The position numbers were made by a program, and so were the translations under genes. A stretch of DNA of 64,000 nucleotides from Echinarachnius parma (taxonomy: Eukaryota > Echinodermata > Echinoidea > Clypeasteroida > Echinarachniidae), in the NCBI GenBank assembly GCA_037951105.1, contig JBAMJV010012437.1, positions 1-64,000 of the forward strand, read 5' to 3'. The notes beneath the pieces are model-generated. The model did not search any database. It saw only the letters and a list, made by a program, of their open reading frames with translations, and was not told the DNA's origin. Positions 1-64,000 of this stretch are shown in pieces. Within the stretch, counting starts at the first letter, position 1. Each line of letters opens with the position of its first letter.

Positions 1-529
1 AGACTGCATGATCATGGGCAAGACCGAGCCACAACGCTGGTTCGAGTTGTGTATGCAAGGGGGGGGGGGGTGGCGGGGTGCGTATGCACCCCCTGGCTAT
101 GAGCCTGTTTAGACACAACAGGAACAATGTTCACATTTTACTTTCTACAAATGTTGAAGCTATTAAATGAATGTCAATGGTCTCAAATGGCGATTTTTAT
201 TTAATGCCGTTGGATAACCACCAATGGCCGCATCATTCAAAATTAGCAATTGCGATTTCCACTTTGTATTTTGTGTCTGTAGTTCTCATCAGTCTCACAT
301 CCTTAGTCTAAGATCAAAAGTATATAAATCAACTGTCACTGATAATTATTATTTTCCTCCAGTGGAATTTGTCTGACCATTTGATTAATGACATGTCAGG
401 TAAATACTGGACTAAAGATATGCCACATGAGGAAAATTTGTTTGACTTCACAGAATACTCGTGCAATTTGATTTGAACTTTTGGCAATTTGGCATAAATG
501 ATTTTGAACAAACGAAGTGAAAGTCTTGC
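1..529. other. Intron sequence after exon 21; no further exon recognised
   Basis: It contains a G-run at about 60-72 followed by a GC-rich palindromic patch (gtgcgtatgcaccccc), then AT-rich sequence. The continuation of the VWA domain was not found here on the minus strand. Confidence 0.5.
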
Positions 530-769
530 CTTCTTCATATGACACGCCAAAGCTCTTGATCAGCTGTTTGGTGAAGTTGATGGCCAACTGGAAGTCCCCA
601 ACGTGGATACTCGACGACCGATCGAAGGCGAAGACGAGGTCCAGTCCGACGCGCTGGCCCCCGCTACGCCCCAGCCTGCGACTCTCGGGACTCGACATAG
701 TTTCCAGCGCGAAACGGTCGATGAGCCCCGACTGGATATCAGCCGCAATGTCAGATAGGGTCTTCGGGG
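530..769 (-). CDS. Exon 21: linker and start of von Willebrand factor A domain
   Basis: Acceptor tacgtag, phase 1 to 1, 80 codons, ending at a likely GC-type donor (AG then GCAAGA). A linker precedes GLDLVFAFDRSSSIHVGDF, the first beta-strand and helix of a VWA domain with a DxSxS MIDAS metal site, then FTKQLIKSFGVS. The rest of the domain lies beyond position 1. CCP modules followed by VWA are seen in factor B/C2; the local sequence also resembles the SVEP1 A domain. Confidence 0.8.
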
Positions 770-782
770 CTACGTATTAGAA

Positions 783-942
783 AGATTATAGTTATCATGG
801 GTTTAATGAGAAAACTCATAAATCATCATAATAATGATGATGATAATCTGAAAAATGTGACCGGTCAAAGCTTGCTTACTTGTGCATATATAATTGACTT
901 CAGAAATACAGTCAAACCCGTCTTTAACGACTGCTTTTATAG
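783..942. repeat. Interrupted copy of a dispersed repeat (left flank of foldback element)
   Basis: The sequence cagtcaaacccgtc...cttttatag at 911-942 continues logically at 9612 (tagggaccagcgaaaagag), so the foldback element appears to have inserted into an older repeat. A tandem set of atcataataatgatgatg lies at 826-846. Confidence 0.5.
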
Positions 943-2029
943 TAGTCTAGTAGGAAATAGGGGTTCCCATGCACCCCCCCTAAAACATTTTTTGATTTTG
1001 ATTTCTAGGACCCATCCTCTTAAACAATTTAGATGTTAACAGCGAAAAAAAAAGGTCACTTTGGGTCAAATGGGCATATTTTCAAAATGGCCGCCAAATA
1101 TCCATTAAAATATCATATTTTTTCATTAAAGTAGATTCTGGTCCATTTTCAATTGTTTTTGTGTACGTAAGCTGATACATTGATTAAGTTAAACTGTTAG
1201 CATCATCCCCGGAGATATTAAAGGTCAAGGTCATGTTTAAAGGTCAAAGGTCAAACGATTTTTGTTCGAAATAGGCAAATAATGAATAAAAATTGGTATA
1301 ATACTTAGTCATGTAAATTTTTATGCAAAATAAAGGGGTCATGTATCAATATAATTATTTTTCCTACAACATGGTCCTGTTATGCCGGAAAATTCATCTT
1401 GACCATTTAAAAGCGTTCAATAGGACTGTATTTTCACGCCAATTGAAACAATACCATGTCACATATTGAAAGAAAACGCACAAGCTTAATACAGACTAAT
1501 ACATAGTTTTAAACATAACATGTGTAACAGAAAATATCAAAATCAATTGAGGCCAATGGTCATGTCAAGGTCACAGATCAAGGTTAAAGGTCAAGGTCAC
1601 ATGTCAAGGTCACGTGACAAGGTCAGGGTCACGACATAATTATATTTGATCTCTCATGACAGCATGCTTAATGTAGATTCTAGTAATAATAATGATCTTT
1701 TACATGTACACATCAGCTCAAATGAAATTGATATTTAATCAAGAATCCAACAGATATAATCAAGTACTAGAGAGGCGGTTAATTGTATGTGCACAGCCTT
1801 TGAAGGTTTTGAGACCAAAGTTTCTAATGTTACCAACAACATGGTCAAGAAGAAAATTCTATACTTAGATTGCACAGTGGATAAAGCTTCTGTCCAACGA
1901 GTATGTCCTAACTTCAGGGGTAGTGACTACATATTTTGAGGGCAGTTCGCAGCAGGTTGTTTTGTGTACAGCTTGCTATCAAAGATGACACACATGATTT
2001 TAAGCTCATCCTCGGTACCAGGTTAAACC
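943..2029 (+). repeat. Left terminal arm of the foldback element
   Basis: Unique-sequence inverted arm ending where the 21-bp array begins (ggtaccaggttaaaccg). It contains clusters of AGGTCA/AAGGTCAAAGGTCA half-sites at 1218-1256 and 1560-1630. The last roughly 120 bp (1906-2029) is duplicated inside the satellite at 2557-2690. Confidence 0.8.
1556..1630 (+). promoter_or_regulatory. Cluster of AGGTCA nuclear-receptor-type half-sites inside repeat arm
   Basis: Multiple directly repeated AAGGTCA/AGGTCA motifs occur here and, inverted, at 7980-8050 and 8360-8400. Direct repeats with one-base spacing match the DR1 element class bound by RXR/HNF4/COUP-type receptors. No functional evidence is in the sequence. 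Confidence 0.3.
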
Positions 2030-4877
2030 GAACATTAAACATGTCTAACCGCACATTTAACAAGCCAAACCGCACATTGAACAAGTCGAACCGCACATTT
2101 CACAGGTCAAACCGCACATTTAACAAGTCAAACCGCACATTAAACAGGTCAAACCGCACATTTAACAAGTCAAACCGCACATTTTACAAGCCAAACCACA
2201 CATTAAACTGTTCGCTACATTCAACAAGTCAAACTCCACATTTAACAAGCCAAACCACACATTGAACAAGCCAAACCACACATTGAACAAGTCAAACCGC
2301 ACATTTAACAAGTCGAACCGCACATTTAACAGGTCAAACCGCACATTGAACAAGTCAAACCGCACATTAAACAGGTCAAACCGCACATTTAACAAGCCAA
2401 ACCGCACATTGAACAAGCCAAACCGCACATTTAGCAAGCCAAACCGCACATCTAACAAGTCAAACCACATATTTAACAAGTCAAACCGCACATTAAACAA
2501 GCCAAACCACACATTTAACAGGTCAAACCGCACATTTAGCCAGCCAAACCGCACATTCAAGTATGTCCTAACTTCAGGGGTAGTGACTACATATTTTGAG
2601 GGCAGTTCGCAGCAGGTTGTTTTGTACAGCTTGCTATCAAAGATGACACACATGATTTCAAGCTCATCCTCGGTACCAGGTTAAACCGCACATTAAACAT
2701 GTCTAACCGCACATTTAACAAGCCAAACCGCACATTGAACAAGTCGAACCGCACATTTCACAGGTCAAACCGCACATTTAACAAGTCAAACCGCACATTA
2801 AACAGGTCAAACCGCACATTTAACAAGCCAAACCGCACATTAAACTGTTCGCTACATTCAACAAGTCAAACTCCACATTTAACAAGCCAAACCACACATT
2901 GAACAAGCCAAACCACACATTGAACAAGTCAAACCGCACATTTAACAAGTCGAACCGCACATTTAACAGGTCAAACCGCACATTGAACAAGTCAAAACGC
3001 ACATTAAACAGGTCAAACCGCACATTTAACAAGCCAAACCACACATTGAACAAGCCAAACCGCACATTTAGCAAGCCAAACCGCACAACTAACAAGTCAA
3101 ACCGCATATTTAACAAGTCAAACCGCACATTAAACAAGCCGAACCACACATTTAACAGGTCAAACCGCACATTTAGCCAGCCAAACCGCACATTCAACAG
3201 GTCAAACCGCATATTTAACAAGCCGAACCGCACATTAAACAGGTCAAACCGCACATTCAACAAGTCAGACCGCACATTTAACAAGCCAAACCACACATTC
3301 AACAAGCCAAACCTCACATATAACAAGCCAAACCGCACATTAAACGGGTCAAACCGCACATTTAACAAGTCAAACTGCACATTGAACAAGCCAAACCGCA
3401 CATTGAACAAGTCAAACCGCACATTGAGCAAGCCAAACCGCACATCTAACAAGTCAAACCACATATTTAACAAGTCAAACCGCACATTAAACAAGCCGAA
3501 CCACACATTTAACAGGTCAAACCGCACATTTAGCCAGCCAAACCGCATATTCAACAGGTCAAACCGCATATTTAACAAGCCGAAACGCACATTAAACAGG
3601 TCAAACCGCACATTTAACAAGCCGAACCGCACATTTAACAAGTCGAACCGCACATTGAACAAGTCAAACATCACATTTAGCAAGTCAAATTGCACATTTA
3701 ACAAATCGAACCGCACATTGAACAAGTCAAACCGCACATTTAACAAGTCGAACCGCACATTTAACAGGTCAAACAGCACATTCAACAAGTCAAACCGCAC
3801 ATTGAACAGGTTAAACCGCACATTTAACAAGTCAAACCGCACATTTAACAAGCCAAACCGCACATTTAACAAGTCAATCCGCATATTTAACAAGCTGAAC
3901 CGCACATTTAACAAGTCAAACCACACATTGAACAAGTCAAACCGCACATTTAACAAGCCGAACCGCACATTTAACAAGTCAAACCGCACATTTAACAAGT
4001 TGAACCGCACATTTAGCAAGTCAAATTGCACATTTAACAAATCGAACCGCACATTAAACAAGTCAAACCGCACATTTAACAAGTCGAACCGCACATTTAA
4101 CAGGTCAAACCGCACATTTAACAAGTCAAACCGCACATTGAACAGGTCAAACCGCACATTTAACAAGTCAAACCGCACATTTAACAAGCCAAACCGCACA
4201 TTGAACAAGTCAAACCGCATATTTAACAAGCCGAACCGCACATTTAACAAGTCAAACCACACATTTAGCAAGCTAAACCGCACATTTAACAGGTCAAATC
4301 GCACATTTAACAAGTCGAACCGCACATTGAACAAGTCAAACCGCACATTTAACAAGTCGAACCGCATATTTAACAGGTCAAACCGCACATTCAACAAGTC
4401 AAACCGCACATTGAACAGGTGAAACTTCGCATTTAACAAGCCAAACCGCACATTGAACAAGTCTAACCGCATATTTAACAAGCCGAACCGCACATTTAAC
4501 AGGTCAAACCGCACATTTAGCAAGCCAAACCGCACATTTAACAGGTCAAATCGCACATTGAACAAGTCAAACCGCACATTTAACAAGTCGAACCGCATAT
4601 TTAACAGGTCAAACCACACATTCAACAAGTCAAATCGAACATTGAACAGGTCAAACCGCACATTTAACAAGTCAAACCGCACATTTATCAAGCCAAACCG
4701 CACATTGAACAAGTCAAACCGCATATTTAACAAGCCGAACCGCACATTTAACAGGTCAAACCGCACATTTAACAAGCCAAACCGCACATTGAACAAGTCA
4801 AACCACGCATTTAACAAGCCAAACCGGACATTAAACAGGTCAAACCGCACATTTAACAAGTCAAACCGCACATTGAA
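2030..4877 (+). repeat. 21-bp satellite, forward array (about 135 units)
   Basis: The unit is approximately AAACCGCACATTTAACAAGTC with substitutions at a few positions (AAGTC/AGGTC/AAGCC, TTTAAC/TTGAAC/TTAAAC). Because 21 is a multiple of 3 and common variants avoid stops, long reading frames appear on both strands (heptapeptides like NKSNRTF and LLNVRFD); these are not evidence of a protein. A block of about 650 bp including part of the left arm is tandemly duplicated (about 1906-2556 and 2557-3200). Confidence 0.9.
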
Positions 4878-4885
4878 CGCTGTTT

Positions 4886-7573
4886 AACTTGTTAAATGTG
4901 CGGTTTGACTTGTTGAATGTGCGGTTTGACTTGTTGAATGTGCGGTTTGACTTGTTAAATGTGCGGTTCGGCTTGTTAAATGTGCGGTTTGACTTGTTCA
5001 ATGTGTGGTTTGACTTGTTAAATGTGCGGTTCAGCTTGTTAAATATGCGGATTGACTTGTTAAATGTGCGGTTTGGCTTGTTAAATGTGCGGTTTGACTT
5101 GTTAAATGTGCGGTTTAACCTGTTCAATGTGCGGTTTGACTTGTTGAATGTGCTGTTTGACCTGTTAAATGTGCGGTTCGACTTGTTAAATGTGCGGTTT
5201 GACTTGTTCAATGTGCGGTTCGATTTGTTAAATGTGCAATTTGACTTGCTAAATGTGATGTTTGACTTGTTCAATGTGCGGTTCGACTTGTTAAATGTGC
5301 GGTTCGGCTTGTTAAATGTGCGGTTTGACTTGTTCAATGTGCGGTTTGGCTTGTTAAATGTGAGGTTTGACCTGTTAAATGTGTGGTTCGGCTTGTTAAA
5401 TGTGCGATTTAACTTGTTCAATGTTCGGTTTGGCTTGTTAAATATGCGGTTTGACTTGTTAAATGTGCGGTTTGACCTGTTCAATGTGCGGTTTGACTTG
5501 TTAAATGTGCGGTTTGACCTGTTAAATATGCGGTTCGACTTGTTAAATGTGCGGTTTGACTTGTTCAATGTGCGGTTCGACTTGTTCAATGTGCGGTTTG
5601 GCTTGTTAAATGTGCGGTTTGACTTGTTAAATGTGCGGTTTGACCTGTTCAATGTGCGGTTTGACTTGTTAAATGTGCGGTTTGACCTGTTAAATGTGCG
5701 GTTCAACTTGTTAAATGTGCGGTTTGACTTGTTCAATGTGCGGTTCGATTTGTTAAATGTGCAATTTGACTTGCTAAATGTGTGGTTTGACTTGTTCAAT
5801 GTGCGGTTCGACTTGTTAAATGTGCGGTTCGGCTTGTTAAATGTGCAGTTTGACTTGTTCAATGTGTGGTTTGACTTGTTAAATGTGCGGTTCGGCTTGT
5901 TAAATATGCGGATTGACTTGTTAAATGTGCGGTTTGGCTTGTTAAATGTGCGGTTTGACTTGTTAAATGTGCGGTTTAACCTGTTCAATGTGCGGTTTGA
6001 CTTGTTGAATGTGCGGTTTGACCTGTTAAATGTGCGGTTCGACTTGTAAAATGTGTGGTTTGACTTGTTCAATGTGCGGTTCGATTTGTTAAATGTGCAA
6101 TTTGACTTACTAAATGTGTGGTTTGACTTGTTCAATGTGCGGTTCGACTTGTTAAATGTGCGGTTCGGCTTGTTAAATGTGCGGTTTGACTTGTTCAATG
6201 TGCGGTTTGGCTTGTTAAATGTGAGGTTTGACCTGTTAAATGTGCGGTTCGGCTTGTTAAATGTGCGGTTTAACTTGTTCAATGTGCGGTTTGGCTTGTT
6301 AAATATGCGGTTTGACTTGTTAAATGTGCGGTTTGACCTGTTCAATGTGCAGTTTGACTTGTTAAATGTGCGGTTTGACCTGTTAAATGTGCGGTTCGAC
6401 TTGTTAAATGTGCGATTTGACATGTTAAATGTGCGGTTTAGCTTGCTAAATGTGTGGTTTGACTTGTTAAATGTGCGGTTCGGCTTGTTAAATATGCGGT
6501 TTGACTTGTTCAATGTGCGGTTTGGCTTGTTAAATGTGCGGTTTGACTTGTTAAATGTGCGGTTTGACCTGTTCAATGTGCGGTTTGACTTGTTAAATGT
6601 GCGGTTTGACCTGTTAAATGTGCGGTTCGACTTGTTAAATGTGCGGTTTGACTTGTTTAATGTGTGGTTTGACTTGTTAAATGTGCGGTTCGGCTTGTTA
6701 AATATGCGGATTGACTTGTTAAATGTGCGGTTTGGCTTGTTAAATGTGCGGTTTGACTTGTTAAATGTGCGGTTTAACCTGTTCAATGTGCGGTTTGACT
6801 TGTTGAATGTGCGGTTTGACCTGTTAAATGTGCGGTTCGACTTGTAAAATGTGTGGTTTGACTTGTTCAATGTGCGGTTCGATTTGTTAAATGTGCAATT
6901 TGACTTACTAAATGTGTGGTTTGACTTGTTCAATGTGCGGTTCGACTTGTTAAATGTGCGGTTCGGCTTGTTAAATGTGCGGTTTGACTTGTTCAATGTG
7001 CGGTTTGGCTTGTTAAATGTGAGGTTTGACCTGTTAAATGTGCGGTTCGGCTTGTTAAATGTGCGGTTTAACTTGTTCAATGTGCGGTTTGGCTTGTTAA
7101 ATATGCGGTTTGACTTGTTAAATGTGCGGTTTGACCTGTTCAATGTGCAGTTTGACTTGTTAAATGTGCGGTTTGACCTGTTAAATGTGCGGTTCGACTT
7201 GTTAAATGAGCGGTTTGACTTGTTCAATGTGCGGTTTGGCTTGTTCAATTTGCGGTTTGACTTGTTAAATGTGCGGTTTGACCTGTTAAATGTGCGGTTC
7301 GGCTTGTTAAATGTGCGGTTTAACTTGTTCAATGTGCGGTTTGGCTTGTTAAATATGCGGTTTGACTTGTTAAATGTGCGGTTTGACCTGTTCAATGTGC
7401 AGTTTGACTTGTTAAATGTGCGGTTTGACCTGTTAAATGTGCGGTTCGACTTGTTAAATGAGCGGTTTGACTTGTTCAATGTGCGGTTTGGCTTGTTAAA
7501 TGTGCGGTTTGACTTGTTAAATGTGCGGTTTGACCTGTTTAATGTTCGGTTTGGCTTGTTAAATGTGCGGTTT
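4886..7573 (-). repeat. 21-bp satellite, inverted array (about 128 units)
   Basis: The same unit in reverse complement (TTGTTAAATGTGCGGTTTGAC type). A higher-order period of 798 bp (38 units) is visible: the rare variant with CTTGTAAAATGTGTGG occurs at about 6045 and 6843, followed by matching variant order. The array ends at the right arm with GGTTTAACCTGGTACCGAGG. Confidence 0.9.
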
Positions 7574-9611
7574 AACCTGGTACCGAGGATGAGCCACCGA
7601 GGATGAGCTTGAAATTATGTGCGTCATCTTTGATAGCAAGCTGTACACACCACCACCTGCTGCGAACTGCCCTCAAAATATGCAGTCACTACCCCTGAAG
7701 TCAGGACATACTCGTTGGACAGAAGCTTTATCCATTGTGCAATCTAAGTATGGAATTTTCTTCTTGACCATGTTGTTGGTAACATTAGAAACGTTGGTCT
7801 CAAAACCTTCAAAGGCTGTGCACATACAATTAACCGCCTCTCTAGTACTTGATTTTATCTGTTGGATTCTTTATTAAATATCAATTTCATTTGAACTGAT
7901 GTGTACATGTAAAAGATCATTATATTATTACTAGAATCTACATTAAGCATGCTGTCATCAGATATCAAATATAATAATGTCGTGACCCTGACCTTGTCAC
8001 GTGACCTTGATATGTGACCTTGACCTTTAACCTTGCCATGTGACCTTGACATGACCATTTGCCTTTAATTGATTTTTTATATTTTCCGTTACACATGTTA
8101 TGTTTAAAACTATGTATTAGTCTGTATTAAGCTTGTGCGTTTTCTTTCAATATGTGACATGGTATTGTTTCAATTGTCGTGAAAATACAGTCCTATTGCA
8201 CGCTTTTAAATGGTCAAGATGAGTTTCCGGCATAACAGGACATTAATGTTGTAGGAAAAATCATTATATTGATACATGACCCCTTTATTTTGCATAAAAA
8301 TTAACATGACTATAAGTATTATACCAATTTTTATTCATTATTTGCCTATTTCAAACAAAAATCGTTTGACCTTTGACCTTTAAACATGACCTTGACATTT
8401 GATATATCCGGGGATGATGCTAACAGTTTAACTTAATCCATGTATCAGCTAAAGGCCCAGTCCCATACTGACGATATTCACGGCGACTCGCAACGATTTA
8501 CTAGAACGAATCGACTCGAATTAGCCACGATTTAACAACGAATTGGAAATAATTGTACGGCGATTCAAGACGAATATTCGTTCTTCGTCGTTGTTCGACG
8601 AGTCAGTTCGTCCTTCTTTTGTCTTTAACCATTGCGGTAGAAAAATCGTGGCAGAAAAAAAGTTGTGGTCCCATAGTGACGATTTTTACGGCGACTCGCA
8701 ACGAATTATCATTCGTGGAGAAAATCGCTTGAGTCATCGCGAGTCGTTGTAGTTCATTGCGAGTCATTGTAATTCGTTCTTCGAACCGTTGCGCATCGCC
8801 GAGAACGCCATGAATCGTGTTAGCACAACGAATGTTTTGAACTGGTTCAAAACTATCGCCATGTCGCAACGATTTCCTCACATTCTTTTTATGGAACAAT
8901 CGGGCAGTGCACAATATGAACAATCGGACTTGCTTGAGTCAGTTCCACGGGCGTAGATCTGTCATTGATACAATTCAACAGGGGGATGATCTATTCATTC
9001 ACCCCCCCCCCCCTCGTGATGAATAGGTATTACGTAAGTCTCTACGCCCATGGTCAGTTCAAAAACGGAAAGCGGCGATCTTCACAACGAAGCGATACGA
9101 GTCGCAACGAATTGCAACGATGTGGAACGACTTGACACGAATATGCAACGGTAAATACAATGATTTTTGGTGAAAATCGTCGTGGCGTGGCGATTGTTTT
9201 GAACAGTTGAAGACGGCGATTTTGGCTCCGCTTTCACGATTTTCTTCACGATGCGCAACGGTTTTGGAGGAAGAACCGATACGATGTAACACGATGCAAC
9301 ACGACCTAAGCGATTTTCTCGACGAATGTCAAATCGTTGCGATTCGCCGTGAAAATCGTCAGTATGGGACTGGGCCTTTACATACACAAAAATAATTGAA
9401 AATGGACCAGAATCTACTTTAATGAAAAAATATGATATTTTAATGGATATTTGGTGGCCATTTTGGAAATATGCCCATTTGACCCAAAGTGACCTTTTTT
9501 TTCGCTGTTAACATCTAAATTGTTTAAGAGGATATACTAGGGGTCCTAGAAATCATAATCAAAAAATGTTTTAGGGGGGGTCCATGGGAACCCCTATTTC
9601 CTACTAGACTA
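7574..9611 (-). repeat. Right terminal arm of the foldback element, interrupted by a MITE
   Basis: Reverse-complement copy of the left arm, about 1.1 kb when the 927-bp insertion at 8452-9378 is removed. A small local duplication (accgaggatgagc twice) lies at the array boundary. Divergence from the left arm is modest, including a few-base indel near 9530. Confidence 0.85.
8452..9378. mobile_element. MITE nested in the foldback right arm
   Basis: Perfect terminal inverted repeats starting AAGGCCCAGTCCCATACTG and continuing with GACGATTTTCACGGCGA-like sequence on both ends. TA occurs on each side (8450-8451 and 9379-9380). The uninterrupted left arm shows the empty site. The interior is full of degenerate CGATT/GCAACGA motifs and further copies of the terminus (about 8668). 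TA duplication suggests a Tc1/mariner-like mobiliser; that is inference. Confidence 0.85.
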
Positions 9612-9614
9612 TAG

Positions 9615-10336
9615 GGACCAGCGAAAAGAGATTGTTATAGACAAGTTGATGGTCATTGTAAATAAGCACTTGTGTAATCAATTGAATATTTGCTAAAAAA
9701 TTCAGATTTGTATATTATCTGTTATTTATTGCTCAGGCGCTAATTTTGCAGTTGCTATTCATGGATTTATATGTGCGTTGGGACGTAAATGGGGTGGTCG
9801 CTGGTTGCATTGCGCAGGTCACTAAAGATGATTTTTCAGGGGAGACCAGAAAGCAGTCATTATGGGCAGGTAGTCGCTACAGCAGGTTTGACTGTACCGA
9901 TAACGGATGCTCGACAAATATAACTTTTTTATATTCGTCTCCATTGGATCATGTATCGCTCATGTTTCGCTGTATAAGACAATGTTCATCACCTGACAAG
10001 AAACGCATGCGAATCGAGACGAACAGATTGAAAATGTTGCTCTCCATCAGGTGATCCGTTTATGTTATCTAGTGATATGTGACCAGGATTAAAGGACTTC
10101 AACCTGGGTCTCCTGCTTTGAATGATGATGCCCTTAACTTTTTAAACTGGTGAAAACATTATACAGTACTTAGCTGTTATTGTGTTATATACTTATCCCA
10201 GGTTGGAATGATGTATCAAAATTATATTTTAATCAAATAATTATAAAGGTAAAATTGGTTGGCCGGGCAAATTTAAGTAAATTGTGGTGACGTATAAACC
10301 AATCATTTAGGCATGATTTCACCTTGTCACACTTAC
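9615..10336. other. Intron between exons 20 and 21, right part
   Basis: It holds the right half of the interrupted dispersed repeat (to about 9700) and otherwise AT-rich sequence. No exon, RNA gene or further repeat was recognised. Confidence 0.4.
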
Positions 10337-10507
10337 CTCGACATACAGTGGTTTGTCCAGACCAATAGCCGTTTCCGAGGCATAGTCGTTGAGCACTACC
10401 ACCCAGTTCATACCCCCGGTCACACGAGAAGTGGACACGACTCCCTTCTCTCCGATCCGACGCAGTCATATAACCATGAGCAGGGGCGGTCAGCTCGCTA
10501 CATTTGA
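10337..10507 (-). CDS. Exon 20: sushi/CCP module 11
   Basis: Acceptor gatttctcag, donor GTAAGT, phase 1 to 1, 57 codons. KCSELTAPAHGYM, HFSCDRGYEL, RLCLGNGYW and VCRG are textbook CCP elements. It is the last module before the VWA exon; the intron between them carries the giant foldback element (943-9611). Confidence 0.85.
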
Positions 10508-11387
10508 CTGAGAAATCTAAATGAAAAGAAGATAAGAACAAAGCCCGAACAAAGTAATGATGAAAATGGAATTGACCTAGAAACTTGATTATGACGACTC
10601 TAATGATTCTCAGTGGTATTCTCAAACGGAACGTGCACTATAAAGTAGCCACGATTATTATCATTATTTTTTATTATTGCTTCAGGGGGCACAATGGGAT
10701 ATAACCTCCTCCTCTCCCCCAATACTCTGACAAAGGGGACAATATTTGAAAAAATAAAGAAAAACATAATTTGTGTGCTCCCCAATCAGTCCGACTACGC
10801 CACGCCACGCCACTGATAGTAACGATATATACATATGAAAAACAGAGTTATTATGTAATGGTGCTGATCTAGAAATCTAGAAACAAAGATCTGATGAAAT
10901 GGTGTTTCCACACTGTTTTCATAACTTTATAATTCACGATAACAATGGTGTTACAGTTTTTGGCAATGATAATAACAAATTACGCCAATTTGTTTTAATC
11001 ATGAAGCGAGTCCAAACTGGACAAATGGTGTGGGGGGGATTCTCAAAGGGACAGGATGCCCCCTCTAGCCCCCCTCCTCCTATCTCTCGCCAGCCACCAT
11101 CTCCTCAGCTGCACTCTGTGAAGTAGGGTAGCTATGGGAGGCGGGAAACATGCCCTTGATTCATTTTACAAAAACAAATTACAACTAGATGGATCTTCGA
11201 CTGCGCACAGTCAAAAATGATGCCTCCAACATTGCGCGATTTATATATCAAGCCCAAATTAACACTTTTCATGTCTGTATGCTTTTTCCAACCATGGAGA
11301 GGTGTTCTGAAGGGTGCTTTCACTATTGCACTAACATAATTTTTAGCATTAAATTTAGTTGTTTCTGTTAGCCTATATATAGAAGTG
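10508..11387. other. Intron 19, upstream part: low-information sequence and a dispersed repeat
   Basis: At 11186-11260 lies a copy of the ctagatggatcttcgactg family, also found at 16916 and 29777, which begins with an imperfect palindrome (gactgcgcacagtc). A purine/pyrimidine-skewed patch lies at 11030-11110. No exon was recognised. Confidence 0.5.
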
Positions 11388-11705
11388 GTGTGGCAAGATT
11401 GGGTGAGCGCATGCTCTCCGATGCGTGAGATCTCGAGTTCGAACCCAACTCGCTGCGATTGTCCTTGAGCGTATAAATGGGACCCAGTAGGAGTGGGACG
11501 TGTATGCAATCGTACTTGAATGTATACCGTTAAAATAAAGTGCACCATATGGTTGCCAGAATGCATTGCTTTCGGGGGAGCAGAAAGTGCACGTTACTTG
11601 CAGATCGATTGTGAGTGTATGTCCGATGACCAGGGTTATAATGTAAAGCGCTTAGAGATGATTATCAATCATATTAGGCTCTATATAAATTGCAAACATT
11701 ATTAT
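11388..11705 (+). mobile_element. tRNA-derived SINE
   Basis: The head contains an RNA polymerase III A box (tggcaagattgg) and B box (gagttcgaaccc) at about 11395 and 11452. The body (gggacccagtaggagtgggac) matches the second copy at 19345-19592 on the other strand. The 3' part (gtaaagcgcttagag ... ctatataaattgcaa) resembles the conserved tail of several animal SINE families. Confidence 0.7.
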
Positions 11706-11734
11706 ACACTAATTTGTTTTTTAGTGTTTAGTGG

Positions 11735-11835
11735 AAGACCCCCTGGGATAGTGGTCAGTCTATTCATCAGCCCGTGTTCGAACCTATATGTTGCGTCTCT
11801 CGGATGGTGATGAGACTGATGATAAAGGACAGTCC
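11735..11835 (+). mobile_element. Possible second tRNA-like SINE head
   Basis: gggatagtggtcagtc and gtgttcgaacc, spaced about 40 bp, look like A and B boxes. It follows immediately after the SINE at 11388. Only a short stretch is supported. Confidence 0.35.
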
Positions 11836-11901
11836 AAGATGTATAATAATTATTGATTGAACGTGTCCATACAAAACAAAACAAAATAATAACCAACTAA
11901 C

Positions 11902-12090
11902 CTCTGCAGGCTACTGGCCGGCATTCTCGGCGACTCCTTGCCCCCACCCAGCGGCCGCGCCGGCAGACCAGCTCCGAGCAGCCTTGAAGAGAGTACCCGT
12001 CGTTGCAACCGTATTCGAGCCTCTGGTCCGTTCGGTAGACGAGGTGATCGTTCTCAGGGACCGACGGCTCCTCACAAGGCAGGGTGTCAA
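11902..12090 (-). CDS. Exon 19: sushi/CCP module 10
   Basis: Acceptor ctttaccag, donor GTTAGT, phase 1 to 1, 63 codons. Core cysteines are PCEEPSVP, YGCNDGYSL, LVCRRGRW and RECRPVAC. Two extra cysteines (LQGC and PVAC) could form an additional disulfide. The exon is GC-rich compared with flanking introns. Confidence 0.82.
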
Positions 12091-12233
12091 CTGGTAAAGG
12101 CAGAAAATTAAACAAAGTGATGTGAAGTTGAAAATTGTTTTTTATACTATTGTAAAGAAAGACAATATAAAGAACATAATAGATCTGATAAAAACTTTAT
12201 ACTACATTATAAGACTTGGAAGTAAAGAAAGTG

Positions 12234-12440
12234 GATTGTGTGTGTGTGTGTGTGTGTGTGTGCTCTGGTATACGTGCAGAATTGTGATTGTGTTTATATC
12301 TGTATGTGCGTCTGCCTATGTGTGTGTATGTGTGCATGCATGTTTGTATGCGTGCGTGTATGTATGTATGTGTGCGTGGGCCGTGGGTGTATGTGTTTGT
12401 GTGTGCATGCGGGAATGCAAGCATGTACATGGTAAGTATG
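12234..12440 (+). repeat. TG-rich microsatellite in intron
   Basis: A pure (TG)n run at 12237-12262 followed by degenerate TGTATG/TGCGTG repeats. Open frames over it on both strands (poly Cys-Val and Thr-His) are artefacts of the repeat. Confidence 0.85.
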
Positions 12441-12499
12441 CGTGTGTACATGACTGTTTGGATTATATGTGTTTAGATAGGAGGGGGTAAACGACGCAC

Positions 12500-12781
12500 C
12501 TTCACACGCTGTCCCATTCCCGATGAAGTTGTCCCGACACACGCAGTCGAAGGACCCTTCTGTGTTGTGACACTGGGCATCTGCGTGACACCTCAGCTCG
12601 TTTGGGGGTAACGGACTGCCCCCCTGGCACGATAGCTGTTCTGTATGGAGGTGGAGTAGGGGTTGCAGATCGGGAGTATTGTCCACTTCGTGATGAATGG
12701 ATGTTGACCACGAAGAAACAGAGACATCTTCGTCATAGTCGTCGCCCGACAGTAAGAATGGTGCCACACATTCGTTGATAT
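12500..12781 (-). CDS. Exon 18: calcium-binding EGF-like module with long N-terminal insert
   Basis: Acceptor tgtgttcag, donor GTGCGT, phase 1 to 1, 94 codons. DINEC opens a cbEGF, and CHADAQCHNTEGSFDCVC with NGTAC gives the rest, including the Asn hydroxylation-type motif CxNTxGSFxC. Between DINEC and the next Cys is an acidic, Ser- and His-rich insert of about 45 residues (for example SGDDYDEDVSVSSW), so there are seven cysteines, not six. NGT is a possible N-glycosylation site. Confidence 0.82.
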
Positions 12782-13886
12782 CTGAACACAGTAAATGAAG
12801 AACATTAGAACAGGAGTCATTATCAAATGTACGATTTACTTTTCCTCTGGGTAAAGGTTTGGGTTTGGTTTACACAGTGGTGAAACTATTATTCCACTAC
12901 GCCAATGCAGAGCAATGTCTTTAATTGATAGATAGATATATGGAGAAAGATAGGCAGATAGATATATAGACATAATATATATAGAAATATACTAAATAGA
13001 TAGATTGGTAGGTACATGTAGATAGATAGACAGATCTTAGACAAAGCTTTATGTTTATCTAAATGTTAAGTAATGTATGTGTACAATGAAAACAAAATGT
13101 CAATCCAAAGCTTCCCTGTTGTCTCTGTTAAAACTTATGAAAAAAGTTGTGTTCTGGTACGATTTATTTACATACAAATATCGTTTTGATGACGATCTTA
13201 CCATTGAGTTGTGTTCTTGTAAATTGAAAATTTGCTTGGCCATGAAAATAAAACCCCTGCCAATGTGTTTTGTGTCGCTCAGCGCAAAATATTAATCGCG
13301 CAAAATTACGTTTCCATAATGTAGCAACGCAGTGGATATTAAAGTGATCAATTAACTTTGTGAATATTCAACCAAAATCACTTGGGAATTTCACATTTCT
13401 CTTGAAATGTTTTTTGAAATGTTTGTTTGAAATGTTTTTTGAAATGTTTTTTGAAATGTTTTTTGAAATGTTTTTTGAAATGTTTGTTTGAAATGTTTTT
13501 TTTTGTATTTGTCAAATATTTCCCCAATTATTGTTCAAAGCATATATAAATGCTTTTGACCATAGTCAAGAGTATCCAAATTCTAAAGATTAAATGCACC
13601 ATTTTATCAAAATTTGGAGATTTCAGATTTCATCCCCGATCGTTCCTACAAAGTATCCGAATTGTGACATTATGAACAATCAAAGTATCCTTATACAGAT
13701 ACTTTTGACAACAAGCAAAAAGAATCCGCAAATACTTGTTTCAATGCAATTCTAGCTATCTCCATAATAAAGGAAATTATGGCATAAGTGAAAAAAAAAA
13801 GTACAAGAGAATTGAGAAAGCTAGCTCCTATTGATTTTGGGTGAACTTGACAAAGTTATAATGGATCACTTTAATTGTCATCTTAC
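12782..13886. repeat. Intron with GATA-type microsatellite and a 13-bp minisatellite
   Basis: Degenerate GATA repeats at 12928-13035. At 13393-13505 about eight copies of a 13-bp unit (TGAAATGTTTTTT, with a TTTGTT variant). Otherwise AT-rich intron with no exon recognised. Confidence 0.7.
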
Positions 13887-14081
13887 CAATGCAGCTCGGT
13901 TTCTCGCTCGTGAATTCGCCAGTCGAAAGGCAGATGATATTCTCCGGACCTTCCCTGACATAGCCCTGGTTACAGCACGCTCGTATCACCACACCAATGC
14001 CCACCGTATCCGGCCTGCTAACATGGTCCGGAAAGACGTAGCTACCACTCTCCAGCGAGAGGTTGGCTGTTGCACAACCGC
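13887..14081 (-). CDS. Exon 17: divergent sushi/CCP module 9
   Basis: Phase 1 to 1, 65 codons, donor GTAAGA, acceptor attatgaag with a poor pyrimidine tract. Cysteines: GGCATAN, RACCNQGY, IICLSTGEF and PSCIG. NQGYVREG and the final loop are CCP-like, but the Trp is Phe (GEF) and there is an extra Cys before Cys2. It is the least certain of the CCP assignments. Confidence 0.68.
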
Positions 14082-14676
14082 CTTCATAATTGTTTGAAAA
14101 CAAGGCACCACATCATGATTTTTTTTCTTCATACTGCACAGAAAGTATTAACATAGGCCTACAGAAGTGATATCACAATGCTTGTTTAAATGTACAGTAG
14201 TTTCTACTGAAGAACAAATTTGCCGAAGTGATCGTGAAAAGATGGAAAATGATTATTTTTGTAAATTATATGTTCCGCGGTGAATAAATCATGGTAATTG
14301 GGTAAATTACATGTTATGTGGATTGATATTGTTAAGTTAGGGAATGGAGATGCATATATACAGCCCTTTGATAATTCTCACTTTTACGGACAATTTTTAC
14401 GGAACTTGAGTCAGTGAGTGCAGTAGTAATGATGAATAGTGTAAATTCCTAATAAATTCCCACTTTTGAGTAGATATAGGCTGGGTTTTAAGAATTGCGG
14501 CAAGTTTGTTTCAAATAATCCAGGGATCATAAACAATTCCATGGTTGAGTTTGTTTTATAAAACAGATAAATACACGTTCTTAATTTCATAGGTCAGTGT
14601 AAATGCAACTCACTCTCCGTATTGCTTACGCCTTCAAGTGCTTTGTAAAATAGCATACATGTATATCACCACATAC
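14082..14676. other. Intron between exons 16 and 17
   Basis: It shares sequence with 22880-23290 (aaaatgattatttttgtaaattat ... gataattctcacttt), so both stretches are copies of a dispersed repeat. No coding signal was seen. Confidence 0.45.
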
Positions 14677-14860
14677 CTTGTTGACAGCTTTCAAAGATTT
14701 CATCACGAGTGTCATAGGAGAAGGGTTGGATGTATTCCGTTGCGTACACTGTCACTATACCACTGGAGCTGCTTTGCTGGCCGAAAATCATGATCATGTG
14801 TTCGTTCATCAGTAGGGGAGGGCACAGACAGTTCTGTTCGGCAATAATTTCCATGACGAC
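14677..14860 (-). CDS. Exon 16: C-terminal segment of NTR domain
   Basis: Acceptor aagaattcag, donor GTATGT, phase 0 to 1, 184 nt. NCLCPPLLMNEHMIMIFG is the diagnostic NTR Cys-x-Cys-Pro-x-Leu followed by the hydrophobic strand (compare sFRP, PCOLCE, complement C3/C5 C345C). FESCQQ supplies the sixth Cys. Exons 14-16 together make a complete six-Cys NTR domain of about 125 residues. Confidence 0.8.
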
Positions 14861-15484
14861 CTGAATTCTTTCTCTTGTTTCTATTGTTTGTTAGTATCAG
14901 AAAAAAAGCAATTAGACTAATGAAAGGTTACCCACTAATAAAATCAACCTTAGTTTATAGTAACACTGAAATTATCATGTGTTCAAATCTCCGACACGTC
15001 AACCAATATAGACTTAGCTTGAAACTAAGCTAGCAAGGTTTTATGAATATGGGCCTAGATGTCTAAGGAATTTCTTTGTCAAAGCAATATAATGATGCCT
15101 ATTTGAGGTTCAGTGTAAATTGTGTACGTGTAGCCATATACGAATCTTCTGTGAATTATGCCAAGATAAATGAGTCTGGCTTGGAGTTGGTTTACTTGAT
15201 CTAGTACTTTGACAACTTACTTAATTAGTCTGTAAATGTCTTGACTCTTGATTGTTTTGATGCTAATTTGCTAGCCTTAATAATTCTTATTTCAGTTATT
15301 CAGTTTTCCACATACATTTTTATCAAATTCAGGGGCAGAATCCAGAAGAAACATGCCCCAAATATTAACTGAACAATTAATAGGTCTTTAAAAAAGACAC
15401 AAAAAAGGGTCAGCATATTCAACAGGCCTCGGATACAACACTGCCTACTTGTATATTGCAATTCGGAAAAATTCATTCAAATAC
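14861..15484. other. Intron between exons 15 and 16, nothing recognised
   Basis: AT-rich sequence without recognisable repeats, exons or RNA genes. Confidence 0.4.
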
Positions 15485-15639
15485 TTTACCTTCTAGCCAA
15501 CCGTCGACTTCATCAAACAGAACCTCGTAGATGTGAATCTCTAGAATGCCAGTCGTAGAATTCCAGGATTCCTTATGGGCAACCACAGCTGCAATTTCAA
15601 ACAGATACACAAGACGATAGCTGTAATGTGTCTCGCCCA
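15485..15639 (-). CDS. Exon 15: central beta-strands of NTR domain
   Basis: Acceptor catgcaag, donor GTATTT giving phase 1 to 0, 155 nt. A stronger-looking donor five nt earlier (GTAAAG after GAAG) would end in phase 1 and break the frame with exon 16, so the GTATTT site is preferred. The sequence alternates hydrophobic strands (YSYRLVYLFEIAAVV, ILEIHIYEVLF) as in the OB-like NTR fold. The pyrimidine tract upstream lies within a copy of a dispersed repeat (15651-15712). Confidence 0.68.
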
Positions 15640-15650
15640 CTTGCATGCAT

Positions 15651-15960
15651 TCATGCCAACGAAGTTTGGTTACAAACAGATGCAGGGTTGGAAAGTTATC
15701 AACCAATATAGAGTCATGCAGGTCAACTTTCTCATTTGACCTTTGACCTACTTATGTGACCTTTGACCCCAGAATATCATGGAAGCCAATATAGGGCATC
15801 TACCAATCAAGTTTGGTAACAAACAGATGCAGGGTTGGAAAATTATTCAAATTTTTGTAAGGTCACGGACGGACGGACGGACGCCGGACAGACGGATGGA
15901 CTGAGGACGGACGGACGGATGCAATTTGGATCCCTCCACCTCGGTGGGCTCAACAAAAAA
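15651..15960. mobile_element. Repeat with GGAC-rich tail abutting exon 15
   Basis: Two copies of gtttggttacaaacagatgcagg-like sequence (15661-15690, 15810-15840) flank TTTGACCTTTGACC motifs. A (GGAC)n-like tract follows (15865-15920), then cctccacctcggtggg, a small hairpin. The same plan (TGACC repeats, GGAC tract, terminal hairpin) ends the 16914-18602 element. The first copy extends to within about 10 bp of the exon 15 acceptor. Confidence 0.55.
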
Positions 15961-16129
15961 AAAATGAAAAATAGATGTCCAAGATCAAGCTTGTAATAAA
16001 ATGGGCTTCCAAGGGACTTGAAACCCCCATCTCTGGATTGATAGATGCATCCCTTCGTCCAGAGCTTCCACGGTGGTTGCTATGTAATTTCCAGCCAATA
16101 ACATTTTTTTTTCTACAGAAATGTAAGAG

Positions 16130-16220
16130 AAAATGCATAAATTCACCAGCTAATCAGCCGTTTTTATTGTCCAGGTGTGCAGGGGACAGAGGTCAAGTGT
16201 GGACCCATTCCTCGATCCTG
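16130..16220 (-). pseudogene. Decayed duplicate of exon 14 (NTR start)
   Basis: On the minus strand this segment aligns with the second half of exon 14, including the CCNNGGGACANNTGTCC-like core and a donor-like GTGAATT at the end. Readable remnants include LDLCPLHTW against LDFCPRDTC of the live exon. An in-frame stop and deletions break it. Confidence 0.6.
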
Positions 16221-16621
16221 CAGCAGTTGTTTAGTTCCGGGTTGAACTATATTGAAAATTGAAAATTGAATAAATTGAAATTGAAAATGTGCCCGGCTGT
16301 AGCAAAACCCTGCACATGTCAGTAATTCAAGTTTTGAAGAAATGGGCATTTTAAGTTCACATGTGTGTAAAAGACTTAAGTTTGTAAAATTATTAAAACA
16401 ATCATATCTTCCACAATTATTTATTATTTTGTTAGAACAAAGCATCAAATGAAAGCTTGTAATGAGGCCTCCTAATGGTATGAACATTCTACATTTTGAT
16501 TTTAACTGACAAGTGCAGGGTTTTGCTATAGCCAGTCACATATGTCTCAACAACAGTTTCTATTGTATATGTGTAACATACTTGTTCTATAGTCAAATTT
16601 TGGGGAAATGCATAGAATTAC

Positions 16622-16784
16622 CTGCTGATGCGTTCTGACATGCTTCAGCCAAAGTTTTCATTGGACAGGTGTCCCGGGGACAGAAATCCAGTGTCGACAC
16701 ATCCCTTTCCTCATTCAGTACCATGGCTGTCACTGCTGGTGTCATCCTTGGGGTTGCACCTTCGGTCACATCTTGGGGCGCATT
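16622..16784 (-). CDS. Exon 14: linker end and first segment of NTR (netrin-like) domain
   Basis: Acceptor ataatttcag, donor GTAATT, phase 0 to 1, 163 nt. The first 34 residues continue the Thr/Pro-rich linker. CPRDTCPMKTLAEAC then gives the first three of the six NTR cysteines in the spacing seen in procollagen C-proteinase enhancer and WFIKKN NTR domains. A decayed copy of this exon's second half lies downstream at 16130-16220. Confidence 0.75.
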
Positions 16785-16913
16785 CTGAAATTATTTATTT
16801 ATGTCATTATATCTCATCATGACTTTTCTTAAAAGTGATCTCAAAGTGACATTTTCATGACTTTTTACAATGGTACGTGAACACAGCTCTCTGACATATC
16901 CAGAAAAGAAAAA

Positions 16914-18602
16914 ACTAGATGGATCTTCGATTGCGCGCAATCGAAAATTATGCCTCCGCTATCACGCGATTTTAATATCAAGCCCAAATTAACATGCACT
17001 GATTTAATTTTCAAACATATTTTTCATATATTTTGAGTCCTGTGACCTTGACCATATGACCCCAATCTTTGATGGCTCCCTAAAAAACATTCAGGTACAA
17101 ATTAGTTTGATTGAAATCTGACATTTAGTTCTTGAGATTTTGGCTTTACAAGCCATTTTCGCATACATATTGAGTCCTGTGACCTTGACCTTTGACCTCA
17201 TGACCCCCCAAATCTAATCAGATCAGTGACACCCCGATATGTACACTCATACCAAGTTTGAAAATGATCCGTCAACCGGTTCTTGAGATATCGCAAGAAC
17301 GAGGCATTTTTGCGCATACATTGAGTCCTGTGACCTTGACCTTTGACCTCATGAACCCCAAAATCTAATCAGATCATTGCCATCCCAATATCTATACTAA
17401 TACCAAGTTTGAATTTGATCCGTCAACCAGTTCTTGAGATATCGCGAGAACGAGGCATTTTTGCATAGTGTATCACTAGATCACTAGTATCCACCGATTT
17501 AAAAATAAAAGTAATCAAAATAAACTTAAGATGGCGGCATATTCACGTCATACTCGCACCTGTCTTGTCCATTTGTAGTTCACAAATATGCTATGAATGT
17601 AACATCCATTGAGACTATATATCGGTGCATAAACACGTGCACGTATTCATCGCGCGCTTTCTCCGTGCGCTCTAATATCAATACTAATTGACTTTTGTGC
17701 TTGAATCAATCTCCCATATGTTTGCATGTTCCCGTCAGCGGCACGCCGCCCTGCGATGCCGTCTACATGGTCTATGGCAGTAGCTACAGATACAGAGCGC
17801 AATACAGACAATGCGTAACCATAGACTTGTACACTATTCAGCTCTATATGCGAAACTCATTATTATTTATTAGTACGATAATCGCCATTCGCAGGACAAT
17901 GCTTCTAGTTACTATAAAGCTTATAAATCATATTTTGACCGAAACTGAGGTAAAAATTGTGTACATTTTAACAATATTTCCGTAGAAATTACATTATGTT
18001 ATGTCGCCGTTATGATAGAATATACATTTGTTCATTTATTAAAAGGATTTTCTCGTGCAAAGTACACATCATTTTTGTCATATTCTAATTTCTGGGCGAT
18101 GCTATTTTCTCACAGGGCCGGCAGATCGCGAAATTAACAACTCGCGAAAATGTCTGAGACCCTCTCATTCGCGAAAATAGCTGTACGCGAAAATATTGGC
18201 GTATAAGTACAGTATATATTGAGTCCTGTGAACTTGACCTTTGACCTCATGACCCCTAAAATCTAATCAGATCATTGTCACCCCAATATATGTACACTCA
18301 TACCAAGTTTGAAATTGATCCGTCAACCGGTTCTTGAGATATCGCAAGAACGAGGCATGTTTGCGCATACATTGAGTCCTGTGACCTTGACCTTTGACCT
18401 CATGAACCCCAAAATCTAATCAGATCATTGCCACCCCAATATCTACACTAATACCAAGTTTGAAATTTATCCGTCAACTGGTTCTTGAGATATCGCGAGA
18501 ACGAAAACGGGACGGACGGACGGACGTACGGACGGACGGACGTACGGACGGACGGACGACCCAAAAACATAATGCCTCCGGCCACTTCGTTGGCGGAGGC
18601 AT
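16914..18602 (+). mobile_element. 1.7-kb repeat element with about 150-bp tandem units, GGAC tail and terminal hairpin
   Basis: It starts with ctagatggatcttcgattg and an inverted repeat (ttgcgcgcaa). It contains at least five units of attgagtcctgtgaccttgac ... gatatcgcgagaacgag at about 17030, 17170, 17320, 18217 and 18370. It ends with a (GGAC)n/(GTAC) tract at 18510-18560 and the hairpin atgcctccgg...ggcggaggcat. No protein is encoded. Confidence 0.65.
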
Positions 18603-18712
18603 AAAAATAACGTAACTTTCCTTGACTTACAAGGACTGGAAAACACATAAGTCGAATTCCATGATTGTTCTAGGCCCTGTGAAAGCCCTGCATTCTGATT
18701 GATTGACTGTAC

Positions 18713-18885
18713 CTGTAGCGTTGTCACTGGGGTAGCATCAACACCACCTTCCTCTCTGTCGATGACGGAGGGGACATTTGGGTCTCCGCCTTGCCCCACT
18801 GAAGACCAGGAAGCCTCTCCTTCACTAGATTCCATGGCAACGGGACTCGAATCACTGCCTCCAGTCTCCGGCTGAATGATGATGC
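18713..18885 (-). CDS. Exon 13: acidic Ser/Gly-rich linker
   Basis: Acceptor tcattgcag, donor GTACAG, phase 1 to 0, 173 nt. The peptide is rich in Ser, Gly, Glu and Asp, contains no Cys, and includes stretches such as ESSEGEASW and DREEGGVDATP. It separates the follistatin module from the NTR domain and is probably disordered, possibly O-glycosylated. Support comes from phase fit on both sides and open frame; there is no domain homology. Confidence 0.6.
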
Positions 18886-19344
18886 CTGCAATGATATGGT
18901 TAAAGTCATTCCTGTGTCAATTTTGCACAAAAGGCAGCATGACGTTATTCCTTCATTGCTCGAAAACATGAGTCGATGAGATTCTCTCTTTTTAAAAAAC
19001 CCCGCTAGTTTGAGCATGGACAATTTTAATCCCTTCCTTATTGCTGGCCCCAAAAGTTAGAAGTTTATCTCCCTACTTAGATGTTAGGTCAATCAATTAT
19101 AATCTGTGTGCTAATCTTGATACAGGCATAGGGTATTCGGGTTTGTTCTTTATGTTGGAACAGCTCACATATATAAAATAACTTTGCCATAATAAATAAG
19201 TATACTTGCATTTTATTACTTTTGTGGTGAAAATTGAACAGAATCCCCTATATTTGTGCGATGTTCGCTATTAATCTACATGTAACAGTGAATTTGGTAT
19301 ATATACATGTACATATATATAGATATCAATGCAGTGGGCCTAAA
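18886..19344. other. Intron upstream of exon 13, nothing recognised
   Basis: AT-rich sequence with tatatacatgtacatatata-like low complexity around 19298. No exon recognised. Confidence 0.4.
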
Positions 19345-19592
19345 TTCACCACCAGTTCGGCCTGTTTCACCAGCGTAGCAATGCATTCTGGCAGCCATAT
19401 GGCGCACTTGACGATATACAAGTACAATTGCGTACACGTCCCACTCCTACCGGGTCCCCATATATACACCTGGGTAGAGAGCAGCAATGTGGATTAAGTG
19501 TCCTGCTGAAGGACAAACGGAGTGGGCGGGGTTCGAACTCGGGATCTCGAGATCAGAAAGCGCGCGCTCTACCGATCTTGCCACACCACGTC
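19345..19592 (-). mobile_element. tRNA-derived SINE, second copy
   Basis: On the minus strand: A box (tggcaagatcggtagag), B box (gagttcgaacccc), then ggggacccggtaggagtgg and tgccagaatgcattgct, matching the copy at 11388-11705. The 3' tail is truncated before the AAGCGC motif. Confidence 0.7.
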
Positions 19593-19594
19593 CA

Positions 19595-20710
19595 TTACCA
19601 GTTACCACATGATTACCACATGGCAGTTACCACAGGATTACCACACATCAGTTACCACAGGATTACCACACGCCAGTTACCACAGGAATAATAATACATG
19701 TACATATTATACAATATTTTATATTATTTTGCCAAACTTTCAGTAATTGTATGCATTAAAACAAATATTCAGTTTGCATAACAACTATGATAGTGCATTC
19801 AAGATCTTTGCGAACGACAGTGAACAGTTACATGTAATACTGCATTTTGGTATTGTTGCGTGGTGGTCGTGTGGTAAGTGGTGTGTGGAAATCCTGTGGT
19901 AACTGGTGTGTGGTAATCATGTGGTAACTGGCATGTGGTAATGCTGTGGTAACTGGTGCGTGGTAATCATGTGGTACTGTGTGGTATTGCTGTGTGGTAC
20001 TGCTGTGTGGTACTGCTGTGTGATAATGCTGCTGTGTGGTACTGCTGTGTGGTACTGATGTGTGGTACTCCTGTGTGGTATTGCTGTGTGGTACTGCTGT
20101 GTGATACTGTGTGGTATTGCTGTGTGGTACCATAGAAAATACCACAAAACCACACATCAGTACCACACAGCAATACCACACAGGAATACCATACAGCATT
20201 ACCACACAGGAATACCATACAGCATTACCACACAGCAATACCACACAACAGGCTACTCCTCTGCAGTATATACCACAGGAATCTGTGTAGTATCTCTACA
20301 TCCTCGTGTTATTACACTGTACCACATAAATACCACAGCACTGTTGTATATTTCTGTGGTATATTTTTTCTCTGTGGTATTTCCTATGGTATTTCTTTAC
20401 CACATAGGTACCACAGGCGACACCTCTGCAGTACCACAGGAATCTGTGTGGGCCTTTTCATCCCTGTGGTATTTTCTGTGGTATTACACTGTACCATAAA
20501 GTACCACAGCACTGCTGTATGGTCTTTTTGTGGTATAATTTTTCTCTGTGGTATTTCCTATGGTATTATTCGTACCACATGGGTACCACAGGCTACACCT
20601 CTGCAGTACCACATGAATATGTGTGGTACCTCTTCATCCCTGTGGTATTTTCTGTGGTATTATATAGTACCATAGAAATACCACAGGAATACCACAGGAC
20701 ATTTTTGTAA
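19595..20710. repeat. Inverted GTGGTA satellite with central dyad
   Basis: Units of about 10-11 bp (TGTGGTACTGC, TGTGGTATTGC) run from about 19856 to 20130, then invert (GTACCACACAGCAATACCAC type) from 20131 to 20250, with the dyad at about 20130-20145. Earlier CAGTTACCACAGGATTACCA units lie at 19600-19690. From 20250 to 20705 there are three tandem units of about 160-180 bp each beginning GGCTAC/GGCGAC-ACCTCTGCAGTA. Confidence 0.8.
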
Positions 20711-20714
20711 GGGG

Positions 20715-21400
20715 GGATATTATGACTATGCTATAGCCGGGGTGTGGCAGATCCCCCCCCCCCCCCCCCCTCCCCCTGAGATCTCGGCCTACAAATGCGC
20801 GGCGGCCACAAAATTTGGCACACAGGATAGCTTACGACATAATGAACACGACTGCATTGTTATATTTGTTTTTTATAATCAATTTCTAATTAATATTAAT
20901 TATGCAAATTTATGCAGAAATCATTTTTTGTCTATAAATCATTAAAATCACTTTATAGTTAACAACTTTTCAGGATTGACATTTGCGACAGCTAAAATTT
21001 TCCTTATGTTTGTCTTTGTGTATGGAATTTCTTATGTATTTCCTTGTTTTTTTTAATCATGTTTTTTTTTCAATGGAATTAAACCCTTGACCAGGGGAAC
21101 CGAGTAGCTTGTCTACAATGTCTATGGGGATAACATAAACTCGTAGGAAACGGGTTAATTATTGACCATTGTCCAATCATTGTCAGCCCAAAATTGAATA
21201 ATTACCATGATCAGAATGAAAAATAATGATGGCTTTGTGTATTCTAGGGGAAAAAAATGTCCAAAGGATTTGTACACCAATCACAAAAATTACCATTTTT
21301 GGGCCGACATTCACTAACAAAAGGCCATGTGACTTTTTTCATTTTTTTTCATTTTCATTTTGAGCATTTATTCCGATTCAAATTCAAATTAAAAATACAT
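20715..21400 (-). mobile_element. TTAA-type poly-G/C MITE, truncated copy (reverse orientation)
   Basis: It matches the right half of the 28229-28997 element in reverse: tgctatagccggg, a C-run, gagatctcgg, ggcggccacaaaatttgg, then the long AT-rich part to caaaggatttgtacac. Both termini are decayed. A 72-bp TTAA micro-element is inserted at 21083-21154. Confidence 0.6.
21083..21154. mobile_element. 72-bp TTAA-flanked micro-MITE
   Basis: TTAA is present at both borders (21079-21082 and 21155-21158). The inner ends are ACCC...CGGG. The homologous positions in the elements at 23490 and 28229 lack it, giving an empty site with TTA-rich sequence. Relatives without intact borders lie at about 25548-25620, 27790-27848 and 30380-30460. 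Confidence 0.65.
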
Positions 21401-21930
21401 GATTTCAAAGATTCATATACAATAAAAAACATTAAACAACAATTACTAAAGCATTACAACTATTTACATCAACGGCATACAAAAATAGCGCACACATAGA
21501 AGAAGAGAAATGAAAGCAAGATTTACAATATGAACCATTCAAGAAATTGGTTAATACAAAAATTATCAATTAATAATTTCGGAAAGGGGGTGCACAATTA
21601 AAAGCCATAAAGAGGCTTGATAAGTTTCGTGCACACCAGATTATTTTATTCATAAGTACTTAATAACTTTAAAAGTATGGCAAATCAAATGGTCTTTATA
21701 AAATAATCATAACATAATACCTAAACAATTACTAATATATCAAAACAATGTTCTTTAAAAAGTGAAATATTAACAAAGACAATTAATATTGAGTAATTAG
21801 ATATTTTTTATACTGCCTTTTGAAAACATTATTATAAGCAATATTAAAATTATTGAAATCAATATTATTCCATACTTCTGGTCCTGTGTTTCGTAAAGAA
21901 TATTTAGATAAATCACTTTGGAACGCTATA

Positions 21931-22121
21931 CAGGGAAACGAGCTCGCTCATAACGAGCTCGCTTATAACGAGGTACCGTTTTTAACGAGGAGAATCCTTT
22001 GGTCCCGATTGTTCCAATGGCATAATGCTCCACATATAACGAGCTCGGTTATAGCGAGATTCCGGTTATAATGAGGTAAAATCGATAGTCCCCACTACCT
22101 CATTATAACGGGGTTTCCCTG
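21931..22121. mobile_element. TA-flanked palindromic MITE
   Basis: Ends CAGGGAAAC(G/C) ... GTTTCCCTG are inverted, flanked by TA on each side (21929-21930, 22122-22123). The interior is rich in ATAACGAG and its complement. The TA duplication and ATAACGAGG-type ends suggest a pogo/Tigger-like family, which is inference. Confidence 0.7.
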
Positions 22122-22451
22122 TACCAATTAAGTTGTGCAAGACTTCCAATGAAAAACCCATTGCAGAGTAATTGTGCAAAACGTCAAGGGGGTTGGATTC
22201 CACCCTCCCCCTCCCCCCGGCCCTTTTAGGATTAATGTTACAATTATATATAAGTCGCTGCATAATTTTTCATAGAATTTCAGACATATGGATCCACAAA
22301 TGAACGGTGGAAATTAAACCCAAAATATGATGCCCCCTGGCTACTGCTTAGCAAATATAGGCATAATCTATATATATAGGCAGAATTTGAAGATAAATAA
22401 TTTCTCCTTTTTTAACAAAATAACCCCTCTATCTAAGCTACCATGGCTTAC

Positions 22452-22694
22452 CTTTAATGCAGGGATCGCTGGAAGATGCTTCTTCTACCCCGTTGCCCAG
22501 CAGACATGCTCTTGCCTTTAGAACACACAGACTGGTGTAGTTCCTCCCATCTGTCCCACAAACCTCTGGCCCACTGGACTCGGGGCAACTGAGCGGACTG
22601 ATACACCCACAACTCGCCCTGTCACCTGTGACGACGCACTTCTCCCACACTTCACAGTGCGCTGAGTCGCAGGGGGATGGGGGCAACACGATCT
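22452..22694 (-). CDS. Exon 12: follistatin-like/Kazal (FIMAC-like) module
   Basis: Acceptor ccttgcag, donor GTAAGC, phase 1 to 1, 81 codons. Ten cysteines are arranged as a four-Cys follistatin N-lobe (CDSAHCEVWEKC, ASCGC) plus a Kazal lobe (VCGTDGRNYTSLC, ARAC, DPC). VCGTDGRNYTS is the Kazal core. Related domains occur in follistatin, agrin, WFIKKN proteins and the FIMAC modules of complement C6, C7 and factor I. Whether it inhibits proteases or binds TGF-beta ligands cannot be told from sequence alone. Confidence 0.85.
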
Positions 22695-23485
22695 CTGCAA
22701 GGTGTTAATATAAATTATAAAACAGCTTTTGTGAATTCTGAAACGTGATTGGTTAAATCCTGTCATGTGACTATTCATTAAATTTCAACAAACATGCACA
22801 ACCGTGCAAAGCAGGGTGCAACCGGGGTACGTTACTTGTTGCACAACTTTTTGCACGACTGTGACGTCACAATGCTTGTTTACATAGTTCGATCGAAGAC
22901 GATCTTGCGAGAGTGATACAAAATAAGATGGAAAATGCTTAATTTTGTAAATTATCTGTTCTTTAGTAAATAAATCTTAGCAATTTCGTAAATTATATGG
23001 TATGTGGTTTGATATTGGGAAGTCTTGGAATGGGAATGCATACAATTCTTTGATAATTCTCACTTTTAACGGGAACATTTTCGGATTTTCGGCAATTACC
23101 CTTCGATCTGCTAATCTGCAGAGTCAAATTCAGTGAAGCGAGTGCAGAAGTGATGATTAATTTTGTAAATTCCTAAAAAAATTCACACTCTAGAGAGTAG
23201 ATAGACTGGGTTACTAATTGTGGCGAGTCTGTTTACAATAATCCAGCAAAATGAAACAATCCGTGGTTGAGCTAGTTTTATAAAACAAATAATACGACAG
23301 TCTTATTATCGTGCATTGTGTAAATGCATCGACTCTCGGCTTTGTTTGCACTTGGCTTTGCCTCGTGCACATCGCACAGCTAACATAGCCTCGAGTGCAA
23401 TGCATTTACACAATGCACTCTAGACCGTGTATTATTTGTATAGAGATATACATTGTTAGACATATAGCTCGTACGTACACTATAT
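22695..23485. other. Intron with a dispersed repeat
   Basis: 22860-23290 resembles 14200-14600 (same order of motifs, about 430 bp). An imperfect palindrome lies at 23310-23415 (gtgcattgtgtaaatgcatcga ... tgcatttacacaatgcac). No exon recognised. Confidence 0.5.
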
Positions 23486-23489
23486 TTAA

Positions 23490-24241
23490 CCCTATCTTAA
23501 CTGGGGAAGGGGGGTCAATTTGACCCCCCCCCCGACTTATCGCGCGATAATTCTGCAACGCGCACAGATATTGCTGCGCGACTTCATGAGTTTTTCCATT
23601 GAAGTCTTGCGCAACTTTTGAGATCAAATTTGCGACGATCAGATATACCGTTGTAAAGTCACATGACTTTTCGTAAGTGATCGTCGGCCCCAAAATCGCT
23701 AAATTTTGTGATTTGTGTACAAATCCTATGGAAATTGATTTTTTTCCTAGAATACACAAAACCTTCATTTTTTTTCATTCTAATCACTGCAATCATTTAA
23801 TTTTGGGCTAAAAATGGTTGGATAATGGCCCATAATTTATTCCATTGAAAAAACAATAAAAAACATAAGTCGAAAAAACAAAGAAATACATAAGAAATTC
23901 CAAAATCCAAGAAATACATATTAGAATTTTATTTTTTTGGAAAACCTGTTAATTAAGTCATAAAGAATAATCATGCACAAAATTAGCATATTCTGAGCAA
24001 CATTTAGTGATTTACAGACAAAAAGAGGATTTCTGCATAAATTAGCATACTTAACTAATTAATATGCGCATTATTTGCATATTTAACATTGGATCATTTA
24101 AACAAAAAGATGAACGCGTCGCTAATACTTCAATGTACCTCCATGCAAAATTTTGCATGAATCAATTGGGGGGGGGGGGGTCAAATTGCCCCCCCCCCCC
24201 CCAGTAAAAACCTGGTCTGAATTAGCCTTGTTAGAATAGGG
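23490..24241 (+). mobile_element. TTAA-flanked foldback MITE with poly-G/C tracts, copy A
   Basis: TTAA at 23486-23489 and 24242-24245; ends CCCTAT...ATAGGG. G-run then C-run near the left end, and gggggggggg/cccccccccc facing each other at 24170-24202. The interior (acttcatgagtttttccattgaagtc, tttgtgatttgtgtacaaatcc) matches copies at 20715 and 28229. Confidence 0.7.
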
Positions 24242-24245
24242 TTAA

Positions 24246-24942
24246 TAGCTTGCTTTGACTGCTTGTTCAAAAGCCATCACAGGCTACATGATTGGGTATA
24301 ATCTAAAAAACAATAAGAGTGGAATTCTCATCAAAAGGTTAAATTTAACCCGGGTTAAATTTGTATGGAGTGCCACACTGCAAACAATGCGCACTTAAAT
24401 GCGCGCTTGTTGCTAGATATGTGCACTCATCCTTCATAAACGCAACACGAAACCTATGAATAGACCATTGCACCTGACGCTTATTTTTACACTAAACTGG
24501 CAGGAAGAAAGTATGAAAAAAGTGTGTAGAAACTTGAGAATAATCGTTGATTTTGCCAGATTAATTTGACTTTTCATATAAATAACATGTACTCATCTTG
24601 CGGGGAAACCTCCAAACTTCCGCTGTCAAAATCGAGTGTAGAAAACGCTAAAGAAAAAATAAGATAAGTGCCAACGGAGACTATGGTGGCAAAGCAGTAA
24701 CTACCCGGCTTTCCATAAAACAGTTGGTATTTAACCTATTTCTGACGTAAAACGACCCAAAACAACACGTTTTACCACTGTGCTAAATTTAACCTTTTGA
24801 TCAGAATTCCACCCTAAAGGTTCTGAATTCTACATGTCCATGCTTCAAATATAAATTCACATCTTGTTTCAGTTCGAATATACAGTTATTAGTCAGATTT
24901 GAATCAAATTAAACAGTGTGCTAAGAAAGTAAAAACACTTAC
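24246..24942. other. Intron 11-12, part; palindromic repeat remnants
   Basis: The motif gaattctcatcaaaaggttaaatttaac at 24330 recurs inverted at 24782-24810 (aaatttaaccttttgatcagaattcc), so 24329-24812 is a foldback element of about 480 bp. No coding signal was seen. Confidence 0.55.
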
Positions 24943-25119
24943 CTCGACATTCTGGTTCTGTGTGTGACCAAGTCGCATCGTTCAGACACTCAATGGAGAC
25001 GGGCCCTCTTAGTTGGAATCCACGATGACACGAGAACAAGACATTGTCCCCCAAAAGCCTCTGCTGCCCCCCGATCATGTTCCCGTTCGCTGGCGGTGAA
25101 AGCTCCCGGCACTGATAAT
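24943..25119 (-). CDS. Exon 11: sushi/CCP module 8
   Basis: Acceptor catcgattcag, donor GTAAGT, phase 1 to 1, 59 codons. QCRELSPPANG is a classic CCP start (Cys, Pro, Asn-Gly), followed by LFSCHRGFQL, IECLND and PECRG with Trp in ATWSH. This is the most canonical CCP of the set. A decayed partial copy of its 5' end and acceptor lies about 110 bp upstream (25228-25285). Confidence 0.85.
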
Positions 25120-25227
25120 CTGAATCGATGCAGGGGCAAGAATCTTGTCTTAACAGCTGCTATTGGAAGGTAAACAGCTTCACTAATATAATTCTAATAT
25201 TTTTGTTACCATGGAGACTGATAAATA

Positions 25228-25285
25228 TTAGTGTGTCCTGTTCGCAGGCAGTGACCGCTCTCGGCACTGGTTATAAATACAAATG
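25228..25285 (-). pseudogene. Decayed partial duplicate of exon 11 5' end
   Basis: cctgttcgcaggcagtgac and ctcggcactggttat parallel cccgttcgctggcggtgaa and cccggcactgataat at the start of exon 11 (25119 side). Only about 55 bp is retained, including the acceptor region. Confidence 0.5.
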
Positions 25286-25299
25286 AATGCTGGGAGCTA

Positions 25300-26206
25300 G
25301 CCACGGATAGAAATGTTCATGATGGTGATGACAATGACAATAAAATTGATGATAATATTGATGGTCAGAGACGATAATGAAGATGATGACATAGATGACA
25401 AAATGAAAGTAAGAGTGATAATAATGCTAGAACTGTCATCATTAATTAAAAATCATACTTGTGATGGTTACAATGTATATGATATCCATTGTAAATTGTA
25501 TATAGGGACTACTTGAGGGAAATGATAAATGGTCACTGTAGAGTTCACCAATTGACTACGGGAACCGGGTGGGTTGTGTACAAAGTATACGGAAATGTTA
25601 CAATCTCGAAGTGAATGGGTTAAGGGGTCTGTCTAAGGAGCAGACTAAAACTACAAAATACATAGTCTTGGAGCTACCAAAGACCTAGGGAAACCCTCAA
25701 AAAGGCTGAAAATCAGGTATCTTCAGAGTGGCAATCAGGTGTGAAACGGTCTTCTTTTTAAGTGGCACATACCAGTCTTACATTATACATGAGTGCCCCC
25801 CCCCCTCCCCCCGGGATCTATGTAGACAAGTTCCATTGAACTGATTTTCTAGGCAAGGGATCATTTCTGGCGGCCAGTAGCCAACTATATAGGGGCTACT
25901 TTCAACATATTGATTATAACACGAGGGAGTCTAGCATCACAAGAGATGTAACCCTGGTACTACTCTTTGCACAGTCCCAGTGGCATAGGTAGGGGGACCT
26001 TTGGGGAACAAACAATAACAAACAGAAAGGGGAAATCTTTTCAAAATAAACAATATATAGTTACAAAGAGTGTACCCCCAATAATCCTTGTCCCACATTT
26101 AGTCCAACGATACTACAACACTGCACAGACCCCAACATACCCATTTAAGTCAAAATCCCAGTTCCTTTTTAACTAAAAATAACAAAAATACAAATCTCAG
26201 ACTTAC
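25300..26206. other. Intron with a GAT-rich patch and a micro-MITE remnant
   Basis: A degenerate GAT/ATG tract at 25315-25400. A micro-MITE relative (gactacgggaaccgggtgg ... gaatgggttaa) at about 25548-25620. A C-run at 25797-25812. No exon recognised. Confidence 0.5.
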
Positions 26207-26398
26207 GTTCACAAGTAGGCACAGGATGTGACCACTGCCCCAGCACACATGTTATCCTGCTAGATCCCTCCAAGCGGTAGTTGGCATCACACGTGTAGTG
26301 AATAGATTTCCTCATGTAGTACGTCCCTTGTTTCCATTCCATGTCGTAGTCATGGCGCTCTCCATGCAAGGGAATGCCGGGCACCTCACATTCAATGC
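26207..26398 (-). CDS. Exon 10: sushi/CCP module 7
   Basis: Acceptor tttattccag, donor GTAAGT, phase 1 to 1, 64 codons. Cysteines: IECEVPGIP, HYTCDANY, ITCVLGQW and PTCE. VLGQWSHPVPTC fits the CCP consensus. The segment DYDMEWKQGTYYMRKS in the first loop is aromatic-rich and longer than average. Confidence 0.82.
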
Positions 26399-26473
26399 CT
26401 GGAATAAACATCAACATCTAAATATGGGAACTTATTATGATACCAGATTTATGCAAATTAGATCCTCGTTTAA

Positions 26474-27485
26474 CCCTAATCCCACTGGGGGGGGGGGGGG
26501 GGGGGGGAGGGGCCATTTTGGCCCCCCACCCCCTGTCGTTTTTTTTGACGTGCAAACTTCATGCCTTTTTTTTCTCAAGTCTCCCGCATGTTTTGATATA
26601 TAATTCACCCCGGTCAGACATGTAGAACTGATTTTAGAGGTCGATAATTGCTCGACCGTCACACAAAAAATGCAATTTTTGTACAGGTTTCTATGTAATT
26701 CCTATATCCGATGCTATGTAAATTCCAAATCTGTTATAATTGTTACATTGAATTATAATTTGGATTATTTCTTTGTTATTAGTTTAATTCATACACTTCA
26801 GAGATAAATTCTTCTAAAAAAAACAAAACAAACAAACAAACAAAAGAACAATAAATTACATAAGAATGAAAACAATGTGGGTAAATCCGGGAATACTAAT
26901 TTGCATATTTGCATAATTTATGAAAATTAGTCATGTATTTTAATCACCATAAAAAACATGGATATGACACACGCGGTACCCCGGGGTACCGCATTGTGTA
27001 GCGCCATCTTGCGTCCAACCGTACCGCAGCTATTGCGTTGTGCATGCAGTGCAGCGTGCGATTGTATGCACGCTATACCCACAGTACAGCCCTAAAAATT
27101 AAATAAATAATTAAACAAAATGGCAGATTTTCGTCTGGTACCCCGGGGTACCGTTTATGTCATCATATGATGAATTACATCATTTCAAAGTATTTTTTAT
27201 AAAAAACCTGAACAAAACTGTAATTTCTCTTGATTTTAGATGAAAATCACAATTTTCCCCCAAATTCGTCAAAAATTTGCATATTCAAAATTTGAATTAT
27301 TAACAAAAAATATAATGGTCCAATTTTTTGTTTTCCAAAGTCTTATTCTACTTGACTTGTTTTACGTATGCGCCAATTTTCAAGTCAATCTGTCCATTCG
27401 TTGATGAGATATGAGGGGGGGAGCCAAAATGCCCCCCCCTCCACCAGTGGACTCAAGTGATCAAAATAACCCAGTGGGATTAGGG
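26474..27485 (+). mobile_element. TTAA-flanked foldback MITE with poly-G/C tracts, copy B
   Basis: TTAA at 26470-26473 and 27486-27489; ends CCCTAATCCCACTGGG and its complement CCCAGTGGGATTAGGG. G-run facing C-run inside the left end (26487-26532) and again near the right end (27414-27441). The interior carries ggtaccccggggtacc palindromes at 26976-26992 and 27138-27152. Confidence 0.8.
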
Positions 27486-27639
27486 TTAATAATGATCCTC
27501 CAATTAAGGAACATGCCATTTCTCTACATATATTGTGCTACAAGGTGCATGCATCGCACAGGACTTGAAATTTATGTGGAGGTATATAATGTACATAGCA
27601 AATTTATCTTTTATTTTGTACTAAATGTGTGACATATCC

Positions 27640-27705
27640 GGGATCCGAGGGTGAGGGAGGGGTAGGGGGGTGGGGAGGGGTAGCTAGGGACAGGCTGGTT
27701 TCTGC
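27640..27705 (+). other. G-rich tract with quadruplex potential
   Basis: Successive G-runs (gggtgagggaggggtagg, ggggtggggagggg) satisfy the simple four-run pattern. It lies in the intron between exons 9 and 10. Confidence 0.5.
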
Positions 27706-28224
27706 CCCTACTCGGACTCCCTGGGTATAGCATATCCCTAAATAACCTGGCCTGGTTATGGTTAAATGTTATTTTTAATGTTTGTTAACCCATTGCTTAC
27801 GGGAACCGGGTGAGCTACAGGGATTTCAGAATCTCGTATTGAATGAGTAAAACAAGCGTGGCATCTAAATATAGATCTGATGGAATAAGCTGAAATCTAT
27901 CAACCACTGCCCATATTCATGAAACATAACTGGCTTTAATTAGAAGATAAGAGTAAGTATGCAAAAATAATTTCTTTAAGCTGCCGACAAGATTTAACTG
28001 TATACTACCCATAAGCATAACCAGTTAACCATCATCATTGACCACTAAACTCTGTGTTGCTTACTCAGTCTCATCATCCAAATTAAATGTAGATTGAAAC
28101 GAGGTAAGAGGGGTTTGATGGAAATGGGTCAAGAGATGTTTGAATCAAAATATTTCGGACCACAATATGATGCTCCAGTCTGCAAGATGGTATTCATGCT
28201 CAATCTATCATCATTTGCAAAAGT
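27706..28224. other. Intron sequence with a micro-MITE relative
   Basis: ttaacccattgcttacggg at 27785 through gaatgagtaaaa at 27850 is a member of the 72-bp family. The remainder is AT-rich with nothing recognised. Confidence 0.45.
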
Positions 28225-28228
28225 TTAA

Positions 28229-28997
28229 CCCTAACCAGGCCGGGGGGGGGGTGGAATCCACCCCCCCCTCGACTTTTCGCGCGATAATTCCGCAACGCGC
28301 GCAGGTATTGCCGCGCGACTTTATGAGTTTGTTCATTGAAGTCTTGCGCAAACTTTTGAGACCAAATTTGCGACGACCGGGTATACGGTTCTAAAGTCTT
28401 GTGACCTTTTGTAAGTGAGCGTCGGCCCGAAAAATCGCCAAATTTTGTGATTTGCTGTACAAATCCTATGGAAATTGATTTTTTTCCTATAATAGACAAA
28501 ACCTTCATTATTTTTCATTCTAATCACTGCAGTCATTTAATTTTGGGCTAAATGTTGTTGAATAATGGTTAATAATTGATTCCATAACAAAAAATAATAA
28601 AAAAACAAAAGTAAAAAACAAAGAAATACATAAGAAATTCAAAAAACAAAGAAATACATAAGGAATTTTTGGCTGTCGCAATTTTTAATGTTGAAAACCT
28701 GATAATTAGGTCATAAAGAATATTCATGCACAAAATTAGCATATTCTGAGCCATATTTAGTGATTTATTGACAAAAAGGGGATTTTTGCATAAATTTGCA
28801 TAATTAATTTGAAATTGATTTTTTTCAAAAAACTAACAATGCAATCTTGTAGATTATGTCGCAATCTATACTGTGTGCCAAATTTTGTGGCGGCCGCGCG
28901 TTCGTTGACCGAGATCTCAGGGGGGGGGTGGAATCCACCCCCCCCCCCCCCCCTCCCCCGGCTATAGCATAGCCAAAATAACCCGGCCTGGTTAGGG
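28229..28997 (+). mobile_element. TTAA-flanked foldback MITE with poly-G/C tracts, copy C
   Basis: TTAA at 28225-28228 and 28998-29001; ends CCCTAACCAGGCCGGG and CCCGGCCTGGTTAGGG are perfect inverted repeats. The motif ggggtggaatccacccc occurs just inside both ends, so each end can fold on itself. Confidence 0.85.
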
Positions 28998-29001
28998 TTA
29001 A

Positions 29002-29615
29002 GACCACCCTTCCAAAATGCAATAACTCAAGAAAAAACAAAGTTAAACATATTTATTTTTCAGACATACTTTTATTTTCAACGCATTAACCTTTGTATCA
29101 CACTTGAACTGCTCTTTGACATTGTTTCCATGACCACTGTAGTAAACATGTTATGTAATCATTCAATGAGACTAAAGAATGCATTCCAAATTAATTGAAA
29201 TACCCACAAATTCCCAGGTGGTATTAAACTTTTGCAAATGATGGTAGTAACTTGGTTGACATGTGGACAAACCGACGAAAAGTTAATAAAATGTGTTTTC
29301 TGTGATCTGTGATGTGTACAAATTCTATGGTAAATGTATGTCATATAACCAAGAATAAGCCAAAATGTGAAACTGATATTTGCTAACTCATTGCACTGAA
29401 TTTGTAAAAAGTCAAAATGCTCTCATCACAGACCCTCAAATCTGAAACACGTTAGTCATAAATACTGTAATGAAAGAAAAATTAAGGAAATAAAACCGGT
29501 TCCATATTTCATATGGAAATACAAATCAACAAGATACATGATGTGAGAACTGTCAAGAGTACTATAATGTAAGTTGTGTGGATTGCAACCATGTTACTAG
29601 ATCTCTTAAACTTAC
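29002..29615. other. Intron after exon 9, nothing recognised
   Basis: AT-rich, no repeat or exon recognised. Confidence 0.4.
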
Positions 29616-29760
29616 GAGCAAATTCGATCCTAACGGTGTGGCTGATGGGAGTATTCCTGATCCGGCAGGTGAAGTCTCCAGAATCTTCTGCTCTCAGTGG
29701 GTTCAAACGGGCCCTTTGCCAGTATATATAGCCTCCTTGAAAATATGCTATCTTCCGGGT
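29616..29760 (-). CDS. Exon 9: C-terminal half of the immunoglobulin-like domain
   Basis: Acceptor tattgacag, donor GTAAGT, phase 0 to 1, 145 nt. LNPLRAEDSGDFTCRIRN is the Ig E-F signature (Leu, AEDSG, aromatic-x-Cys), followed by a G-strand HTVRIEFA. It joins exon 8 in phase 0 across a 17-kb intron that contains the piggyBac element. A repeat copy (ctagatgaatctgcgact family) starts only about 15 bp upstream of the acceptor. Confidence 0.78.
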
Positions 29761-29776
29761 CTGTCAATAAATCAGA

Positions 29777-30460
29777 GAAAACTAGATGAATCTGCGACTG
29801 CGCGCAGTCCAAAATGATGCTTCTCCTATCACGCAATATTAATAACACGGCAAAATTAACTGCACTGAATTAATTTATTAATTAATTCTGTAAATTCAAT
29901 ATTTGATGGTAATTTTTTAAAGGGGACCACCAGGAAAGAACATCACAAAATTATATGTTTTGGTACCATTTTGTGATATCAAATAGATACCCAACATTTT
30001 GCAAAGGGTTGTGTAATTCATAAACAAAGCAATTAATTACCACCACTTACGGAACCACTATTATTTCCTGGTTCCGATATACCGGTATACCCGGTTGTCG
30101 CATATTTGGTCTCAAAAGTTGCACAAGACTTTTATGAAAAAACTCATTAAGTCGCGCAGCTATACTTGCAACGCGTTGCAGAATTATCACACAAATCGTC
30201 GAGAAGGGGTGGATTTCACCCGCCCCCCGCCCCCCCCCCCCCCCCCCCCTCCCTGGGCCGGGGTTAGGGTTAAATTAATATCTTGATTTGGGACTACAAT
30301 ATAGGACTTGGAGTGACATGCCACTCTTCAGAACAACCTACGTGTAAAAGCTAAAAGGCTGAGGGGTTGTGTCATAAAGATCCCGAGTTGCTTACAGGAA
30401 CCAGGTGGGTTATGGGTTATAGTCTATGGGGATCTCAGAATCTTGAAGGGAACAGGTTAA
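29777..30460. repeat. Intron repeats upstream of exon 9
   Basis: 29777-29870 is a copy of the ctagatggatcttcgactg family. 30095-30272 is a fragment of the TTAA poly-G/C MITE (ctcaaaagttgcacaagac, C-run at 30222-30250, gggttagggttaa). 30380-30460 is a micro-MITE relative. Confidence 0.6.
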
Positions 30461-30783
30461 GTTGGACTTCAATAATATGGTAAGCCATTTTAACATTGGA
30501 ATAGAATATATTCAAAAGTGAAAATGCAAGTATTTTAGATTTGTCATACATTTTACATCAAGAACATGAAATCTCCTTAATATTATTAATGATTTGAATC
30601 AACATTGTATGCATTTTAAAAGAACTTTTACCAACAAAATCCAAGAAACTAAGGGCTTTCCATAATTGTCAAGTCAAATTTAGAAGTAACTTGAACTTAG
30701 GATCTTTGTGAAACACCCCTAGCAACTTTCCTTTTTTCCACAAATATCTCCCACTGTAATACGTTATTGAGCACCATCCTTAA

Positions 30784-30870
30784 CCCGTTTACTACGGGGC
30801 CCGAGAATTCTCGGTTCCCGTGGAGCCTACTCACAGACGGGAACCGAGATTTCTCGGGTCCGAGAAAGGG
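30784..30870 (+). repeat. Left end of piggyBac: TIR and subterminal hairpin
   Basis: CCCGTTTACTACG, then gggcccgagaattctcgg, then after about 20 nt acgggaaccgagatttctc, able to pair with it. Confidence 0.65.
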
Positions 30871-31904
30871 CTAGTTTAATTGCATAAAAATACATCTATT
30901 TTCCTTCTAAATTAAATATAAATTATATGGATACAAACCTTGATCTCTTGGCTACATGCATCTCAATTTTTACCGACTGTAGTTGTGTATTTTTCGTTTT
31001 ATTACAAGTTTAGCATGGAAATGCATGAGTCCTCTTTCAGGATATTCGTATACAAACACATACAAGTGAGTTTATGCAATTTTGACTGGATTTTGGTTTC
31101 GCTGGGTCTATTATTACCTAGAACTGTGTAAGCCGGACATTATGATTTTACAAGCAGCGAATTCCAAACTCGCTCTGTGTATCTTTTGTACACGGCACGC
31201 GCGCACACGTACTTACACAATGAGTGATTTCAAGTTCGGTGTTGGGCTGGTGTTAGAGTGGTGTTACTCCAAGAGCTGCTTAAATCGAGCTCAAAATCAG
31301 CTGTTCGGTTTGGGAGAACCGATACCGATAGTGCTATCGATATCTAAACACCGCCCTAACACCAGCGAAAAAGAACAAAAAGGGTTTAAAATGCCGACGA
31401 AAATGCCGAAACCCTTTTTCAAATCATTTCAATCATTACGTTTATGATACTGCTGTTCATAATTCAGGGTAATCTGAGAAGATAATATGCAGTTATGTCA
31501 GTTAGTAAATGTAAAATCATACCATTTGCATTATTTCTTTTGTTATTAGAATAATTCTAAAGACGTGTCACGAGTGTCATGCGCGAATTTTGACAAATAT
31601 TGATTTGCAGCTGAACAGTGCTATACGCAGCGGAACATTCACTACGCATTACGCCAGAAGTTGCGGCATTCTTAGTCTGCTCGTGGCCGTTAACGGCGTT
31701 GCATGTGCATGCATGAGTGAGTGAGTGAGTGATCAGAGTGAGTTAATAAAACAATGATTGAATTAAATAATTTATAATTACACTAGTTAGTGAATCGGGT
31801 CAATCTATCAATCAATCATTTAATCTAACAATCAATCAATGAGTGAGTGATCAGTATATGATTGAATTAAATAATTTATAATTATGGTGAATGAATCGGG
31901 TCAA

Positions 31905-31907
31905 TCT

Positions 31908-31948
<41 letters not shown>

Positions 31949-31950
31949 CC

Positions 31951-31996
<46 letters not shown>

Positions 31997-31997
31997 T
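31905..31997 (+). repeat. (AATC)n microsatellite
   Basis: About 20 tandem CAAT/AATC units with one interruption near 31948. Related degenerate units lie at 31806-31850. Confidence 0.9.
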
Positions 31998-32399
31998 TAA
32001 TTTAATTATTTGACACACGTCACGGAGCTAGCTACTTGATTACCGAAGTAGTTGGTACGGTAGGACTTTTTCTCGGTCGATTACCCTCCGAAACATTTTA
32101 TTTTATTTGTATATATTTCCAGGAGGTTGCAAAAAAGGCCTTGTCTATATCTAGCTATAGTCCAGTTTATTTCTGACTAGGTCTCCTACTGCCATACTGG
32201 GCCTATGGCTATGCCCAGACGCAGCCAGGCAAGCACGGTCGAACTATAATATAATAATTACATGAATAATTTAAGCAATATTCCATGCAGCATGATATCA
32301 CTATCAGTATCAGTACCAATATATAGAACTAGAGTAGTCTAGTCAAGACCGTAATTGTAATAGCGTCAGTCATGCAGTGCAAGTGGAATAAACAGAGAC

Positions 32400-32770
32400 A
32401 AATGTTTGCTTTACTTTTAGCCTTTAGGTCTAAGGGCAAGGCTTTAATTATGGCTGCCTAAAAGAAAGTATAAGTCTAAGACTGAGTGAAGTCTTTAATT
32501 ATGCTTAGCCTAGCCCTAGCTAGGCTAGGCTAAGTAAGGATTAGCCTTAATTGATAGGCTAGCATGCCGGCCTCGGGGCTAGGTCATAGGTGATGCTAAA
32601 TTGTTAGCCTTAATCTTAATACTCGATCTTAGACTTAGCTTAGCCTTAGCCTTAGCCTAGTACTAGTCTTAGTAGGCCTATCCGACCTGTCAGCTCTTGA
32701 CTAACTAGTTCTCCTAGGACTATGCCTATAATCTAGAACTAGTATAGACTAGGCTACTACATCTACTAGA
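32400..32770. other. CTTAG/CTAG-rich low-complexity stretch
   Basis: An unusual density of CTAG, CTTAG and TAGGC words (agcctagccctagctaggct), without strict periodicity. No gene recognised; the rest of 32.0-34.4 kb is AT-rich piggyBac 5' sequence. Confidence 0.4.
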
Positions 32771-34498
32771 TAGTACTAGAAAAAGATAAGTAAGTACAAA
32801 ATAATAATAGTATTAACTTCTGCTAGTTCTGGCCAATTAACGAGTTAACATCTATGATCTATAATATGTTACTAAAATAGCTTGAGTTTGACATATTTTA
32901 ATATTATATTAATTATTATGACTTACAGTTACACAGAAAAGGATGGACACAGCACAGGACAGGTCCATGTCAGAGGCTACATCTATTTTCAGCAAGCTGG
33001 TGATGGTATTATTAACTATGATTGAAGTCTGTGTAATGCCGAAGCGAAGGCGAAGCGAAGTCTTATAGCTGCATAATATGCATGCATTATTACGTTGTTT
33101 GTTTACGTTAATATTTTGGCGTACGTGAAATTACCATAATTATGACCTAATTAATTACCATAAATTAGACTCAAGATCAGACTCGTATTGGTTGTTTATT
33201 GATCTTAATAATGTATCCCCAAGAAATGTATCACTATTGGCTTACAAAAATAATAACCCTCAATTATGTTTGATTTTTTTACTAAATATTTAGAAGACGG
33301 TAAATCTAGGTACTTTATAGACCGTGTGTTATCGATATTTGCAAACACAAGTATTCAATTCATATTCTAAATTAAGATCGAACTATAGTAGCCTACGTTA
33401 TGATAGTAATTCATTGATTTGACGTTCACTACTAAATCATTGTCGGCGGGGGAAGAGCTAGGGGGGGGGGGGGGGGCGGCTGGTGGCGGTCACTTGACAA
33501 ATGAACGAGGGTCAATTTGATAACATTATTAATGATACAATTTAAAAATATACCACAATCTACTACTTTAGAACTATACTACTTCTCCTTCTACTACTAG
33601 TAGGCTACTCTATTATAGTACTAATGGAAAGAAAAAATCTAACTTTTCAGTTATTTTTGTGGCTAGACTCTAGCATCACTTTGTTTAATTGCCTAATTGT
33701 TTTTTTATCTATCTTGTACGGTATATACGTTGGTTTATTTTTAGTTGGGATCGTCAACCCAAGCTGACTATAGACTCAAAACCGTCTTCGAATTAATTGG
33801 TTCATTAATCGTTTCCATTAATTCTAATCAATTATGAATTCATCGTATACATACTTCTGCTCTAACACTGCACTAACACCGAACTTGAAATCACCATTTC
33901 TTAAATCCCTAGGGGCTAGTGTTAGTGAATGGGAAATTTGTACGCAAATCCTTAACACCAGCCATGAAGCTCAGTTCAAGCAGACGACATTTCCATAAAA
34001 TTACAACACCAGCCACCGGAAGTTGCAAAATTCCAGAGGTCAACTCCTAACACTGCAAGAGTTCAAGTTCGGTGTTTAGGCCGGTGTTAGTGTTTATTAA
34101 ACACTAACACCAGCGTTAAACACCGAACTTGAAATCACTCAATGAGATCGATCGATATTCATTCACGCCTATACACGGTACTGGGCCCAGAATTGAATAG
34201 CTTACAGTGTTATAAGCCGTCTCGCTCGCGGTAAGCCCTAGCTCTGATCTCCAGGTCATTCATGCGTATACAGGCTACCGGGCCGGTTTATTATTTAGGA
34301 TATTAGCTAGTCTCGATCTAGTCATTCCCATTATTTCAATGCAAGCTTGTCGGATATCAACTGCGCATCGTGCCATAAAGTCTCGGATTTTTACTATTTA
34401 GTACAACGTTTTGATTTTCATGAGTAGTTTGTTTCACAAATTAGTTCTCAATTCGTTGGTAATAGCTTATCACTATCAATGTAACATCGTATCTCAAA

Positions 34499-35114
34499 AT
34501 GTCTCGTCATGGAACGAAGTCTCTGTTTAGCGTTGAAGATGCTCGAGAAGCGATCCTTGACTCGGACTCTGAAAATGAATTTGATAAAATGGACTTATCA
34601 AGCGAAGAAGAGTATTCGTCGGACGTAGAAAATGAACAATATGAAACCACGACGTTCGATGATTTCTTTGAATCGGAGAATACAGCAGAGTCCACGAATG
34701 GAAATACTCCTGTAAACCCCGCCAGCGCTCGTAACGATACCCTCGATCCAGACCGAACCGACCGGGGAGTTAGGGGGGACCAACATGCAGCCGAGCCCAT
34801 TGCGACCGCTTCCGTGCCGGGGGATAGCGGGAACAAGCGACGTCGAGTCGCAGCTGCAGAGCCAGTGGGGCGGACCTGGGAGGATAACCCATCTGACGGA
34901 CCTCAACACTTCGAGTTTACAGGCACCCCTGGTATCAGTCCTGATACAGGCCTGTCACCAACTTCAACTCCGCTGGACTGTTATCTCAAATTTGTGTCAA
35001 AGGAAACATTTGAGGAAGTTGCAGTTGAGACCAACAAATACGCGTCTTCGGTCCTGAGAGAATCCCCTCCATCGCCATCATCACCAGCCAAGAACTGGAC
35101 CAGAACTAGTGCAG
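34499..35114 (+). CDS. piggyBac transposase, exon 1 (acidic N-terminal region)
   Basis: The ATG at 34499 opens 205 codons ending at the donor AG/GTATGT; without splicing the frame stops at 35146. The N-terminus is rich in Asp/Glu/Ser (DSDSENEFDKMDLSSEEE), typical of piggyBac proteins, with a basic patch NKRRRV that could be a nuclear signal. The frame joins exon 2 exactly through a split Gly codon. Confidence 0.8.
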
Positions 35115-35453
35115 GTATGTACAGTCTAAGACTTGTATTTTCTTAATCCAGAAATAATATCAAAATTACCTTTACTGAACATACAATTGATATGTATTAT
35201 TTCTGTTTTTCTTCAGCATATGAATAAAAAAAGGGTTTCTATTATCTTATTTATTTTCAATTGTAATGTAAGAAGATTGTAAGACTAAGAAGATGTTCTG
35301 TAACTACATGTATGTGGCATAGTGTTGACAAAAGACCTTTTCAAATGTTAGTTTGATACTTATAGTGAAGTTTATGACTCGTGTCATTTTTACAACATGT
35401 ATGAAGAGTATGAAGTATTGAAGAATTGTTTTTTCTTTCTTTTTATTTTGCAG

Positions 35454-36775
35454 GAGAGCTCATCATCTTCTGGGCGTTATGCATGCTCATGGGAGTCGTC
35501 GGGAAACCTGCAATCCATCTCTACTGGTCTACCAGGAACATCCTTGCCACCCCTTTCTTCGGCCAGACTATGACGAGGGACCGCTTCACTCTTCTTCTCC
35601 GCTTCCTCCACTTCAATGATAACAACCAGGCCAAGCAGCGCAGTGACCCAAGCTACGACCCGCTCTTCAAACTCCGGCCATTTTATGACGCAGTAACGAC
35701 AGCGTTCCATAAAGTCTTCACACCATTTCGCTCCATCGCGATCGACGAGGCCCTCATCAAGTTCTATGGGCGCCTGAGCTTCAAGACATATAACCCCCGC
35801 AAGCCAGCAAAGTATGGCATGAAAGCGTATAAGATATGTGATCCGACTGGATATACGTGGAAATTTAGACTTTACACCGGTAAAGCTAAGGACACCATTG
35901 TTGGACTTGTGATGTCAATGATGACAGGACTTTTGGACAAAGGATACCGCCTTTTCATGGACAATTGGTACACAAGTCCTACACTTTTTGCAGAACTTTT
36001 CAAGCGGAGGACCCATGCTTGTGGAACTGTTAGAGCAAATAGACGTGAAATGCCTAAAAATCTGAAACCGGCTCAAAAGCTAACCCGTGGGATGTCCATC
36101 TTCAGACGATCTAAGGAACTGCTCGCCATGCTGTGGTTTGATAAACGTGATGTAACAATGCTGAGCACTCTCCATACCAACACCTTCAGTGATACACAGA
36201 AAAAACATCCTGTGACAGGGGAAAACATTCAAAAACCAGACGTTGTTCTCGATTATAACAAATACATGGGTGGAGTAGACTTGTCAGACTTTCTAACTAA
36301 CAAATACGCAGATATGAGAAAATCTCTCAAGTGGTATAAAAAACTCATATTTCATCTGAACGATTTGGCGGTGACGAATGCGTACATTGTGTACTGCCAT
36401 GTATCAGACAGGAATGTAGACCATTTAAACTTTGTCATAGACCTCATCGAGCAGATGATTGCCTTTGGCAACCAGCTTGCGCAGGACCGACCGCGACCAG
36501 TCCGATCTGGGAGGAGATGCAATAAGGAAAACGTACTAAGGCTGGAATTTTCAGAATCTCAACATTGGCCCATGCATGTCCCTCCTACAGCAAATAAGCC
36601 AGACGCAACTCGACCATGTGTTGCGTGCAAGCCTAAGCCGCTAGGAAAACGGAAGCAAAAAGGAGATCAAACATCACGCCCTGAATCAAGATTTATGTGC
36701 AGAAAGTGTGAAGTCCCTCTCCACATCCTTTGCTTTGAACGATACCACACCAAAGCAAATTATCGCTCAGGATAG
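35454..36775 (+). CDS. piggyBac transposase, exon 2 (DDD catalytic domain and Cys-rich C-terminus)
   Basis: The acceptor ttttattttgcag follows a strong pyrimidine tract. Joined to exon 1 the product is about 645 residues, normal for the family. Catalytic aspartates are visible in AIDEAL (about 303), FMDNWYTS (about 375) and GGVDLSD (about 481). The tail has a RING-like cysteine pattern (CVACK, CRKCEVPLHILCF, YH) that binds the element ends in piggyBac. No stop or frameshift was seen, so the enzyme may be functional. The intron of 339 bp lies outside conserved blocks. Confidence 0.88.
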
Positions 36776-38095
36776 TACAGAACTTGATGATCTTAATCCT
36801 TGTTGTTAGGCTACATGTAATCATCAGTTACCAAAGACACATGAAACATAAATACATTGAATAATTTGGAATAACAAAATGGGTTAATTATTCTGTATAG
36901 ATCTGCTTTCATTTGATGCATCGTATTTAATTCATGTTTTCATATCTATGCCATTGTTGCCATAACATTATTTCACTAATTGTATGTATAGATGATCAAA
37001 TTGATTTATTTGTGGATACACGATCTTTCCTTATTTATTACAATGATTGAGTTTATTTGTATAATGTGTCTCTTCACTCACATACATACCGTGAAGCGAC
37101 TTTATAAGAACACTTACTGATTATTACATTGAGGTGAAAGAATGGAATATTTCTTTATGGACATTTGATATTCCCAGCATGTATCTGCTCGTAAGGTTAC
37201 AAATGACCTTATAAGAACGCTAAATGTTTTATTACTTTGTGATGAAATAATTCAATTTTCCTTGATGGACATGTGATTTTTCCAGCATGTATCTGCTCAT
37301 GATGAGGAGCCGCTACGAGTGACTTTATAAGAACACTTGTTTATTACGTTGAGGTGAAAGAATTCAATATCTATTTATGGACATGTGATATTTCCAGCGT
37401 GTATCTGCATCTCATGGATCTACATGTACGAGTGACTTATTGTTATTACCTTGACATGAAAATATTTCTTCTGACATGAGATATTCCCAGCATGTGATAT
37501 GTAAATGTATGAAATGTTTTGTGTAAATCTTATGACGGATCAACAAGTGACATTGAACACTTCAGATTAGTACAGTATTGACATGTTCTTCATGAATTGA
37601 TTTTTTCTAAATTGTAATAATTTATTCATGACCATTGCAAGAAATATGTATCAAGACTTGCCTTTTGCAATATTTTGATGTACATAATTTGAATTTGAAA
37701 ATGTAATTACTTGATATTTCATATGCAAAAATACATACTACATATCTTTGAATTAATTATGTAGATCTTGTATCAACATGAGCATGGAATATACTGAAGT
37801 ACTCAAGTGAACTATACTCACAGCATGGACATAAATATCAGGAGGATGATATATTGTTTGATAAGAATTATTTGTCATCATAATAAATGCACAAAAATGA
37901 AATGTAATGTGCAATCATCATGGAGTTTGAATATGTAGTAGTATGCATCTTTCATAATATATTGGGTGTCACCTAGTAATGACATCGAAAAGTTGAGTAA
38001 ATTCATGGAATAAAGTGATGTGTTTTTGTATGATTACATAACTAAATGGAATGTTCTCTGCTTAAATTTGTGCTTACACTGATTGGATAAGTTGC
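36776..38095. other. piggyBac 3' non-coding region with short tandem-like motifs
   Basis: The motif acatgtgatatttccagcatgtatctgc recurs with variation at about 37163, 37268, 37380 and 37473, spaced about 105 bp, each followed by a gtgactt...aagaacactt-like segment. No gene. Confidence 0.5.
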
Positions 38096-39370
38096 AATGA
38101 TGTCGGTAACTGGTTCATCACTGATGATGATAATGATGATGATGAAGGTGATACTGATAATGATGATGACGATTGATGATGATAATGATATCGATGGCGA
38201 TAATGCTGATGATAGTAATGAAAATGATGCTGATGAAGATGATGACGAGTATGATAATGATGATGACGATAATGATGAGGATTATGATACTGATGATGAC
38301 GATGATGATGATAATGATAAAATGATGAAAATGATGATGATCGTGTCGATGATGATGATGATGATAAGAATGAAATTCACGATGATGATACTGATGAAGA
38401 TGATGACGAGTGTGATAATGATGACGAGTATGATAATGATGACGATTATGATACTGATGATGACGATAATGATGCTGATACTGATGCTGATAATGATGAT
38501 GACGATGATGATAATGATAAAATGATGAAAATGATGATGATCGTGTCGATGATGATGATGATAAGAATGAAATTCACGATGATGATACTGATGAAGATGA
38601 TGACGAGTGTGATAATGATGACGAGTATGATAATGATGACGATTATGATACTGATGACGATAATGATGCTGATACTGATGATAATGATGCTGATAATGAT
38701 GACGATGATGATGATAATGATAAAATGATGAAAATGATGATGATCGTGTCGATGATGCTGATGAAGATGATGATGATAAGAATGAAATTCACGATGATGA
38801 TACTGATGAAGATGATGACGAGTGTGATAATGATGACGAGTATGATAATGACGATTATGATACTGATGATGACGATAATGATGCTGATACTGATGATAAT
38901 GATGCTGATAATGATGATGACGATGATGATGATGATAATGATAAAATGATGAAAATGATGATGATCGTGTCGATGATGCTGATGAAGATGATGATGATAA
39001 GAATGAAATTCACGATGATGATACTGATGAAGATGATGACGAGTGTGATAATGATGACGAGTATGATAATGACGATTATGATACTGATGATGACGATAAT
39101 GATGCTGATAATGATGATGACGATGGTGATGATGATAATGATAAAATGATGAAAATGATGATGATCGTGTCGATGATGCTGATGAAGATGATAAGAATGA
39201 AATTCACGATGATGATACTGATGATAATGATGATCGTGTCGATGATGCTGATGAATGAAATTAACGATGATTATACTGATGAAGATGATGACGATTATGA
39301 TAATGATGACGATGATGATAATGATATCGATGATGATGATGGTAATGATGATAATGATGATGAACTAAAA
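38096..39370 (+). repeat. GAT/GATAAT array with about 200-bp higher-order period
   Basis: Dominated by GATGAT/GATAAT trinucleotide-based words. The block beginning aaaatgatgaaaatgatgatg recurs at 38318, 38519, 38722, 38943 and 39143, each time followed by gatcgtgtcgatgatg and aagaatgaaattcacgatg. Poly-Met/Asp open frames over it are artefacts. Confidence 0.9.
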
Positions 39371-39429
39371 CATATAAAAGAATACTGTCCTTTTTTAAAT
39401 ACATGCTTTTGCAAGCAAAACATATTCAT

Positions 39430-40121
39430 TTTATTTCAATCGTTCTAATATGCCTTGACAAAAACTCGCCATGATTATAAACATATATTGTGTGTGTTTA
39501 TATACGCTTATGACACATTATCATCGCTTTAGTTTGGGAATCTTTTGCGACGCAATCATTGCATTATTTTCGTTGAGCTACAAATGAAATTTCATGTATC
39601 TTTAGAACTATGAAAAATATTCTACCCACAACTAATAAACAACTAACTGTTTAATCCTTTCTTTCTCAAGAAAAAATATTCAAAGCACCGCATAATATGC
39701 GGTACTTTGATTAGCGCTATATTTGAGTTTTGTTTGATTTGTTTGAGTATTGATTTCTGCGGAACACTTTCATTTCCTATAAACAATACGCGCGTAATCT
39801 GAAAGTGCGCAATGCGTCCACGGTCTATTGAAATACAACAACTCTCACTTCTTTTATCTTTTATAATGGAGACCGTCAGGCCATCCATATATTTAATCAC
39901 AAAGGAAAGCATCACTAGGGTTTACGCGAACAATTACACTAGAACTTGCACTTCCTGTGCACAATACATGGGCACTCAAAGTGGGCCACGCCTTATCGGT
40001 CTATTGAAAAATGACATCTCGATCCTCTCTTATCTTTGTCAATAGAGACCGCGCGTCACACCATCCATTCAAAATTTATCACAAAGGAGCGCATCAGTAG
40101 GCATCAGTAAAGATTAGGTTA
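39430..40121 (+). repeat. 692-bp direct repeat, copy 1
   Basis: Almost identical to 41056-41747. It contains an internal diverged tandem duplication of about 130 bp beginning at ggtctattgaaa (two blocks, each with a complement such as caatagagacc). The two copies together with their adjoining GAT arrays indicate a tandem duplication of about 1.6 kb. Confidence 0.85.
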
Positions 40122-40280
40122 TCAGCCCAACGATTAGCTTGGTGCACCTATAGGGTTGCCCGCCGCTAGTATGCTCCCCGAGGAGTTGAGAATGTGTACA
40201 AGATAATTGTGCGGGTCTGGCTGTACCATATGACCAGGGGTAATAATAATTAGAGGCTGTTCTGCTATATAATAGCTAAA

Positions 40281-40355
<75 letters not shown>
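40281..40355 (+). repeat. (ATT)n microsatellite
   Basis: About 24 uninterrupted ATT units. Confidence 0.95.
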
Positions 40356-40494
40356 GCTATACACCACTGATTTCATAAATATTTTGTATGATTGTACTTA
40401 TATTTTTATTTATATAAAAAGTTGATTGATTAGTTATATGATTCAAAACAACCTGAAACAAATGTAAATTAAACTTCCGCAAATTTGTAAAATT

Positions 40495-41055
40495 ATGAGT
40501 GACGATGATGCTGATGAAGATGATGGTAATGATGATGATGATGATGATGATAATGATGATAAAAATGAAATTGACGATGATGATACTGATTAAGATGATG
40601 ACGATTATGATAATGATGATGACGATTGTAATAATGATAATGATGATGATGATGATAATGATGATAACGATGATGATGATGATAATGATATCGATGATGA
40701 TGATGGTAATGATGATAATGTTATCGATGGTGATAATGATAATGACCATGATCTTAGTGATGGTGATGATGATGATGGTAATGATGATAATGATGATAAG
40801 AATTAAATTGACGATGATGATGCTGATGAAGATGATGACGATTATGATAATGATGATGACGATTATAATAATGATAATGATGATGATGATGATAATGATG
40901 ATAACGATGATGATGATGATAATGATATCGATGATGATGATGGTATAATGATGATAATGTTATCGCTGATGATAATGACCATGATCTTAGTGATGGTGAT
41001 GATGATGATGATAAGAATGAAATTGACTATGAGGATGCTGATGAAGATGATGAAA
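40495..41055 (+). repeat. GAT/GATAAT array, second
   Basis: Same composition as 38096-39370, with a roughly 275-bp repeat: gatgaagatgatgacgattatg ... gatcttagtgatggtg occurs twice. Confidence 0.88.
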
Positions 41056-41747
41056 TTTATTCCAATCGTTCTAATATGCCTTGACAAAAACTTGCCATGA
41101 TTATAAACATATTTTGTGTGTTTATATACGCTTATGACACGTTATCAACGCTTTAGTTTGGGAATCTTTTGTGACGCAATCATTGCATTATTTCCGTTGA
41201 GCTACAAATGAAATTGCATGTATCCTGAGGACTATGAAAAATATTCCACCCACAACTAATGAACAACTAACTGTTTAATCCTTTCTTTTCAAGAAAAAAT
41301 TCAAAGCACCGCATAATATGCGGTACTTTGATTAGCGCTATATTTGAGTTTTGTTTGATTTGTTTGAGTATTGATTTCTGCGGAACACTTTCATTTCCTA
41401 TAAACAATACGCGCGTAATCTGAAAGTGTGCCATGCGTCCACGGTCTATTGAAATACAACAACTCTCACTTCTTTTATCTTTTATAATGGAGACCGTCAG
41501 GCCATCCATATATTTAATCACAAAGGAAAGCATCACTAGGGTTTACGCGAACAATTAGGCTACACTATAACTTGCACTTCCTGTGCACAATACATGCGCA
41601 CTCAAAGTGGGCCACGCCTTATCGGTCTATTGAAAAATGACATCTCGATCCTCTCTTATCTTTGACAATAGAGACCGCGCGTCACACCATCCATTCAAAA
41701 TGTATCACAAAGGAGCGCATCAGTAGGCACCAGTAAAGATTAGGTTA
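41056..41747 (+). repeat. 692-bp direct repeat, copy 2
   Basis: Matches 39430-40121 with only scattered substitutions and small indels. Confidence 0.85.
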
Positions 41748-41951
41748 AACAAATATTTGTAAAATTATAAATAAATACATGAATAATATATATACAGATA
41801 TATATATATATATTCCTTCAAAACTAATTAATAACTATTTAATCCTTTCTTGAATTGAATAAAGACTTTACCAATGAATTATAGAGTCCAAATTTATTTT
41901 ATTGACTTTTTTATATAATATATATTTCATAGATTTTTTCATAGATTATGT

Positions 41952-42110
<159 letters not shown>

Positions 42111-43872
42111 TAGATTGGTTTATAGAACATATTTGTTTTGCATTTTGGGGCATCAACAAAATACCGCAGCATCTGAGAAATATGTTCCCTATATATTATC
42201 ATAATGTTATCATTATATGGAGCGAACAATAGACAGTTCGAAGATCAATTCGTAAGATTCCTGTGTGATAAATTATGAAGTCATATATGCCCGTCAAACC
42301 CATTTTTCACTGCGAAAAACCTTTTCCCTAAAATAGTCAACCCACCCAGAGCCCCGCACAAATTATAATGAACACAGTCATGTATTATTCAAAATATTAA
42401 TTAATTCGTGTACTCATACATTCGTTCGTTCATTAGTTGATTATCTTATATTAGTTTATATTTGTAAACAAATATCCATAATTATATCATCTATCTTGTT
42501 ATTCATCCATTCATTCATTTTACGATCAGATTTACATCGTAGCTATAATTATGATTGTTCTTTTACCGAACTGCCACGATGTACCGCTCTGACATAAAAC
42601 ATTTGTATACTGCTAACAAAAATACTGTAATGCTAAAGCAGAGGCTGAGATTATTAGTAAACAAAAAAATTAGGCCTATAACTCAGTCTACATGTATGTT
42701 ATACGATTCTACTCAAGTTTATTTACGATTGTATTTGTTCATCGTATATTGAAACAATTATCTTTACATATAAGATACATTATTATGAATTAGATTTAAA
42801 ATAATTATGAATTCACGTTGAAAATATGTAACAGTTTGTACATTTATCCTTATTGTTTTATTTTCAAGGAAAATTGATGAAATGATGCAAGAATATAAAA
42901 TCAGCGGGTTCCGTTGTTGACCTATCAGGAACGCAATCGCTCATGCGAGATTGTGATGTTTGGAGCCACGGTAGAGCATAAAAAGCCGAGTGTCTACATT
43001 CGATATTATCATTTGACAAAGTATTGCAGTAGCATACGAAACGTCGTGATCGTTTAGATTCCTAGTTTTACATTGCGAGACAAGCGAATATCATTAGCGA
43101 TATTATTTCCGATATGATATTTATGTTTACCAATAAATAAACAGAAACAAACGTATCTGCATCCACACACACAAACCACTCTCACACATAATATAGGAGC
43201 ACTGCAAAAAGGTATTTTAGTATCACGGATCGGGATATCGCCGATACAAAATGTACCTGAAAAAAAGGCTAGAAGGATATAGTCATCAATTCGTAATGGT
43301 AATCATTTTGGATCTACTCAATACTAACTGTATCTTATATTAGTTTTGAGGCCGTTTTAGCGGTTCAGTTATTGTGTGATTGTTGTTTGTTTTGTTTTAT
43401 TCGAGGTGGAGAGAATGTTAGGTAACGACATGTCTCTGTAATCATTTCAGAAACAAACGGAAAGCCTTTCGATACACATCTGCCATGCTGATTTGACAGG
43501 CAGTAGCTAGCTGTGCATGCCGAGCGAGCAGCCAGCGCCACACAGCCACCAGGCCGGACAGCGCAGGCGGGCAATCCGCTGCGATCGAGGCCAGGCTACT
43601 CAGTGGCTGCGTGGCGTGGGGAGCGGAGAGAGCTCCGTATAATTTGCCTCTGTTCATGCTGATGTCAAAACAAGGAATGAATTGCGCATGCGCGAAAGAC
43701 GTCACCAGCTGCATGCACTGATGAATAGTGCGTTCGCTAATTCGGTCTTGGCTCGCACACGCGGCCACATGCAGACCGCTGGGCTTTTGTTGGGGGCTTC
43801 GGTTTCTCGCACAGTGAAAAGAATCTCGTTTTCAGGGTAGGAAATGGTGCTTATATAGTCGTAGTAAACGGG
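42111..43872. other. piggyBac right part, no gene recognised
   Basis: AT-rich to 43360, then a GC-richer stretch at 43480-43800. It ends with the right TIR at 43860-43872. An alternative reading is that 42.1-43.9 kb includes further unrecognised repeats. Confidence 0.4.
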
Positions 43873-43876
43873 TTAA

Positions 43877-44576
43877 CAGGCCCATATAAAAGAATTGACT
43901 ATTTATCGATAGCCACACATCTGATGCAGCCAACCCGCCCAAAATGATCACCAAAAGTAATCCCTCACAATATTACGGAACCTGCTTATAGGGGTCACCT
44001 GTCTACAGTAATTTATGGGATAGACTTTCATATATAAGGATCCCTTCCTTCCTGCCTATTCAAAACATTCTGTCATATATTTAACCATTGTTATTTTCTT
44101 TATCATAGTTTGTCGTGCTACCTTATTTTGTATTTGTATATTTCAAACGTAGCAAAAGTATAGTTAGTGCAATGCACCATGGTTATAGTGCTTAACTAAA
44201 TAAATAGGAGCAATTATATATAATTTATATATAATTCAGTACTTTGTTGAATGATTCCTTCTTGAAGTAATCACTTCATATTTTAACCTGAAAAGTGGGC
44301 ACATGTGTTGTTTGTGCTCACGAAACTGTTGAATAAAAGTTGAACTTGAACTTTTCTTAAACTGTTTTTCTTGTTCCCTTTGACGGTCGCTATACAATAC
44401 TATGAATATGTTTTTCCTCGCTTTTGGGTGTAAATGCCATGTATAATGATGGAAGTCCCTGCAATTTGGGTGCAACTCTTATGAGGGGCAATTTCATTAT
44501 TAATAAGTCAGCTTAGTGTATGGATCAGCTGAAAGATGCACATCAATTCTCTACATAAAGTGATATACAGGTTTGA
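43877..44576. other. Intron sequence right of piggyBac, nothing recognised
   Basis: AT-rich. The last part (44550-44600) resembles units of the 46290-46771 tandem array (cataaagtgatatacagg). Confidence 0.4.
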
Positions 44577-46290
44577 CTGTACTTACAGAAGGCCATAGAG
44601 TGGTGAAGTGTGATGTCATAAATATATTTTTTAGAATTTTCAAATTTAATTTTCATTTTCAGGAAGAGTATAAAAAATAATGTCTAAATACCGAAAATCA
44701 ATTGAATATGTTAATTATTGGCTGAGATATGGCCATCCCAATGAATTTGTTTGGCAATAGGCACTCCGTGTTAGACCCCGTTTACAGTGAGCAAAAGGCC
44801 AGGCCAGGCCGCGGCCAGGCCGCGGCCTGGCCCCGCACTGTAAACGCACCGGGGCCAATTGCGCGGCCAATTGCGAGGCCAAACTGGCCGCGCATTTGGA
44901 CCAGCTCTGGAGGTAGTCTCGGCCTCGGCCTGGCCCGGCCTTTTCTCACTGTAAACGCACCGGGGCCAATTGCGCGGCCAATTGCGGGGCCAACTGTTAC
45001 CCCGGAAGTGAAAGGATCATTACGTCATAGGATAATGACGCCGTACCATAACAATCGAACCCACGCTTTCATGGTATTTTCTTCTCAAATCGCCATCTCC
45101 TCATCCTCCTGTCATTGTCACGATTTTGCACTCGAAGTCGACGAAGTCGATCTTCCTCGTCCATATTCTCGTTTTGTAGGGTAGAACAAAGATTAAAGGG
45201 AAAGTTGAGTTTTGGTAGAGAGGGCGCTAGACTACTTAATTGGTTTGTGAGGTAATGTAAAATTTGAAAGAGCATAATATTTAAACAATAAAATCATCTT
45301 TGTTTGATCAAAATCGGTTCAGAAACGGCTGAAATATCCATAAATATAACAATTTGTAATAAACCCGGGGCCTCGGGTTTATTAGAGAATTTTGAACCAG
45401 CCGTTAAAAATTCAAAAAAATGCTTCCTCTTTTCAAAAAAGTTACAAAATAGGTATTTAAATAGTTGTTGGTTATTTCTCTATCTAATCACTATTTCAAC
45501 AAAGCATCACATGCACAATATTTTATTCAAAATGGTTGAAACCGATGAGTGTTTAGAGAGCGCCCTCTTACGTTTTAACGGCTCTTTTTTAATGATAACA
45601 TGATCTTTACTACGTCATTTGTAATTTTGTGTTCCTTTCTAGTTATAACTATTAGTTTGTAATGTAATGATGCAGGTTTTGGTTACTAAAATTCAGTTTC
45701 ACTAAAACTGTACTCTCCTTACCAGAACTCAACTATCCCTTTAATCAATTATTATATTAGGTACGGGCAGCTGTGATATTCGAAAGTTCGCCGTGCATTT
45801 AACATGCATAAACATAGGGAATTGGGGAAAAGATTCATTGGAAATATCCCGCGCGCGCGCGCGACTGGATCTACACTGTGACCCCCGGCGCGCCCCCCAA
45901 AATAATCGTTTGTTTACATGCAGAGCGCCACTACGACAAAATATTGGAAGGTTACAATGTAGGCCGCGGCCTGGCCTCGCACTGTAAACGCACAAAATTG
46001 CGGGGCCAACTCGGCCGCGGCCTGGCCCGGGCCTGGCCCGGCCCTGCCTTTTTCTCACTGTAAACGGGGTCTTAGAGTGCTCTGGTTCATAACTTTATGA
46101 ACCAGTGCACTATAACACTGATTGCCCATTCAAGTAAAAATTAATTTGGATGGGCATATCTCAGCCAATACTTAACATATTCAATTGATTTTCGGTATTT
46201 AGACATTATTTTGTATGCTCTTTCTGAAAATGGAATTCAAATTTGAAAATTCTAAAAAACAGTTTTTATGACGTCATGGCTTCTGTACTA
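44577..46290. mobile_element. Palindromic element split by an inserted MITE
   Basis: 44577-44745 and 46133-46290 are inverted copies (taccgaaaatcaattgaatatg on the left, catattcaattgattttcgg on the right). Between them lies the MITE 44774-46071. Confidence 0.7.
44774..46071. mobile_element. GC-rich-ended MITE with TTA target duplication
   Basis: Ends GACCCCGTTTACAGTGAG and its complement, flanked by TTA on both sides (44771-44773, 46072-46074). The termini carry dense ggccgcggcc-type repeats, and the unit ctcactgtaaacgcaccgg recurs internally at about 44945. The TTA duplication fits PIF/Harbinger-like elements (inference). The interior 45001-45780 is AT-rich with no gene. Confidence 0.75.
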
Positions 46291-46771
46291 TATAATGACC
46301 ATCCATGTACACTCTCAATCTCTGTATAAAGTGATATACACGTTTGACTGTACTTATGTCAGGCCATTCTGACCATCCATGTTCATTCTCAATCTCTGTA
46401 TAAAGTGATACACACACATTTCACTGTTACAAAAGGCTATAATGACCATCTATGTTCATTCTCAATCTCTGGCTTGACTGTCCTTACAAAAGGCCATAAT
46501 GGCCATCCATGTCCATTCTCAATCTCTACATAAAGTGATATACAGGTTTGACTGTACTTACGTCAGGCAATTCTGACCATCCATTTTCATTCTCAATCTC
46601 TGTATAAAGTGATAGGCCTATACATACATTTCACTGTTACAAAAGGCTTTAATGACCATCTATGTTCATTCTCAATCTTTGGCTTGACTGCACTTACACT
46701 AGGCCATAATGACCATCCATGAGCATTCTCATTTTCTGTATAAAGTGATATACAGGTTTAACTGTACTTAC
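46290..46771 (-). repeat. Tandem decayed copies of the exon 8 end plus 5' splice donor
   Basis: Seven or eight units of about 57-80 bp. Each contains, on the minus strand, GAGAATGAACATGGATGGTC (the end of exon 8) followed by GGCC and a GTAAGT-like or decayed donor, then a spacer ending in TTTATACAG. Units fall into three spacer types that alternate, suggesting a higher-order period of about 205-210 bp. Confidence 0.75.
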
Positions 46772-46944
46772 ATCAGGCCATTCTGACCATCCATGTTCAT
46801 TCTCAATCTCTGCAAGCGATCCCACTGGAACCCGGCAGTCTACATTGACCCAGGTGTCTGGCCTGGTGTAGATGATGACCGTTCCATCACTTCGAATTTG
46901 GACTGGATGAAGAGACTGAACTGTCAATTGGGTACTAACATGCT
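46772..46944 (-). CDS. Exon 8: N-terminal half of an immunoglobulin-like domain
   Basis: Acceptor ccactgtag, donor GTAAGTACAG (strong), phase 1 to 0, 173 nt. The peptide TVIIYTRPDTWVNVDCRVP supplies the B-strand Cys of an Ig fold, followed by NEHGWSEWPD with candidate C-strand Trp. The partner F-strand Cys is on exon 9, about 52 residues later, a normal Ig spacing. A weaker internal donor at 46825 would shorten the exon. The intron immediately downstream is a tandem array of decayed copies of this exon's end plus donor (46290-46771). Confidence 0.7.
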
Positions 46945-47891
46945 CTACAGTGGGGGAAAAAATGGAAAAAAAAGTTTTATGCTAATCGAGCAAATGGTTC
47001 TTACAATATTGTAATAAGGTAATAAGCATATACAATCATGACAAATCTTAAGAACTTAAACTTCGGCTCACTGTTATTTGAATTTTGGCTTTGAATTAGT
47101 AGAAATACCAGGGCTTCCGCCGCATCCGCGTAAACGCCGCATGCCGACTTTGAGCATTGAAATTGAACAAAAAAAAGTGGGAGAAAAGTGCGCTAGGAAA
47201 ACTGGCGACAAAAAAAGCGGGAATTTAATGGTTTTCCAAATTGTTCTCATCTTGATATATTTCTTTAACAATACGGAAATATAGTTACAAAATATTCAGA
47301 ATTACCTTAGTTTCGAGCAAAAATATAGTTTTCCTGAATAGAACTCTAGTGCTACATGTATTACGAGATTGCCAGCACTTACGAGATTGTCAGCGCAGCT
47401 GGCTTACGCATGTACATGTACAAATATTTACGTATAAATGTATAAATATTTACATCGACTCAATCGCGTAGCTCGCGAGCACGCCTTAGCACGCGTGTTG
47501 TTGTTGTCAGTCAAGAGTGAAAATTTGACTATCGCCGCCTATGCGCCGCACCCCAACTTTGCAGGGTTTTTTTGAGGAAAAAGTATGCGGCGATTACGCC
47601 GGCGAATATTATGTATGTCGGGCAAATCAAATTTTCATAGATGGTGTAATCTGGTTGCCCAATCAGGCAATAAACATTTTTGTTCAAGAGAAAAATTACA
47701 TTCCAAACATATCAATTTTATCTAGAAATCCGAGGAATTTGTCAAGCAGATCAAGCTACCCAGTCCAATTTATGTTTTTATTGTTTCATGTTGGTTTTCC
47801 AGGCAAGTAAATTGTCTGTTTGGGCAAAATTTAAGATTTTATTTGCCCAACTAGGCGAGCAGAAACAAAGTTAGTTTTGATGCTTGCATAC
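46945..47891. other. Intron between exons 7 and 8
   Basis: 47100-47240 and 47535-47610 carry related cgccgcat...aacttt motifs, probably MITE fragments. 47640-47870 contains ttgcccaatcaggcaa-type words also found at 60380-60660. No exon recognised. Confidence 0.4.
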
Positions 47892-48149
47892 CACAAGTGG
47901 GTTCTATTCCTCCCCATCTGCCTGCTGCACAAGTTCTCCGAGCCGAGCCACGCAGGGAATAGGCGCCGGGGTCTGAGCATCGTGCAACTAGAACGGTCCC
48001 CTCTGGAAGCAGAGTCCTAGGAAAGAAAAGGAGGTCCATCGTCTCGTCCCCGTTAACAAACTGCAAGATGCGGCTCGCAGACGAAGGCTTGTCACAATTT
48101 CGCACTACGGGCACTGTGTCGAAGGGAATCATATTATATTGCTTGTCTT
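47892..48149 (-). CDS. Exon 7: divergent sushi/CCP module 6
   Basis: The donor GTATGC after TGTG is clear and ends in phase 1. The 5' border is less certain: AG sites give in-frame phase-1 starts at 48149 or 48146 after a weak pyrimidine tract. There are four cysteines: RNCDKP, ARCSDPGA, RTCAAGRW and PTCG. The first inter-cysteine stretch is long (FVNGDETMDLLFFPRTLLPEG). RWGGIEPTC is the standard CCP end. Confidence 0.72.
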
Positions 48150-50908
48150 CTTCATGGCTGAGTTAAAAAATCATAGTTTAATATAAAGTAAATTACCCAA
48201 TTATCTGATTTCTCCTTTACTGAAATAATTGTAAAACTGCTGAAAACTGCTTATCCACTACAAAGACAAGTGTAATCAAATATAAGTCAATGTAGCCAAG
48301 CTTTCGAATCTGGCATATCCTCTGTGTAGCCTGAGATAAATGACAAGTTCTTTACTTAAATACAAAATTCTTCTTTAATCAACGTGAGAGGATAATAATA
48401 ATTCATGACACATATTTATTGTTATAATGATTTGTTTTATGCATGACCACCAAAGCAACGCCTGGTTGTGAACTTGTTTATAGCTGGTGGGGGGGGGGGG
48501 GGGGGTAGTCTTTAGTGGCATAACCCTCTCTTTGCCTTGAGCGGCAATCTCAATATTTGCTGACATGCAAAACATGCCAATTGGCGTTGGGTAATTATCT
48601 GCACTGCCAGCCACTTAGAACAATCTGTTCCTGTTTCTGTGAAAAAGAACCTACAGCTCCACAAGACTTAATAAGGTTGTGGTACAAGCTAAAATGAATG
48701 ATTGGCTTACCTATACAGCCGCACCCTAATATTTCCAACAGTTTTAGAGTAAAAAGTAAGAAAAATTTCCAAAACTTTACTCATATGTTACGGAAAAATG
48801 CATATGGCAATTCCATGATTAGAGTGACATTCAACCCAATTTTCTATTACATTTTTCTAAAATCCTGGTTCTTTTTCAAGCTAAATTATCTCATGAATCA
48901 CAATAAAACAGAGAGAGCTTTAATTTCCTATCTTTAAATCACACTGGCGGGTCCTCGTTACAGAAACAGAACTATACACGAAATGGCACATGTGGGACTA
49001 CACATGTTGGAAACGCAGTTTTATAGGATTTTAAAGAAATTCATAATTTATTTTTCTGTTTTTACTGTTGGATTATGTAAAACACTTCATATTACACCAA
49101 CCAGTGTCTCCTCTATGAATTTGAAATGCATATTCATGCAAAAAACATCATTTTAATTTGGACGGACAAACTGTAACGTAACTTACCGTAACGTTACTAA
49201 CCAAGTTTTTGTTGTTTCTACTAAAACCCAAAAGACATATTTCAATTTTCTATACATCACACCATTTGCCAAGACACTGTCAATCGTATAATAATACAAA
49301 TTTGTTTCAGATGACTCCTGTTTGCGAGAAATATTTTTCACAAGGACTCGATTAGTTTTTCCATGTCCTTTTTTTGTAACGTTACTATTAAACCAAAGTT
49401 TGAGTTTGTGTTGTCACTCACTGAAATGTGTGTAATGGTTTTAAATTACTGTTTGAAGACGGTTTTGTCAGAAGGTATTGAATGTATCAAAAATTAAAAG
49501 AAAATATTCAGGCATCTTTATGTAGCATCCTATTATATTGTACAAGATGCCTTCAAATGTAACGTTACTAACCGTGGAATTATTAGATGAATAGAATTGC
49601 AATGTATATGTCATATTTGAGATGTAGTCTTTGAACACTCAAGTTTGTTTTTGCTGCACACGATTGCAGTGTAAATTGAAATCACAGATTTGATCCGGCC
49701 ACAGCATCTGTCCGGGAAGTACAATTTAGGAGGGATGGCTGCTAATTTTCCTTAAGTTTAGTTACCAAATCTAAACAAAGCCACTAAATCCAACTATGGA
49801 CCAGTTCACAGATAGCATTTCTCACTTGACCCCTGATTTACAATTATGGGTAGGCTATAGAGCCTTTACTCTGTGCAATCATGTTCAGAGTGGCAGATGG
49901 TTGTCATGAGATATCTTTTGTTACCTTTCATGAGAACAATTGATCAACCTTCGCATCAAGGAATTTCCAATTGATGTACACAAGAATAACAAGTAAAGAA
50001 CCTTATCCAGTCCTTTCAATTCGATGAATACACAACTTTCTCATTTGACCTTTGTATTGCACATTGTATTGCACATGCACAAAACGTAACTGTGAACTGG
50101 TGTATATAGCCACCAAATCAAACCATTGCCACCAAACTTAACCTAAATCCACTTTATTTATGGATAGGGTTAGGATAAGACTTGTTCACAACGGTGAACC
50201 ATATTATTGAAATTGGAAGTTAGTACGGTAACAAAAATGATATATCGGCACCTCTGACAAAATCTGCACACGGATCTTGTCCAACCGGACTAATCCTGCG
50301 ACCGGAATATTCCCACAATCGGACTATCTCCCTCCCAACCGGCATCCTCTAGTTTGTGCAATGTTGGCATCATTTCACATATTTACTTCTAGTGGAAGAT
50401 TTACGCTTTATTTCTCCTCAAAACATTGGCCAGTGCAGTTTGTAAGGTTAGCGCACACTATCAGATACATGCTTTTTCACAAAAAGCTCAAACACAAATT
50501 AACGCAAGGGGCCGGTTTAAAAAAGTAGTGCCGCTGTAAAGTACACTTACTATATCAAAACACTACGCTTTGATTGGCTCAAATGGGATAGTGGTGCAAG
50601 ATAGCCAATCAAGATTCTAACTGGAAACTCACTGCATCAAGTCACAGGTTCAGTAAGATACGTGTTTGGCATAATTGATTTGGAGGGGAAAATAAATATT
50701 ATTTAATTACGTACAGATTCTGACTAAAGATTTTCTCTAGTTAAGGAAGCATGAAACTAGGCAATTAGGAATGATAGCTTCTGATTATAAGGGTTCTTCA
50801 TAGATAAGCAGTACAAGTACCAATTAATCAACCCATCATTTATTCCAGTCATGTTGATGCCCTAGCTGTCTGCGATCATGCTCATTTTCATGCAGATTCA
50901 AAACTCAC
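48150..50908. other. 2.8-kb intron between exons 6 and 7
   Basis: A G-run at 48487-48506. The palindrome gtaacgttac recurs at about 49190, 49376 and 49558. aaccggactaatcctgcgaccgg with related CCGG words at 50280-50350. No exon, RNA gene or identifiable transposon was seen. Confidence 0.4.
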
Positions 50909-51130
50909 CGCAAATGGGAATGGGCTCCAACCAGTTCCCGTTCTGACATTCGACCCAGACAGCAGACTGAGCATTGTAACCAATATCCCTGCAACGGACT
51001 GAAATACTGAGCCTGCTTCCATCTGGTGCACCCTCGTTGTAGACGTAGAGCGCTCCCCTACCCTGAACGGAGTACAATTCACTGTTTGACGCCTCTGGCA
51101 GGAAACAGGGCAGCGGTCCCGTAGGTTCAG
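50909..51130 (-). CDS. Exon 6: divergent sushi/CCP module 5
   Basis: Acceptor ctttgcag, donor GTGAGT, phase 1 to 1, 74 codons. Four cysteines: PCFLPE, VRCRDIGY, VECQNGNW and PICG. The Cys1-Cys2 spacing is long (about 40 residues, with YVYNEGAPDGSR inserted), while NGNWLEPIPIC is a canonical CCP end. This is best read as a CCP with an enlarged hypervariable loop. Confidence 0.78.
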
Positions 51131-51454
51131 CTGCAAAGTGATTTTCAATTTCAATTTTATTTCCACATTAAAAAAAAAACACATGTACAATATAATACTC
51201 AACAACATATGCAAAAGATAAAACAGAGAAATTCAGAAAACAAAGAATACCATAATATGGGGGGGATAAACAGAAGCCAATATGGCCTATCAAAGGTTTA
51301 TCCCAAGACACATGAACTAAATATATACATAATGGCATACAAATTGAAGGCAAAGACTAGAACGCCCCCAAAACAAAACAAGACAAGCAATGACAAACAT
51401 TTACATTTGTTGTGGGTGGGGTGTATCCCAGTTCTATCATTTGGCTTTTATTAC

Positions 51455-51649
51455 CTTGATTGACGCATTCTGGCACTGTGCCTGTCCACTGGCCAAAGCT
51501 GCACATCCTGAACTGGTTGCCTTCCAGAACGCGGTCACGGCCCTCACACTGGTACCTGACCCTGTCCCCGTGGGTGTATCCCTCCCCCCCTGATACCGAT
51601 ATTTTGTGAATCGTTGCGAAGTTTGCATTGCCAGGTGTAGGACACATGA
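51455..51649 (-). CDS. Exon 5: sushi/CCP module 4
   Basis: Acceptor gtcttacag, donor GTAATA, phase 1 to 1, 65 codons. Cysteines are MCPTPG, YQCEGRDR, RMCSFGQW and PECVNQ. The SFGQWTGTVPEC end matches the CCP consensus closely and resembles exon 4 (LFGQWVGS), suggesting these two are sister modules. The usual Gly-Tyr after Cys2 is replaced by EGRDR. Confidence 0.82.
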
Positions 51650-52360
51650 CTGTAAGACAGGGATAGAAAAGATTGTGAAATTACTAGATTTGAAATAACA
51701 CAAAATGAAAACAATTTATATAATTATAACATTTATAAAACATTTAAAATCGTAAGGATATATTATCACTTCTGCTAATAAAATGATTGAAAATAACATT
51801 CCATAAATATTCTGAACTTCATATGGCATGCTTGATGATTTTAGCTTGTTGAGTGCAATGTTTACAACCTGCAGTTGTATTTGTATTATATAAATTGTGC
51901 ACCAAAAATTTAATATTGACAATTATTGTTTTCACTATTATTTGTCACTTTCTTGCAACAGCATTTTCTACTTGCTAAAATACATACAAGCAACAATACA
52001 AATACTAGGTAAAATAAAAGCAGAAATGGTATATACAAATTCATTTGATAATTAGCAAAAATCCTAAAAACTTGGTTGGCACTCTAGCAATTCTCACATA
52101 CCTCATTGTGTTAGTTCTACCAAAAGAAGGAACAACTATCATTTTTCCTAATTTTTGTTCCATTGATAAAGATTTTCAGATTCATAATTATTACTGTGCA
52201 CAAAGTCAGTAAAATGAGTTTGGAAATATCATTCTGCATTTTTGCTCATCACTCAGTGGACATACAGAAACATGCATTTTATAAACCCATCTTCATTTTT
52301 TGCACATGTCAGCAAAGTCGCTTCAAGTGGAAATTTTCCTCTTTTTTTTTAGTTTCATAC
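51650..52360. other. Intron between exons 4 and 5, nothing recognised
   Basis: AT-rich sequence, no repeat recognised. Confidence 0.4.
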
Positions 52361-52558
52361 CTCTCTCACACGATGCCTGGAAGGAGCCGACCCACTGGCC
52401 AAAGAGACAACGTGGTAATTGTGGCTGGTCGCTGTTGTCATTCACAAGTTCGTATCCAGTTCTACAAGCCACTGTGACCACACTGCCATGTGCAAAGCGA
52501 CGACCACCAGTGGTAGACATGTTAGGCGGGAAATTCAAATCTCTTCTGTGACATGAAG
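52361..52558 (-). CDS. Exon 4: sushi/CCP module 3
   Basis: Acceptor aatatgcag, donor GTATGA, phase 1 to 1, 66 codons. Four cysteines: SCHRRD, VACRTGYE, PRCLFGQW and ASCERG. The FGQW box with its conserved Trp and the RTGYEL strand are typical of CCP modules. A short insert (NDNSDQPQLP) lies between Cys2 and Cys3. Neighbouring CCP exons are 270-720 bp away with the same phase, consistent with module duplication. Confidence 0.82.
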
Positions 52559-52826
52559 CTGCATATTTTGAGAAAAACAATTGTTGATGAGACTGAAAAA
52601 ATCATTATCATACAGTCAAGCCTGTCTATAGTGATGAACTGTATATGGCGCAACCAACCTGCTTACAGTGGCTACCACGCATGACCCTCTGCAAAAATAA
52701 ACAATGGTATGGAACCTGTCTGAATAAAGGTCACCTGTCTACAGTTGCTATTTTTCTTGTTCGCCATATAATGATTTTTAAATATAATAAATAGGAAGTT
52801 ACAGAGGTTTTTAATGTCCAACTCAC

Positions 52827-53009
52827 CAGGTTCACAGGATGGACTATGTGGGACTACACGCCCTAGAGAACAAGAAATGGGACGGCGCGATTGTTTCTGG
52901 TAGCCGGGGTCACAGGTGAAGTTGATGGCATCACCATGTTTAATAAAGGCCTGGGCTCTCTGATCCAGATGACCATGACTCACTTGTATTTCCGAGTAGG
53001 GACACGATT
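52827..53009 (-). CDS. Exon 3: sushi/CCP module 2
   Basis: Acceptor ttcttcag after a pyrimidine tract, donor GTGAGT, phase 1 to 1, 61 codons. Cysteines are SCPYSE, NFTCDPGY, ISCSLG and PSCEPG. The Cys3-Cys4 loop reads SLGRVVPHSPS and lacks the usual Trp, an oddity for a CCP. NFT is a possible N-glycosylation site. The 3' LTR of the gypsy element begins only 77 bp upstream of this exon (53086), so the retrotransposon landed close to the 3' splice site. Confidence 0.8.
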
Positions 53010-53085
53010 CTGAAGAAAAAAAAGAAACAAGGAACAGAAAACATGTGAATATAAACATCCTAATACTAATCGATTGGGTGAGAGT

Positions 53086-53239
53086 TGTGAAGCGTGCCTG
53101 ATGGCATATAATAAGGAGGCATTGTTCAACTACGTTATGAGTTATAGGTAGCCATTTTATTCCAACGATATGTTGCTAGGTGACGTCATAAACGATATAC
53201 ATATACGGTATCGATACATGAATCTCATATATCGTAACA
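53086..53239 (-). repeat. 3' LTR
   Basis: 154 bp, identical to the 5' LTR. It ends 77 bp upstream of host exon 3 on the transcribed strand. Confidence 0.9.
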
Positions 53240-53252
53240 TCCCCCTTCCTTT
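53240..53252 (-). promoter_or_regulatory. Polypurine tract
   Basis: AAAGGAAGGGGGA on the minus strand immediately precedes the 3' LTR. Confidence 0.75.
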
Positions 53253-53827
53253 GAAGTTAAATACCATCCCCTTTAACAAACCATGTTCTAATAAGTTGTA
53301 CAATATAATGCAATTGACCATAACATAAAATGCTATACTTGTAGAAACTTCTTAATCAACCTTGCTTATTTTACTAACACTATTATTTAATAAATGTTTG
53401 CCCATACTATTATACTGCGGCCATTCGAGGGTGATTAGCATAACAATGTACTCAAATAAGCTTATATTATTTCGGTGTGTTAAGCTTCAATATTGCGACA
53501 GTGTTTGTAAGTATAATAATGACTATTTCAGTATGGTTCCTATAAGACATATTATTAACGCTCAAAGAAAACCTTAACAGGTAACAATAACGTGTCAATA
53601 ACTTTCTTGACCCAACAACAAATATAACAATAACGGCAGTCTCTTGACACTGCCATGTCCTTCAACTACATAACACATTGGGGGCCAACTTGGCGCCTTC
53701 CTCCCTTCCTTAAAAAAAAGAATGCAAAAGAATAATATTTGCATGCTTTTGTTCATGCTTACATCAACCTAGAAAAATCATGTCTCTGACTTTTCATTAT
53801 GTTCGCGTAAACCTGGGTGTATGTTCA

Positions 53828-56125
53828 CTAAGGCTGATATCTGGCCGGTTTTCGAATTGTGCGACCTGATCTGGTGGTTCTATAATCAGAGTGTGCATTT
53901 GTGTGCAGAGTGTTGTGATTGCGTTCTGCGTTGGGTGTGTTTGCGCTGTGACTGTCCCTGCTAGTGGGTGTGTCGTGTTGGTGTGGTGCGGGGTCGTCAG
54001 CAAAGTGTATACGTTTGGCAATTTCTTGCGCATGATTGAGCGTACTACTGACTGGAATCTCCCTCAAGTGGGAGCGATTGCGACGAAGAATAGCGCCGTT
54101 GGGGGTGGCGACCTCATACGACCGTGGTTCGGCACACACCCTTGAGATCTTCGCGGGTACCCACGTGTGCTCCTGCGGGTGTAGGACACGGACCTGTTGT
54201 CCTACGTGAAGTGGTGGGAGCTCTGTCCCAGCATGTTTGTCATGTGTTTCCTTCATTCTAGTTTGCCTCTGCAGGAGATGCTCCGTGTCGGATGCATTGT
54301 CTGCAAGATGGTGGCTAGGAAGACTGGTCCTGATGGGTCTTCCTAATAGAAGTTCAGCTGGAGACTTCATGTGCGAGTCAATTGGTGTCGCTCGGAGATG
54401 GAGCATTGCTATCTGTGCGTCTTGACCAGTCATGCTGCACTTCTTGAGCAGTGACTTGACAGTCCGTACCATGCGCTCTGCCAGTCCATTGGACCTAGGA
54501 TAATGTGGTGATGAGGTCACGTGGGTGATTGACCATTTCTTGCACATTTCCTGGAATGGTCGTCCGGAAAACTGGGGGCCGTTGTCTGATACGATTTCTG
54601 CAGGTGGACCAAACAGGCTAAAGACTCCACTCATCACTCCTGCTACTGCTGCACTTGAAGTGTCTTTCAGTTTGTAAAGTACTGGGTACTTCGAATGGTA
54701 GTCTGTGATGAGGAGATAGTCCTGTCTGTTCAAGGTGAACAGGTCTGTTCCCAGCTTGGTCCAGGGAGCTGTTGGAACATCATGTGGTTGGAGAGGTTCC
54801 TTTTGCTGTCTTGTTTGCAGTTCCTGGCACGCAGGGCAGTCCTTTGTGATACGCTCGATATCATTGTTGATTCCTGGCCAGAAAACTGTTTCACGGGCTA
54901 GTCTGCGCGTTCGCTCAATGCCCATGTGTCCTATGTGGAGCTGTCCTAGGATGTCTTTTTGTAGTGTTATGGGAATTACAACCTGCTTCCCTTTAAAGAG
55001 AACTCCGTGTGAGACGCCAAGCTCGTCTCTGAATGTCCAAAATGTGCGCAATGCCGTGGGCACCTCCTTGATGGATTCTGGCCAACCATTTGTCACCAGT
55101 TGCCATAGGGCACGTAGGACGGGGTCAGCAGAAGTTTCCTTCTGAAGTTCCTCTCTCTTGCTATGGCCAAAGAACATGAGATCAATGTCTAGTGAGCCTT
55201 CAATCTCTGTGCCGATGAAATCTACCGCGACATCTATGGAAATGTCCTGGCTGTCGGCAGGATTTGGCATCCTGCTCAGTGTGTCAGATAGCACCATGTG
55301 CTTTCCAGGTTTGTACCTGATGTCACACTTATATCCTTGGATCTTGATGAGTAACCTCTGAAGGCGAGGTGGTGCACTCTTGAGTGGCTTCTTCCAAATC
55401 ATCTCAAGAGGCTTGTGGTCAGTTTCCACGACAAATTCCTTTCCAAAAAGGTATGTGTGGAAGCGATTGATGCCGAATATGAGCGCTAACGTCTCTCTTT
55501 CAATGTTTGAATAGTTAGACTCGGCTGGGGAAAGGCTTTTCGATGCAAACGCTACCGGTTTGCCGCCCTGTAGTAGGCATGCTCCTACTCCCTTCATGGA
55601 TGCATCCACTTCGAGGGTTGTGTCCTTCTGTGGATCGTAGTATTGGAGACGCGCTTGCTCCGTGATAGCATCCTTGAGTATGCTGAAGGCATGTTCGTGG
55701 TCAGCATCCCAGAGGAATGGAACATCCTTCTTGAGTAGTTCCCGCAGCGGTGCTGCCTTCTCAGAGAAGTTGGGAATGTATCCAGCAAGGAATGTGAAGA
55801 GTCCAAGGCATCGCTGGACGTCCTCCTTGTCTTGAGGCGTTGGCATTGCCTTGATGGCTTCCACTTTTCCTGGATCCGGGTGGATTCCTGTCCTGGTATA
55901 GAGCGATCCGAAGAATGTGATGCTCTCCTTCTTGATGTCGCATTTCGTGCTGTTGAAGACGAGGCCCTCTCGCGCTGCTCTATCCATCAACTGACGCAGA
56001 TTTGCGTCATGTTCTTCTTCAGTCCGACCAACAACAGCTATGTCATCTGCGATGCAGACACATCCAGGCAGACCACTGATGATCCTGTCCATGTGCTGCT
56101 GGAAGACATCTTGACTGACGCGGGA
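53828..56125 (-). CDS. pol, second part: RT core, RNase H, integrase (frameshifted from gag)
   Basis: In the other frame from about 56125: SQDVFQQHM, the RT active-site IADD, RNase H with LEVDASMKG and ETDHKPLEM, integrase with an HHCC zinc finger (HIGH, CPAC), and DD35E residues in GTDLF, IVSDNGPQF and NGLAE. It ends with a basic tail and a stop at 53828. The open frame formally extends up to 56263, but that first part is out of frame with RT homology. Confidence 0.87.
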   Translation of the reverse strand, partial: SRVSQDVFQQHMDRIISGLPGCVCIADDIAVVGRTEEEHDANLRQLMDRAAREGLVFNSTKCDIKKESITFFGSLYTRTGIHPDPGKVEAIKAMPTPQDKEDVQRCLGLFTFLAGYIPNFSEKAAPLRELLKKDVPFLWDADHEHAFSILKDAITEQARLQYYDPQKDTTLEVDASMKGVGACLLQGGKPVAFASKSLSPAESNYSNIERETLALIFGINRFHTYLFGKEFVVETDHKPLEMIWKKPLKSAPPRLQRLLIKIQGYKCDIRYKPGKHMVLSDTLSRMPNPADSQDISIDVAVDFIGTEIEGSLDIDLMFFGHSKREELQKETSADPVLRALWQLVTNGWPESIKEVPTALRTFWTFRDELGVSHGVLFKGKQVVIPITLQKDILGQLHIGHMGIERTRRLARETVFWPGINNDIERITKDCPACQELQTRQQKEPLQPHDVPTAPWTKLGTDLFTLNRQDYLLITDYHSKYPVLYKLKDTSSAAVAGVMSGVFSLFGPPAEIVSDNGPQFSGRPFQEMCKKWSITHVTSSPHYPRSNGLAERMVRTVKSLLKKCSMTGQDAQIAMLHLRATPIDSHMKSPAELLLGRPIRTSLPSHHLADNASDTEHLLQRQTRMKETHDKHAGTELPPLHVGQQVRVLHPQEHTWVPAKISRVCAEPRSYEVATPNGAILRRNRSHLREIPVSSTLNHAQEIAKRIHFADDPAPHQHDTPTSRDSHSANTPNAERNHNTLHTNAHSDYRTTRSGRTIRKPARYQP

Positions 56126-57899
56126 GGCCAAAAGGGAGACGTTGGAAGCAATATCTGCCAAATGGCGTGCGAAAGGTTGTGAGTTCTTGCGATTCCTCTG
56201 CAAGGTGAACCGACCAATAGCCGGCTTTTGCATCCAACTTAGAGAAGTATCTTGCTCCAGCAAATGTGGGGTTAACTTCCTCTAATGTTGGTGTCTTGTG
56301 TGGACACCTCTTCAAGGCATCGTTGAGCCGTTTGGGGTCGAGACACAAACGAAGGGACCCATCCTTCTTGACTGCCGTAGTCATGGAACTACACCAATCG
56401 GTATGGTGTTCGACATGGCGAATGATCCCAGTGCCTTCCATGTCATTCAATTCTGTTTTGATCTTGTCTCGTAGGTGTACGCTACATTTCCTGGGCGGAT
56501 CAATCGTCGGTTTGGCATCATCCTTCAGATGCAGGGTAGCCTTTCCTTGGAAGTTGCCTATGGTGTCGAACTGCGTTGGATACTTCCGTTTCAAGTCATC
56601 AACGCCCTCGATTGGTCGCATAGGAGGAATCGTGCTACGTACCTCATTGATCGTGACTATCACCATGGCCTTGCAGCCAGGCAAGCCCAGGATGGCTGGT
56701 CCTTGAACGTCGACTACATAGAATGTTTGATTTGCCCACTTTGATCCCTTGTACTGACATAGTAGATCTATGGTGCCAACGCACCGGATCTCGGTACCAT
56801 TATATGCTTTGAGCTGCGTAAGAGTTGGGCTTAATTCCGAGCGCCAACTACCGCCATACATGTTCTGTAAGATACGCAATGGTAACGTATTACCGCTTGC
56901 CCCAGTGTCTACTTTCAACCGCAAGCAGTGTTGTCCCGATTTCTGGGGGCATACAATATCAATATTCACAAATGCTTCAGTGTCGACTGTATGTTGCGTA
57001 TCAATGGTATGAAAGAACTGTATGTCTGGCGATGGATCACTGTCAGAACCGCTATCCTGTGGGTCCTGTGAATACATTTCATGAATCTGTGTCTTACCGG
57101 TGGTACGGTTATGTTGCCAACCTCTACCACGATGCTTTGAGCTTGGTCGTTTGTGATCATGACCGCCTTCTTGCCTATGCGGGCTATTATAGCTCTGCTG
57201 ACGCTGTGACTTTCTACAAACTCTGGCCCAGTGGCCCTTTGTGCCGCAAACGTTGCACGTGTCACTGAATGCTGGGCATCGCTGGGGCGGATGTGTGCGA
57301 CCACAGTTTCTGCATGGCTTGCGCAATGTGTGGTGCGAAATCGCGCTGACCGACGTGCCCGCATCCAGGGTTTGTAGACACTGGCGACCCGCCGCGAGGG
57401 CCTCGTACTTCCTGCCCTCTGACAAGATATTGACAATCGAGTACCCTTTCGGTTGGTCCAACAGGGCCTTCTGAAACGCTTCTATCTGTGTGGAGGCAAT
57501 AATCAACTCTATGATTCTCTCCTTGAGTTCCTCCTCAGTGAAGTCACATTCACGTGCTTTATCACGGCAACGGTTAACAAACTCATCTATCGTTTCCTCG
57601 TGCCGTTGCTTGTAGCGCATCAGCTCCAACCTATGTATACGGAAATTTACGTGCACCTTTAACTGTGCTTCTATCGTGGCCCAAATCATTTCCGGCTTTG
57701 TGAGGTCAGGTTCACTAAGCCCGGACGAATTAAGTCGTTTAAGGCCTTCACCCCCAAGAGCAATTTTGACTTTGATCGCTTGCTTAGCAGGGTCTTGGAC
57801 TTCCTGGTCCTGGAGCACAAGCTCCATGCGCTGCCTAAATAGCTTAAATTCACTTGGAAGGTCGCTTGCCTTCCAGTTCATCTCAGGGTATTTTGCCAT
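56125..57899 (-). CDS. gag-pol, first part: capsid-like, two zinc knuckles, protease, RT N-terminus
   Basis: The ATG at 57899 starts MAKYPEMNWK. A capsid-like helical region is followed by two CCHC knuckles (C196-C208 as CX2CX3HX4C, C215-C228 as CX2CX4HX4C), an aspartic protease with DTGA (331-334), then reverse transcriptase through YFSKLDAKAGYW and RLPFG. The frame then changes; the remaining open frame to 56043 encodes unrelated residues and is not counted. Confidence 0.85.
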
Positions 57900-59637
57900 T
57901 GTACGTGGTACACTTCGCTGGCGATATAAAGAATGATGTGAGTGTGCTTACCGTATAGTACAATAACTGTACGTAATTCAATATTGTTCCAAAATACAAT
58001 GTAAGTTTTAGTGTACTATGTAACAAAACAAATAATTTCAAGTACCACACAACCAGGTTTAGGCTAGCTTATTTCAGTATGTGCTTAGCACCTACTAATA
58101 GTATACTACGTCTATGGGCAGACAACTACACACTGTGACTGTGTTGTGTATAACGAAAAGAAAAAAAATAAGCCTATGCTAATAATATAAAAGTGAAATT
58201 CCGAGCATCCTAAATCAAGCAAATTCTGTAATTCACTATTATCAACAATATCACCGTCAAATACTAAATCATTTGACTTTGTAAGATTCACACGTAATAA
58301 CTGATTATTGTTATCTAATAATATATTCCATTAATATTACATTACCATAGTAACCAGCATTGCAGCAACGTCCGCAACTGTACCGTAGCTAGACGATATA
58401 CCAACGGGTTGGGTCTGGATTATTCTATAAAAGAGTAAGACTTCCTAAACATTAATTAATGTACCAACTCAGATTTGAATCAAGAATGCACAAAATTCTC
58501 CCTACATAATTATGACAGCATTAATAAAAGTAATATATTGTGTCACTGTCGTGTATATGACACAGTAAAACAACAGAGTTCAGAAAGATGGTATATGACA
58601 CAGTAAAACAACTTGTATTGTTAAACTTAGAGTCTATCATTCAACAATGACTAAAAATGTTAATGTTTACTCACGTCACTCAGATAATTCAACTTCTAAC
58701 TTCTAATTCTAAGTCCAAGTCCAGTCTTCAAAAAGACTAAATATGAGTGTGAGCTTGAGTTGATAATTATAGACTCTGGTAGTCTATTCTAGATTGTCAT
58801 TGGCATTGCTGATCAATGCTAGTTTAAGTTTAGATTCAATCCGTCGTAGATAGCGTGTCCAATGTCTGGTGCTTGGCCTTGGCAGCGCTAAATGGTGCCG
58901 AAGTTCTCGCCACGTCGCTATCTTGCGTAGATCTGCCCGCTATGCACGGCCTACACGCGCTGGTCGAGTCTAGTCCACCGCCGGTGATGCCGTTGCTCCG
59001 GGGGCCTGTTACACGTATGGGGGCCGGTTCCACGTACGAATTTCCACGGTCACGCGCCGCCACTGCACTATCCTGCGTTGAGTCGCGGTCGCTCTGGCCC
59101 GAGATGCTAGCGGTCCACCTCCGGTGCCGTTGATCCCCGCGTGTGGTGACGTCGCTTCGGGGCTTGTTGCACGGATCCCAAAGGCCGGTCCCACTTATCT
59201 GCCGCTGTCGGCTCGAACTCGAAGCTGGCGATGAAAAGTTCAGTCACTTGTTCCCGACGAAAAGGAATCTAAGTCGGACATTCTGCCTCATAATTACGTA
59301 GTCCGATAAGAAGCTGCGTTCTCCGTGATAGCTTTGCTGACTGCTGGATTCTGTAGAGTCGATCAGCTATAAACAGTCCAATAACAGTTCGCCGTCATGT
59401 GAATTGTGATTATCCACTGCGTACATGCGCCATGTAGTTTGGTAGCCAGCTAGTAGCTAGGGGGAATCGGCCTAGCCCTAGCCTAAGTTCATGCATGGCG
59501 CGCCGCTGGCGTTGTTGTTCAAATCAATCTGGCGAAAAATAAAACTCAAAGTCAAATCCTTCTCCGAATCGGTGGTTGGCCTCAATTTCGATTGTTCCAT
59601 GTCTTCACCGCGGTTTAATGTCTTCATTACCGCTGTT
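57900..59637 (-). other. Long 5' leader of the retrotransposon
   Basis: About 1.7 kb between PBS and gag. 58880-59220 is GC-rich and contains a diverged tandem pair of about 150 bp (ccaccgccggtgatgccg against ccacctccggtgccgttg; gggggccggttccac against aaggccggtcccac). The rest is AT-rich. No ORF with recognisable function. Confidence 0.6.
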
Positions 59638-59655
59638 TCTTTACCGCTGCCGCCA
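59638..59655 (-). promoter_or_regulatory. Primer-binding site
   Basis: TGGCGGCAGCGGTAAAG follows the 5' LTR with no gap. The leading TGG pairs with a tRNA CCA end; which tRNA was not determined. Confidence 0.65.
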
Positions 59656-59809
59656 TGTGAAGCGTGCCTGATGGCATATAATAAGGAGGCATTGTTCAAC
59701 TACGTTATGAGTTATAGGTAGCCATTTTATTCCAACGATATGTTGCTAGGTGACGTCATAAACGATATACATATACGGTATCGATACATGAATCTCATAT
59801 ATCGTAACA
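59656..59809 (-). repeat. 5' LTR
   Basis: 154 bp, TGTTACG...CTTCACA on the minus strand with TG/CA ends. Identical to 53086-53239 by eye. It contains tgacgtca (CRE-like) at about 59752 and a TATATG-rich segment at its start. Confidence 0.9.
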
Positions 59810-59860
59810 AGTGAGAAGGGCGTTAAGTCTATTATACAACCCATACTTCCTCATAGTTCC

Positions 59861-60316
59861 AGGGGCGGATCTAGCTTTTTGCTAAGGGGGGGTTTGACCA
59901 ATGACGATGCAGAGCATTGTCCACGAGCCGCATAGCGGCGAGGTGATTTTTTTGGCTATTTTGAACCCCCGTAAGTGATGTATTTTTGCTAAGGGGGGGT
60001 TTGACCCAATGACGATGCAGAGCATCGTCCACGAGCCGCGAAGCAGCGATTTCTTTTGCTATTTTGAACCCCCGTAAGTGATGTTTTCCACATCACATTT
60101 TCACTTGGCAGCCCAAGGGGGGGAGGGAGGGGTTAAACCCATGATGGCGTTTTTCTATGCACATCACATTTTCACTTGGCAGCCCAAGGGGAGGGGGTTT
60201 AAACCCATGATGGCATTTTTCTATGCACATCACATTTTCACTTGGCAGCCCAAGGGGGGGAGGGGGGGGGTTTAAACCCCCTAAACCCCCCCCCCCTCCC
60301 CCGTAGATCCGCGCCC
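59861..60316. mobile_element. MITE with GGGGCGGATCTA ends and internal tandem repeats
   Basis: GGGGCGGATCTA at 59862 and TAGATCCGCGCCC at 60304 are inverted. The interior has two copies of gctaagggggggtttgacc ... gaacccccgtaagtgatg and three copies of cacatcacattttcacttgg ... gggg, each about 70-110 bp. Confidence 0.65.
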
Positions 60317-60888
60317 GAGTTCAGAGACTCTTCATTATTAGACAAGGCTATAGACAAACCTCCACACTAACTGTTATTTTTACTTGCCCATTTGGGAATG
60401 TTAAATCATGAAATTTCAAATATCACAAAACAAAAATTTACAGGCCTGGAAAAACCAATGTGCAACAACAGAACAACTTATTTTAATGGGGTTGGTCGAT
60501 TTGCTTGGCATTTTTGGCTTGTTTCTAGAAGAGATTAACGGTACATAATGTAAGCAATTACACTTTTCTCTCATAGTTGAATACAAATTTTAGTTGCCCC
60601 ATCGGGCAACCAAATTAGACAATAAATGTGAAATTTTACTTGCCCCAGGCAAGCAGACAATGCTAGTGTTGAGACCTGCCAATGCCACACTACTTAACCC
60701 CATTTTCCCTTTCCAAGTGCATTTTCTAAATAAGACTAATGAGCAAGATAACAATAGTGATAATAAAAACATTAACAAAAACAATAACAGTACTATTATT
60801 AATAATCAAAGCTTACATGTAATCTACAGCTAGTTACAATGACCCCCTCAGAGGTTAAAACAAACAAAATAAGCAAAATAAAATTTAC
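60317..60888. other. Intron downstream of exon 2 with dispersed repeat fragments
   Basis: tttttacttgcccatttggg at 60377 and agttgccccatcgggcaac at 60591 belong to the same family seen at 47650-47860. No gene. Confidence 0.4.
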
Positions 60889-61119
60889 TTGGAAGACAGC
60901 GTCCGTGATGGGATACCCAGGTCCCATTCTCAAGGCACGTCATGTCCACATATCCAAGCCAAATATCATAAGGTACAGTTGAGTTTGTCGTATAACCGGC
61001 ACTACATTGGTAGGTGACAGTCTCCCCAGCGAGTACAGGTCGGCCAATCACTGCGTCGTGCACCGGTCTAGCATTGTCCATGGTGGGAATCCGACACATC
61101 GACACGGGTATAAAGGAAT
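60889..61119 (-). CDS. Exon 2: sushi/CCP module 1
   Basis: Acceptor gtgctaaag, donor GTAAAT, phase 1 to 1, 77 codons. It has the four CCP cysteines: CRIPTM, TYQCSAGY, DMTC and a final GRC, with a conserved Trp in NGTWVS between Cys3 and Cys4. An insert of about 10 residues (NSTVPYDIWLG) sits between Cys2 and Cys3, longer than usual, with a possible N-glycosylation site NST. CCP modules are about 60-residue beta-sandwiches used for protein-protein contacts in complement and adhesion proteins. A truncated relative lies just upstream at about 61230-61349. Confidence 0.8.
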
Positions 61120-61229
61120 CTTTAGCACAGAGAAAAAGATGTGGATGTACATAAACACTAATTAAACATGCGGAAACATTAGATTATTTAGAAGATGTGG
61201 AAACAACATTTGATTATATAGATATTTAG

Positions 61230-61349
61230 ATATTTGAGGTGCTGGTTGAGTAAACTTGCACCTGTGTGTGCCGGGCGGCTGACCACTGTGTTCATGTACT
61301 GGTCCAGCATTGTACACCATGGGAATCCTGCACACTGACACAGGTGTAT
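61230..61349 (-). pseudogene. Truncated relative of CCP exon 2
   Basis: After an acceptor-like tttgcccaag the reading DTPVSVCRIPMVYNAGPVHE parallels FIPVSMCRIPTMDNARPVHD of exon 2. The similarity then stops after a short, deleted stretch ending in HRCKF; Cys3 and Cys4 are missing and no donor is clear. Confidence 0.65.
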
Positions 61350-61614
61350 CTTGGGCAAAGAGCAAAAGATATTAACGTATCGGTACATGAAATCTTCACC
61401 AATGTTGAACGGATGACCATCATTCACTAATCCGGTGGTTTCCAATTAATCTTTAATTAGCATGGTCGGACTTATTAGGGGGCATACAAATTAATGGGAG
61501 GGCACACCTAATGTATTTCTTTGTTTAAACAAAATTCCCCACATGTTTTTTGCTATTTTTTTCCAAATTATAGGGGGGCGTAGCTACGCCACTGATCTAC
61601 CTAGTCAATAGTCC

Positions 61615-61893
61615 AACTCACCACTGATCACCTCACGATTACAGAGAATGAGGTGTCTTTTCACTATTCCCCAATTATTAGAGGCATAATCCCAGCCAAA
61701 TACAACTCACCACTGTACTTCTGCACTAGCTCATGCAAAATGAGATGACTTTTTTGCCGCTCCCTTAAGTTTATTGAAGGCATAATAGTCCTGGTTAAAT
61801 ACAACTCACAACACCTCCACCTCACACAAATGAGAAGCTTTTTCGCTGCTCCCCTTATTGGTGGCATAAAAGTCCCAGCCAATTATAACTCAC
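61615..61893 (-). repeat. Three tandem decayed copies of the exon 1 end plus donor
   Basis: Units of about 85-98 bp. Readable remnants of the exon's LILCEVEVYSG end are HLILCNREVISG, LILHELVQKYSG and SHLCEVEVL. Each unit ends in or near GTGAGTTG, matching the live donor region of exon 1. Confidence 0.75.
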
Positions 61894-62127
61894 CACTGTA
61901 CACCTCCACTTCACACAGAATGAGTTGCCTTGTTGCCCCTCTCGTTGGGATATTCACGCTAACATACTGCCCAAGGATCCCCCTCTCTCCACATCTGATC
62001 AGGATCCCGTGGTTGTCACTGTTGCTGCTTTCAAAGGCGTTTTGACTGATCGGCTGTCCGCAGACTTCATTTAGTCTGTAATTGCTATCTATTCCTACTC
62101 TCACTACTGCACCAGTTAGATCGTTGC
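61894..62127 (-). CDS. Exon 1 in window: fucolectin-type (FTP) lectin domain, C-terminal half
   Basis: Acceptor ctgctgcag, donor GTGAGT, phase 1 to 1, 78 codons. The peptide has the signature of the C-terminal half of F-type lectin (eel fucolectin/tachylectin-4/pentraxin-1) domains: VVRVGID, then NEVCGQPI, an IRCG strand, GQYVSVNIP, and the closing LILCEVEVYSG. Such domains bind fucose or other glycans in secreted and surface proteins. The N-terminal half, with the usual glycan-contacting His/Arg residues, should be on exons beyond 62127; none was found up to 64000. Three decayed copies of this exon's 3' end lie directly downstream at 61615-61893. Confidence 0.8.
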
Positions 62128-62139
62128 CTGCAGCAGGGG

Positions 62140-62600
62140 AAAATTAATCATATCTAGTTTTAAATGAAAAAGAGCAAAGAAAATAGGATTCCTCCGGGAT
62201 TCAATCAGAGACCACCAGATTGCTAGACCGGCGCTACGTCTTAGGTTCGAATCCTGGAGGAATCCCAATATCTTTGCTTTTTTTTAATTTATATAATATA
62301 TATCTGGTCAGAATTTCTCTGTAAGTTTGAATTGATTATACAAAAAATCTGCATCACTTTGGTGATCCCTCGCATATATCCCCAAGTTGATTTCTATCCT
62401 TCGGGTTTATGTCAGGTCTATGATAGCTTCTGACCACACCAGCATGGAAAACTAAGGGGTTTCAGGGACGAACATTGCACTAGGGTTTTTTTATAGCTCA
62501 GGCGGTATGATTGCGGTCTAGTAATCCACAGGTTCCATTTTCTTTGCTCTTTTTCATTCATATCATATGTTTCTGGTCAGTTTCTCTATATCAGTGCAAT
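62140..62600. mobile_element. Foldback repeat with tRNA-like B box
   Basis: aatgaaaaagagcaaagaaaa at 62164 has its complement at 62532-62552. A nested inverted pair ggattcctccgggattcaa/ggttcgaatcctggaggaatcc at 62187-62265 contains a B-box-like ggttcgaatcc. Confidence 0.5.
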
Positions 62601-64000
62601 GGACAGAATTTGTTTTCTCTCCTTTTTTTCTTTTTTTATTATTTTTTTTAACATCATATCTAAATGTTGTTATATTAAAAAAATATATATATATATTGTT
62701 TGGCACAAAATATTATAATTTGAATGCAAAACCAAACAAATGTAATAACAACAACAACAACAACGGTTTCTAAATATGTTTGAATTAAATCAAGTTTACT
62801 ATTAAACACATGGAGCTATCAGAGGACTAGTAGGCCGTTGGCCTATCAGCACCATAATTATGCTTTTCTTTTATTCCATGGCTGAATAGTGCCGACATAG
62901 GTGTCAGCATCTACAAATTTGAATAAAAATATATTAATCCAGAATCTGCTTATATTCCCACCCTTACAGTTACAGCTCGCTTCTTACGTCAGTATTAATT
63001 CAAAAGTAGTCTTATACCAACGACACTGCAGTTTGAATGAGACACATATTGTACACAATGCAAAGTCCATTGACTTGCATGTGAAACTTTAATCATGCAT
63101 GGAGGCCGGTGCTTTTGTACAATTGCGGTGTGTAGAGAAGAATCTGTTGCAAATTTGACATGTGGTACTACAATGTATATTCTGTACTGCATGATTATAC
63201 CGTGTTTATTTTCGGTATTCATGTTGTGTGCTGATCATTGAACATTCTAGGAATGAAGACTCTGATCGATATGAAATCAATGGTACAACTATGGTAAACG
63301 AGTAGACCCATGAACATTCAATATGTTCATTATTACATTTTGTATGTGTCAATGCTTAGAACCATTTTGATTACCGCCATTTAGAATACTTATACTGTTG
63401 TTTTATGTGTTCAGGATTCATGTTTTGTTGCTGGGATCTTCTGCCTATAATACATGTACAATCATTTCAATTTGAATAGAAAGTGAACCTCTTTTTATAT
63501 TTGAATTTTTGTCTGTCAATGCCCAATTGCAGCGGTGTCATAGTTTGCGAGAATGACAGTGAACAAGTGAATTTGTGATAATGATTTGATTTGATTGATA
63601 TGATTTGGATGACAGATGGATGGAAGAGGAAAAATGTGGTATGATTGAGGTGCTTGTAAAATTGAGTGGGACATGACGTAAATGTAAAATGTAAGTGTGA
63701 AAATGTGAATGTGTGTATTGATCCTTGTTGATGTGATGTGTACAGACCACTGTGCCCACTCCATCATGCCATCAACTTGACGAACCAATGAAAACAAACG
63801 GGTACAAAATACATTTCATAGGATACGACATCCATAACTATTATTGGGTGGTATGTTGAATTGGTAAATGTATTCCCTTCTTTCATTTAAGAGTCTTTTG
63901 AGTTTATAATGGTTATTTTTTTTAAAGGGGAAGTCACTGGATATCACATAAATGTATTATTGGTCATTTAATTATTCCCTTCAAATATTTCTAGTGTCTT
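62601..64000. other. Upstream intron or flank, no exon recognised
   Basis: AT-rich with (AAC)n at 62747-62763 and a TATA-rich run at 62678-62697. The missing N-terminal half of the fucolectin domain was searched for on the minus strand and not found. Confidence 0.45.

Follow-up and report, generated by a model that had tools for sequence, protein, structure and literature searches.

Knowledge of foldback transposons dates back to 1980 (cited in PMC4079207), and in several described families long inverted arms contain tandem repeats. In Tetris, from Drosophila virilis, tandem repeats of ~220-bp units lie behind a unique outer flanking domain that measures as much as 866 bp, and the element also has inner and middle domains and target-site duplications of 8-9 bp (PMC4079207). 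Galileo, a P-superfamily element of Drosophila mojavensis, has long inverted arms, variable tandem repeats, chimeric copies and arms extended by recruited internal sequence; its authors attribute this to recombination, or to one arm having been copied over the other along with neighbouring internal sequence (PMC3573991). Tm1, a Mutator/foldback family of Meloidogyne root-knot nematodes, combines composite arms, in which a motif of ~14 bp is repeated, with ends common to elements of very different interior (PMC3169594). FB of Drosophila melanogaster and TU of sea urchins are also foldbacks with tandem repeats in their arms, like the element described here. In FB and TU, the repeats lie nearer the arm ends, not behind a unique arm of 0.8-1.1 kb, and the target-site duplications are longer.

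We analysed a window of 64,000 nt (the whole stretch of DNA presented above) from the echinoid Echinarachnius parma. A sequence-only reading had proposed that positions 943-9611 form a giant foldback element with opposed arrays of a 21-bp satellite, and this was borne out: the 8,669-bp element is palindromic, carries ~258 units of the 21-bp repeat AAACCGCACATTTAACAAGTC (Tandem Repeats Finder), and has inverted arms that can pair along 2,025 nt (90% complementary) across a 33-nt gap. At up to 2 mismatches, 195 units of 21 bp were found in the window and none in 100 dinucleotide shuffles. The element and its borders have the following parts.

940-942, no strand: left target-site duplication, TAG (flank comparison)
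943-971, + strand: left tip, TAGTCTAGTAGGAAATAGGGGTTCCCATG (genome tip search)
943-2024, + strand: left outer arm in the long-arm form, with CTCGGTACCAGG just before the array
2025-2557, + strand: first block of 21-bp units, 25.6 units (Tandem Repeats Finder)
2558-2682, + strand: inner arm end, second copy within the left array (duplication of ~658 bp)
2683-4878, + strand: main left array of 21-bp units, 104.8 units (Tandem Repeats Finder)
3600-3992, + strand: 393-bp stretch, identical in inverted orientation to 4937-5329
4863-4885, no strand: turning point AAACCGCACATTGAACGCTGTTT, differing from the commonest form at 3/23 positions (homologous in other copies)
4882-7573, - strand: right array of 21-bp units in the opposite direction, 42.7 copies of a 63-mer or ~128 units (Tandem Repeats Finder)
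4937-5329, - strand: partner of the 393-bp inverted identity
7574-9611, - strand: right outer arm, into which another element is nested
8450-9380, no strand: unrelated DNA element lying within the right arm, with inverted ends of 50 nt, TAAAGGCCCAGTCCCATACTGACG...
9583-9611, - strand: right tip, identical to the left tip
9612-9614, no strand: right target-site duplication, TAG

The reversal that had been placed at about 4880 is confirmed, and its position can be refined to 4863-4885. Arms of about 1.1 kb had also been proposed, which holds for the left arm but not for the right, where a nested 0.93-kb element at ~8450-9380 lies within the arm. The second arm end inside the left array (~2560-2682) recurs with a tandem period of 658 bp that includes ~25 units, so arm end and units were duplicated together. 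Reading frames of at least 80 aa in the complete copies listed were mostly satellite; the longest non-satellite frame, of 141 aa (window 9085-9507), runs across the nested element.

In common with Tetris, this element has long inverted arms with a unique outer domain and tandem repeats behind it, apparently without conserved reading frames; in both, no autonomous partner has come to light, a pair of copies differs in repeat number (allelic in Tetris) and the ends recur in another element, which in Tetris is the smaller DAIBAM (PMC4079207). It differs in its unit length (21 bp versus ~220 bp), in its duplications (3 bp versus 8-9 bp) and in its arrays, which meet directly; Tetris has inner and middle domains, and its repeats also occur in longer satellite-like arrays (PMC4079207). 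The features of Galileo and Tm1 given above are likewise points of resemblance, but some Galileo copies have transposase sequence and its repeats are few and ~210 bp long (PMC3573991), and Tm1 has 9-bp duplications and includes elements encoding a putative transposase (PMC3169594). The view that the unique outer arms match no described family is not supported: such a domain followed by tandem repeats is present in Tetris (PMC4079207) and Tm1 also has composite arms with its short motif (PMC3169594). What we describe is a new family in a known architectural class, distinguished by the 21-bp unit, by arrays that abut directly at a marked turn and by the 3-bp duplication. No paper on this foldback family was found in the literature, which could not be searched by organism or by sequence.

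To find further copies we searched the genome (1.2 Gb). The arm gave 50 matches (40 scored among 147 first-look candidates), which excludes single-copy arms. With up to 3 mismatches allowed, there were 36 occurrences of the 29-bp tip, spread over 26 contigs and divided evenly between the two directions (18 each), and none of the reversed control; on ten contigs two tips faced each other. At least two of the 36 places (on C8389 and C10679) belong to a second type of tip, considered below. Twenty stretches were fetched by place and, with the window included, provided eleven copies with both ends. Because L014 (C1272) and L016 (C3372) have common flanks (96% identity over 906 bp on the left; 100% over 221 bp on the right, diverging thereafter), they were treated as one, so that ten of the complete copies were independent. 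All ten have homologous arms and the 29-bp tip (at most 2 mismatches); they differ in the length of their arrays and range from 3,272 to 8,669 bp, the window copy being the largest.

Target duplications had been anticipated, and an exact duplication of 3 bp was present at nine of the ten independent loci. Lengths of 1, 2 and 4-9 bp matched at none of the ten, and left and right flanks taken from different copies, as a control, agreed in 8/90 pairings. The exception was L020, which is flanked by ATG and TTG. The family shows three structural marks of the foldback class: long terminal inverted repeats, tandem direct repeats within the inverted arms (opposed arrays in 9/10 copies), and insertion at multiple sites with target-site duplication (9/10, 3 bp). 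Membership of Tetris (compared by its published description of 8-9 bp duplications and a ~220-bp unit), of Mutator (Tm1, 9 bp) or of the P superfamily, to which Galileo belongs and whose duplication is 7 bp, fails because the duplication length differs. Duplications of 3 bp are given for Zator, and none or 1-4 bp for the Harbinger group (PMC10045372); the 3-bp duplication fits this Zator or Harbinger-like range, but is common to unrelated groups and thus insufficient to assign membership.

Words of two 21-bp units occurred at 325 places in the genome at up to 2 mismatches. The 100 places listed lay on 14 contigs, 13 of which had matches to the family arm (the exception being C7435); as far as seen among these 100 of 325 places, the satellite is confined to the foldback family. 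We also considered whether the unit derives from an arm segment or arm-borne binding site. Its best match there had 6 mismatches, and 60 single-base shuffles gave a range of 5-8; a unit no closer to the arm than to shuffled arms leaves this idea unsupported.

Satellite arrays are capable of inversion and expansion, and the structure could be read as a non-mobile array that was inverted in place between chance flanking repeats. Such a history does not account for exact borders at the tip with 3-bp duplications at 9/10 loci, nor for arms on 13 of the 14 contigs with listed dimers, and we regard it as highly improbable.

Units in the + direction were followed by units in the - direction in nine of the ten independent complete copies; in L009 all units point the same way and the turn is missing. 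The turn is an asymmetric 23-bp sequence, AAACTGCAGATTGAACGCGGTTT, identical in L013, L014 and L015 (twice in the last) and found on the other strand in L018 and L020, because contig direction is arbitrary. The turn of L016, whose flanks are those of L014, is AAACTGCAGATTGAACGCGGTTT lengthened by 2 bases; the partial copies L011 (3/23 differences) and L022 (truncated where the contig ends) contain this turn as well. Counting the window, with its 3/23 differences, a homologous turn was thus present in six of the ten independent copies (window, L013, L014, L015, L018 and L020); those of L012, L017 and L019 were altered. L015 (C4913, element 795-4623) has two turning points (+ - + -), which suggests duplication of the turn itself.

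The turn allowed six copies to be oriented and their arrays to be assigned to sides. We compared array blocks of 105 nt, which overlap (step 21) and hence are not independent. For 11 of the 12 arrays, blocks matching the corresponding side of other copies outnumbered those matching the opposite one, with near ties for L015_L (38 to 35 blocks, with a slightly lower mean, 0.826 to 0.830) and L020_R (20 to 16). The sole reversal was the left array of the window, where 8 blocks matched their own side and 76 the other. Because opposed arrays and an asymmetric 23-bp turn are homologous between insertion sites in most copies, these comparisons establish, at the level of sequence, that the palindrome has in most copies been inherited as part of the element.

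The same evidence bears on whether the inversion at ~4880 could be artificial, a fold introduced during assembly or through fold-back reads. Noisy long-read assemblies can yield such folds, and the many small indels that separate L016 from L014 suggest noisy reads. It is, however, very unlikely that the same asymmetric joint was made in this way at separate insertion sites, and the homologous 23-bp turn does occur at other sites, with their own flanks and mostly with target-site duplications. The side lineages in 11/12 arrays also speak against an artefact, as do the arms of the window copy, which are only 94-96% identical and one of which carries a nested element. We give this explanation almost no weight.

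In the window copy, the two halves match exactly in inverted orientation over 393 bp (3600-3992 with 4937-5329). The longest match of this kind was 39-167 bp within the seven other copies compared; between different copies it did not exceed 122 bp, with a median of 54. This inverted identity, taken with the side reversal of the left array, points to right-type units having been copied into the left array of the window. Between the two window arrays no register stood out (0.897 versus 0.892 for the next). Exchange across mirror arrays is not general: the mirror array was never a better match than other copies in L013 (0/104 and 0/174 blocks), and seldom in L012, L014, L018 and L020.

The right array of L014 and L016 contains a non-satellite insert of ~465 bp (L014 element 1972-4247; L016 element 1828-2298). 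Insert plus units, 906 bp in all, occurs three times in L014 and once in L016. This difference may be allelic, may reflect a segmental duplicate or may be an error in noisy contigs; given these alternatives, and right flanks that part after 221 bp, we have not counted it as proof of array growth.

The arms behave differently from the arrays. As side markers they gave no signal, the same side being the better match in 8/15 pairs. They occur in two forms: a long form, in which the array follows CTCGGTACCAGG, and a short form, in which it follows TTTTACATGTACACAT at a shared CACAT. The short joint is present on both arms of six of the eleven complete copies (L012, L013, L015, L016, L018 and L020; some with single-base changes), and the long joint on both arms of the window copy and of the partial copy L011. 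A known joint was found on one arm only in L009, L014 and L017, and on neither in L019. The deletion at the same base on both arms is most simply explained by the copying of one arm to the other. Within copies the arms are 94.6-98.7% identical (94-96% in the window), yet the partner arm of the same copy was the best match for both arms in only 2/11 copies (window and L019).

These arm data speak for a rival view, in which the palindrome is not inherited but arises afresh with every copy through hairpin-type repair during excision or replication: arms are alike within copies, the joint is identical on both arms in six of eleven, and arms show no side lineage, all of which fits half-to-half copying. 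A palindrome made anew would not be expected to retain a homologous turning point, as 6/10 copies do, or side lineages, as 11/12 arrays do. We therefore judge re-formation improbable, and favour its inheritance, with arms overwritten from time to time.

A wider tip pattern matched 195 places in the genome, and 82 of the 100 listed were of the second type, mostly TAGTCTAGTCGGAATGGGGGGTTCCCATGC. These 82 lay on 79 contigs and were single on 76. Over the first 326 bp of the second type, the other 39 places scored (424 candidates) were 93-95% identical to L060. The second type and the foldback arm have in common a 34-bp tip (91% for L060) and an inner stretch of 22 bp. One element, L044 (C7500), has both: it is 1,266 bp long, with a left end of the second type (76 bp, 88%), a right end of the foldback type (188 bp, 84%) and unrelated sequence between; its flanking triplets do not match. 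From this single element, mainly, we infer an ancestor with two different ends, of which the foldback would be two copies of one. On C14071, second-type ends face each other 4.7 kb apart, and this may be a candidate for the opposite, 'left plus left' product.

Two further relatives, L026 and L027, have the foldback tip and an arm of ~1.3 kb (82% identical to each other), contain no 21-bp units, and have a further 0.65 kb in common at 92%. At the inner arm end they contain sequence (L026 3593-4882; L027 3814-7939) that we take to be a decayed LINE, a label drawn from its reading frames, with no match in Pfam; this stretch occupies the site at which the array starts in long-arm copies. Such relatives raise the question of whether the foldback was derived, through deletion or rearrangement, from a large autonomous transposon of which full copies survive. 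The shared tip, the arm and the additional 0.65 kb of these unit-free relatives fit that idea, but no convincing second tip was present within the ~7 kb fetched beyond the first, and four of their frames lacked a Pfam match. We consider such a derivation less likely than not; the idea is compatible with the explanation that we prefer, for which it would serve as an origin story.

The sequence-only reading had asked how an element without coding capacity moves. Movement is likely to occur in trans, by a transposase recognising the shared tip. Six translated frames from L044, L026, L027 and L051 had no Pfam match at E values up to 1, the L044 frame had no match among solved structures, and no autonomous copy was found among the copies and relatives examined.

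The foldback of the window sits inside another repeat, with ends TACAGTCAAACC...GGTTTGACTGTA (window 907-942 and 9612-9896), and the left flank of L012 contains a similar repeat end, likewise cut beside TATAG. Part of the right side of the surrounding repeat is common in the genome. No empty site spanning the joint was present among the 40 scored of 838 candidates; the left 148 bp of the query matched two other contigs besides that of the window, and the right ~90-110 bp is a common repeat in the genome. On the - strand, VWA, Sushi and EGF exons (399-776, 10236-10637, 12297-12869 and 60851-61183) surround the foldback, which is possibly intronic to a gene of complement-like or adhesion type. 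Elsewhere in the window, 34466-36772 is presumably a piggyBac-type transposase: its frame at 35414-36772 matches DDE_Tnp_1_7 (E 1.4e-73), and an acidic frame upstream has no Pfam match. An LTR-type retrotransposon polyprotein (reverse transcriptase, RNase H and integrase) is encoded in two overlapping frames at 53831-57947 (- strand), and long low-complexity blocks at 38122-39363 and 40282-42108 consist of TGATGA, ATT and ATAG arrays.

We consider it highly probable that these copies belong to a low-copy, non-autonomous family of foldback DNA transposons, mobilised by a transposase supplied in trans, with an inherited palindrome, changing arrays and a founder that arose by inverted duplication of an end. 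In the mechanism we propose, a transposase made elsewhere would bind the tip and transfer the palindrome in its entirety through a cut-and-paste reaction. The arrays would travel as passengers, growing and shrinking by unequal exchange or slippage, and the halves of an element would sometimes overwrite each other through inverted exchange or repair. The founder would trace back to an ordinary transposon with two different ends, one of which underwent inverted duplication. A more specific version, which we find plausible if not quite probable, is that the foldback is a product of the kind 'right end plus right end': a 21-bp repeat would have been caught at the joint during the inverted duplication of that end, after which the palindrome was inherited with side-specific array lineages while its arms, and sometimes its arrays, were overwritten from half to half.

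In its architecture the family adds one more case to those described. How foldback palindromes form, and whether they are inherited or remade, can seldom be tested directly; here, an asymmetric central mark common to separate insertion sites distinguishes inheritance from re-formation, and allows array blocks to be assigned to sides. A short satellite that is confined, where listed, to one transposon family is also a possible seed for a larger satellite. If the end-duplication reading is true, it would provide a stepwise origin of a foldback element that can be seen within one genome.
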